A stretch of 64,000 bases of DNA from Diospyros lotus (lineage: Eukaryota > Streptophyta > Magnoliopsida > Ericales > Ebenaceae), in the NCBI RefSeq assembly GCF_014633365.1, contig NC_068351.1, forward strand, positions 1,508,001 through 1,572,000, given 5' to 3'. Below are positions 1 through 64,000 of the stretch, in pieces. Below the pieces are notes generated by a model. The model worked only from the letters and a program-made list of their open reading frames with translations, ran no database searches and had not been told where the DNA came from. The first letter of the stretch is position 1. Every line of letters starts with the position of its first letter. A program made the position numbers and the translations under genes.

Positions 1-1325
1 CAACTAGTATGTCATACAAGAAGTCTTGAACTCACTCACCGTCGACCTAGTCGACGTCCAAGCCGTGGAGACGGGACCAGAATTCTAGGAGTCCCCCATC
101 ATCCAATTCCTACAAGATGGAATGCTTCTCGCTAGTGCCGAGGAAGTAGGAAACTTAAAAAGTCATCCTGTTTCTTTACCTTGCTTAGGGATCAACTATA
201 CAAAAGAGGCTTTTCCACACCATTTCTCAAATGTATTGACACTGCCCAGTTCGCATACATCATGGCCGAGGTGCACGAAGAAGTGTGCAGAATCCATCTC
301 AGAGGCCGGTCCTTGGCAGCGAAGGTATTGAAAACCGGATACAATTGGTCGGCGATGAGAAATAATTGTCTAGCCTATGTAAAACATTGTGACAAATGCC
401 ATATGTTTGCAAGCACGCATCATTCCCTACTAAAAGAGCTCCACAACCTCAATAGCTCCTAGTTGTTTTACAAATGGGGGATATAAATACTCGGGTATTT
501 CCCGATCGCCCCAAGACAACTTAAGTTCATAGCAGTGGCGATTGACTATTTCACCAAATGGATCGAAGCCGAGCCCCTGGCCATTATCACTGTTGAAAAG
601 ATCAAGAGGTTCAATTGGAAAAACATCGTCTGCCGATACGGCCTACCAAGAGTGCTCACCTCAGACAATGGTACCTAATTCACCAACAACAAGCTCCAAA
701 AATTTTGCAAAGAGCTCGACATCCACCAGGTTTTCACCTCAATCGAGCACCCGCAGACTAACGACTAAGCTGAGGCCGCTAACAAAATCATCTTGGCCAG
801 ACTGAAGAAATAACTCGACCACGCCAAGGGCGCATGACCAGAAGAACTTCCCATAGTGTTGTGGTCATATCACACCACGGCTCAAACCTCAACCATAGAG
901 ACACTTTTTCAACTCACATATAGGTTCAAAGCCATGATCATGGTGGAAGTTGGGGAGCCTACTCCTAGGCGACAACATTTCTAGGAGGACATCAACAACG
1001 AGGAACAGAGAGCCGACATTGACCTCATCCAGGAGATCCGAGACCAGAACCACATCGACGAGCAAACTATTAAGTAAAAGGTAACCCAAAAGTTTAATAA
1101 AAAGGTCAGACCCCAAAAATTTCAAGAAGAAAACCTGGTCCTGAGAAAAATAGAAAGCACAAGGCAACAAATCAGAAAGGGAAAGCTCGGTGCCAACTGG
1201 GAAGGCCCTTATCGGATCATTAATAACCTTGGTAACGAGCCTATCACCTTGGCGAGCTTTCAGGGCAGCCACTGTCGAGATCATGGAATACAGCTAGCCT
1301 ACAAAGACATTATAGCTAAGTAACG
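1..1325 (+). pseudogene. Decayed Tat-lineage Ty3/gypsy polyprotein (3' pol: integrase)
   Basis: Remains of the downstream pol region of a Ty3/gypsy retrotransposon, read in shifting + frames. Positions 181-462 encode an integrase zinc-binding region ending in a CDKC motif with the paired upstream histidines. From about 525 an integrase catalytic core follows (IDYFTKWIEAEPLA, then a YGLPRVLTSDNG block carrying the second catalytic Asp, then EHPQTND with the catalytic Glu region). The C-terminal part runs to the stop near 1323 (KVRPQKFQEENLVLRK, NWEGPYRI). Several in-frame stops (for example near 678, 768 and 812) and at least one frameshift make it non-functional. The wording of the core motifs is typical of the plant Tat/Retand lineage. 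RT and RNase H would lie left of the window. Confidence 0.88.
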
Positions 1326-1570
1326 ATTCAAAATATTTTTTGCTTGTATCATTTAATTGAGTAATTATGTTCAGTCAATTAAATCAATTCCATTCATTCA
1401 TTATTCAGACGAAATATCTTTTATCTTGAAGAATATCTCTTATCTTGAAAATCATTCATCTTAATGACTCTCTTAAATTATTCATCTCGAGGACTATCAT
1501 TTATTCAAACACACGAACTATATCTCATCACGAGAAACAGCATGGCCACTACTAGCCAGTCCTGATATGT
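1326..1570. other. Post-integrase non-coding stretch of the Tat element
   Basis: AT-rich spacer after the integrase stop, with a locally repeated ATTCATCTTGA/ATATCTCTTATCTTGAA pattern at 1425-1500. No ORF or RNA gene is seen. It is probably the 3' untranslated part of the Tat element. Confidence 0.5.
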
Positions 1571-1918
1571 ACCTCAAACCGTGCTCCGAGTCTTAGATCG
1601 ATGCGGTCAGTCTGTCCCAAAGCCCTCGGGTCTATCTCGGCGGGTGAACCACAAGGCCTTACCTCTCTTTTTCTATGTTGTCTACCATCATTGGGATCAA
1701 ACAGGGGCATGGGTCAGTTCAGCATGGCCATACCTTGAGTCCCCTCGGTCCCAGACGTGCTCCAGGTATCAAACCAAAGTGGTCAATCTACAGACCACGA
1801 GGCCTTGCTTGCCATCTACCGTCCTTGGGATCAAACAGGGGCGAGGGTCAATTCGACACGGCCGGATCTCGAATCACCTCGGTCCCAATCGTGCTCTAGG
1901 TATCAAATTGACGCGGTC
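1571..1918 (+). repeat. GC-rich tandem repeat array of the Tat element (left part)
   Basis: Two or more imperfect units with a shared text: a GGTCTATC block, a CACRAGGCCTT block, an ATTGGGATCAAACAGGGGC block and a CACCTCGGTCCCA block. TTGGGATCAAACAGG recurs at about 1691 and 1825. The same text resumes at 4129, so the array was one piece before the solo LTR inserted. Tat elements commonly carry long tandem-repeat 3' regions, which fits. Short ORFs here are repeats read through, not genes. Confidence 0.75.
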
Positions 1919-4123
1919 TGTAACACCTAGGATTTTTATAGGAGATATCTCTTTTAAAGAAGATAAGATGGGTTCAGGATTCAAGAAGGAACATGTAGTT
2001 TTCAGGCAAAATATAGTATGTTTTAAGAGATTTCGGACAAAAGCGTAATTTTTCAAAAATAATTGAAGGTCATTTCAGAGTCAAGAATGGTACCTAAAAA
2101 TGTAAGAAGGATTGTAAAAATTCTTAGAAATAGAGGAATAGCATTTTGAGGGCCAAAATGAGATTTTCAAAAGTTACAAAGGGTAAAAGTACAATTTATG
2201 GAAACTTTGAGGGACCAAACTGTAATAACTACAAAAGTAACAAAATATCAGCCTAAAATATCAGCCATGGGCTAATCATGAATGGCCAAGTATCCCCCCT
2301 AGGTGTCACAATTGGATTGGTTGAAATCTTATAATGATCAGGGGTGTAATGATTATAGGTGTAGTGATGAGCACAAATCTCATGTGAATGCACAAATCTC
2401 TATGCATACGTGGCTTAATGATAAAGGGTGTAATGATGGAGCATAAATCTTTATGTGAATGCATAAATCTCCATGAATACGTGGCTTAATATGAAAAATC
2501 TCATGATGAGTTCTTATCCCAACGCGACACATGGCACGATTGGATTCTCTAAAATTACCTATTAATACAAGGCTTTGGGGGGATGAGTTTGGGCACCAAA
2601 CGAGGGAGAAAGAAGGAGATTTTGAGAAAGGAAAACTTTGCCAAAGAATGAGAAAACTTTGCCCAAAAATGAAGGAGTTACGGGTTTTGTCGAGAAAACT
2701 ACGCGTCGCCAGAGTCTGGGCCTGAATTACTGAAAAACAGCAAGGTAAGTTCTGTTTAATTTTATAATCCTTTAGAGGGAAGAAAGAGGGAGGTGTAGGA
2801 ACAAACGGGGGTTAAATCAGAGTTAAAATGAAGGAGAAAAGCCCAAAAAATCGAGCTGTCGACACGGCGCGTGTAATACATGCGTGGCTGCTGGCCGCGA
2901 GTAGAGGGCGCATGGGGGTCCCTTCTAGGGGCACGTGAGAGCTCGTAAGGGCTCCTTTTGATCTGAAATTTTTCCCAGTTATTCCTATAATTATCCCCTA
3001 CAATTCTATATAAAAATATTTCATTTTGATTTTACGAAATCTTATGTTTTATGCAGAACAGCCTAACCGACAATCGTAAACAGTACTAGATCAGGTAACT
3101 TTGGTTGGTGACTCCTCCTCTTTGAACTCTTGCATCTCTTACATGTTGTACTTTCATTCTGGTGGTTTGCATATCATTTAATACCGTTGGTTCGCATTTT
3201 GATACACTTGGACATACATCACTACATTCATGGCTAGTGACATTAGATGGGTTGCATCATATACGTGGTCTTGGACCACACCATCCCAAGTCAGGGATGG
3301 CTATGGCTTTTGATAACATGATGGCCCGCAGAGGTGATTGCAATGCCCTGACATCACTACCATCGGGTTACTTCATGACATATTGCATAATGCATTTGCA
3401 CTCACCTCCAATACTGAGTTATCCACTTCGATATCATTATCTAACTTGGGTGTTTCATACCCTTAGAACATTCCACGTTCCAAGTACAACAATGGTTTCA
3501 GGTACCCCGGGAGTAAGTAAAGGCAAGAGGAAGCAGCTACTTAATATTACCCTCATTTTACTTACCTTGTGATAAGCAAAGTTGTTGTAATTATAATACT
3601 TAAGATAACTCTTACTTATTACTATTCTCTATCTGGAATGTTTGGGAGCAAGAGAATGATAAAGGGTTGGATGTGATAATTACCAAGTTATATTATGGAT
3701 GTACTTTTATTTCCTATTCAAACCCCTAAAAGGAATACAATCGAAATCATCACCTGTGAAAGACGCATGGTTCATAATATTATGCGTGGGACACTTATAT
3801 GTCAAACACCCAACAAATAAACATGTGCTCTCATAAAGTAAAACCCTTCTTTGTGATGTCATTCCAACTACTTGAATACGTAAAACATGGAATCATAAGA
3901 AAGACCAAAGCACAGGCTGCAACATATTCTTCTTGAAGGTTACAAGTTTATACCTCATATTTACCTAAAACATTCGTAACACGCTTCTCTAGACTTGAAA
4001 TTTAAAAATATTTAAATACCACAAGGAAATGAAAAAAACGTTAACGAGTTAATTAACACCTCCTATATTTAAATTTTGAAACTAATTCGTTAAAATTGAT
4101 CCCGAAATTTATGGGGCGTTACA
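1919..4123 (+). mobile_element. Solo LTR, Tekay/Del-like Ty3/gypsy (2205 bp), target duplication CGGTC
   Basis: Starts TGTAACACC and ends GGGGCGTTACA, giving the TG...CA ends and the inverted terminal similarity expected of an LTR. It is flanked by a perfect 5-bp direct repeat CGGTC (1914-1918 and 4124-4128). The insertion interrupts the tandem array of the older Tat element, whose text continues directly on the other side. There is no internal coding region, so it is a recombination product (solo LTR). A splice-donor-like AAGGTAAGTTC sits at 2750 downstream of an AT-rich stretch. The lineage is inferred from length (over 2 kb) and the TGTAACACC/GTTACA ends. Confidence 0.88.
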
Positions 4124-4128
4124 CGGTC

Positions 4129-4945
4129 ATTCCATCCCAAAGCGCTCGAATCTATCCCAACGAGCGGACCACGAGGCCTTCCTCTCTTTTTCCATGCCGT
4201 CTATCGTCCTTGGGATTAGATAGGAGAGGGGGTCAATTTGGTACAACTGAATCTCGAGTCATCTCGATTCCAGTTGTGCTCTGGGTATCAGACTGACGCG
4301 ATCAGTTTACCCCCAAGCGCCTGGGTCTATCCTAGCGAGTGGACCGCAAGACCTTGCCTCTCTTTTGTTGTGCCATCTACCATCCTTGGGATCAAACAGG
4401 GGTGGGGGTTAGTTCGGCACGACCGGACCTCGAGTCATGTCGGTCCCAACCATGCTCCGAGTATCAAACCGACGCGGTCAATCTGCCCCCAAGCACCCAA
4501 GTCAATCCCAAAAGACGGACCTCGGGTCTATCCCAATTTTGTCCAAATTATGCCTTGTATCAAACAAGCAAAAATAGATATCAAGTCACCTCAGTCTTGT
4601 CCTAAATATGCCTTGTATCAACAGACACAACAGACCTCGAGTCACCTTAGTCTCATCCTAAATATGCATTGTATCAAACAGGGGCAAGCGGACCTCGAGT
4701 AACCTTGGTCCCATTCTAATCAAGCCTTGTATCAAACATGTATTGGCAGACCTCGAGCTACCTCAGTCTCGCCCAAGCCATGCCTTGTGCACCTCGGTCT
4801 CGACCAGACTATGCCTTGTATCAAACAGGCGTTAGCAGATCTTGAGTCACCTCGGTCTCGCTCAAATCATGCCTTGGATCAAATAGGTCCAGCAACCTCA
4901 GCTCAATCGACACCTTGTATTAATCGAGGTATTCGAATAAATACT
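4129..4945 (+). repeat. GC-rich tandem repeat array of the Tat element (right part, two unit sizes)
   Basis: Continuation of the array at 1571-1918. From 4129 to about 4540 there are long units of roughly 175-200 bp (CTTGGGATYARAYAGG at about 4208 and 4385). From about 4550 to 4945 the pattern shortens to units of roughly 50-60 bp built on GCCTTGTATCAAACA plus CCTCGAGTCACCT, seen about seven times. The reading ORFs across it (for example 4238-4702) are repeat-derived. Confidence 0.75.
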
Positions 4946-6235
4946 ACAACAAAGTAAGAATAGAGAAAACCAGAAGCTACAAGGTACTAGAAATATCGCT
5001 CATTCTATTACTTCATTACATTACAAGGTTTACATTACGAGGTTTATATCTTTGATAATAAACCTACAACACTATAAAGACACAATCAAATAAAATAACT
5101 ATTATCGCAAAACTAGTATTCCATCCTATGATAGTTAACCTACAACATTACAAAGACGCAGCTACTGAACATGCTCCATCTATCCCATTGGTAGAGCCTC
5201 TTGCAACATCTCACAACAAAGCCATTTGCGTCTAGCTAGAAACCCTGCCATGTATCAATGTTGGGACGACCCAACATGATGATCACAGATCTACAAGCAA
5301 GTAAGGCCTCTCGCAACACACCACACCATGCATCTCAATTAGGAATGTTGCACTGGTCCAAATCAATTGGAAGTCTTCTTGGACATGCTCCAACTGAGGG
5401 AGCTTCCAGAAGAGTACATGGTGATCGGAGATCTACAGGAAGGCAAGAACGATAGAGGTGAACTAGAAGAGGATCGAGGCCACCCATTCTAGTATCACCC
5501 TAGCCCAAACATACTTAACTCTGGCTATGTGCACCTCAACTGCCCTTGCAAACATCACCGATGAAGACGTTGTCATCGACCGACAAGGCCTCGAGTCGAG
5601 TCAACAATCTCATCCCTCAAATCCTCAAACTCTAAGCCTTCCCAAAAAATAAAAACAACCAAGAACGAATAAAAGGTGTGCAAGAATAAGGTGGAAACCT
5701 CCCATTTTTTTAGGCATAATAAGAAACATCCAATGGCCCAAGGTCGTCCACCTCTACACCTAATACGATCCTGCCACATGTCTCGACATTAATGCCCTAC
5801 ATCTAGCAAGCGAAAAATCGCCATTGCAATATGGCCACGTACCCAAGTAATTAATATCCCAACAAACGTGCCCTAGGGAAGCAATGCACCTCACGTGGGA
5901 AAACATCGCTTCATCTCCATGAATGCCCTTCCTCGAGAAGCGACACACCCATCATTTGAAAACGTTGCTTCATCTTCATGAGTACACACTCCGGGCTCCG
6001 TGTCATGTGTACATCCCAACCATAATATACAAACGACCATCCTTGAGCTTTCTAGAATGACCAAGCACCAAAAGGACTACCCTAGGGTAAAAGGCCTAAA
6101 CATAGTATACGGCCACCTCATACCTCGCTTGCTAGCCCGTTGACTTCAACTTGTCCCCAAGCGCCCGAATCTATCCCGACAGGCGAAAACATAGGATACG
6201 GCATGCTAGCCCTTACTTTTAACATTGTTGGAAGG
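4946..6235. other. Remainder of Tat element 3' region or LTR, no gene
   Basis: Moderately GC-rich, no long ORF. Near 6150 the text CCCCAAGCGCCCGAATCTATCCCGACAGGCG matches the tandem-array vocabulary again, so the Tat-derived sequence probably extends to about 6235, where composition drops abruptly to AT-rich. I could not fix the LTR ends or a target duplication. Confidence 0.4.
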
Positions 6236-7308
6236 CATCACATTATTAGATCAGTTAAATTATTATATTAAAATATTAAATTACATTAATATTTCACCTT
6301 TATATTATATTAAAAGTATTTAAATAAATATTCTATTTCATTTTTTATTTTTTGAAAGGATTTGTAGAATATAAGTAAAGTCAGAGGAATTTGTAAACTT
6401 TTTGAATATGAATAAATTCCTTGAGAGGAAGTTAAATGAGGAAATAAAACAGACTTTGAAAACACTAAGTAAATATGGCATCAATCAAGCACCAATTTTC
6501 TTCCTTGTGATATCTTCTCTATCCTTTTTCTTTTTCAAGTTGAGCATCGTTGCCCCTAAATAACTACAAACCGAATTTAAAAAATAAAATCGACTAAAGA
6601 TCCGAACTCCTAAGAAGGATTAGGGGCTAAGATTTTGGATTTTCAATAAATTGATATAACACAGCACACAACCCCTCCATCCCGCTCACCATTTTGGTCC
6701 GAGAGTAGTAAAGCTCTTGTTGCTATTGTTAACTTGACACTTGCACTATCATCGCAGACACAAAGCATCTTCCTTGAATGAGAAGGGTAAGAACTCAAGT
6801 TCACAGCTCATTTCAAGGGGAGAAGGGTGCAAGCCATGGAAGCCAACAAAGAAAGACTTTTTAAGCATTCTTTGGTATGGAATAGGGAAATTAAACGGGA
6901 GAATAAGAATATAGAGGCTGATGAATGGCATGCAGTTGACCCCCTTTTAATGATGAAAATGGCAGGAAATGGGGAACCCATACGGGTAGGTTGGAAATGG
7001 AACGCCGGTTATGTCAAATTATGTACGACTTTTCGCAAAATCATTTGTCGTGCCAAAACAACATCTCCAATGAGAATAAGCAAATATAACAAGAAAACAT
7101 TGAATCAAAGCAAAAACCATCCCTTTTTAAGTTTTCTTCAGATGCATAATAAACAAAGATTTGTCATCACCATTCTTGCCCTTAACCGAGAGGAGGAAGA
7201 AAATTTGGGGAACCATCTCAAACAAACATTCAGTTTAGTAGATCCAACAAGATTACTGAAATATAATGCTCTGTAATATAGAACGACAAACCATGATCAT
7301 TCGTCTTC
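6236..7308. other. AT-rich intergenic region 3' of the AKR gene
   Basis: Separates the Tat element from the 3' end of the minus-strand AKR gene. It holds one + ORF from the ATG at 6836 to 7276 (about 146 codons) in a good initiation context, but its translation shows no recognisable domain and no splice or family support. I do not call it a gene. Confidence 0.5.
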
Positions 7309-9819
7309 TTATATTTCGCCATCCCAGAGTTCCTCGATTGACCTGTACTGCCCACAAGTCTCGTGGGCAAATGTAGTCCCGCGGATAAGCCTTGCCTGCA
7401 CAGTTAGAAAAAGTAGCCATTTGTTACTAACCCAAGAAGTACATTCAGAGGAGTTTCACTGCACAAATGTTATGCCAAGAAAAAGCAATTGGAAACTAAA
7501 GCCTTCACGTTTACACCAACACCCTCCCAAAAAGGGAAGTAGGCACACAAGTATGCAAGGGGAACAGAAGGAGCAGCGTCAACACTGGACCCTGACTCGG
7601 CAAGCAAGAATCTCCAGGGAAAATAAATATCTAGTTAATGAAAAGAGAAGACTAGAGGAAAAAGTTACTAACTCATGATGAATGGGGCATTAAACTAGGG
7701 AACGTACCTGTTGAATTTCAGAGAACTTGGCAAACAAATCATCTGGAATAGACCAGTCAAAGACATCAAAGTTTTCCTTGATCCTTGCTTCATTTGTACT
7801 CTTAGGAAGAACACTGTGGCCCATCTGAATACCCCAGCGAATTGCAACTTGAGCAGGACTCTTACCCAGTTTCTCTGCCACCTCAACTAAAACTGGGTGC
7901 TTAAGGACATCACTCTTGAGCCATGTTGTACCAGGAGAACCCAATGGAGAATATCCCTAGAAGAATTAGAAGTTGAAGATAGAAGTAAGAAAAGTAAGTG
8001 TAAAAACTAAATTTTTAGGACCTGTTCGAAGATAGAACGCATTTTCTAATTTTTCAACCTCAATTTTCTATTGAATGATTGAATCTCCCATCAGAAAATA
8101 GAAAATTCAATTTTCTAATTTTTCAACTTTATACCACGAATTGAAGATTTAGTAAGAAAAGTAAGACGTTTCCTAAATAAACATAAAATGTTAGAGAATG
8201 TTTAGTTGTAAAATTGGAGTTGAAAATTAGAAAATGTTTTCTATATGAACAGGCCCTTAGCTATCTAGAATCCTGGAAAGAGATAGACTGAATAAATTAT
8301 CTCACCAGATATCTACAGATTAGCACATGCAAACATAGAACAACTATAAAACTGTCAACTCACAGATAGATGAACTCCCTTCGCTTTACAGAATTCCCAT
8401 AGCTTGGACTGCTGCCAGCAAGGATGACACTCAACCTGATTAACCGCAGGAGGAACACGTGCCACTTCCACCAAATCTTTCAGTTTCTTTGTAGAAAAAT
8501 TGCTGACACCAAGAGCTCGAGCTTTGCCAGAATCATATAGAGCTTCCATTGCCTTCCACGTGCTTGGTAAGTCTGTTGGAATGAGATTTTCAGGCTTAAA
8601 GCCAATTGATCCCTTCTTCATCCGGACAGGCCAGTGGATCTTCAATAAAAGTGCTTAAGTTAAGACAGAACTAAAAAAATTGTATCATCTTGAAGGATTC
8701 AATACTCTATCATTTCTGAAATCTAAGCCTGATAGCCAGTTTTAGGCTAGACATAGTGATAAGATAAATGATCCAACCATATTTTCTACCCGACATCATG
8801 ATTCAAGAGGTATAATAGTTATCTTTAGAGAGATGCCTACTGCTCAAATATAACCTGTTCTATGTAACTCCTGGGCCACTATGGACAATGGACATATTTA
8901 ATCTGCGAAGAAGAGTTTTTTACCTGGTGGAAACTAGATTTTTGGGAACAAATTTGAAGGCAGAAGAAAAAATGAAAAAAAAGGGACTCCTCAATAAACT
9001 CTCGATAGAAATGATAAACTTAAGTTTCTATGAGACAATACATACAAGGTATAAATCAATATAATCAAGCTGCAGATCTTGCAAAGTTCTGTTTAATGCC
9101 TCTGGGACATCCTCCGGAGAATGATTAGTACACCTGCACATGATTGTAGTTTTCAATAGCAAAAAATTAAATGAAGATTGTATTTGAGAAAGGTGCGATG
9201 AAAATGTCTCTAAAAAGTGAATGGAGCAGCAGAATTCTGCCAGCTTAGCATAAAGATAACAACAAAACTACTCATTTTCTTAATATGTTAATTGTAGGTT
9301 CAATCAAAATATAGATTCAAACCAGAGTTTGGAGGTAATAAACAAATCTTCACGCTTCACAACACCATCCTCAAACAACTTCTTGAAAACCAAACCAATC
9401 TACAAGAGAAGAAAAACATCAGTACCTATCACACTTTAAGGACTCCATAATTTTCAATCTCTTGTTCATGGAAGTTATAAGAAAGGTCCTAAACTACGCT
9501 TAGTAGGCAGTCACAAGCCAAATAATGGCCTTTACTTCTCCATCATCAACAATGCAATATGCACATATGACAAATTTGACAAACTATTCATATCCAACTT
9601 ATGCATGCTGAGACCACTCAAGAAGTATAGCTGCTGATCATGCCTGTGAAGGAACAAGTAAATATACCTCCTTCTCGTTGCCATAAATTTGGGCACAATC
9701 AATATGGCGATATCCTACCTGCAATAACAAAGAATAGAATTTATTTTGTGCTGGCTGATGCCATATTAATAATTAAGTGAACTAATTAGTAACAGAGGGC
9801 TAATCTCATTGTTTTTCAT

Positions 9820-9851
<32 letters not shown>

Positions 9852-11550
9852 GACATGCCTAAGAGCACAATTATCTGATAAAAAAGTGCAGCATAGTATA
9901 AGTGAAAACCATGAGTATGGATAAAAAGCAATTACGGATATGCAAACAGAAAGCATATCCTGTTATCATTTTATTACTCTGACAGGAACATGAAATCAAA
10001 ACGTGAAGGCTGAAGACGACAATATGGAATGGTGACATAAAAAATGATAAAATAATGCCCAAGACAGAGAAAAAAGAAAATATACTTTATAGCCAGATAT
10101 ATCTACCATTACAATGGAGCGGACATGTGGGAAAGGGAAAAAAATTATGTACATGTGAGGAGAGAGGAGATAATGGAAGAAATATGTAGGAAAAGAAATA
10201 GAGGAAGACTAAAAAAAATATTTTGTGAGAAACTCTTGGGCATGACATGGAATATAACTTAAAGAAGATATAGTCATAAACAAAGATGATTCACAAGCTA
10301 GAATATTGTAAACAACTCCACTTCAGTAGGATTAAGCCTTGAGAGTGGAGTTATTGTTATAGCCAATTATGTCTATTATCAAGGTTTATATATCTATTTT
10401 ATTTTGTTCAAGCCTCAAGGCAAGGAGACAATGGACATTAATGGGAAATGACACTAAGCAATGTATTTCCTTTAACAAGAAGAAGGAAATATGAATGATT
10501 CCTAGAAAAATCTAGAGAATAAATATTTTTGTGGCAAATTCATAAAAGTGAAGCATTAGAGTGAGGGTTTGAAGTTTGGATTCTGCCCTTCCCGTTTCCA
10601 TGTAGTAGTAATCTCTGACAGGCTGTCTCTTAAAGAAGTCCAAAGCAATTATATTCCCCACCACAATTGATATTTGATAAAGACTCCATTTGGCATGGTA
10701 AAGACATTAATGGAAGAAAATGATAAAATTTGGACTTCTTTCTTGAGCAATCTGATAACTAGAAATTTGTCAACTAAATGTGACAAGCTACGACTTGAAG
10801 TAGGAACTTAGTGGAATAAAAAAAATGTTGCACTGTTACAGGATGGAACTATTGCTTGGATTAAAAATTAGGAGGGTGGATGAAGTGAAAGAATTTTGTG
10901 GGAAAAATACTGAACAAAAGATGATCGGAAACCCTTGTGCATGTCATGTGGAATATAATATAATAGCCTGGTGCCAGGGATAGATATGCCCCAGAACTAG
11001 AATTTGTTCAAGTAGACGATCGCACTTAGTGACATTAAGGCTTGTTAACGATCACCGGGACAATTTTCAGCATTCTTTTGTGACTCTCACCTCTGTTTAT
11101 GGACTGATTTTTTATTTCAAAACAAAAATTGATCGTATATAATTTTCATTTTGCAAGATGACGATCCATATAATACGGGAAAACATCTTTCTCTTTCCCC
11201 CTAAACCTACGCGTCCAAGACAAATTTTGAAGAACGGTTCTGGAACTGGAAATCAAGCTCACGGCATCATCATAAACAAAATTGCAAGCATCAACAACCG
11301 AATCAAGACCGATGAAAATTAAGATAATAAAGCTGTGCAAAACCTAGAATTCAATTCAAAAGCGAAAACAGCTTAAATAACGTAGAAAACCTAAGGATGA
11401 GTTCAGAGAAATAGCGGGACGAGAAGCAACCTTGACGGCGGTGGCCACGGCTTCGCCGACGAGACCGGGATCGGACTGCCAGGTGCCTAAACCTACGGAC
11501 GGGATCTTAGCTCCGGTGGTCAACTCGAAGAATCTGATAGCATTCGCCAT
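7309..11550 (-). CDS. NADP(H)-dependent aldo-keto reductase, AKR4C family (7 exons)
   Basis: Cytosolic-type aldo-keto reductase that reduces aldehydes and ketones with NADPH; AKR4C members detoxify reactive carbonyls. Exons on the minus strand: 11550-11431, 9718-9668, 9399-9323, 9133-9046, 8639-8364, 7956-7708, 7395-7309. All introns are GT-AG, the frame stays open, and the product is 315 aa, normal for the family. The start [10 protein letters not shown] is the usual AKR4C N-terminus; an in-frame upstream ATG at 11670 lies on the other side of the TATA box and is unlikely to be used. The catalytic tetrad is intact: D47, Y52 ([11 protein letters not shown]), K81 (TSKLW), H114 (IHWP). [10 protein letters not shown] and the cofactor loop [13 protein letters not shown] are present. 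The C-terminus ends [10 protein letters not shown]. The gene looks functional. The exact member (AKR4C8-C11 like) cannot be decided by eye. Confidence 0.95.
9815..9852. repeat. (CA)n/(TA)n microsatellite
   Basis: A run of alternating CA followed directly by TA dinucleotides, inside AKR intron 1. Confidence 0.9.
10190..10370 (+). mobile_element. Degenerate LINE 3'-end fragment in AKR intron 1
   Basis: Contains CTCTTGGGCATGACATGG, then a GATATAGTC...ACAAGCTAGAAT...ACTCCACTTCAGTAGGATTAAGCCTT order of motifs followed by a GTTATTGTTATAG tail. This order resembles the widespread decayed 3' ends of plant LINE reverse-transcriptase genes. A second, related fragment lies at 10895-11060. Recognition is from memory of the motif order; no alignment was run. 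Confidence 0.4.
10895..11060 (+). mobile_element. Second degenerate LINE 3'-end fragment in AKR intron 1
   Basis: Carries TTGTGCATGTCATGTGG, then GATAGATATGCCCCAGAACTAGAATTTGTTCAAG and GCACTTAGTGACATTAAGGCTTGTT, the same motif order as 10190-10370 and as 31075-31215. Too decayed to translate. Confidence 0.4.
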
Positions 11551-11630
11551 TTTCCAGACGGTAGATAGAGAGGCTTCCCCGAGAGCGTTCCAGTGAGTCA
11601 CACTCCAGTGCTTGCAATTGCAAGGCCCCC

Positions 11631-11640
11631 TTTTATATAG
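11631..11640 (-). promoter_or_regulatory. TATA box of the AKR gene
   Basis: CTATATAAAA on the minus strand, about 80 bp upstream of the ATG at 11550, in a locally GC-rich promoter. Position and sequence fit a plant core promoter and leave a leader of about 50 bp. Confidence 0.65.
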
Positions 11641-11669
11641 CGGGAGAATCTGCGCTATCTTTTCCGCCA

Positions 11670-13263
11670 CAGTGTTTATTCTGTGATATAATTATTATTA
11701 TTATAAATACTAAATTGAAACATTCAAATAGCATTTCGATTTTAAAAGATGATTTCAAAAGTGTCGGCAAAGAACGAAGCCCGTAACGAAATTGACTTCT
11801 TCTGATTCCCTTCTATAGCGACAAAAGAAAAGCCGCTGTGCCATAATCATTATTTCAACACTTAAATTTAATATTTGTAACGTTATTAACTACCTAATTT
11901 CTAATTAATCACATTTTTAGATTTTTATTAATTCAATTACACCCTTAAATTTTACACAATTAACTTAAAATTACATCATTCAATGGCATGATTGAAACAA
12001 TAAAAAGTTAAGTGTTAAAATATATATATTTTATCTTTCAAAATGACTTTCATTTACGGACGCTCTGCTACAATACTCTTTTTCGTGATGAAGAGTTTAA
12101 CTCGAAATTGATCCACCAACGACTGTGTTGGGGGAGGATTCAAAACCAAGCTAACCCACCTCTTCCAGCTGATCGCTGAGGCGACCCCGTGGGACTATAT
12201 ATATATTTTATCTTTTATGTTTGGAAGTTTGAGGGATAGGAAGATTACTGAAATAGAGTTTATTTTTTTGTAATTGTCAATAATTTATGACTATTTAAGA
12301 GGTCAGATTTTGAGATTTGACTCACCATTCACATGTTTGATTTATTCAAAATAAGATATAACAGGCCATAAATTTTAGAAAAAGTGAATCACAACTGAAA
12401 GTTTCACATTGATCGAAATAACGTACACTACATAGACTATTATCCAAATAAACATAAATGAAAATTTTTTGAGAGTTACGAAAGACTTACCGAATAGAGT
12501 CGAAAAGATTTAAATGCCCTCGCTCAGCCTTCGCCTCTCTCATTTTTCATGGCCGTGATGCGATCATCGACCGCTGTTGCCTTCGCCTCCCCTCATTGTT
12601 GACCGTTGCTATCGTTGCCTCGCTACCATTGCCTTACTACCCTGCCTCTTCGATCGTTGAATGATACAACGACGATTGCTGAAAGGATACAGCAGCAATC
12701 GATGGTCACGGCCATGAAAAAAACGAAAGGAGAGAGATGAAGTCAGTAATCTCCCTTACAAATTTATATTGTGGACAAGGCTAATTTGATCTTTTAACCT
12801 GATTCAATAAATCCCTTCACAAATGTGTTTGACCCTGTAAAGTAACCCCACATAAATATGCCAAGTAACCCACATATTTCTTTGGAGTTGGTGAAAGAAT
12901 GTCATTTTCCTTTTTTTTGGTTAGTCAAAGGGTGTCATTTTCATGCTCTTAATTATTTGTAGTAATTTCGGCTGTGATTCCATTTCCAGGCATAAGAGTT
13001 GGATGCTAATTCCATTCCTTTGTGGATTAATTTAGTAGTTCGGCAGAATTAACTGTTCACCAATCACATCAAGACAGCCAGCGACGCCCCTTTATTAATT
13101 AATAAACACCAAAACAAAATCCCTTAATAACTTAGTAAATTGGTCGTTTATGTGTATAAATATTAATATATATTTAATTACATGTCATGATCCAGTTAAC
13201 TAATAACAAATAACTTTCTTTTCTCCCTTCTTGCCTACTCGCACCCACCCACCATATATCTTA
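11670..13263. other. Intergenic region between the AKR and MADS genes, left part
   Basis: AT-rich with no supported gene. A GC-richer patch at 12500-12730 (repeated GCCTTCGCCTC/CCATTGCC text) is low-complexity and has no open frame of note. A patch at 12090-12200 looks transposon-like but I cannot assign it. Confidence 0.5.
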
Positions 13264-13743
13264 GGGTTAAATTCATATTTTTTTATCTTTATACTTTTAT
13301 ATTTCTTTTGATATATTTATTTAAATTTTTTTATTACATCTTTATATTTACATTTTTTAATCAATTTAGCTCTTATATTTTAACTTTTTTTCATATGGTA
13401 ATTCGTACTTTTCGTTGTTTCAATTTATGCTTATATATTTATATTTTTTAGTCAATTTAATTCTTATATATTTTGATATATAAAAAATAGGTTAAATTAA
13501 CTCATCTCACTTTACTTTTTTTTAACGTAAATGTACAATAGTTAAATTAATTCAAAAATACAATTACAAGATTATAGTCGAGACAAAGAAAAATTCAAAT
13601 TATCACACCAAAAAAAGGTCTATAACAATTAAATTAAATTAAAAATACAAGTTCATAAGTGTAATTGAAATAACGAAAAATTTAAATAGTCACGTGAAAA
13701 AAATGTAAAAATAAAAAAATATACATATAAATATAAATTTGGC
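13264..13743. mobile_element. Foldback MITE copy 1 (480 bp, MULE-like)
   Basis: A near-complete palindrome: the left arm is T-rich (GGGTTAAATTCATATTTTTT...), and the right arm is its imperfect reverse complement ending ATAAATTTGGC. It is flanked by ATATATCTTA (13254-13263) and ATATATTTTA (13744-13753), a 10-bp target duplication with one mismatch. It has the same length and layout as the copies at 21676 and 22718. Long inverted arms with a 9-11 bp duplication point to a non-autonomous Mutator-like element. Confidence 0.8.
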
Positions 13744-13753
13744 ATATATTTTA

Positions 13754-14765
13754 TATTTGAAACATACTACGACTAGAGATAAAAAAATTCTTACACATTT
13801 GTATCATAGGCAAGGTAACTCTAATGTCGCAAAATACAAACTTTGAGAAGTCACTAATCACAAAATAACACACAAATGGTAAAGAAAATAATAAGAACAT
13901 GAGAACAATTTATTGTGTCAGTTTTTTCCTTCTTTTGCTCTCTTTGATTTTTCTTTTTTCTTCTTTTTTTTCTTTTAACACAATTTATGGTAATCACATT
14001 GAATATATTGGGAGCAATTTAATCCATCAATTTAAAGAGAATATATCCATGCTAACTTAACATGACAAGTGTCATATAATAGTAGTATTTGTGGAAGTCG
14101 CATGTATATATAAATAAAAAATATAATTTATTATACGTAATTTGTTTTTTTTTTCAAATTATATATATATATTTTATTTATGGGTACGTGTAAATTTCAT
14201 AAATATTATTATTATATAATATATGAGATGTCAAATCAACATAAACGCAGGCTATGTAAATTAATTTTATATATCTAAAATAAAATTACACCAATTGACC
14301 AATTTAGACCGAATGAACAGAGTTGAAATGATTGAATACAATTATAAATTTGTAAAAAAAATAATTATTTTTATGATTAGCCAATATTTATATATTATAT
14401 TGATGCTAAAAAATGTTATGAATTAAATTAAGAGCCCTCTCCCTCCCCCTCAAATGGCACTTGTACGGAACACCAGAAGTGCGATCTTTCAAGCGGTCAA
14501 GGCGGAGGAACTGCGAGGGGCGGAGGAAATCTCGTTGCTTCACCACCTTCTAAAACCAATCTTTCCACTCTTCACGATCTTCCAATGCCAACCAACCCAT
14601 CATCTATATACATACACACACATATATATATATATAAATGTTTCATTTGCTTGATGAATATATATATATTTTTTGTGTCGATGAATAATTCTTCGTGTTA
14701 ATTGATTTCCTCTAGCTCAAAGATCGGCCGGGCAGACCCAAAGAGAGCAAAGAAGCTCTGAAATC
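13754..14765. other. MADS gene upstream region
   Basis: AT-rich. A pyrimidine-rich stretch (CCCTCTCCCTCCCCCTC) at about 14435 and an AT-repeat ending in TATATAAATG at about 14640 lie within 350 bp of the MADS start codon and are the likely promoter and leader. No other gene is seen. Confidence 0.5.
14622..14640 (+). promoter_or_regulatory. Candidate TATA box of the MADS gene
   Basis: A TATATATATAAATG stretch about 130 bp upstream of the start codon. AT-dinucleotide repeats are common nearby, so the assignment is tentative. Confidence 0.35.
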
Positions 14766-17123
14766 ATGGGTCGTGTGAAACTTGAGATCAAGAGGATAGA
14801 GAACAACACTAACCGGCAAGTTACCTTTTCCAAACGCAGGAATGGACTCATCAAGAAGGCCTATGAGCTGTCGGTTCTCTGCGACATCGAAATTGCTCTC
14901 ATCATGTTCTCGCCCTCGCCGTCGCAACGCCTCAACCACTTCTCCGGCAAGAGAAGGTGCAAAACTACTCTCTCTCTCTCTCTCTCTCTCGATTAAAAAC
15001 ACTAAATAATAGCCTCTTTGCTAAACAAAGTAAGATGCATGCATGCATGCAACCAACGGGCGAACTAATAATAATGCGAGAGCCTTGGGCACCGTTCACT
15101 ATGTTCTTTTCCCGTTTGCCACTATTAATGTAGCTTTGTTAACCACTGTAGGATTGAAGATGTGCTTAGTCGTTACGTAAATCTTTCGGATCATGATAGA
15201 GGAGGGTACGTATGTGTTCTCGATTAAGTTGGGTTGTTTTGCATAATGTATTATCTGTTCATAGTTTTTTACGGGAATTAATGTTATGTTCTTAATGTGT
15301 GATGAATCTCATGGTTGCAGGATCCTTCAGAATAGAGAGGTAAGGTGATACATTATGTTGAGAAATGGAAATACTAAATAAGAGAATTAAATTTATGTGT
15401 TTGTCCACAGTATTTGCTCAGCACTCTAAAGAAAATCAAAGATGAAGACGATATGGCCCTTGAATTTACCAGGTTAACCTTATATATATATATATATATA
15501 TATATCAATTGATCATTGAGACTCGAGGATTCCAATGAAGTATCTAATCTTTTCCTTCTTTTCATCTCAGTCCAGCGGAACTCAACTCAAATTCAGAGGT
15601 AAAAGAAAAATCTAATTAAAACTCATCCCATTATTACAAAGAAATTTAGTTAATTAGATGGTAGAACCATATCTCAAGTTTGTTTAGAACTAATTAATTA
15701 CTTGATTTTCTGCTGTTTTCTATTAGGAACTCCAACAAGAAATTGGGAATTTGCAGCATCAACTCCAGATGGCCGAGGAACAGCTGAGGTTAGAGGGACA
15801 ATTTGGTTTCAGATTTGCCAAATGAATTGCCGGAATATATAGTTAAGCTAATTAATTAACAATAATGTACAGGATTAATCCACATTTGATTGATGTTGGA
15901 TATATATATATATATATATATAAGAAGAACCTTCCAAAAGTACCTTTTATGAACAGTAGTGGGTATGGCCTAATTTTGTGAATTTTTAATTTGGCACGGT
16001 GAAGAATGTTCGAACCAGACATTCTAGGGTTTACATCGATTGAAGAACTTGAGGCCTGTGAAAAGAACCTCTTGGAATTAATGAATCGGGTTGCACAGAG
16101 GAAGGTAGTATCATCATTAATTAAGAACCTTTCGTGCTATTAATTAGGTGCTTAATTGCTTGTTTAATTAATTCGTAATTCTTCTTAATCTCTCTGTCTT
16201 CTTTCTTATTTAGCCTCTTTTTCCTCTCCAATAATTTTGCAGAAATATTTGTTGAGTGATCATTTATCAACGTTCGACCCACCAAGCATGCAGGTGGATT
16301 CATTCATCATATGGGACGTTGCTAATTAATTAATCCTATAAATTACTGATCTGAACTTGCTAATTCATCTTGCTTTTTGTGGGTAATTAAAAAGCAGATG
16401 TACTTTGAGGCGCAGGAGGGGATGCCATCATCATCAGCCTCGTACCAGAATGACTTCGTTAGCTGGCTGCCGGGGACTGGGGTAAATGGAGACAATAATC
16501 AAAACCATATTTTTGGTGGTGCTACTGACCATTCCTGCATTTCTCTAAGGCATGGAGACCTATGTTTCCCTTAATTAATTCTTCTTTGTTTTCCCCTTGA
16601 TTGTTGATATCAGTATAAAACTAAAGTGATGATATAGTATGATCAGGACCAATTCGCCAACTGCAAATATCTACGATTCACTAATAGCCCACGGCCATGC
16701 AGCCGGCGGCGGCGTGAACAATCCGGCGGAGGCGAACAGCGTGGATGGCGGCTCCATGGAGAACCCAGGCGAGGATCACAGCCTCTCACAGTGGCATGCT
16801 CATGATCTATACTCATCCCTCATCCCATCAACCTCATTCTCTCACCAGCAGGCACGTAATTTACTAATTAGCAAGCTGCATATATAATTAATCACAAATT
16901 AAGCCCAAATTTGATGCAAAGATCGGTCTATAATTATGACCATTAGTTAATGCCCTTTACTATGCATGCATGGCAGAATGATATGACAGGGCCAAATATG
17001 GGAGCAATGGAGCAACTCCAGCACACTGGGACCTGCCCAGAAGTGGTATCTGATGGAGATCAAGAAGATGGAAATTTTGAGGCGAACAGGCCTCGGCTTA
17101 ACATGGATCATCAGTCATCTTGA
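14766..17123 (+). CDS. MIKC*-type MADS-box transcription factor, AGL66/AGL104 (S-clade) like
   Basis: DNA-binding factor; in Arabidopsis AGL66 and AGL104 pair with AGL30/65/94 to drive pollen maturation. Predicted exons: 14766-14956, 15152-15205, 15321-15339, 15411-15472, 15571-15598, 15727-15788, 16005-16104, 16243-16293, 16398-16549, 16647-16851, 16977-17123. The joined frame is open for 356 aa (Arabidopsis AGL104 is a little over 330). The MADS domain is residues 1-60 ([20 protein letters not shown], then the [15 protein letters not shown] helix). The keratin-like region carries [20 protein letters not shown] and [20 protein letters not shown], an S-clade pattern. The C-terminal WLPGTG motif is present. 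Intron 9 must start AG|GC to keep the frame. Intron 10 can be GC-AG, or GT-AG if shifted (exon end 16855, next exon 16990, 353 aa). It is convergent with the next gene. Confidence 0.93.
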
Positions 17124-17805
17124 GTATAACCAAATTAATGAACTTCCATTGGTCTCTTATTAAACAAGCAAGATATAATTAAGGTGCTTCTACCACGCAG
17201 TGACAATTAAGCTTAAAGAATATATACTCATGCATATATACAGACACTAATATTATAGGGTAACAGCACATTAATGTTTCTTTCGATTTTACATTACTTT
17301 TGTAATTAATTGGAAGGGCGACCTTCTTAATTCCCTTTATTAAAATTCTCTGTCCCCAGCAGGATGCATCCTGCAATTCAATTAATAAACTCTTGATCTA
17401 TACTTTCTGTTAAATAACAAGTAGCCCTAATCGTTCTTTTTTTTTTTTTGGTTCAGTGATAAGCCAAGCAGTGAAATTTAAAACACAAATACAATTGATA
17501 GGTTTCATTTATTCTTGACCATGGTATGGCCCCTTTGGCCATAAACCATAAATACAGTGAATATACACTTGCATAACACTTGACACTAACAACACAGAGA
17601 AGCGTGTAGTCCCTTTGGTTATCCACACCTTCTCAACTGATTAAGCTAATTAAGAAGCACTGCTTATACAATCCCAGTAATAATAACGCGAGACATATAT
17701 GTTTACAGACACTTCTCTAGCTAGCTACAATTAATTAATTATAAACCCCACCAACATATATGAGCAAACTTGAGATATGTACACATTTTCCTGCGATCGA
17801 TATAG
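17124..17805. other. Convergent 3' region between two genes
   Basis: Holds the 3' UTRs of the MADS gene (+) and the small minus-strand gene. AT-rich with a T11 run at about 17439. No further gene is seen. Confidence 0.5.
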
Positions 17806-18090
17806 TCAAGCAACAGTGGTCCGGCGAGAAGTTGAGCGGCGGACGGGAGACTGAACCGCGGCGGAGACAGTTATCTGGGTGGCAGAGGGATTCGATGAGG
17901 AGGTGGAGAAGCCACGATCTGGCCGGAAAAGCTTGAAATCAGGCGGCTGGAAGTGGGCGGAGTCGCCTCCGGGAAGTCTCACGTATGAAGCTGAGGGAGA
18001 TTCATTGAGCCAGGAGTCTATGAAGCTGGCTTCCCCGCCGTTTTTGTATTGCATTATGGCTCTGTACACATACGGGATGAGACCCTCCAT
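17806..18090 (-). CDS. Small plant-specific protein of unknown function (94 aa)
   Basis: Single-exon ORF. The start MEGLIPYVYRAIMQYKNGG matches, as far as I recall, a family of short uncharacterised plant proteins that begin MEGLIP.VY.AI and share a central SPSASYVRLPGGDSAHFQ block, which is present here. The frame is open upstream to 18168 but has no other ATG there, so 18090 is chosen. No signal peptide or membrane segment is seen. The C-terminus is Ser/Arg-rich (SPVRRSTSRRT). A GC content well above the surroundings supports a real gene. Function is unknown; homologues are often described as stress-related, which I cannot confirm here. Confidence 0.75.
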   Translation of the reverse strand: MEGLIPYVYRAIMQYKNGGEASFIDSWLNESPSASYVRLPGGDSAHFQPPDFKLFRPDRGFSTSSSNPSATQITVSAAVQSPVRRSTSRRTTVA

Positions 18091-18202
18091 GGATTTGTTT
18101 GGATGGAGAGATGACGAAATAGCAGAAGAGAAAGAATTTAAATTTGTTTGTGTTGAAATGAGGTTCAAAGCGAGGGGGGGATTGGTTAAAAAGAGAGGGC
18201 AG

Positions 18203-18211
18203 TGACGTGGC
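18203..18211. promoter_or_regulatory. ACGT-core (ABRE/G-box-like) element
   Basis: TGACGTGGC, read GCCACGTCA on the minus strand, about 110 bp upstream of the start of the small minus-strand gene. ACGT cores of this kind bind bZIP factors and mark stress-responsive promoters. The role here is inferred from position only. Confidence 0.45.
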
Positions 18212-18229
18212 GTAATGGGTTGGAGTCCA

Positions 18230-18723
18230 GCTGTTTAAGCTAAGCCCTCAGAGATGGTGAAGAAGACTTGAAGCAAACCCTCTTCATATCAAAAGCTAAG
18301 GTTGAAAGCTCTGTTTAAACTACTTTTTAACTTAATTACTTCTCACCAAATCTCTCTTAATTATACTATTTGCTACTCCCATCTGTGGATTGTTAGGTAC
18401 CTCCATTGGAAATAAATTGTTAATTAATTAGGAAGGGTCAAATTTGAGGAACTATCTAACATATATATATATATATATATTCATATATCTTGGTTAATAC
18501 TATCTTTAATAATATTTGGAAGGCTTGATATGTAAGTGTCTGTGTTTATTCAGTCTGAAGCTACAAGGACCAGCTTGTCCTCTTGCCTCTTGCTTGGCGT
18601 TCATTGTTTGTTTACTATTCTTGCTTTCCTCAACTATCACTGTACTAAGGTTGGTGAAACACATGTATGGCAGAGGATCCTTACCAAAGGATTTTTTTTT
18701 TTTTTTGGGTAAATGATTGTCTA

Positions 18724-18754
<31 letters not shown>

Positions 18755-19134
18755 CCTGCAGAAAAGAAGCGAGGCAAAATTCATAAGTTAAGACTTCGGC
18801 TCCTGACTGTCAGTATGTAGAAAATAAGATGGTTTTTTTTTTAAATTGCTCTACTTATAAGATTCTGCTTTTTATATAGGCTAGGCTAGTGAGATAGAAT
18901 ACTCAAATGCCATTTTCGAGATTTTCAAATTTCACAGAATGATGTAAGATTTTTTGAGTCAGATCAAGATAACAATAAATCTCCTTTAATATCTGTTACA
19001 AATTCTCCGGGATTGAAATCTAAGACTTAAATTCATTAACTTGTCTTCCGGATTTGGGTTGGATGGAAAGACACGTGAGTTTAGGGAGATCGAGGAACAC
19101 ACAACATGTGAGATTTATTGTTCTCTAAGGTAGG
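18230..19134. other. AT-rich intergenic region with AT microsatellites
   Basis: Contains (TA)n runs at 18463-18480 and 18728-18754 and T-runs at 18691-18706 and 18833-18842. The 66-codon ORF at 18516 shows no coding character. No gene is seen. Confidence 0.5.
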
Positions 19135-19520
19135 ATTTGTTAAAATCAACAAAATAAAGGACTATCAAAATAAGATCGGAATATTTTTCAAACCAAGATA
19201 TGGAATGATTAAGATAAGGTTGTGAAGTATTTTAATTAAGATTTTTATCAAACTGTTTATTGATTTTTTTTAATGTACTAAATGACATAAGTGTTATTTT
19301 TTTCTTATTTGTAAGAACTAAAATATACTTATCTTGAGAATGAGTGAGATAAGTATATCTAGAAAAATCAAAATAATTAAAGAAGTCATGTGACTTTTTT
19401 TTCAATGATTACCAAATAAGTTTAACAAATATGTTGGAAAGGACAATTAAACATTTAGAATAATTTTCATATTTGATCTTTTTTACTCATATCTTATCTT
19501 GATTAATAAACAATACCTAA
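19135..19520. repeat. Small interspersed repeat, family shared with 44390-45240
   Basis: Shares an ordered set of motifs with two copies at 44390-45240: CAAACCAAGATATGGAATGATTAAGATAAG, GATTTTTATCAAACTGTTTATTGATTTTTT, GTCATGTGACTT, AGTTTAACAAATATG and a closing ATATCTTATCTTGATTAATAAAC. Non-coding and about 385 bp, so probably a non-autonomous DNA transposon (MITE). Ends and target duplication are not defined. Confidence 0.55.
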
Positions 19521-21675
19521 AATTAGTTCCATAACCGAACCCTTTGAGGTGTCCTTTCATCATGTAAATAAATATATATATATAATAGAATTAATTAATT
19601 AATAATTTATTGACAGGCGGCCATGTGCATGTACATGGTTAGTTCATCTGTAACCTTTCAGCAAGCTGGCAACTGGCAAATTAACCTGGACGAGAGACGA
19701 CGAGCATTGGTGCATGATTGCAATGCGCCATGCGAAACCATATCTTCAAACTCTGAATTATTTTGTGTCATATATATATATATACATATATATGTGTGTG
19801 TGTGTTTTTGACAGCTGAGCTGAGCTGCAGCTTGTAGATTACAGGCCTTAATTGTTTTGATTTATATATTAATGTCAGTGATCTCTCGAGCACTTTGTAG
19901 ACCAGACGAAAAGGGTTTCAGCTGGTCGCCATGTTTAGGGACAACGAAGTAGCACCGAACGCCTCGACGTCCCTGCAGAAAAAAAAGGCTCTCATTGACG
20001 CTTCCTCTTCCAAAATGAAAGGTATACATATGTATACATATATATATATACACCGATACGTCAAAATGTTATTTAAATACTTAATTTTAATATTTTTGTC
20101 GATGGTTATATATTCATGTTAATACGACATAAAGTGTAATACATCAATAAATGAGGGTCACCAAAAATATAATAAATAAGTGTTAAAATAATATTTTTAA
20201 TATTTTAATACCATAACGCAATTCAACATTTTCATACCCGCAATCCATTTCTAGGGAGTTCAAATGTTTTGTTGAGCGAAAATGATATTTGAATACTCAA
20301 TTTCTATATTTAAGCGACACTCTATGTTAATGTTCTACATTTGTATTAATATTATTGTTGCTTGAGCACAATAATGAATTTATCGAATGAAAATGTCTCC
20401 ATCAAGCTTGATGAGTTTGTAAAAAATAGAACGATCTTCAATACTTAAATCAGATAATGAAGACTTGAAAATTGTATTGAAATTAATATCAAAGACATAT
20501 TTTTTTCGGAATGATGACATGTTTATTTATAAAGGAGCATCTAACTTTCATAAATTTTCTAGAATTAAATTTTTATTAAATAATATTTATCCTAATATTT
20601 CGAAATCTATTAAGATTAGGATTCTCACGAATTGTGTCTATCCTTTTCATAGGGTTCTTTGAGAGATTTTCGGATGTTGGAGTTTATCTCGCTTGTGCTT
20701 TGTGCGAAACTCCCTTGATTATGAGAAAATTACACATTTTTAATCCAAAAAGTTATTTTAGGATTTTAAACTTTAATTTTCTTTTGTCTTTTAATGAATT
20801 TTTGCCACCGACACAACAAATACAACGCATGATATAATAATTTGATGATTTTGATTTAGTACTGTAAATCAAATTTTCTGTAAGAACACTATATTTCTTC
20901 AGTATTTAAATTGATGATGATGGACAAGTAGTTGCTATCCCTACCAGTTAAATATCATTAACCTGTCATTTTAATTGATAACAAATCAATGGGTAAATGG
21001 ATAAATTATAATTATCCAGATAATTAACTTTCTTTGCGAAGGGGAGCCTTGGAGTGCACCACACATCATTAATATTATATATTATGCTTGACTGGTTGGA
21101 TATGCACAATTTTCATCCATTTTTTGTGTCATTTTCTAGGTGGATCCAATGATATATCCTCTGAAAGATATGTGTTTAAAAGGTGGGTAAAATTTATAAA
21201 ATATTGTTACAACATTGGCATGCCAATTAACCTTAATTTGCCTGCCTAATCAACATACCAACTCTCATCCATTATCCCCATGGCAAGTGAAGTCACCACT
21301 TGCATCATCAGGGTAGCAAAATGGGGTTGACTAGCTAACACCCAAATGATAAAATTATTAGACCATCTCTCAAGAATAATGAATCTTAGCATGTATTTTT
21401 ATTTTTGAGCCATAATGCGATGGCACACTTTCTTTTATTTGATCTAAATTTAAAGAAATAAGTGAAGTGAGTTTGACTGTTAAATTTTAACGATAAAATG
21501 TTCGAAGTAAACTAAGAAAATTAAGAGCTAGACCCTATAAATATTTAGGATTAATTTATCTCATTTACTATATGCTACTTGCCAATATTCTTTTTTTGAG
21601 TTAAACATTGGAAACTAAACTAAAAAAAAATTAATGTCTCTCCTTACATTCATATCTACACAACTATGGATAGTT
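19521..21675. other. AT-rich intergenic region, no gene
   Basis: Several (TA)n/(TATACA)n microsatellites around 19770-20055. Related AT-rich segments at about 20062 and 20278 (AAAATGTTATTTAAATACTTAATTTT and AAAATGATATTTGAATACTCAATTTC) suggest another decayed small repeat. Short ORFs are not convincing. Confidence 0.5.
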
Positions 21676-22155
21676 GGCCAAATTCATATTTTTTCTCTGT
21701 ACTTTTACATTTTTTTATGTGATCATTTGAATTTTTCGTTATTTCAATTATATTCTTGAATTTAATTTTTAATTCAATTTAACTTTTGTATTTTAATTTT
21801 TTTCTATAACAATTTAAATTTTTTATTGTTTCGATTACATTTCTGAACTTGTATTTTCAAGTCAATTTAATCTTTATATTTTAACATGAACAAAGTGTGA
21901 CATTTACTTTATCATTTTACTTTACCTATATATATATATATATAAAAGTATATGAGTTAAATTAATTCAAAAATATAGATTTATGAGTGTAACTAAACAA
22001 TGAAAATTTTAAATTTTTATACAAAAAAATATCAAATATAAAAATTAAATTGATTAAAAAATATAAGTTTAGGAATACTATAATTAAAATAATAAAAAAT
22101 TTAAATGATCATAAATAAAATATAAAAATAAAATGACAAAAATACAGATTTGGGC
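21676..22155. mobile_element. Foldback MITE copy 2 (480 bp, MULE-like)
   Basis: Begins GGCCAAATTCATATTTTTTC and ends ACAGATTTGGGC, with the two arms imperfect reverse complements over nearly the full length. Each arm holds two successive related modules of about 100 bp (TTTTTCGTTATTTCAATTAT, later TTTTATTGTTTCGATTACAT). Flanks ATGGATAGTT (21666-21675) and ATTGGTAGTT (22156-22165) form a 10-bp duplication with two mismatches. Confidence 0.8.
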
Positions 22156-22706
22156 ATTGGTAGTTGGTTCCAACCATCTTTGGGGTTTAGAAATCAAACT
22201 TGTACTTTCATATCCTCTAATTTTATATCATTTATCTTAGGGTCAAAGAAGAGATCAATCCCTCCAATTATGTCTTCCAAATAGAGAAATTAATGTGCCG
22301 CCCGTGGGGTGTTAGGTAAAGGTAGAAGGAAATTTAAGGGGTGGTATGGCCCTGTCAAGTGCAACCAAGTCTTAATTATTTCCAACCTTGAATATCTCAG
22401 CAAATGCCGTTGACAATGGGACAGTGATATTTTTGTTTGTTTGATTAAACTGACACTTTCTTTTTGTTTTTTCAAATTCATTGAGTAAAATAAAAAGAAA
22501 ATCTTTGTGTTTTTTTATTTTTTTTTTCTCAAATGGACTATAATTAGGCATTTGTGGATCATCAGTTGTTAGTAAGGGTGTCCATTCAATCCAAATCAAA
22601 TCAGATCCAGATCAAGACCAAAACAGACTGGATTTGTTCCAAACTGGTATCTAGATTTTTGTGTTATTAATTTATTTTTTCCTCGATAGTTGTATATCAT
22701 TAAGCT
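22156..22706. other. Spacer between two foldback MITEs
   Basis: A moderately mixed 550-bp stretch with no supported ORF. Confidence 0.5.
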
Positions 22707-22717
22707 AAAAGATAATA

Positions 22718-23202
22718 GGCAAATCTATATTTTTGTTCTTATATTTTCATTTTTTTTTTGTGTGACCATTTAAAATTTTTGTTATTTTAAATACACATTT
22801 GAAGCTATATTTTTGAGTTAATTTAATCTTTGTACCTTGATTTTTTTTTATTTTATGATAACCCAAATTTTTATTATTTCAATTATATCTATGAATCTAT
22901 ATTTTCAAGTCAATTTAAGTTGTGTATGTACTTTGACTTGAATGAAGTATGACGTGTATTTTGTCATTTTATTTTATTTTATTTTTTTAGACATAAGCTT
23001 AAATTGACTTCAAAATATATATTCATGAGTGTAATCGAAATAACAAAAAGTTCGGACTACCACACGAAAAAAAAATTAAAATATAAGAATTAAATTTATT
23101 CAAAAATTAGATTCATAGGTGTAATCTAAATAATAAAAAATTTAAGTAATTACACGGAAAAAAATATAATAATAAGTAGACAAAAATATAATTAATTTAG
23201 CC
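22718..23202. mobile_element. Foldback MITE copy 3 (485 bp, perfect 11-bp target duplication)
   Basis: Same family as copies 1 and 2. Begins GGCAAATCTATATTTTTGTTC and ends GACAAAAATATAATTAATTTAGCC. It is flanked on both sides by AAAAGATAATA (22707-22717 and 23203-23213), the cleanest duplication in the family. Arms fold on each other with a short AT centre (TTTTATTTTATTTTATTTTTTT). This copy best fixes the family's ends. Confidence 0.85.
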
Positions 23203-23244
23203 AAAAGATAATAGATATTTTTGTAGGAAGTTGAGTTGGGATCT

Positions 23245-23375
23245 TATTTGGGCTTATCCAGCTCACAGAACGCTATTGGGTCATCACCGGGTCGGGGCAG
23301 AGTCGCCCGACCCTTTCTTTCTTTCTGTAAGATATAAGCGCCGGCCGGGCCGGCTTGCCCCAGTTGACCTTCTGT
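23245..23375. other. Short GC-rich island with inverted repeats
   Basis: In otherwise AT-rich DNA this 130-bp patch holds GGGTCGGGGCAGAGTCGCCC followed by GACCC (a potential stem) and GCCGGCCGGGCCGGC (near-palindromic). No ORF. Origin unknown; it could be a transposon remnant. Confidence 0.5.
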
Positions 23376-26300
23376 ATTTCAACCTCAAGTAGATGTAGTA
23401 TTGGATCAACATCTTCGACTATATACTGTCAATTAATCTCAGTTCCTTTAACCCACTGAAATAAGTTTTCACAAAACTGGTTGACCAAGAGCTCTTAATC
23501 TCCTAATACACCAATTGAAGGCCAACACGTGTCTTTCGTTATGGAGTGTCACCTGTCATTTGGGTGGGTGGGGGGGAATAATAATATAAGTTGTATATAT
23601 CTTCAACTTGCATATTAGGTGTTGAGATCATATAAACCTGAAAGTATCTATGTATGTACAAGCCTACAAGGGTTCCAATTAATATTATATTTGCTACATC
23701 TGTCGACTCATATGGTCCCAAAAGTTATATATATATATATATATATATACAGTAATACATGCATGCATGTGCAGGCTTTATGTAAAGAGATCAGTGAAGA
23801 TTGCTGCAAAGCCTGGCAATCGACAGATCAATCGATCCATCGACCCCAACTGGAGAGCTGGCTAGTGTTGCTGGCCTTGTCTTTGCGTTGCATTGTTTTA
23901 TTATTGCATGGTTTTCATGGCACTAAAGATGAAAAAGGGTGGTTTGGAGCTTATATAATTAAGAACAATGGAACTGTTCAGAGGCTGCTAGCTAGCCCTC
24001 AAAATGGACTCTTTGTGGGGAAATACCCAAAATTCATGGTGTTGCTATACATTTATTGTTTATTTTATTATACTTGAATATCAAAAATTATATTGAAAAT
24101 AAACTTTCCATTCGCTTGTATTAAAATAAAATTATAAACAACAGTGAGAGGAAGGGCATCGACCCAACCATAAGCCCCACCCTTCCTTATTTTGGTTCGA
24201 CGCAGATAACAAATCAGGACTCCCCATATATATAGTGCAAAATGGTCCGGGATCGAAATGGTGACGATTATGGCGCCTTTGCCTTTTGTTGTATTTTCAA
24301 TGCTGGCTTGCTTCTGTTTCACTCCGCACTTGTCCAGTGTCTGGAATAAAGAACTAAAGCTATTCAGAATACGGTCCCAATTAATCCAACCCCTTCACAC
24401 CAACACTACTACTCCTCATAAAGGCCACATAGCCTGTCTCATCTCTATTGGGTGTGGCCCTTCGCTTTATTCTTCGCAATCACAGCCTTAAGTTTAACCT
24501 TAACTCTCTAGCTAATTAATTAACTAATTAATTAGTTCACCATGCTCTTTCCCTAGCTAGATTAATATTTCAGTTTTTAATTAATTACCCATATCTTACC
24601 TTCCATTATTAAGGACCATGTATATATATATGTAATCTAGAAAAACTACCAACCTTTTGAAGATTGGTCTTGCCTTCAGCAATAATCCACTTTGCTCATG
24701 CCTAGTACTTTTGAAATTGATGAGTCTCGCCTTAGATTCTGTCCCCAATTCACATACTACTTAGCTAGCTATGAGTGCGTGTTGGCATCGGGATGGATGA
24801 GTTGTACTTTCAATTCATCGTGCATTAACATTGTTAATTGGGTACCTACCCTAGCCTCTTCATGACTACATAACCTAATATATTGTGGTGGTGGGTGCCC
24901 ATGCATGTTTGTACGTACGTAAACCTATAAATTAAAAAATACATTGGCCAAAGGTTAAGTTGGGTCGGATCTGACTCTTGCTAATTAAGTTCAGTTAAGT
25001 CATAATTGAATCCATGTTGTGATGAATATTTACGCTATAATCATATAACGTTGCGTCTTTACTAATAATTTTAACTTTTAGTCTGACGATAAGTATATGT
25101 TTAATCTTAATTACAAAATAAAAATATCAAAAGAATTTAAGAACCCACTCAAATTTTCGAACTTTTTCTGTTTACGTACAACTGGTTGACCAAATAACCA
25201 TGCGGAGGAATAATGCATGGTTTGCCAACCTTAGGGCACATGACATCAAATCAGTCTTGATTTTACTTGTGAACAGTTAACTGTTGACCGACACGTCGGT
25301 AAATCATAATTCCTATGTCGTGGAGGTTTAGGTACAATTACGAGCTGTCATCTTTTTTAAAATGTTATTATGATATTTTTTAAATAACATTTATATATTA
25401 ACATATCATAATTTATATTATATCAATATAAATATATATACAACATAATAATACATTTGGAGAATCCATTCTGTCATGTTTCTCTTACCTTCAGAACCCA
25501 ATTTCCCATTGCATTCTCACATGGCATTAACTTTCATTAGATTGATTCCTTCCTCTAATGGTGGTGTTGTTAATTCAATCTACATTTGTTCGCTTTCGTG
25601 TATTAATAAATTATGTCTTTGGCTTAATATATGATAGTCTCTCAATAATTAAAAAATTATAACGTTTAGTTTTTGATATATAAAATAATAAAATTTAATA
25701 TTTTAATTATTAAAAATTATTATTTTAAATCTTTATTGTGATTAAAAGTAAATGTATATGTTATTAATTAAGCCACATTATCTTGTCAATAAGACAAATC
25801 AGATTAGAATACATAAACATAACATTTGATCTCTTAACAATTAAAAAATTTGACATTTGCTCCTATATGAAAAAAAAACTAAATTTAATTAAAAAAATAC
25901 CTACATTTCATAAAAGAATCTAAAAATATTCAAAAAGATCAAGATTTAATTAAAAAAATGAAAATATTCAAAAAAAAAGAGACCAAATTTCATAAAAAGA
26001 CAATAAAAATTTTATTTAATTCATAAATCTTGTTTGTCAAATGATATGTCTTAAACGAGAAAGAACTAAACTATCAATTTTTATTTTTAAGATAATACTT
26101 ATGTATTATATATTTATATTGAAATGACACAAAATATAATATACTAATACACAAGTATTATTTTAAATATCAAAATTGAGTATATAAGTAGTATTTCATA
26201 ATTGTCTATTTACAAATGTTATGTGACTTTTATATCTTAATGTAAATAAAATCCAATATATGAATATCATAAAAAATATAATAATTAAATATCTAAATAA

Positions 26301-27418
26301 CATTTTTATCGCTTCTTTTAATTTCTTATTATTTGCTTTCAATTCCTCAGGGAAAAAAAATTTAAGAGATCACTTAACGTTCAATTGCACCAATATATTA
26401 CAATCCCATCTTGGTCAATAGTACCATTAATTTTGTCCATTCCCTAATTGAGATTTGTACATGTTCATTCACATGCAAATCATAAATGATTAATAGAAAT
26501 GTCCTTTGACATTCAACTTGGATTATTTCATAATCTCTAAATTTTTTGATTTGTCTGTTTTATAACTTAGATGAACGGAGAAAGATCTTTGCGAGATAAA
26601 GCTCCGAATTTGGCACAAGTGATTTGTAGAGTCTTATATCAAGACATAATCGAACTCACAATTTCAAAATATTTTAAATTTCTAAATGTGGATGATAGAT
26701 CGGTATTATGAAGAATTATTATACGTATCATTAAATTATAAAAAAAAATATAATAATTTACTTTGACAATATTTGAATAGAGAATTTTATGATAGATCAA
26801 TTGACCTAATTTTATAAAATGATGTACAACCTTGATAGTTATTTCTTCTAGAGTTATTACATCACAAGTGTAGGAAAGTTATGTTTCTAATTAAATGATT
26901 ATAAAAAGTGTTTATAACACCGCCCCATGTTTTTTTCACTGCACCATGACACTTTGACTTATCAATCTACTTATATCTAGTTTGATTTTTTTTTTTTTTT
27001 AAGAAAATTTAACCTATAGCACGCATGGCAAACCTATCATGCTCAATCAAATAACGTATAATAGGTCAAGTATCATGATGTGCTTAAATTGATTTAAAAA
27101 TAAAGGGCTTATGAAAGGCTAAATGAGCTTGTCACACTCACACTGATGTTTTTTTTTTACTTATTTTTTATAAAAACCCACACAATTTAAAATAAAATTA
27201 AAAATAATAAAATATAAATATATAAAAATAATTTAGAGAATAAGTGTTATTCAAGTAAAAATAAGTATTATTCGAATAAAAGTAAATATTATTTAATTAA
27301 AAATAATTTTTATTTAATTAATATTTATGAACTCATTTCAATTGATTAAAAGAATAAAATTAAAATAATTAAATTAAGTCCATCCACAAATCAAACGATT
27401 AATATCAATTATTTTGAC
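23376..27418. other. Large AT-rich intergenic region, no supported gene
   Basis: ORFs at 23619-24077 and 24258-24491 lack ATG-anchored coding character and match nothing I recognise. 23725-23750 is a (TA)n microsatellite. 25340-26310 holds several AT-rich, partly palindromic repeat fragments. From 26300 to 27400 I see only AT-rich DNA. Confidence 0.5.
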
Positions 27419-27429
27419 TTAATTAAAAT

Positions 27430-27780
27430 TTGGAGCACGCCTGATATGTGCAGCATCAGCCCAAGGCAGATGAGATGACGAAAACGCCCTTGCGGGGCCG
27501 TACTGACTTGGCTCACTGTGGCACGGCGCTCTCTCTAACGTCACCTGGATCTCAGACATCATTGGCTGGTTGGACTTATCACCGGGGACTGGCCTCGTCG
27601 ACACGTGTCCAGTGAGGGGTAATGGGCCCCTCCACGTGGCTGTACTGCCGCATCAGTAGGCCGCCGGACCAACAATATTCAGCAACGGAATAGCTTTTTT
27701 GTGTTGTCGGCCATCCACTTGGCCTCACTCCTCAGCCTTCTGACACGTTTCCCCAGGCAAGGGAAACCCCCCCCCCCAAT
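27430..27780. promoter_or_regulatory. GC-rich island with clustered ACGT elements
   Basis: About 350 bp of GC-rich sequence inside AT-rich DNA. It contains GACACGTGTCC (a G-box palindrome, about 27600), CCACGTGGC (about 27632), a CACGTTT, AACGTCACC, and a C10 run at about 27769. ORFs across it (27419-27604 -) show no family. It looks like a stranded promoter or CpG-type island, but no gene starts on either side that I can recognise. Confidence 0.4.
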
Positions 27781-30114
27781 GAGTAATTCCACTCGCCCAC
27801 CAAAATACACATCAAGTGGTATATAATTAAAGATTACGATGGAACGGTAGTAGGATGAATAATATATCAATCTTAATTTAATAAATTATTAATTTAATTT
27901 TTGTACTATGTAAAGATTAAATATTTAATTTATAATTTATTTTGTTAATTTAATCGAGTACACTGATTATTAGAGACCACACAATAACGATCATCTCTAG
28001 TGATATATAATTAAAATTATAAGACAAAATAGTTGAATTACGATAAGTTGAGATTCATAATAGTAGGTCGTTGATCTGATTCTTTATCTTACACTATGAA
28101 GTAAAATCTCCATCTATAATTTACTTTTTTTATTGAAATTAAGTATACGTGGAGTGGGAGACCTTGTAAAGCCAATAATTTCAAGTGATATATAATTAAA
28201 ATAATAAAAAATTATATTAATATACAAAAATATTTAAATACAATAATTAAATTAACTACAAAATACAAATTTAAAAATCTAATCAAAATAAAGAAAATTT
28301 TAAAAAATTATACCAAAAAATATAAAAATAAATATATTAATTTAGTGAAAAAATTCATTTTTTATAATACTTATTTGTTAATACATAAACATTATTCAAC
28401 TGTGATTGGAGTATAATAAATCCTAGGAAATTGCCACAAGTGCATCGCATCCATCCCATCCAAGTCACTTTCTCATTCCCAACATCCAATAAAATAATTA
28501 GGATTGTCTCCATTAAGATCCAAAATCTTTCTATTGTTTAACTCATTGACCTCTCTAAGGCCGTGGCATTGTCCCATGAATATATTATGGGAATATTTCA
28601 ATTTCATAATACTGGGTTGGTAACTTTCCTTAATTTGGATCCCTTTTTTATTAAACCCAACTCAAATTTAATTAATTTTCAATTACCTCTCATATGTATA
28701 AATTATTATAGATTTAATTTTATTATCCACACAATGGCCCAACACATATAAAGGTATCCAAGACGTCTAAAGGGAATCCAAAGCGCCATTAGCTCTTACT
28801 TTATATCTACCAATGATTTGGGGGGTGTTTACTAATTTATCGTTTATTTGATAAGAAATTGGCCTTTTAATTAATTTTATTTAAGGGTGCCTAAAAAATT
28901 GATTTAACTAAAATAATCGAATTGAACTGATTAAAATTGTTGGATTGATTCGGTTTTAACTGAGAGTCAATTTGGTTTGTTTATCAAATTTAACAATTTT
29001 GATTCTTTCGATAATAGCCGACTAAAATTTTTGATTTTTAGGGTTTTTTTGTCTGGTTGTTCATTTTTTTATTTTTAAGTTTCTCGATTTGTTTGATTTA
29101 GTTTATTTATTTATTTTTTGAGTTTTTTTCAATTTTTTTTGTACTTACTAAGCTTTTTTTTTTGAGACCTATAGGGCATTTGTTGAAAGAAACTTCCAAG
29201 CACTTGTAACAGAAGGATTTCAGGTGAAGCAATAATTAGGGTCCGCGAGAGACTTACAAGAAAAGTAGATGGCGATGCCCAAATGATCTAGATGATAAAA
29301 AATAAGATAGGATCATGATTTTATCATGTTATGTTTATCTAGTTTTTTAATTTATTTAGTTTTTTATATAACTTTAATATCTATATTGATTTGATAAATA
29401 AACTCATCGAATACATATTACTAGTTTTATCTGAGATTGAGGGGAGGTAAAGTGGGTAATATAAATGTATTTAATAAATAAATTAAATTAAATTAGGCCT
29501 TGAACTCAACTGAACCGAGTGAGATGCAATGCGGGATGGGTGAGACGGGACCTACTATACACAGCACACACACAATAATCCCTCCATAGATGACGTGGAT
29601 ATAAATTAAATTGTCCGATCTCCACCACTTTGTTTGAACTCGAAGAGGTGAGTGGGCCCCGAGTCCACTGTGCCCCATCCTCCCCATCAAATCCAACTTT
29701 GGACGATTTGAGATCCGAAAAAGTAGAGGACGACGTGCGAGGCCACCCAAATTTTTAATTACGTTCAAACCCCCTCTAACTTTGCCTTTAATGCTATTAA
29801 GTTCACTACCTTCTTCCAATTTGCTGAAACACCCCTAAAGTTAAAAAAAAGAAAAGAAAAGTCCTAAACAATAAAAATGATCTTTTATTTTTATAAATTA
29901 TACTTTATATTAGTATATAGAAATTTAAATAAAATAATTTTAAAATATAATTAAAAAATAAAAAAATAAATTATTATATGAAAAAATTAAAATATAAAAA
30001 TTATATTTAAAGGTGTAATTGAAATTGAAATAATGAAAATTTTAAATAATTATATACAAAATAAAAAAAAATTATAATATTAAAAATAAAATATATTAAT
30101 TATATGAAGCGTCA
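27781..30114. other. AT-rich region upstream of the bHLH gene
   Basis: Contains fragments resembling single arms of the foldback MITE family at about 28195-28350 and 29870-30095 (ATAAAAATTAAATTGATT-type and GTGTAATTGAAAT..AATAATGAAAATTTTAAATAATTATA text). A GC-richer patch at 29500-29830 has an ATGACGTGGATATAAATTAAA stretch (ACGT core plus TATA-like) about 500 bp before the leader ORF and may belong to the bHLH promoter. No gene is called. Confidence 0.45.
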
Positions 30115-30378
30115 ATGGTCAGCGACTTCAGAGATAGAGCTAATTGCAATATAAAAGAGCTGTTAATGGAGAAAAGCTTCACGGCGTCTCCGCGGGAGAA
30201 CAAAACCCTCGCTATCGTCGGCCATTTCTCGTCTGATCATACGCATGTACATGCTTATGCTTCTCAGCACCATCATCTTCTACTGCAATCTCGCTGGCTG
30301 AAAAATGAGGTAGATCTTGATCTTCGTTTCTCGGTTCGGAGGCTTGGCGCGACTTTCGGAAGACATGGAGACTACTGA
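30115..30378 (+). CDS. Candidate upstream ORF in the leader region of the bHLH gene (87 aa)
   Basis: An ATG-initiated ORF about 1.7 kb upstream of the bHLH start codon. Its GC content and codon texture are well above the flanking AT-rich DNA. An internal in-frame ATG (30169) would give a 69-residue form beginning MEKSFTASPRENK. The C-terminus is basic with RWLKNEVDLDLRFSVRRLG just before the stop. As I recall, the Arabidopsis relative bHLH155 (At2g31280) is annotated with a conserved peptide uORF, so this may be its counterpart; I cannot compare sequences here. It could instead be chance coding in a first exon. Such uORFs usually repress translation of the main ORF. Confidence 0.45.
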   Translation: MVSDFRDRANCNIKELLMEKSFTASPRENKTLAIVGHFSSDHTHVHAYASQHHHLLLQSRWLKNEVDLDLRFSVRRLGATFGRHGDY

Positions 30379-32067
30379 ATTCGAACTCAGTAACCGCCCT
30401 TTCATTTGAACTCGGTTCAATTACAGGTTATAAGTTTGGTTAATTTTGATTTTTGCGCTTATTTTGATTTTCTTGTTCTTTTAGCTGTAGTTGAGAAATT
30501 GCAGTCGCGCAAGGTTTTTTACTTTTTTTGCTTTTTGGTATCCCAAGAAAATTGAGTCGATCGGAAAGAAAAGTTACATAATTTAAATTATCACGCCGTT
30601 AACGTTTAATTTCTGTGCGTCTTTGTATTGAACTGTTGGAAGTTATAGGATTTTGGTTTTCCTGTTGTTTAAGTTATAGTTAAGAACATAAGAAATCTCA
30701 TTCGTTTTAATATTTATGTTCTAGCTATGTGGGACTGCTCTTGGCTACGAAGTAAATTGAGCATAATGGAAGAGGAAATGGCAAGACTTTTAATTTTTAT
30801 GTCTCAGTTTTTTGTACTTCGTTGCATCGGGCTTTGTTTGGCTGCTGAGAAAATTTTGTAGAATACAACAGAAAGTACGAGGATTTGCATCATAATGTTT
30901 TCATTTGACTTTTGTGCTTGTCTGTATTAATCTGCGGGAGAAAATAACAAGATTTTAATTAATTATCATATTTTTTTATAGTTTAAGAAATCTTGTTAAT
31001 CTAATAGTTCACTTTTCATCTTGTTTGTTTTGGACTGTTTTTGGCTGCCAAGACAATTTAGTATAACAGAAGAGAAAGATGATATGTGGAAGCTCTTAGG
31101 CATGACAAAATAAAAGGGCCTACCAGAAGATATGATTATGGATAGAGATTGACAATTTAGAATTCGTGTATCAAACCCCAGTTACTAGGGTTAAATTTGG
31201 TGTATGGTTGTTCATACCCAATTGTGTTTGTCTGCTGATAGAATTGGTACAATAAAAGGGAAATTATAGGATTTTGATTACTATGGTGTTTAGAAGAGGT
31301 GAGACACTACATCTGGGGTGGAATCTGTTGATTTTTATTTTTTTGAACCTGCATGTAGGGTTGCTGGTAAAATTGTTTGGTTTTGTGGAAAAGAAAAAGA
31401 ACTGAATTTAAATTATTATGTTGTTTTCGTTTCTGAAAAATAACTAGGTTGCTAATCTGTCAACCTAATTACATTAGGTTAACTTTTTTCCTTATGAACA
31501 TTTAAACAGGATGGTTTCATTGTTGCAAATAGCTGATCTGAAAAATGGTTTCATGGCTTCAGGTGCTATTGGGAATTGATTTAGTGATTGCAATCTTGTG
31601 AATTTTGCATCTGTGAGGCTGTTTTGTTGCATAGACTAGTAACTCTCGGCGTCAAGTCATTATCAGAAGGAAAAATTTGGATCTTAAGTGCCTGCTCATT
31701 GTGGTCTCTCTGAATCTGGCTGTATTTACTCAATTGTGGACTCTATTATTTGTTCTAAACTGATGGATATCTCATTGGGAATGTTGAAATTTGGATTCAA
31801 AACTTTCTCCATTAGTTCTTGCTATCTGTAGACAGTTTTATATCTCCTGTCCCATATTTTCTGGAATTTAGTCTTGGGGAGGGGTTTGGCCATGGGGCCT
31901 TTGCTGTTGACCTTACCGGGGCCACCAATAAAACGAAGAGCGGGATTGAGGATTAAACAGGCAGGACGAGGTTCATATCGGGGCAGTTAGTTAAGGTTTC
32001 AGTGGTATTTTGGCTGTTTTATGTGTTTGATCAACGGGGCTCTTTTGTTTCTGAAGAAGTTTAACAT
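30379..32067 (+). other. Leader/intron region of the bHLH gene
   Basis: Probably 5' UTR plus one or more leader introns, T-rich as plant introns are. Splice sites could not be fixed without transcript data. Contains a LINE-like fragment at 31075-31215. Confidence 0.45.
31075..31215 (+). mobile_element. Degenerate LINE 3'-end fragment
   Basis: GGAAGCTCTTAGGCATGACA, then GAAGATATGATTATGGATAGAG and TTTAGAATTCGTGTATC, the same motif order as the fragments at 10190 and 10895. Sits in the bHLH leader intron region. Confidence 0.35.
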
Positions 32068-35000
32068 ATGGGGACTACCCATCTGCAGCAGTTCCTGCAG
32101 AGTCTTTGCCACAATTGCTCTTGGAGCTATGCAGTATTTTGGAAGCTGCGGCATGAGAATGAAAAGTAAGTTATTTGTTGCCCCCTGGCAAATATACATT
32201 AGAAATTATATCAATTAGCTATTCTCTTATTTGGTCTTCTGCTTTGAACACTTTTACTTGTATTTGTTGTACTATAATATGTCACATCTGAAGTTTACCC
32301 TTTTCTTTTTTAGTTTCTACAGAGTATAGACTAATCTCCTTTTCTTAAAAATGACCCTCTTTAGTGAGTGTATATTAAAGATGGTCTTTTTCTGGTGAGT
32401 GCTATTGACGATCTACACTAGTTAGTGTTTTATTGATCTTATTTTACCTGTTCTTTCAGACTTCTAACATGGGAAGTTGGATGCTATGATTGTCTAAAGC
32501 TGGGAGGATCTGAGGAAAGCTTACAGAATGACTCCATTTTTAATGGATCCAAAGAGATATTTTCATGTAGTTGGGGTTCATGTAGACATGATGGACATTC
32601 AGGTGAATATCCAGCTTGCCAAGCAGTAGCAGATTTGGCCAGGGTTCAGTATCCATGGGGAGAGGGGTAAATTCTATCGCTTGGCTTGTTTATGCTAATA
32701 CTGAACCTGCTTGCTCATTGTTTACTTGTCTCAGCCATCTATGTTGCAATTATTAAGTTACGACCAATTCAATGCAGATTTTTCCATGCACAGTTACTTA
32801 TTGCCATACAATGTTATTTTGGCAATCACTCTTAAGAGCCTCAAAAACCGAAGTCTCAGTTATCTTCTTAGGCTTTGTTACTGACTGTCTGCTTGCCCAT
32901 GAAGAGCATACTAGCTTGTCACTGAGATAGAAGCTTGAACAGGAATTTCTACGTTTCATCTCAGGATGAACAATTCCTGAGGTAGTCAAAACAAAGAACA
33001 TATATTGAAATCCCAATAAAATAGAAAATAGGATGACTCAAAAGTGCTTATGAATGAAATATTCCAGGTTGTCAAAGGCTCAAAGCTAAGAACACTATCT
33101 GAAATCTGCAATAAGAGAGAAGATAGATGACTTGAACTACTTATGCATTCCATAGGAATTGAGTTCAACTGTAATTGTGTCATATGAATGAGTTGCAAGA
33201 TCTCACATGGATGTGCACTAAAATGACAAGGTAGCTGCTGCTGCATCATTTTTCTGCAACACTAAGTATCATGACAGGCTCTGCACTGATTTGGTTTGCT
33301 TATTATTTGACCACTAAGACATTGGGCACCTTGTTCTGGAAAATGTTGCATTGCTATTCTTGGGCTCCCATGAGTCCTGATATGCCTGCTATTGCCTTCC
33401 GTAGTAAAAGGCGGGAATATGATTTTTTATTTTTAAAATTCAGGATGAGATTTACTTATATTCAAGTTGGAGGAAACAATAACTGATTATAACCCTGAAA
33501 TTAAGCAGGGTGGTTGGTGAAGTGGCATCTACAGGGAATCATCGCTGGTTCTTCTGCAAAAATACGTCAGCCGGTGAATTTGCATGTATAGAAGTTCCTG
33601 AGGTGAGTTCTGAAGCATGACTGACTAAAATTATGTGAAGGGTAAACAACTGTAGCCCATGATCCTGTAAATAGTTAATTGATTAGCTGTGATGCTTCCA
33701 TTGGCAGTGTCCAAGTGAATGGCTACTTCAATTTGCAGCAGGTATCAAGGTAACTATGTCTGATGCATTATACTCTATTATGAGTGTGGGTGAGTGGAGT
33801 GCATATACTTGACCAGTTGTCCCGTGAATTTTTTTCTTTGGGTAAATAGTGCTTTGATTTTTAATCTGATGCTCTTGCAGACTATATTGCTTGTACCTAT
33901 TGTTCCACATGGAGTTTTGCAACTTGGTTCACTGGAAAAGGTGATTCTCAACACAGTAACACTTGTGTCCATGGTAGACATGATTGTTTAGTTCATCTCC
34001 CTAGTGATGTTAGAGATTCTTTCTGCAACTGTCATAGATGGTAGAAACCAAAGCAACGAACAATCACAGGATGCCCAAGCTGTAGATCATAATAATAGTG
34101 AATAACATCACGATTCCTTTTTTTTTATCCATGTTGCATATGAATGATTCTTGCTTGTTTCTCCTGACATAAACTGTATATTCTCCAATTTTCTCATATT
34201 TCCTTCTCATCTGTTTATATTGTGTTCTGTGTGCATGCTGTTTGGCTATCCAACTTGATGCCATGTGTGATCTATAATCTTATTGAAACTTCAGGTTGCT
34301 GAATGTCTAGCTGTGGTCACTTATATCAGAGATAAGTTCAATGCCTATCAGAATGGCATGGATTCATTTCCTTCCATTACAGTGGAATCTCTAGATGAAA
34401 AGTCATTGCTTATGCCTTTTTCCACGGATAACTTGGATAAGTTCTCAGCCGCCATTTTGAACCAAATGAAGTCTGATGATCTCGAGGCAGTTTACATTGC
34501 CAAACCAACGAACAGAAAATTGTCAACTACTAATATCGTGATGCCAGCATGCCACATTTCAGATAAAGGTGTGGTAGATGCTATCAATAATAAAAGGGAA
34601 AATGAAATGTGTGTCCAATCAATTGGCTTAACCAGAGTATCAGAACCACTTGATCAATTGCTAAATGATACTGAATCAGAGATGATTGATGGTATCGTGG
34701 TTGGATTTTCCAGTCTCTATGAAGAACTTCAAGCCTTATCTTATTCTGACAACTACAATGTGGTTGGAGAACATGCCAATCCTATTATAAAGTCTGATAC
34801 CGACATAGGAATGATTGAACAGCCATTTGTGGACAAGGATGCTGATAACTGGGGCAATGAAAATGTTAATACTTTCTTAAGCTTTCCCATGGATTCTGAG
34901 CTGCACAAAGCACTTGGACCTGATTTCATGGATCACACTAAAGAATCAGTGTGGGACCCATCTATCTCAGTTGATGACATCAATAGTGTCCCAGGTCAGA

Positions 35001-37505
35001 TCTTCAATAGTGATCTCATCCATGGTATTGAGCCATTAGACATGGAAGCCTGTGAATGGTCTGGTGAAATACATGAGGCCGAACATCTCTTGCAAGCTGT
35101 ATTGTCCTGTATGCCTGATAGTTTAATTGATAATTCATCTAACAGATTCGAGGACGTCAAGATTTCTCCCTTATCATCAGGACCATTTGTGGCTTCCAAT
35201 AAAGCACATAATCAATCTGAAGAAGGTGCATTTGTGATGGAGAAAAGAATTCAAAGGAACTTTGCTCTTGGTGAACCAAGCCAAAAGTCTATTACGGGAT
35301 TTCCATCTTCTCCATGTGAAAGCACGGTGAGCACATTGGTTGAGCAGCAGCAGCAGCAGAAGAAGGTGGTTAATTGCCACCTGCAGAGTAAGAGGGGGCC
35401 AAAACTCTCCAACGCCAGGACAAGAAGGCTGAGACCTGGTGAAAACCAGAGGCCAAGACCCAGGGATAGGCAACTGATACAAGATAGACTCAAAGAACTA
35501 CGGCAACTTGTCCCAAATGGTTCAAAGGTGAGTGCTGTTCACATTAGCTTGGGCTGCTGTTCAGATTGGCTTCTCTCTCTCTCTCTCTCTCTCTCTCTCC
35601 TGTGATAATGTTTTACTTTTCTTCCATGTCAAATACAGTGTAGCATTGATGGCCTCCTAGATAAAACAATAAAACACATGCTGTTCTTAAGAGATGTTAC
35701 TGATCAGGCTGATAAACTAAGGCAGTGTGTTCGTGAGGAGGTAAGTAAATGTCATCAGCATTATCTAAAGTTTCTTTCCTGTTCTTATCATTTGTTCGGT
35801 GTTATGGTGACCTGGTTTTTATTTTTTTTTATTATTATTATTTTTTGGCTTTTCATGACCATATCATTAGCAACTATATTTTTCCAGGAAAAATAACTTA
35901 ATTTTGTCTTTTGGGGACAAAATAAGAAGAGAACTTAAACTACACCCCCCCCCCCCCCCCCCCCCCCCCCCGGGGGCGGCGGCGGGTGGGAAAAAAAAAA
36001 AAGAAATTGAAGAGTAGCATCAAGTCTAGAATGTGATATTTTCTGGGAAAAAATATTTTAGATGTTCGGTCATGTATAAATTAACTGTTATCAATGTGAA
36101 ATTCTTTGTTAACTATGTTACATGGACTCAGGTAAAGTTATGTGCACAACTTTCTATGTGTGGGATGAAAGTTTCTTTACCTGATTCTGTAGATTTATTG
36201 AGCTCATATCCAGCTAACTTTGTTGGACATGTCCCCTATCTTATCTGAATTCTACGTGTCAGCATTTGCACTTCACCAATTCAGAAGAGTCCATATGAAA
36301 TAATGGGTTAGTGACACTTCAATTTACTACCCTGCTAGTTTAAATTTGGGATTTCTTTGACTTGACAATTTTGGCAGTCCATGCATGTGGAGGGGGGATG
36401 GCAAAATTATTTCTAATTGTGGAAAATAGAGTGTTTGATTGAATACTTAGGATTGCGCTTAATTGAATAAAATAGAAGGTGATAATTTTATCCCTACTCG
36501 TGGAAATTCTGTCTTGCTGGTTTGTCCCACCTTTTGGAATCTGATATTCTAGGAATGGGGCAAACCACAAAATTCTGTATCATACTGATAAGTTCTCATG
36601 GAGTGGGCAACGAGGAAATGGAACCAGAGACAGGCAGTTAATGCACCAGTGGTTTCACTTGGACATATCTGGTTTATGAATTCAACTAGACTTCTTCATC
36701 CCTTCGCTTACCCTAGCTTTGTGCTCGAAGTACTTCAGATGCAAGTAGATACACGGGCCAACATGTGTCCCATGTTTTTATTATGACAGATACTTGTGTG
36801 AAATTCACTGGCCACTTAAATCTTGTGGGCGTATATGTTAAGTTTTTTATTAGTAAAAGAGGGGAAAAACAGAACTATAATATGAATCTGCAGTCAGCTA
36901 TTTCCAGCATTAATCCTCAGTATATTGAAGTTTTTGGGAGATTGAAATGTACAGGCAGGCAGTCGGGACAATGTGAAACTTTCAGGCACTAAATGTGATA
37001 CTCAGAGTGGGACAACCTGGGCAGTTGAACTGGGAGGTGATCTCCAAGTATCACCTATAGTTGTGGAAGATCTTGAATACCCAGGACAGATGCTAATAGA
37101 GGTCTGTTTTGTTGCTGCTTGTCTGTGGCTTCATGTTTGCTTGGATTCCTAAAGTTTTACTTGCTTGACTGTTATTATTTGGATTGGTTACAGATGCTTT
37201 GCAAGGATCATGGGCTCTTTCTGGAGATCGCCAAGGTCATACGATGTTTGGAGCTAACGATCCTGACAGGAGTGATGGAAAGCTGGTCAAACAACAGATG
37301 GGCACGTTTCGTCGTTGAGGTATCTGACAATCCCAAAGCTTTTGTACTCTATCAAACTTGCTGATCTCATCGAGCCTGACAATTTGCCCGACCACTTATT
37401 TATTCTTGAATGCAGGCTCCAAGGGGCTTCCGCAGATTGGACATCTTCTGGCCTCTAATGCAACTACTGCAGCACGATCAATGGCCAAGCCCCGGCAAGA
37501 TTTGA
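32068..37505 (+). CDS. bHLH transcription factor, LONESOME HIGHWAY-like subfamily (10 coding exons)
   Basis: Nuclear regulator; LHW-type proteins pair with TMO5-type bHLHs in vascular cell division. Exons: 32068-32165, 32460-32666, 33509-33602, 33708-33749, 33881-33940, 34295-35527, 35639-35740, 36955-37101, 37194-37319, 37416-37505. All introns are GT-AG and the frame is open for 732 aa. The N-terminus (MGTTHLQQFLQSLC, WSYAVFWKL) and the region VVGEVASTGNHRW through LLVPIVPHGVLQLGSLE form the MYC/LHW N-terminal domain (residues 1-170). A long variable acidic middle is encoded by exon 6. The bHLH lies near residues 545-610 (RPRPRDRQLIQDRLKELRQL, then SIDGLLDKTIKHMLFL) and, as in LHW, lacks the canonical His-Glu-Arg DNA contacts. 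The C-terminal ACT-like region includes EIAKVIRCLELTILTGVMES. It could be an LHW, bHLH155 or EMB1444 orthologue. A pure-C tract lies in intron 7. Confidence 0.94.
35571..35600. repeat. (CT)n microsatellite in bHLH intron 6
   Basis: An uninterrupted CT run directly downstream of the exon 6 donor. It forms the false C-terminal extension seen if exon 6 is read through. Confidence 0.95.
35945..36002. repeat. Poly-C/GGC/poly-A composite tract in bHLH intron 7
   Basis: 27 consecutive C residues, then 19 bases of G-rich text (GGGGGCGGCGGCGGGTGGG), then 12 A residues. Extreme composition for a plant intron; see the finding. Confidence 0.95.
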
Positions 37506-39643
37506 TGCATCTCAAATCCTGATTAGAAGGTAAGCTTGAAAAACAGGCTGCTAAGATGGAACTTTGTGTTTACTGTTTCCATTTGTTTCGGCTTGCTGTT
37601 TTACCAGAACCTTAAAAGTTGTCGGCATCTGTGCATCATCTTTGCATGTCACAAAGCAATCACTTTAGCCGACAAGAATGTTGAGTAGTGCATTAATGGA
37701 GGGATATTCCATGTACAATATGCAAATATGTTGTTTGCTAATAAGCATATTGGTGAAACGTGCAAATATGTTTGTTGTTAGATAAACATTTTGGGTTATT
37801 CTGTACCAATGATGGATGTCGTTTATCTCATCACAGTAGAGCCTAAAATGACCATACCACCGGGTTGGCATTGTAGCTTGGTGGCAAAGACGCAGTGACA
37901 TGCTTGGGCGGTATACCTTTTATAACATAAGAAATGACTTTGTGTTCCATAATAGAGAACACGCAATTCTATTAGAATTTTAAGATTGAAGAGAGAGAGA
38001 GAGAGAGAGAGAGCATTCTGTGCTGGATAGCCACCAGATAATGTAGATGGCTTGGAAGAACGAATAAATCTTTACATATGGTTCATGGAAAGGAGCCATT
38101 TTATCCCCCTCATGATTTGTACGACTATTGAGTGAATTTTTCCCTCGAAAGCCTTTGCAAAATGATTGGAAATTGAAAGACCGATTGCCACTCGATCTTC
38201 AAATTATCTTATTCTACATAAAGGTAATAAAAGTAACATATTATATTCCCTCTAATCAAGTTTCTAGATCTACTTTGAAGTATATTATCCATGCATATTC
38301 TGGTTAAATAATAAAAATAGTTATTGAATTTTGTATTAAGATATAAAAAAATTATTAAATTTTAATTTAATATATAATTTTATAATTATCATCATTAATT
38401 GTCGTTAAAAGATATTAACAAGATGTAATAAATAATTAAATAGTATAAATAGTTATTGAATTTTATATGAAATTATAAAAATGTTATTGATTGTATTAAA
38501 GTAGAAAAGATTATTGAACTTTACAATAAAATATAAAAATGTTAATATTTTGTTAGCTTATTTTAATGGCTAGTAATGGTACTTATCGAGTTATATATTA
38601 AATTGACGTCCAGTGATCTTTTAACTATTAATTGAAGTTCATTCATTTTTTTATAATTTAGGGGATATTTGATACGAGAGAGAGTTTTAAATTTTTAGAA
38701 ATATTAGGTCAAGAATTTATATTATTATATTTGATATAATTTTTTTAAAAAAAGAATATTGAGAAAATAGTATTCTCATGATTTATTTTTAATCAACTTT
38801 CCTACAAAAAGAATTTTATAGGGATTGGAATTCTTCGATTCCATGGATTATGAAAAGTTTTTAACGAATAAAAAAATTAAAATACTCCTTATTCTCTTAT
38901 ATAAAGATATATATTATGTGTATATATATACACATACTTAATGTGTAAAGCAAATTATGTTTTTTGACTTTCTAAAGAAATTGTGGGTTTTAATATTTTA
39001 TATATTAATTTTTTTTTATTATTTTTAAATAAAAAATTAAATAAGGGTATTTAAATTTAACATAAGAATGTATAAAATTATCAAAAAAGAATATCTAACA
39101 TTCTTGAGAATGTTTAAACTTAACAAAATATAAAATTATATAAATTTTAAAAATCAAATATTTCCAATAACATTCTCAGTAATTATAAACCCTAAAATTA
39201 CATATTAAATTAAATTTTAATAATTTTTTTATTACTAATTAAAATTTAATAAATTTTTTTTTATAACTTAGTGCAAAATTCAGCTTATCCCAAACTGCAT
39301 GAACTTCATCTTCAAATTTGGTGGCCCATTGCTTGACTTTATCTTATGGGTCAATTTTGTACTTATGATAGTTGTTACTTGTATTTAAATTCCTAATTTT
39401 GTACTTACGATGATATCGGATTTTTTCTCATAGTAGCAAAGTTCCACAAAGATGTAGAGAATAAACTAAACATATACATATAGAAAACCGAACTTGTTGA
39501 CATGATCACAAGTAGAAGATGATGCAGAAAAAGGAGGCAAAGTTCAGACACATATCAATTCATCATGGGTTTGAGTGTCTCAAATCCCACGCAACAAGAA
39601 GCTCTCTTGACGACGAACAAAACAATGATGTCCTTGTATTTAA
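37506..39643. other. Intergenic region between the bHLH and SDR genes
   Basis: The bHLH 3' UTR, then AT-rich DNA with a (GA)n microsatellite at 37991-38013 and an AT-rich inverted-repeat-like stretch at 38300-38640 (ATAGTTATTGAATTTTRTAT repeated). The minus-strand SDR 3' UTR occupies the right end. No further gene is seen. Confidence 0.5.
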
Positions 39644-46537
<6,894 letters not shown>

Positions 46538-46726
46538 CTTTTCCCAACTAGAAACCCCAAGAATCTGCGTTTATTTCTTACTTTCTGAATTTTTATATCT
46601 TATTGATCAACACAAGCATTGCCTTTTCTTCTTCTTCTTCTGGCTTTCGGGATTATTTTGCGTTTACATGTGATCTGACAAAAGGGTACTCATCCCAGCT
46701 GTTTTGGTGTTTGACCCAGAACAGGT

Positions 46727-46732
46727 CACGTG
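46727..46732. promoter_or_regulatory. G-box (CACGTG) upstream of the SDR gene
   Basis: A perfect palindromic CACGTG about 190 bp upstream of the SDR start codon, where bHLH or bZIP factors could bind. Role inferred from position. Confidence 0.5.
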
Positions 46733-46739
46733 GGCATAA

Positions 46740-47126
46740 TAAGTGGCTATGATGCACGAATTTTTGAAATATTTTTGCAACCTAAATATAAAAAAATATC
46801 AAAAATATATTTTTAAGTCATGTTTATAATTTTAAAAAAAAATTGAGATAATTTTATAATATTAAAAAATATCAAAAAAACATTTCCGTCCTTACAAATG
46901 AAAAGGATTTCGCTTTTAAGACAACTTTTTTTTTCAAAATATTTGAATGCATTATAAAATTTATGTTTATTTATAATTAAACATTTATTTTTTTTATAAT
47001 TATATATAAAAAATATATTTACAAAACAAACCCTCATATTTTTTATTTATGTATTTTCTTACATTTTCATTTCCTATTTTTTTAAAATTATCATTTTTTG
47101 TTTTCGCTTCTAGGATGGATGGGATG
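46740..47126. other. AT-rich intergenic stretch
   Basis: No ORF of note, with A/T homopolymer runs. Nothing recognised. Confidence 0.5.
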
Positions 47127-47590
47127 AAACGAAATTTTTTCTTGTACTTTCACTTTTTTTTTGTGTGTTATTTAATTTTTTTTATTATTTTTATTATATT
47201 TTAAACTTAATTTTTGGATTAATTTAATTTTTATATTTTAATTTTTTTAATAATTTAAATTTTTTCTTATTTCAATTATAACCATGAATTTATATTTTTA
47301 ACTCAACTTAACTCTTATACTATAATTTGTAAAAAAAAAAAATAAAGTGAGATGATAAAATACGTGTCATACTATTCAAGTCAAATTATATGGGTTAATT
47401 TGATTCGAAAATACATATCTAGATGTATAATTGAAATAATAAAAAGTTTGAATTATTATACGAAAAAATATTAAAGTATAAGAAATTAAATTGATTCAAA
47501 AATTAAGTTTATAAGTATAATTAAAATAATAAAAAATATTAAATAATTAAATAAATAAAATATAAAAATATAAAAACAAAAATATAGATA
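47127..47590. mobile_element. Foldback MITE copy 4 (more diverged)
   Basis: Left arm CTTGTACTTTCACTTTTTTTTTGTGTG... with the doubled module TTATTTCAATTATAACCATGAATTTATATTTTTAACTCAA, then a right arm that is its rough reverse complement ending ATAAAAACAAAAATATAGAT. The same family as 13264, 21676 and 22718, but the terminal GGC and a target duplication are not visible, so the ends are approximate. Confidence 0.65.
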
Positions 47591-48140
47591 GAGTGAACTC
47601 AAATAGTTCGAAATTGAATTTATCTAATTTCAAAGGTCTTAATCTTGGAAGTTTTTCAATTTGGCATTCATTATTGTAGTGGGGATGAAGATTGATGCAA
47701 ACTCGATTGATTATATGCCATTGAATTGCATGTTTTTTTGTCATTTTCTCACTTGGCCTGCAAATGGGGATGATGTAAATTTGCTTAAGGTGACGACTAA
47801 ATGCTATGAAAATGTAAAGAATTAGATTTATAATTGGATGTATAATCTCATCTTATGTGTACTAATTGATAAGTAACAGGGAGATATCATATGCCATTTT
47901 ATCCGATTTAGAGTTAAAATGATGAATTTATAAAATTTAACTCTTGAATTTTAATTTTAAAATTCTGACCCTTATTGACATAACACCAAATACTCAGACT
48001 TAAAAGGTTTGGAGATAATTTTGACTTTAAAGATTCACTGTTAGCCCAAGATATCTAGCTCAAAAATTTTGAAATGAACTTTAATGTGGCATTACCTAAA
48101 ATTATTAGAATATCTCTACACACTAATAGTTTCACTCGTC
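47591..48140. other. Intergenic stretch before the second Tat element
   Basis: AT-rich, no ORF. The start of the following LTR could not be fixed. Confidence 0.4.
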
Positions 48141-48540
48141 ATGTGGATGGATTGAGAGATTGACACGTGGCAAGTCAACAATCTAGAACGGAACCCAAAA
48201 AATCCGGGCCGGACCACACGACCCATTCCAACTTAACCGGGTCTTCGAGAGTCGTGCCCGCTCATCTTGAATTTTATCTTGGGTACTCCATAACGAGTTC
48301 TTCTATAAAAAACAAAGATCCTCATTAGGTATAAAAAAGGCTCTACAGCTCTCACATTTATTATTACTCGCATTTACTCTACTGATTTGAGCGTCGGAGT
48401 CTATCCCGAGGGACTCTAGCCCCATGACTCCATTGTCTTGTAGGTCCTATCACTGAGGTCCGACATCGCCAAGTCCGAGGTTCGATTCCCGAGGTCCATT
48501 CGCAGAGGTGACACGTGGTGGTCGGTCCCAAAAACCATCA
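48140..48540 (+). mobile_element. 5' LTR of a second Tat-like Ty3/gypsy element (left end approximate)
   Basis: Ends in ...CCATCA just before a primer-binding-site-like TGGCGCCCACCGTGGGG. Contains GGTATAAAAAAGGCTC at about 48339 (TATA box) and a GC-richer downstream part. No matching 3' LTR is seen because the element's right end is replaced at 51981. Confidence 0.6.
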
Positions 48541-48543
48541 TTA

Positions 48544-48562
48544 TTTGGCGCCCACCGTGGGG
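48544..48562 (+). other. Primer-binding-site region of the second Tat element
   Basis: TTGGCGCCCACCGTGGGG directly after the LTR end, a form typical of plant Tat/Retand elements. Confidence 0.6.
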
Positions 48563-48686
48563 TCGATGTCCAGACTCGCCCGCCTCTTCTTTCTCTGCCT
48601 CACGCTTCGGACTTCAACTCCTCAACTCGGACCTCGGTCTTTCCACAGGTATCACACGACTTTCACTCCTGGCCATAACTACCTAC

Positions 48687-51538
48687 ATGGCTCCCCGAAG
48701 GGATGTGACTCGAAGCCAGGCTGGGGCTAATCTAGAGGCCCCACCACAAGGGGAGAATCCACCACTTCCGGCCAATCCAATGCCGGAGGATCGACTCACA
48801 AGGCTGGAGAATCAGGTCCAACAGTTAACAGAGTTGTTGACTGGTTACTTACACCAGAATGAACAATATCGTCCGCACGTGCCCTCTCAGCGAGCGGAGC
48901 ACCAGTCGCCTCCTCTTACTCGGGAGCCTCGTCAATCCCACCAATCGGGTCAGGAAATCCACCCATCTGAGGCGGCAGGATCTACTTCTTCCCCCTCAAG
49001 AGAAAGAGAGACTTCTCAGGAGAGGCGACTGCGTTTCCTAGAGAGGCAAGTCCAGGAACTCAAAAAGGGAAAGGAAGAGCTGCCTGATCGAGACTGTCGA
49101 ACCTCGATGATTGTAAAAAATATATATTTTGGATCTATAGCAAGGGTGCGAACCCAAAGTCGTCTCTCAAAGGAACCTCAATACAAATCTGTCATGACAA
49201 GAACTGAACGAGGGGGGTTTTTTTGATGAAAAAGAAAGTATGAACATTGAGTAAAAATATAAAAACGAAACTGTCTATGGATCCAAACGCAACCAGTTAC
49301 AAATCTTTCCCTTAAACCAGGTTTTCATCATCCCTTCTTATAGATTAGATCTAGCCGAGTTTCAACACCCAAAATCTGCATAAATAAATCTCCAACAACC
49401 GTCTAGAGATCAAATCAAAGCTGATATAAAAATCAAAGAAAACCTCCTTCAATCAGTCTACCAATTTTAATCTTCATTCACACAGATTCCAGAACCTAGT
49501 ATCCATAACCATCCATACCAAGTTATTTGTTTCTGCTTCTTTCCTTCGTGTGTTGTATCAACCGACTATAACATTAAAACCGCAATATAGAAAAGAGAAA
49601 TCCACCCCGTATATGTTCATACAACCGTCTTGAACATGCACTAGAATAAGCGGAAAAGAAGTAGAGAAAACTTAAAACAAATATAATTGAAATTCAAACC
49701 AGATTTCGTAGAAGCTTTTGGGATTCAAACTATGGAATAAGTTTGGATTTGCAACTGATTAGAAGTGTTTAGCCCTCCATGGAGAAGAAAACAAAAACAG
49801 AGAAAAATGACTACTGTTTATGAGACAAAAAAATATATATCTCTCCACCTAATGGCCTCCTAAGGTGCTTAAATAGAGCTTAAGGAGGAAACCCTAGGTT
49901 ATCGCAACTTCACAGCCGATTTCGAATAGGATAACGTGCGTTCTGGGCTTCGGCCCCTTCATAAAAATTGTAGATCAGGAAGAGTAGATGAATTTGGGAT
50001 TTTTAATCACTTGATTTGGATATCGGACGCCCAAGTTATCCTTTTAAAGAATCAGTGTTCAGTGTAGCTTTCCTAATTTAACCCAGCTATCTGGTCCCGA
50101 CTTTGAAGCGATGTTTGGAGGCCCAAACGAACTCGGATTTGGACAAACCATACCATTCCAGAAAGCCTAAAAGTCCTCTACAATATCTCTAAAGACATCA
50201 TTCACGTTCTAGGATTATAACTTGGCCAAAAATTTGAAAGAAGCACAGAAGGTCAAATCTGTTAGCACACTTTTGCTTCTTTGTCTCCAATCTCCTTGTT
50301 TCCCTTCTTGCCATCAAAATTCCTTATGACCCAGGAAGCCCTAATCTGTCCAAAATAAAATAAAATAGTGTGAAGCTCAATTCCTATAAAATAAAATAAA
50401 ACAAAATCAAAATGAATAAAATGACACAATTAACGTGCAAAAAGACTAAATATGAGGGCTAAATAATATGAAAATATGCGCTCTATCACTGCCTCACCTC
50501 GGCTCTAACCAACCCTTGAGCAAGGGCATCATGTCAGAGGTTCCACCAGAAAGGTTTCGTATCCCATCCATCAAGCTCTATGACAGAAGCACCGACCTCT
50601 ATGATCACGCAGAACTTTTCTCCTCTCACATGCTAGTGCAATTGGGTTTTGAGGCGATGTGGTGCCGAGCATTTTCGGCTACTTTGGGAGGTCATGCCTG
50701 GACTTGGTACTCCTGCCTTCCCCATCGTTCCATCAACAGTTGGGGAGAGCTGAAGACCTATTTCCTAGCCCATTACGCTTCCTTGAAGCGCCACTGGAAG
50801 TCTTCCATGGCTCTGGTGAACATCAAGCAAAATCAGGGTGAATCCCTAAGGGATTTCGTGGCTAGGTTCAATGAGGAGGCATTAAGCTTTGACGAGTTCG
50901 ATCAGCGGATCGCAATGGTGGCTCTCCAGAATGGCTTGAGGGCTGGACCATTCGCTTAGTCCTTGGCCAAGACTCCATCTCGTACTTTCATAGAAGCCCT
51001 TACACGAGCTAACAAGTACATTAATGCTGAAGAGGTGATGAAGGTGAAGCGGGCTGAACAACCTGACAAGAAAGAAATAGAGAAGGAGAAGAAAAAGCGA
51101 ATGATGGAACAGAAGATGGACTATCGCCCCTCTCGAACCCAAGATCGCTTGGGCTTTGGGGGTGCCCATGGCAGCCCGGTGAGTTATACTCCCCTCAACG
51201 CCAGTCGAGTAGAGATTCTACTAGCATTGGAGGATAAGGATTATCTGCGATGTCTTCCACCGCTGAGGTCTCCACCCAACACTCGAAGCAAAAGGAAGTA
51301 ATGTCGATTCCACCGTGACCATGGTCATGTTACAGAGGATTGCATCCAGTTAAAAGAAGAGATTAAGGAGTTTATCAATTGGGGTTACCTCCGAGATTTC
51401 GTTGGCCAAGAAGGCGTGAGTTCGGGTAGAGTTGAGTCCAAGTCAGATAATAAGAGAAGGTCTCCTACTCGGGATCGCTTCCGAGAGCGAAGTTGGACAT
51501 CGTCCCGGAGAGAAGGAAAACAACCCATTGGGGATGGA
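48687..51538 (+). pseudogene. gag of the second Tat element, interrupted by a solo LTR
   Basis: Starts at ATG 48687 (MAPRRDVTRSQAGA) with a coiled-coil-like segment (RLTRLENQVQQLTELLTGYL, later RRLRFLERQVQELKKGKEEL). A 1.4-kb solo LTR splits it at 49085-50488. The frame continues exactly after the second copy of the target duplication with the capsid-like region (PERFRIPSIKLYD, HAWTWYSCLP, NQGESLRDFVARFNEE). In-frame stops at 50958 and 51299 show decay. A zinc knuckle [14 protein letters not shown] follows at 51302-51343. Nothing of protease, RT or RNase H remains downstream. Confidence 0.88.
49085..50488 (-). mobile_element. Solo LTR inside gag (1404 bp), target duplication CTGCC
   Basis: Begins TGATCGAGACTG and ends GCGCTCTATCA (TG...CA), flanked by perfect 5-bp CTGCC repeats (49080-49084 and 50489-50493). 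Removing it and one repeat copy puts the two gag halves in one frame, which confirms the ends. Read on the minus strand it starts TGATAGAGCGCATATTTTC, a start I associate with Athila-type LTRs, so the orientation is probably minus. No coding region. Confidence 0.88.
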
Positions 51539-51825
51539 TGAACTCCGAGACCTGTCGCTAATTCGAAAAGCCGCGTATAACTAATGCATCGCCAAGTACT
51601 ACAATCGACGAGTCTACGCTAGGAGTTTCATGCCAGGAGATTTTGTACTGCAACGGTTTGACGTGAGTCGTCCTCGGGACGCGAATAAACTAACTCCAAA
51701 CTGGGAAGAACCGTATCGGGTGGTGGAATCCTTAAGACCAGGGGCATATCGACTAAAAGACATGGAAAGTAAGCCCTTGAAGCATACCTGAAATGTGCAA
51801 AACTTAAGGAAGTTTTATCAATGAG
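51539..51825 (+). pseudogene. Integrase C-terminal remnant of the second Tat element
   Basis: Directly after the gag remnant comes the very end of integrase: an AKYYNRRVYARSFMPGDFVL block and NWEEPYRVVESLRPGAYRLK, ending near 51825 with internal stops. Protease, RT, RNase H and the integrase core are missing, so a large internal deletion joined gag to the integrase tail at about 51535. Confidence 0.85.
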
Positions 51826-51980
51826 CAAGAGAATTCCCCGAACCTCTTTGTACTCTTTTTATGACTAATGGCAATACTTTAAATTCTCTCCATCTAAAAG
51901 CAATTTCACAAAAGACAACACTTCGCCAAAGAAGAATCCAAGGGTCACGAGCCCTAGGCCGTCCCCAAATGTGGACTAAG
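51826..51980. other. 3' stub of the second Tat element
   Basis: Non-coding remainder cut off where the truncated LTR of the next element begins. Confidence 0.5.
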
Positions 51981-53919
51981 GGTCGTCCACTGAGAGATTT
52001 ATTTATGGCAAAAGAAAAAGAATGTCACACACACGCACACGTATTTGGACAAATTGACAATAAGATTTTTTATGGTTTTGTTTTTAGACAACAGATACTA
52101 GAAAATAAAGTAAGGCAAAAATTAAAATAAACATTAAACGTAAAAATATGAATTTGGATAGTGCTTGAGTTAAGACAATTTCAGTACCAACCCGTTGATT
52201 CCCAAATTTTAGCATAAAAGATTAACAACATTAATTTAATTTCAGATATGAGGGTTTGTTATTAAATGCAATTAGAGATGATGATAGTTCTAGGTTAAGC
52301 AATCCCCATACATGATATGCGGGATTCTAATTTAAGCAACTACCATAAATCCAATTACAATTAATATATAAAACAACTAAATTAATCATCCGGGTGTGGG
52401 TATGATAGCGTTTCCAGTTCTAGTAACTCTCATACATGGCATGAAAGCTCTAAGTTAGGCTTACGCTCCAATCCAAACCTAGTGATTTTTCAATAATTAA
52501 TACACACTCATACTGAAATTTAAATTAAGGTTACTTATTTAAAACGCAGCTTTCTTTGGGAATCATTGGCGTTGGACACTGTCCTTGCCTTAACCCAAGA
52601 TTAGATTTAGCTACTCATCTCCATTAAATTAATTGACAGGAATTTAAATGACATAATTTAAATAACAGAATTTAAATGACAGGAATTAAAATAGAAGAAA
52701 CTAACCGGCCATTTAGGCGGTAGATAATTAAAATACAAGAATTAAAATTGCAAGAATTTAAATGCATAAACTAACCGTCCATTTAGGCGGTGAACAATTA
52801 AATGATAAGAATGAAAATTGCAAGAATTTAAAGGCAAAAACTAACCGTCCATTTAGGCAGTGAATAAGAAAGTAATAATAAATGACATAAGAATTTAAAA
52901 GAAGAAATGAAGGAAGTAAGATCACAAGAGAAAATATTAAAGAAAATGAGAGAGAACAAAAGCAATTCTCAAAGAGAGAATTCTAAGGAAATAACTAAAC
53001 TTTTATTCAAGAATAATAATCACACTTACAAATGCAATCAAGTGATCTATTTATAGGCCACAAGATGCAATACAAACCACATAATTTCAATTATTCAACT
53101 AGACATAATTATATCTAATGGGCACTCACACACTTAAAGTTAAATGGATTTTAGCTATAATACACACATAATATTAAATAGATTTTAGCTAAAATAGATA
53201 CCTAATAAAGCACTCATAAAGTTAAATGGATTTTAGCTATAATATCCACCTAATAGTTAAATGGATTTTAGCTAAAAAACACACCTAATAAAACTCTCAC
53301 ATAAAAAATAAAAATAGATTTCTATAAATTGGTTTTTAATCTTCATTAGGATTAAAAATAATCCTTGGGCCTTCTCCAAATAATATTTTCCATGGGTTGC
53401 TCAAATTGGGCCTTAATTCTTCATGGGCTTGAATTCTTCATGGACTTGATTTCTTCATGGGTTTGATTTCTTCATGGATTTGAATTCTTCATGGACTTTA
53501 ATTTTTCATAGGCTTGATTTCTTCATGGGTTTGATTTCTTCATGGATTTGAATTCTTCATGGATTTGATTTCTTCATGGACTTGAATTCTTCATGGGCTT
53601 GAATGCTTCATGGCTAAAAATAAAAAAAATAATTTAATATTATTAATAAATTATATATTATATATATGTATTACACATAGCACACACATATATTAGATTA
53701 TATTATATATATAGTACATGCATGCATATAATGATGTATATGTATTATATATAATTTTATATATTATTATTATTTACTTTAGAACTTCATTTCATTTATC
53801 TTTCAATTTAAACTTGCATATAACCATAAAATATATATTAATATCTAATTTAAACCATATTTAAGATCGAAAGAAGGGTATAATTATAACAAAATTTTTA
53901 CAAAATTAACCACTAATCA
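51981..53919 (-). mobile_element. LTR A: 3' LTR of the LOG-carrying element, truncated
   Basis: Read on the minus strand it begins TGATTAGTGGTTAATTTTG just after the polypurine tract and runs toward lower coordinates. It lacks about the last 150 bp present in LTRs B and C (ending GAGAGTGCAGTCA); the break is at the GGTCGTCCACTGAG text at 51981. Inside are three modules of about 75 bp carrying CCATTTAGGCGGT (52705-52865), a set of GTTAAATGGATTTTAGCTA repeats (53140-53290), and an expanded run of TTGATTTCTTCATGG-type units (53400-53615). It is near-identical to LTR B. Confidence 0.88.
53400..53615. repeat. TTCATGG minisatellite inside LTR A
   Basis: Roughly twelve units of 17-20 bp of the form TTGAATTCTTCATGGRY. 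The corresponding stretch in LTR C (62130-62243) has only about six units. Confidence 0.85.
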
Positions 53920-53930
53920 TACCCCCCAAC
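53920..53930 (-). other. Polypurine tract next to LTR A
   Basis: On the minus strand AAGTTGGGGGGTA followed at once by the LTR start TGATTAG. Position and composition fit the plus-strand primer of an LTR element. Confidence 0.8.
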
Positions 53931-55351
53931 TTAAACATTGCTAGTCCCTTAGCAATCAGACTATACACCTGCCAAACTTTATTCACAATAACTATATGAA
54001 TGTAAAAATTTCAAATTCGAAACCAAAATGCATAAAATCGAATAAGTAATTTAGCATTCTAAATCAGATTTTTGGTTAAAGGTCATACAATCTCAGGAAT
54101 AGAAATTAGGATAACCAACACACAGACTTACTCCCTCAAAGTTTTGACTTCAAATCTCACTATGAATTTTCTCTCCAATAAAAAGGATTCCTCAGGTGTA
54201 CACACAAGGGGGTGCACCGTTATAAGAGTAAATGCAGAACAAGTTCAAAACTCGGTGCCATCCCAAATACAAGGAACGTATTTTCATGAAAGAACAAGGA
54301 AATTGACATAGCTTCATGATTGGAATAATGCTCTAGATGAGTAACTTCTGAATTTAAACATGATTCCCTACTCCAAACTCGAATTCTGAGATCACATGAT
54401 TTATAGCATCAAAAAGGGACCAGAATGGGTTGTAATGGGGCTATAAGGTTAATACGGGTTGTCAAAGAAAAGGTAGAGTGTGCAAAGGGTGTGTCAGGAT
54501 TTTTTTTTTTTTTTTTACCATTTCTTTTGAAACAGTTATGCTGAATAGCTAAGAGAATTTTTCCCTTTTTTTCACTTTTTTTTTCTTCTTTTTTTTTCTT
54601 TTTTTCTTTTTTTTCTTTTTTTTTCTCTTTAAATATGAAAATAGATAAACAGACTAATTCCCAAAATCACACCAAACGAGGGTAACGAAAGAAATTGTAC
54701 TACAAATGGCTCAAATGGGATAGCAAAGGAGGTTAATTTAAAGAAAGAAAAAGGTTTAATAAGCTCAAAATGAAAGAAATTGATCCCTCTATCATGCTTC
54801 TACAAAACGATGATACTCAGTCATCTAATTCAGAGTTTGAAACCAGTCAAACTTATCCATTATCATACTAGACATTCAAAACGAATTGATATTTTGAAGC
54901 CATTGAAAAGATAAGATAAACAATAAAACATATTTAGAGTAAGTGTTATTTCACTCAGAATTAACGGTTATTAGGCTCAAACACTCACTTGGATAATAGT
55001 CTCCACTTCTGTTGAGGGATCATACAATGTACTAATCAGCTAATTACTGTTACCTTTGACTTTATGACCGATAACCAATTTTTAAATTTTGAATCCCCGA
55101 TGAATGCAAATTACTTATTCTAATGCACATACGTTTTCAAATAAGAAATCAATGCATCCATGTTTCGTATTGCAAACTTAGCCGGCTATCAGTGCATAAC
55201 TTCAAAACTTTAGGAATAGCGTTATTTGAAACACAATTTTTTTTTTTTTTAATAAGAGCAGATAAAGATAATCAATTCACACAAGACTACAAACTAGCAA
55301 TAGCAAACTCACAGTTAAATATGAACCAGATAATTCATAACTAAACCTTAC
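53931..55351 (-). other. 3' untranslated internal region of the LOG-carrying element
   Basis: Non-coding, with long T/C homopolymer tracts (54500-54630). Repeated almost exactly at 62560-63976. The ORFs at 54072 and 55123 recur in the second copy because the whole segment is duplicated, not because they are genes. Confidence 0.8.
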
Positions 55352-55366
55352 ACCCCCCAACTTGAA
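55352..55366 (-). other. Internal PPT-like tract 3' of the cargo
   Basis: On the minus strand TTCAAGTTGGGGGGTG, nearly the same as the element's true polypurine tract and as the tract at 57567. Lies just downstream of the LOG ORF in transcriptional order. Confidence 0.6.
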
Positions 55367-55525
55367 TTGCAGTAATAAATTAGGGTTGTTAGGAATACCT
55401 GTAACTCCACAAGTTCATTTTGCTGTGAACTGCTAAAACTTAAACAACAAATGAGCACACCATATATATATATATATTTATATTTTCATACCAAAATAAA
55501 AATTGATGCAAGTCATAAGATAAAA

Positions 55526-55725
55526 AAAATGCGTCTCAAGAGTAAAAAAGTACTCCTTACTCAGCCACATTATCAAAGACTTTGCTAACAACATTCCACA
55601 GTTTTGTTTTTGTTTTTTTTTTTTTTAAAGAACACAGCCAAGAAAAATCCTGCAAGGTGTACAATAACTAGATGCGTCTCAAGAGTACAAAAAGTACTCC
55701 TTACTCAGCCATCTTAATAAAGAGC
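55526..55725 (-). repeat. Two short repeats of a CRP-ORF-derived motif downstream of LOG
   Basis: ATGCGTCTCAAGAGT...ACTCCTTACTCAGCCA occurs at 55530-55568 and 55672-55712 and matches 56707-56757 inside the cysteine-rich ORF, where it encodes the LSKES...LTLETHP region. Confidence 0.75.
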
Positions 55726-55730
55726 ATTTC

Positions 55731-56390
55731 TCACAGTGATAAATCTAAATTAATCGGACCCCTTTGGCGCTTGTTACTAATTGCCTTAGACCAGTCTATC
55801 CGAGGCTCATGAGGATCGTACTGTGGAACATAAGCATGTAATTTCTCTAGCAGCTTATCAATGGTGGATGCAGAAATGAGAATCTTTCTTGCTGAACGAG
55901 AAATGAACTGTTGGTCCACAGCCTGATCAAGAAAAGAGAGTAACCCATCGAAAAAATGGTTAAGATTTAAAAGTCCAATGGGTTTGGTATGGAGATTACT
56001 CTTGGCCCAGGAGATTATACAAAAGATTTCTTCAAGTGTTCCAAAACCTCCTGGTAAAGCAATGAAGGCATCTGACTGATAAATCTTACAAGCCATGCGC
56101 TCAGACATAGAAGTCGTTTCTATAAGTTGACCGCGTGTAATTCCGGAAATATGTGGTTCAGCTAAAGGGATTGGCATTACACCTACCACAGATGAATTTC
56201 CAAGATGTACAGCTTGTGAAACATAACCATTCAATCCACGACTTCCCCCTCCATATACCAAATTAATTTTTTTCTCTCCTAATTTTTTACCAAGTTCGCT
56301 CGCTGCAAGTGCGTAACAAATATCGCTCCCAAGTTGAGAGCCACAAAGTACACATATGGTATTGATTCGACGAACTAACTGGCCTTCCAT
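55731..56390 (-). CDS. LOG-family cytokinin riboside 5'-monophosphate phosphoribohydrolase carried by a retrotransposon
   Basis: LOG enzymes release free cytokinin bases from their riboside monophosphates. This is an intact 219-aa intronless ORF from the ATG at 56390. CVLCGS lies at 13-18, the nucleotide-binding YGGGSRGLNG at 46-55, and the diagnostic PGGFGTLEE at 113-121 with both Gly pairs and Glu intact. AFIALPGG and WAK...KPIGLLN follow as in plant LOGs. The segment before PGG reads MSERMACKIY where plant LOGs usually have a conserved Arg-Lys-Ala-Glu-Met-type stretch, so it is diverged and activity is uncertain. Plant LOG genes normally have several introns, so this copy looks cDNA-derived. 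It lies between gag and the 3' LTR, in the element's sense direction, 20 bp after a good splice acceptor (56411-56412). Confidence 0.92.
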   Translation of the reverse strand: MEGQLVRRINTICVLCGSQLGSDICYALAASELGKKLGEKKINLVYGGGSRGLNGYVSQAVHLGNSSVVGVMPIPLAEPHISGITRGQLIETTSMSERMACKIYQSDAFIALPGGFGTLEEIFCIISWAKSNLHTKPIGLLNLNHFFDGLLSFLDQAVDQQFISRSARKILISASTIDKLLEKLHAYVPQYDPHEPRIDWSKAISNKRQRGPINLDLSL

Positions 56391-56410
56391 GTTTGTTCCT
56401 TTTGTATGTC

Positions 56411-56515
56411 CTGAAAAGAAGTTTGGCGATCAAAAGTAGCTATACAACAATTCAACAAGAAATAAATATAAACAAAAATCATGCGTATGTATAAGTAGTT
56501 GTGATTGTGGCTCAC
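56411..56515 (-). other. Predicted intron between the cysteine-rich ORF and LOG
   Basis: On the minus strand GAAGAT|GTGAGC opens and CTTCTTTTCAG|GACA closes a 105-bp T-rich segment. It lies after the stop of the cysteine-rich ORF and before the LOG ATG. Confidence 0.5.
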
Positions 56516-56557
56516 ATCTTCCTCTGGTTTTACGTCCAGAAATGGCTTAAACTCTTT

Positions 56558-57236
56558 CTATGAAGCGGGGATAAGCTTCCCATCCAATTTTCTTATAGAT
56601 TGGCAAACATGGTCGTTTTTAGTCAGATTCCCAAGACTATAGCGTTGGTGGTCACTTCTAAACTGGGTCCATAAAGCAAGAAGTTCTCTTTGCACTATTC
56701 CACATGGATGCGTCTCAAGAGTCAATCGGATATCATCCAAAGACTCCTTACTCAGTCCATCCTTTATGAAACTAATTTTATCTTCTCGATTTATGGACGT
56801 AAACCCCACAGATTTGCATCGTGTGTTACAGGTCCATCGAGCACATTTGTAACAACCATTCACTCTTTTTGCTCTTCTTTTCTTCGCAAAACTACTCTTC
56901 CATAAGCCTGGAAAATGCTTAAAACTAGGTGAAGTTTCACCAGCTAATCGAACTTTTGCTTCGATCAGCCAACGAATATCTTCAGGGATGTTATTACGCA
57001 TCAACAGCCTAAGTCTTTCACACCTAGCAGCATAAATTTTTTTCAAATCATTCTGCGGGAGAGATGGATAGTACTTGTGAATTTTTGAGAGATAAAGATC
57101 TATTTTTTTTTTAAAAAAAAAATTATACTAAGAAGAAAGTAAAGAACTATAAACTTTACAAAAGGGATGAGAGTACCTGATCGGAGAATAACACAAAGGA
57201 GAGAAGATTGAGCTCAAGAGGGGTGACTTGCCTCAT
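56558..57236 (-). CDS. Basic cysteine-rich protein resembling carlavirus-type nucleic-acid-binding proteins (2 predicted exons)
   Basis: Open frame 57052-56558 on the minus strand (164 codons plus stop) with no ATG near its start. A GT-AG intron (57176-57053) joins it in phase to an exon 57236-57177 that begins ATG and is open for 20 codons (MRQVTPLELNLLSFVLFSDQ), giving 184 aa. A basic patch KKRRAKR at 77-83 runs straight into Cys87, Cys90, Cys95 and Cys99 (GCYKCARWTCNTRCKS). This basic patch plus zinc-finger layout, with a preceding IP..I..LIEAK segment, resembles the small cysteine-rich RNA-binding/silencing-suppressor proteins of Betaflexiviridae such as carlaviruses. That is pattern recognition only. 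It could also be an unrelated plant zinc-finger fragment. It precedes LOG and the same transcript could carry both. Confidence 0.6.
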
Positions 57237-57566
57237 ACAGATATGGAGTCTCTTATAGAGCAATGGGCATCACTATTCTACACTCGACTCGAGGCATGCC
57301 ATAATTGCATCGTCAGACTTGACGTCGTTTAGCGTCTCATTTTTCAACATTTGGCAGTGTGCCTTTTTTTTTTTTCAACGCTCGGCGCCTCTGTTTTCAA
57401 CCTTTGGCAGTGTGCCTTCTTTCTTTATAGGGCAGTGTGATTGCACTGCCCAAGAAAAGATGGCTACCACCAGCGTCAATTCTGTCTCTCTCAATTCAAT
57501 TTTTTTTTTTAATTAATTTTGTTTTAATTTTTATTTTTTTTTTAGGTAAAATTTTGTAGACACCTT
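57237..57566 (-). other. Spacer between gag and cargo
   Basis: Contains two copies of a TTTGGCAGTGTGCCTT text (about 57349 and 57403) and T-runs. A TATAAG at 57252 is only 16 bp from the candidate ATG, too close for a normal TATA box of that ORF. Confidence 0.45.
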
Positions 57567-57580
57567 ACCCCCCAACTTAA
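57567..57580 (-). other. Internal PPT-like tract 5' of the cargo
   Basis: On the minus strand TTAAGTTGGGGGGTAAGG, following GAGGACAATGCGCAA. It closely resembles the true polypurine tract at 53920 and the tract at 55352. Lies between gag and the cargo. Confidence 0.6.
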
Positions 57581-57771
57581 ATTGCGCATTGTCCTCAATT
57601 GGCAATAAAATGATAGAAGATAGGCATACCTGGTGGTCTTCAATACATAAACTTGTATGGAGAAATTTTATTTAGACTGCACATAGAGAAACACTAGTTA
57701 AGTAATGCAGAAAAGGAACAACTTATATGTATATATAAAATTATTTTATTATATTTTTATTTTTATTTTTT

Positions 57772-59001
57772 TTAGAATTTTTTTTTTCTTTTCTTCCAAT
57801 TAAGGATCAAATGAGTGATTGCCCACCTAATCGTATAATATCTCCCATTCACTACACCACTTTTAAAGTTATTTTCAAAATTATATAAATTGATTTTTCT
57901 CATGAATGCACATATATATTTTGAAAATATATCGTCCGGAGGTGTTGGTTTTATTATATCCGCGTATGGCACATTAATTTGCACAAACATCTCACACGTG
58001 TTTGGTTTAATTTGATCCTCAATAATATCGACTAACCTAAAAGATAGAAATTGAGGGGTAAATGTGGATAAATTTATGATTTTTTCACATTTTGGCTCTC
58101 GAATTTTATCCTCTTCTTCCTCCCAGGTTTCTTCTTTTCTTACATCATTTTGGTCTTTTTCTTCCTCCAAGGCTTCATTGACATCTACCTCACTGTGATC
58201 AACCACTCTCTCTTCTTGCACCAAAGGGTGTACTGTCCTAGGGGCATCAAGTTTCTCAATTATTTCTCCATTCCTTAAGACAGTTACTCCTATGTCCTGC
58301 TCCTGACTTTCACTTTTGATGATGGGTTTTATTAATGGGATTTGGAGTGAGTTGGGATGGACAGGCTCTGACATGCTCAAAGTCTGTGTTAGCTGTGTCA
58401 ATTGGTTCCTAATGTCCTCTGTAACTCTAATGGTGTGTTCTTGACATTTGGACATTTGTGCAAAAATTTCTATTTGGCCTTGCATAAATAGATTGAAGGT
58501 ATCTTCTAAAGAACTCCCATGAGGGGGTTGATATGCATCGAATGTAGACCCTTTATTCATTTGAAATGATTGAGGCTGGGAAATGAAGTGCTCATGTGGT
58601 TGGGTTACAAAATCATTTTCCCATGAGAAATTTGGATGAAAGTGTGAATTAAGGTGATATGCATCAAAGTCCGAATGGTAGTTTTCCTCATGGTTCTGGT
58701 AATACATTCCCTCATAGTTGTGTGTGTGTGTGTAACTGGATTGACCATACAATACCTCCTTAAAAGCAGGTATTATAGGGCAGTCATCCGTTAAATGAGC
58801 TGAAGTCTCACACACAGCACACCAAACCTCAATTTCATGGTAAGTGGGTAACAAATGGGTAGTGTCTGGTTGCAAATCAAAAGTGATTTGCCTAAGAGGG
58901 TATAGATAATCCTTAAGAGGTCTAGACAAATCAGATTCAAAATGATAATTTTCTTCATGATAAGTATCTTGAGCAGACAGATTGTAGTAATTTTGAGACA
59001 T
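57772..59001 (-). CDS. Athila-like gag fragment with zinc knuckle (409 aa)
   Basis: ATG at 59001, open to 57772. A zinc knuckle CAVCETSAHLTDDC (CX2CX4HX4C, residues 61-74) is followed by PIIPAFKEVLYGQ, as in the C-terminal half of Athila-lineage gag. A region like the Athila coiled coil (SSLEDTFNLFMQGQIEIFAQ, then DIRNQLTQLTQTLS) and GVTVLRNGEII follow, then a long acidic stretch (EALEEEKDQNDVRKEE, EEEEDK). The N-terminal capsid part normally upstream of the knuckle is missing and no protease or RT follows, so the element depends on another element's enzymes. The intact frame suggests it is young or under constraint. Confidence 0.8.
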   Translation of the reverse strand: MSQNYYNLSAQDTYHEENYHFESDLSRPLKDYLYPLRQITFDLQPDTTHLLPTYHEIEVWCAVCETSAHLTDDCPIIPAFKEVLYGQSSYTHTHNYEGMYYQNHEENYHSDFDAYHLNSHFHPNFSWENDFVTQPHEHFISQPQSFQMNKGSTFDAYQPPHGSSLEDTFNLFMQGQIEIFAQMSKCQEHTIRVTEDIRNQLTQLTQTLSMSEPVHPNSLQIPLIKPIIKSESQEQDIGVTVLRNGEIIEKLDAPRTVHPLVQEERVVDHSEVDVNEALEEEKDQNDVRKEETWEEEEDKIREPKCEKIINLSTFTPQFLSFRLVDIIEDQIKPNTCEMFVQINVPYADIIKPTPPDDIFSKYICAFMRKINLYNFENNFKSGVVNGRYYTIRWAITHLILNWKKRKKKF

Positions 59002-59202
59002 GAGTGTAAAGTTGACAATCCAATTGCATGTAAAGACTCAGAATGATATGAAAATACTGTTTCAAAATTCTACCTGATCTCAGTCTCATATACAATGTAC
59101 AAACAAAAATAAAGTAAAAGAGAAATAGAGTTACCGATTTTATCAAGAGATGCTTATTCTTTTATTTTTTTTTTATTTTTTTTCTTTTTGTTTTTGCCTT
59201 AA

Positions 59203-59221
59203 TCTCCCCGGCAACGGCGCC
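59203..59221 (-). other. Primer binding site, tRNA-Asp type
   Basis: On the minus strand TGGCGCCGTTGCCGGGGAG, the classic Athila primer binding site, complementary to the 3' end of tRNA-Asp. It is separated from the LTR end (59228) by a few bases. Confidence 0.88.
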
Positions 59222-59227
59222 AAAATT

Positions 59228-60528
59228 TGACTGCACTCTCACCCTGCAATTAAAACACAATAAAAACAAATCATAATAAAACTTTTATATTTTTTTTATT
59301 TTAGTGAGAGGTTTATACTCGCCAGTGTACGAGTGCAGTTGTAGTCCAAATTTAAATTTATATTTTCTGGATGAATCCAGGTCGTCCACTGAGAGATTTA
59401 TTTATGGCAAAAGAAAAAGAATGTCACACACACGCACACGCATTTGGACAAATTGACAACAAGATTTTTTATGGTTTTGTTTTTAGACAACAGATACTAG
59501 AAAATAAAGTAAGGCAAAAATTGAAATAAACATTAAACGTAAAAATATGAATTTGGATAGTGCTTGAGTTAAGACAATTTCAGTACCAACCCGATGATTC
59601 CCAAATTTTAGCATAAAAGATTAACAACATTAATTTAATTTCAGATATGAGGGTTTGTTATTAAATGCAATTAGAGATGATGATAGTTCTAGGTTAAGCA
59701 ATCCCCATACATGATATGCGGGATTCTAATTTAAGCAACTACCATAAATCCAATTACAATTAATATATAAAACAACTAAATTAATCATCCGGGTTTGGGT
59801 ATGATAGAGTTTCCAGTTCTAGTAACTCTCATACATGGCATGAAAGCTCTAAGTTAGGCTTACGCTCCAATCCAAACCTAGTGATTTTTCAATAATTAAT
59901 GCACACTCATACTGAAATTTAAATTAAGGTTACTTATTTAAAACGCAGCTTTCTTTGGGAATCATTGGCGTTGGACACTGTCCTTGCCTTAACCCAAGAT
60001 TAGATTTAGCTACTCATCTCCATTAAATTAATTGACAGGAATTTAAATGACATAATTTAAATAACAGAATTTAAATGACAGGAATTAAAATAGAAGAAAC
60101 TAACCGGCCATTTAGGCGGTAGATAATTAAAATACAAGAATTAAAATTGCAAGAATTTAAAGGCATAAACTAACCGTCCATTTAGGCGGTGAACAATTAA
60201 ATGATAAGAATGAAAATTGCAAGAATTTAAAGGCAAAAACTAACCGTCCATTTAGGCGGTGAATAATAAAGTAATAATAAATGACATAAGAATTTAAAAG
60301 AAGAAATGAAGGAAGTAAGATCACAAGAGAAAATACTAAAGAAAATGAGAGAGAACAAAAGCAATTCTCAAAGAGAGAATTCTAAGGAAATAACTAAACT
60401 TTTATTCAAGAATAATAATCACACTTACAAATGCAATCAAGTGATCTATTTATAGGCCACAAGATGCAATACAAACCACATAATTTCAATTATTCAACTA
60501 GACATAATTATATCTAATGGGCACTCAC
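59228..60528 (-). mobile_element. LTR B: 5' LTR of the LOG-carrying element, truncated (1301 bp)
   Basis: Its 3' end (TGACTGCACTCTCACC on the + strand) abuts the primer binding site. It matches LTR A closely, including the same variants in the CCATTTAGGCGGT modules. It stops at GGGCACTCAC where LTR A continues ACACTTAAAG; the text jumps to GGCGCCAAAATT of another copy, sharing only AC at the junction. Its promoter-proximal part is therefore lost. Confidence 0.88.
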
Positions 60529-60540
60529 GGCGCCAAAATT
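60529..60540 (-). other. Primer-binding-site stub between LTR B and LTR C
   Basis: GGCGCCAAAATT, the first bases of an internal region directly adjoining LTR C. The rest of that internal region is deleted. Confidence 0.8.
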
Positions 60541-62548
60541 TGACTGCACTCTCACCCTGCAATTAAAACACAATAAAAACAAATCATAATAAAACTTTTA
60601 TATTTTTTTTATTTTAGTGAGAGGTTTATACTCGCCAGTGTATGAGTGCAGTTGTAGTCCAAATTTAAATTTATATTTTCTGGATGAATCCAGGTCGTCC
60701 ACTGAGAGATTTATTTATGGCAAAAGAAAAAGAATGTCACACACACGCACACGCATTTGGACAAATTGACAACAAGATTTTTTATGGTTTTGTTTTTAGA
60801 CAACAGATACTATAAAATAAAGTAAGGCAAAAATTGAAATAAACATTAAACGTAAAAATATGAATTTGAATAGTGCTTGAATTAAGACAATTTCAGTACC
60901 AACCCGTTGATTCCCAAAGTTTAGCATAAAAGATTAGCAACATTAATTTAATTTCAGATATGAGGGTTTGTTATTAAATGCAATTAGAGATGATGATAGT
61001 TCTAGGTTAAGCAATCCCCATACATGATATGCGGGATTCTAATTTAAGCAACTACCATAAATCCAATTACAATTAATATATAAAACAACTAAATTAATCA
61101 TCTGGATTTAGGTATGATAGTGTTTCCAGTTCTAGTAACTCTCATACATGGCATGAAAGCTCTAAGTTAGGCTTACGCTCCAATCCAAATCTAGTGATTT
61201 TTTAATAATTAATACACATTCATACTGAAATTTAAATTAATGTTACTTATTTAAAGCGCAGCTTTCTTTGGGAATCATTAGCGTTGGACACTGTCCTTGC
61301 CTTAACCCAAGATTAGATTTAACTACTCATTTTTATTTGAAAGTTAATTGACATAAATTTAAATAATGTAATTTAAATAACAGAATTTAAATGACAAGAA
61401 ATTTAAAGGCATAAACTAACCGGCCATTTAGGCGGTGGATAATTAAATGACAAGAATTAAAATTGCAGAAATTTAAAGGCATAAACTAACCAGCCATTTA
61501 GGCGGTGAATAATTAAATGACAAGAATTAAAATTGCAGAAATTTAAAGGCACAAATTAACCGGCCATTTAGGCGGTGAATAATAAAGTAATAATAAATGA
61601 CATAAGAATTTAAAAGAAGAAAGAAAAAAGTAAGATTATAAGAGAAAGTACTAAAGAAAATGAGAAAGAACAAGAACAATTCTCAAAGAGAGAATTATAA
61701 GGAAACAACTAAACTTTTATTCAAGAATAATAATCACACTTACAAATGCAATCAAGTGATCTATTTATAGGCCACAAGATGCAATACAAACCACACAATT
61801 TCAATTATTCAACTAGACATAATTATATCTAATGGGCACTCACACACTTAAAGTTAAATGGATTTTAGCTATAATACACACCTAATATTAAATGGATTTT
61901 AGCTAAAATACATACCTAATAAAGCACTCATAAAGTTAAATGGATTTTAGCTATAATATCCACCTAATAGTTAAATGGATTTTAGCTAAAAAACACACCT
62001 AATAAAGCTCTCACATAAAAAATAAAAATAGATTTCTATAAATTGGTTTTTAATCTTCATTAGGATTAAAAATAATCCTTGGGCCTTCTCCAAATAATAT
62101 TTTCCATGGGTTGCTCAAATTGGACCTTAATTCTTCATGGGCTTGAATTCTTCATGGACTTGATTTATTCATGGGTTTGATTTCTTCATGGATTTGATTT
62201 CTTCATGGATTTGAATTCTTCATGGGCTTGAATGCTTCATGGCTAAAAATAAAAAAAATAATTTAATATTATTAATAAATTATATATTATATATATGTAT
62301 TACACATAGCACACATATATATTAGATTATATTATATATATAGTACATGCATGCATATAATGATGTATATGTATTATATATAATTTTATATATTATTATT
62401 ATTTACTTTAGAACTTCATTTCATTTATCTTTCAATTTAAACTTGCATATAACCATAAAATATATATTAATATCTAATTTAAACCATATTTAAGATCGAA
62501 AGAAGGGTATAATTATAACAAATTTTTTACAAAATTAACCACTAATCA
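60541..62548 (-). mobile_element. LTR C: complete LTR of the family (2008 bp)
   Basis: Full length from TGACTGCACTC to CCACTAATCA (minus strand TGATTAGTGG...GAGTGCAGTCA). On one side lies a primer-binding-site stub and on the other a polypurine tract, so it is shared between two internal regions, as in a tandem array. It differs from A and B by scattered substitutions, a rearranged set of CCATTTAGGCGGT modules (61420-61580) and a shorter TTCATGG minisatellite. Confidence 0.9.
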
Positions 62549-64000
62549 TACCCCCAACTTAAACATTGCTAGTCCCTTAGCAATCAGACTATACACCTGC
62601 CAAACTTTATTCACAATAACTATATGAATGTAAAAATTTCAAATTCGAAACCAAAATGCATAAAATCGAATAAGTAATTTAACATTCTAAATCAGATTTT
62701 TGGTTAAAGGTCATACAATCTCAGGAATAGAAATTAGGATAACCAACACACAGACTTACTCCCTCAAAGTTTTGACTTCAAATCTCACTATGAATTTTCT
62801 CTCCAATAAAAAGGATTCCTCAGGTGTACACACAAGGGGGTGCACCGTTATAAGAGTAAATGCAGAACAAGTTCAAAACTCGGTGCCATCCCAAATACAA
62901 GGAACGTATTTTCATGAAAGAACAAGGAAATTGACATAGCTTCATGATTGGAATAATGCTCTAGATGAGTAACTTCTGAATTTAAACATGATTCCCTACT
63001 CCAAACTCGAATTCTGAGATCACATGATTTATAGCATCAAAAAGGGACCAGAATGGGTTGTAATGGGGCTATAAGGTTAATACGGGTTGTCAAAGAAAAG
63101 GTAGAGTGTGCAAAGGGTGTGTCAGGATTTTTTTTTTTTTTTTTTTTTTACCATTTCCTTTGAAACAGTTATGCTGAATAGCTAAGAGAATTTTCCCCCT
63201 TTTTTCACTTTTTTTTTTCTTTTTTTTTTCTTTTTTTCCTTTTTTTTTTCTCTTTAAATATGAAAATAGATAAACAAACTAATTCCCAAAATCACACCAA
63301 ACGAGGGTAACGAAAGAAATTGTACTACAAATGGCTCAAATGGGATAGCAAAAGAGGTTAATTTAAAGAAAGAAAAAGGTTTAATAAGCTCAAAATGAAA
63401 GAAATTGATCCCTCTATCATGCTTCTACAAAACGATGATACTCAGTCATCTAATTCAGAGTTTGAAACCAGTCAAACTTATCCATTATCATACTAGACAT
63501 TCAAAACGAATTGATATTTTGAAGCCATTGAAAAGATAAGATAAACAATAAAACATATTTAGAGTAAGTGTTATTTCACTCAGAATTAACGTTTATTAGG
63601 CTCAAACACTCACTTGGGTAATAGTCTCCACTTCTGTTGAGGGATCATACAATGTACTAATCAGCTAATTACTGCTACCTTTGACTTTATGACCGATAAC
63701 CAATTTTTAAATTTTGAATCCCCGATGAATGCAAATTACTTATTCTAATGCACATACGTTTTCAAATAAGAAATCAATGCATCCATGTTTCGTATTGCAA
63801 ACTTAGCCGGCTATCAGTGCATAACTTCAAAACTTTAGGAATAGCGTTATTTGAAACACAATTTTTTTTTTTTTTAATAAGAGCAGATAAAGATAATCAA
63901 TTCACACAAGACTACAAACGAGCAATAGCAAACTCACAGTTAAATATGAACCAGATAATTCATAACTAAACCTTACACCCCCCAACTTGAATTGCAGTAA
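62549..64000 (-). mobile_element. 3' internal region of a second copy of the LOG-type element
   Basis: Near-identical to 53920-55380, including the polypurine tract (five Gs here instead of six), the T-rich tracts and the internal PPT-like tract at 63976-63990. The window ends just where the cargo would begin, so it is unknown whether this copy also carries the cysteine-rich and LOG ORFs. Confidence 0.88.

Follow-up and report, generated by a model that had tools for sequence, protein, structure and literature searches.

A LOG gene and a virus-type CRP frame under selective constraint in an Athila-like LTR retrotransposon family of Diospyros lotus

Results

Overview. The window analyzed here, a stretch of 64,000 nt from Diospyros lotus, was found to contain an Athila-like LTR element without pol (positions 51981-60527, minus strand) that carries the frame of a cysteine-rich protein (CRP) and an intact LOG gene, and both genes are under selective constraint between lineages. 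The element is ordered as primer binding site, gag fragment, CRP frame, LOG, polypurine tract (PPT) and 3' LTR. We judge the odds to be about even that this copy arose by pol deletion within an Athila-like family that has moved recently, in which CRP and LOG lie behind pol and would work as an effector pair. The preliminary description of this DNA had reported a non-autonomous Athila-like element with a primer binding site, gag fragment, PPT and 3' LTR, and all of these parts were recovered.

Architecture of the element and site of pol loss

Four genomic stretches were retrieved for comparison, two with the order gag-pol-CRP-LOG (L035 and L036) and two without pol (L033 and L034). All features given below lie on the minus strand of the window. 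The 5' LTR (59228-60527) is missing part of its U3 and has the terminus ..GTGCAGTCA as in the complete copies L033 and L034. The primer binding site TGGCGCCGTTGCCGGGGA (59205-59222) has the same location in these two copies, and its TGGCGCC.. motif, seen in all three, is a candidate match to tRNA-Asp. A gag-derived open frame of 409 codons follows (57772-59001). It had no Pfam match and is without the Retrotrans_gag part, which is present in the related P0245; it aligned to P0245 at 53% over residues 216-403 (the zinc-knuckle and later part), and to the gag frames of L035 and L036 at 41-42%. The adjoining DNA (57579-57771) matched L035 at 82% over 203 bases and L036 at 81% over 201 bases, in both cases behind the pol frames. 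Because the DNA 3' of the gag stop thus corresponds to post-pol DNA of these relatives, pol is missing through a deletion at about position 57771. The idea that the end of the gag frame is itself post-pol sequence was rejected, as this end has a weak match to gag and post-pol sequence is confined to the DNA past the stop.

Downstream of the deletion site is a PPT-like motif, AAGTTGGGGGG (57568-57578); the same motif was found in the distant element L001, 3' of the L001 CRP. The block GGGCAGTGCAATCACACTGCCCTATAAAG (57423-57451), with a palindrome and a TATA-like box, was identical in six of seven aligned copies and had one mismatch in the remaining copy. Also conserved in seven aligned copies was the block at 57171-57261, in which a second TATA-like box (57248-57261) is followed by a leader-like block and then by a splice-donor-like CAG/GTACTC (57171-57185). 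From these motifs we infer that 57171-57261 may be an internal promoter of CRP and LOG. The CRP frame (56558-57103) and the LOG gene (55731-56390) come next, and 3' of LOG are a second PPT-like motif (55353-55363) and the PPT adjoining the 3' LTR (53922-53932). With its outer end missing, the 3' LTR (51981-53919) borders directly on another gypsy element; it has internal 17-bp repeats. Both LTRs are clipped in the window copy; their common stretch of 1149 bases is 99.04% identical. The name Athila-like is used on the basis of resemblance.

A second, rearranged copy of the same family lies beside the element (60541-64000), with its LTR at 60541-62548 and its 3' non-coding internal part at 62549-64000, both on the minus strand. 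Over 1470 aligned columns, the latter agreed at 98.2% with the DNA that starts at about 53911. This neighbor runs on inverted past the window end, and no LOG was found in it by BLAST of the next 10 kb.

The LOG gene encodes a conserved enzyme fold with an EAR-like tail

As first described, the LOG gene is intact and intronless, lies in the sense strand of the element and has 219 codons; it matched Pfam Lysine_decarbox (PF03641) at an E value of 1.1e-32. The PGGxGTxxE motif is present, together with the arginine that we take to be catalytic. Among 32 aligned LOG sequences, PGG-GT was invariant and R98, E120 and E121 were each conserved in at least 90%. The predicted model (pLDDT 85.8) kept the fold, with Arabidopsis 2a33 as best PDB match; in the alignment of the folds, identity to At2g37210 was 47%. 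Fold and active-site motif are common to the element LOG and plant LONELY GUY enzymes, whereas the element LOG differs in being intronless, in belonging to a separate tree group and in having a basic tail with an LxLxL end.

This tail, NKRQRGPINLDLSL, ends in LDLSL in the window copy and is disordered in the predicted model. A basic, EAR-like C-terminus of this kind is common to element-type LOGs, the strict LxLxL being found in 31 of 38 sequences after thinning. At least three K/R residues stood ahead of the motif in 32 of the 33 thinned LOGs with its loose form (1.2% in shuffles), and even the loose form was missing in five of the 38, including one from Xanthoceras. A literature search found no description of an EAR-like tail on element LOGs. 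One element-type LOG frame was annotated as 'LOGL10' of Diospyros lotus.

The nearly invariant active-site motif and the kept fold would also be expected of a LOG that is purely a cytokinin-activating enzyme for the element, with a tail for nuclear import, stability or a partner other than TOPLESS. We hold this to be unlikely, though deserving of serious attention, since the three tail leucines (column entropy 0.19-0.37) vary less than the median core column does (0.95), in a tail that is otherwise variable. Each of the 30 loci read from subfamilies B and C had the ending GPINLDLSL, as did the window, despite about 28-30 differences among the 219 residues between the subfamily C and window LOGs. 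Such constancy favors a scaffold, in which the enzyme fold would present the tail as a decoy for co-repressors and would not need to be catalytic; we find this doubtful, because the active-site motif was nearly invariant in the 32 aligned sequences.

The CRP frame is related to viral nucleic-acid-binding proteins

The CRP of the window matched the Pfam family Viral_NABP at E 1.2e-7 (32.4 bits, above the cut-off of 23), and its score against Carla_C4 was 20.0 bits, below the cut-off of 20.9. At E values up to 0.01, 27 of 30 CRP members matched Viral_NABP and 28 of 30 matched Carla_C4. The match to the viral families extends over residues 28-85, a short stretch with zinc-finger character. The element CRP has in common with these proteins of carlaviruses and their relatives a cysteine cluster adjoining a basic stretch, and differs from them in being encoded in an LTR element and mostly about 182 residues long. 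Neither this viral relatedness nor the EAR-like tail of LOG was part of the preliminary description.

The first ATG of the window CRP is at 57001 and would give 147 codons (56558-57001). The open frame extends 5' of this position, its first codon being ATA in the window copy, TTG in L019 and ATG in 47 of the 49 cut loci readable by pattern (a further 11 of the 60 were unreadable). Three proteins (P0005, P0006 and P0062) start near the residue of the window ATG, which may be a contig or gene-call effect.

The predicted model of CRP was poor (pLDDT 56), and the CRP alignment, used as a profile against the PDB, returned nothing up to E 1. Scans of IMG/VR found no relatives of CRP or of LOG. L001 has a CRP with no LOG nearby, and no LOG was found in the record set behind L001 by a search run without control. 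A service to the particle (RNA packaging or movement) instead of host control would agree with the cysteine cluster beside the basic stretch and with the location of CRP behind pol. It would fit CRP only, because L001 has a CRP and no LOG nearby; LOG is left without a role, and we rate this account of the pair as improbable.

CRP and LOG are under selective constraint

Between subfamilies, dN/dS was 0.144, 0.286 and 0.276 for LOG (binomial p 1e-6 to 1e-5) and 0.203, 0.174 and 0.135 for CRP. The comparison of CRP with that of L001 gave dN 0.21 and dS 0.97 (YN00). Changes were also counted among LOG copies picked by non-coding DNA similarity, of which 13 of 39 were not intact. Singletons were neutral (65 nonsynonymous and 20 synonymous, ratio 0.97), and shared changes were constrained (23 and 16, ratio 0.43, p 0.012). 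An earlier count on the 30 best LOG loci (shared 3 and 5, singletons 4 and 18) was set aside because those loci had been ranked by protein similarity. Selection on LOG, raised in the preliminary description, was upheld by both the subfamily values (0.14-0.29) and the shared changes.

The neutral private changes and the copies that are not intact are what a passenger pair, captured once and hitch-hiking, would leave. We disfavor this account as very improbable, given the constraint on shared changes, on subfamily differences and on CRP relative to the distant L001.

CRP and LOG are present in many copies and behind pol

LOG copies were scored for 150 of 1131 candidates in the same genome. All 150 matched at 97-100%, over residues 1-219 in 149 and 1-218 in one, and 136 were open; a one-off insertion was rejected on this evidence. 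Full-length, gap-free matches to the CRP frame were obtained at 57 of 60 LOG loci, 51 of these being free of stops, and the others comprised three loci not matched whole and six more with stops. The CRP-LOG arrangement is not due to chance, for it recurs at many loci. The signs of a one-off or decaying insertion named in the preliminary description (an ORF found only here, other copies lacking it, or dN/dS near 1) were thus not what was seen: copies are many, the CRP-LOG order is the same, and dN/dS between subfamilies is well below 1.

L033 and L034 are young, complete pol-less insertions containing CRP and LOG, with TG..CA ends and 5-bp target duplications (CCTGC and GTTGC). Their LTR-LTR differences were 4/2052 (0.19%) and 17/2060 (0.83%). 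The clipped LTRs of the window copy and its rearranged neighbor could suggest a host LOG caught between unrelated LTRs through nested insertion, an account refuted by these two insertions and by the 150 near-identical copies.

In L036, RVT_1, RNase H and integrase domains were found in gypsy order 5' of CRP and LOG, with gag and pol as separate frames; the pol of L035 is split over two overlapping frames. Because these two relatives carry CRP and LOG behind pol, the earlier proposal of a capture into a gag-only element was abandoned. Its recent date fared no better: element-type LOGs from several eudicot orders grouped apart from 10 host-type LOGs in the tree, and by this grouping the capture looks ancient.

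Discussion

To our knowledge, host-derived genes kept under selection have seldom been demonstrated in plant LTR elements. Steinbauerova et al. in 2011 reportedly described two Athila-like elements similar to LOGL4. LOG (YgdH) domains in Ty3/gypsy elements of Citrus and Populus have been noted with reference to Steinbauerova et al. 2011 (PMC9289625), and the view that a LOG-carrying element was new could not be maintained. In the part of that article cited here, the account of these LOG-type domains takes two sentences and does not mention a CRP, a tail, selection, dating or in-element function. To it the Diospyros family adds a partner gene in CRP, forms with and without pol, the tail and the constraint. 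The same article describes AlkB (2-ODD) in gypsy elements of Phalaenopsis, an RNA demethylase with demonstrated activity in one genus (PMC9289625). There, likewise, a host-type enzyme forms an extra frame; in Diospyros it is a hormone enzyme of predicted activity, accompanied by CRP.

The place behind pol that CRP and LOG take up in this family is occupied by an env-like frame in some Athila elements. In the effector-pair reading, CRP and LOG would be driven by an internal promoter of their own. LOG would free active cytokinin from the riboside monophosphate in element-expressing cells (a predicted activity), while its disordered tail may take it to the nucleus, where the EAR motif is predicted to dock TOPLESS-type co-repressors and would capture them or redirect repression. 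This coupling of cytokinin activation with TOPLESS recruitment is a proposed mechanism. It has parallels among pathogen effectors: HaRxL21 binds TOPLESS via a C-terminal LxLxL (PMC7446885), and Jsi1 is reported to bear an EAR motif (PMC8126959); in the element, by comparison, the EAR-like motif is on a retroelement-encoded enzyme and its binding is predicted. Viral CRPs are described as suppressing silencing, and one as acting as a transcription factor (PMC12172455). By analogy, the element CRP may bind nucleic acids in the nucleus and act there as a suppressor of silencing or as a regulator. The pair would then favor dividing cells and weaken silencing, and pol-less copies could retain CRP and LOG while borrowing pol in trans.

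In its fullest form, which we advance only tentatively, a eudicot retrotransposon lineage would encode an effector pair expressed from an internal promoter: a cytokinin-activating enzyme that is located in the nucleus and docks TOPLESS through its tail, together with a CRP of viral type. The two would shift hormone state and silencing in the cell to the benefit of the element, with pol-less copies multiplying and the pair being kept.

One practical consequence is that element LOG frames get counted among host LOG genes. For the element family, a hormone-activating enzyme has been retained, with 150 near-identical scored copies, beside a relative of viral silencing suppressors. If the LOG tail does bind TOPLESS, retrotransposons would share with some pathogen effectors a way of acting on the transcription of their host, and cytokinin would be a candidate lever for steering the tissue in which elements replicate.

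Organization of the element copy in the window

The copy in the window was found on the minus strand, where features were placed by LTR comparison, motif position and open frames. The 5' LTR (59228-60527, clipped in U3) is followed by the PBS TGGCGCCGTTGCCGGGGA (59205-59222), a gag-derived frame of 409 codons (57772-59001), the CRP frame (56558-57103), LOG (55731-56390), a 1.8-kb stretch with no ATG frame of 100 codons, the PPT (53922-53932) and the 3' LTR (51981-53919, clipped at its outer end). The LTRs differed at 11 positions over the 1149 bases in common. The motif AAGTTGGGGGG was detected at three window positions (57568, 55353 and 53922).

Behind LOG, two stretches (55529-55579 and 55672-55723) are about 90% alike, look by eye like CRP coding sequence that has lost an internal segment, and could pair as a short hairpin (GAGTAC..GTACTC). 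Repeats of 17 bp occur within LTRs at 53373-53662 (12 registers) and 62087-62291 (7 registers). A neighbor copy (60500-64000 and locus L032) is joined to mid-LTR via a PBS-like GGCGCC; beyond the window end it continues with a 3' region and LTR in inverted orientation. Another gypsy element (48687-51980, plus strand) is cut off at the LTR, with Retrotrans_gag at 50468-50959 and, by eye, integrase-end-like sequence at about 51600-51850. Host genes in the window include an LHW-type bHLH (34358-35605, plus strand) and a short-chain dehydrogenase fragment (45879-46352, minus strand).

The LOG protein matched Pfam Lysine_decarbox (E 1.1e-32), aligned with At2g37210 over residues 8-201, and had a predicted structure (pLDDT 85.8) whose best match was 2a33 (TM 0.95 by target length). 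The CRP frame ahead of it (147 residues) scored 32.4 bits against Viral_NABP, above the cut-off of 23, and 20.0 bits against Carla_C4, just below the cut-off of 20.9.

Copies and recent movement in Diospyros lotus

When the window LOG was used as query against the D. lotus genome, 1131 candidates were found. All of the best 150, which were scored, were 97-100% identical (149 covering residues 1-219 and one 1-218), and 136 were stop-free in this list, whose ordering by similarity favors open frames. A second LOG-type query (P0124) gave 1115 candidates, of which the best 150 were scored; these overlapped the first list and added two subfamilies, B (L051, L054-L066; 208-209 of 220 positions, stop included, identical to the window) and C (L037-L050, L052, L053; 190-192 of 220, likewise). 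The preliminary description had called for a search for further copies, and the CRP-LOG order does recur: CRP was whole and gap-free ahead of LOG in 57 of 60 cut loci, and stop-free in 51 of those 57. LOG tandems were observed at C14:18448121-18471026, C11:16479278-16494645 and C10:29875577-29883534 with a spacing of about 7.2-7.5 kb, the size of one LTR plus a pol-less interior.

Four 10-kb stretches (L033, L034, L035 and L036) were examined for element order, and L033 and L034 had the order of the window copy. The LTRs of both end in TG..CA; those of L033 (completed by L067; 2052 and 2052 bases) differ by 4 substitutions, with target duplication CCTGC, and those of L034 (completed by L068; 2060 and 2073 bases) by 17, with target duplication GTTGC. 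At the rice substitution rate of 1.3e-8 per site per year, these LTR differences correspond to insertion ages of about 0.07 and 0.3 million years. Therefore, the LOG-bearing pol-less form moved recently, presumably with enzymes supplied by pol-bearing relatives.

Pol-bearing relatives

By the same examination, pol was found upstream of CRP-LOG in L035 and L036. Two overlapping frames hold pol in L035, and gag and pol are separate frames in L036. Among four pieces of L036, one carried RVT_1 and RNase H and another the zinc-binding and core domains of integrase; the gag piece and first pol piece had no domain match. The L036 gag frame was 70% identical to a D. lotus gag protein (P0245) over 283 columns. 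The integrase part of both pols was 65-66% identical over 499 residues to that of L001, a more distant CRP-bearing element ordered pol, CRP and PPT-like motif. No LOG frame was detected in L001 within about 1 kb behind CRP, nor any LOG match by blastn of the window CRP-LOG stretch. The alignment of L001 with the window, which starts within CRP and extends a little past it, had 76% identity over 575 columns, and about 40 consecutive non-coding bases in it were almost the same. L001 (DAIEQH010000041.1) is plant retroelement DNA filed within a Candidatus Nomurabacteria MAG, a contamination.

Window DNA behind the gag frame (57579-57771) was 81-82% identical to the DNA that follows pol in L035 and L036, so the pol-less form arose by a deletion ending at this point.

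Selection on LOG and CRP

Representatives of the subfamilies (A, L003; B, L054; C, L038) were compared for nonsynonymous (N) and synonymous (S) changes. For LOG, dN/dS was 0.144 for A-B (10 N/19 S; binomial p against neutrality 1.1e-6), 0.286 for A-C (32/30; 1.2e-5) and 0.276 for B-C (30/29; 1.3e-5), values that may be somewhat lowered by drawing representatives from lists ordered by LOG protein similarity. For CRP, which lies outside that ranking, dN/dS was 0.203 for A-B (3/4; p 0.044), 0.174 for A-C (17/23; 8.5e-7) and 0.135 for B-C (14/24; 4.0e-8). The preliminary description had proposed to compute dN/dS between copies; between subfamilies, the LOG ratio is well below 1.

A less biased sample was ranked on the 167-base non-coding spacer that separates CRP from LOG (best 40 scored of 850 candidates) and comprised 39 places in addition to the window. 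LOG was colinear in 34 of the 39 and intact from ATG to stop in 26, and the NLDLSL end was kept in all 34 colinear copies. Among these 34 and the window, LOG singletons numbered 65 N (6 of them stops) and 20 S (ratio 0.97, p 0.90); for variants common to at least two copies the counts were 23 N and 16 S (ratio 0.43, p 0.012). As expected of an element gene, inserted copies decay neutrally and constraint acts on the lineage that propagates. In CRP, the 28 loci of subfamily A had 12 N/7 S singletons and 7 N/6 S shared variants; between window CRP and L001, dN/dS was 0.22-0.37 by three methods.

Origin of the element-type LOGs and their C-terminal tail

In a quick maximum-likelihood tree built with the tail removed, 54 element-type LOGs (the window and 53 thinned from 105 of the best 120 matches) were split from 10 host-type LOGs on one branch (SH-aLRT 100, length 0.72). 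The element label here covers every match not called host, rather than sequences each placed inside an element, 7 of the 112 such matches were dropped for length, and the host rows are few: 8 matches chosen by ordinary C-termini and two Arabidopsis LOGs. The choice of those 8 appears to be borne out, because the tree lacked the tail and the Arabidopsis LOGs grouped with them. Named element-type members were from Diospyros, Populus, Xanthoceras, Rehmannia, Diplodiscus, Reevesia and Pterospermum, genera of several eudicot orders. One old origin of the element-type LOGs is suggested, and this grouping apart from host-type LOGs speaks against recent capture, one of the two options given in the preliminary description.

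CRP homologues numbered 518 at E up to 0.001; all of the best 120, those listed, carried a precomputed Carla_C4 or Viral_NABP label, with named members from Populus, Acer, Xanthoceras, Rhamnella and Orobanche. An Orobanche gene model (P0112) holds CRP and LOG domains in one protein. Among contigs of 2,000-40,000 bases, 4 of equal length were found between the CRP (n=39) and LOG (n=25) lists compared to 0.19 expected by chance; equal length is not proof of the same contig, and the coincidence suggests that the two genes are carried together in other plants as well. Since Xanthoceras gene models with LOG domains (P0125 and P0126) have a linker that by eye resembles Athila gag (KQVKVNIPL), element genes appear to have been annotated as host genes.

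Among the best 120 LOG matches, the last 12 residues contained a strict LxLxL in 86 and a looser form in 6, compared to 1.2% of whole-protein shuffles. The 28 without either form include cut-off frames, Xanthoceras proteins whose last residues are the basic run, and the 8 host-type matches, which were picked partly for ordinary C-termini and one of which (P0240) ends early. After 101 sequences were thinned at 80% identity to 38, the last 10 residues held the strict motif in 31 and the loose form in 33, 32 of these 33 with at least three K/R just before it. Column entropy was 0.19-0.37 for the tail leucines, with a core median of 0.95 and mostly 2-3.4 in the linker between. The tail was disordered in the predicted structure, and its basic run may be a nuclear signal. 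LxLxL is a recognized EAR form, and HaRxL21 binds TOPLESS via a C-terminal LMLTL (PMC7446885).

Earlier reports and a proposed role

The abstract of a 2011 study by Steinbauerova and colleagues is said to describe two Athila-like elements similar to LOGL4. For two Citrus species, and for poplar once a filter was switched off, gypsy consensus sequences are reported to contain a YgdH/LOG domain (PMC9289625, citing Steinbauerova et al. 2011). Passages of two articles on additional open frames of plant LTR elements make no mention of cytokinin or lysine decarboxylase (PMC7264820 and PMC6317226) or, in the latter, of carlavirus. Thus, LOG domains in plant gypsy elements were already known; the CRP partner and LOG tail were not found among the papers listed on the LOG-element link, CRP in elements, or EAR and retrotransposons, as covered by titles and abstract openings mostly outside subscription journals.

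The region ahead of CRP was aligned in seven copies (two each of A, B and C, plus L035). GGGCAGTGCAATCACACTGCCCTATAAAG was present in all seven, with a single mismatch in one of them, as were a second TATA-like box, a leader-like block and CAG|GTACTC; the adjoining A-rich stretches diverged. From this conservation, the blocks are read as a putative internal promoter and first exon. A conserved palindrome, GGGCAGTG-N6-CACTGCCC, is located at a TATA-like box (57423-57451, minus strand), with additional CACTGCC half-sites in subfamily A; it is a possible site for a dimeric factor, perhaps CRP itself.

Release of active cytokinin is established for the LOG family. Most likely, CRP and LOG would be made from the element's own promoter, LOG would free active cytokinin in or near the nucleus, and its tail would bind TOPLESS-type co-repressors. 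CRP would most likely act like viral CRPs, which are described as silencing suppressors, one being a transcription factor that causes hyperplasia (PMC12172455). The gain expected for the element would be more dividing cells and less silencing.
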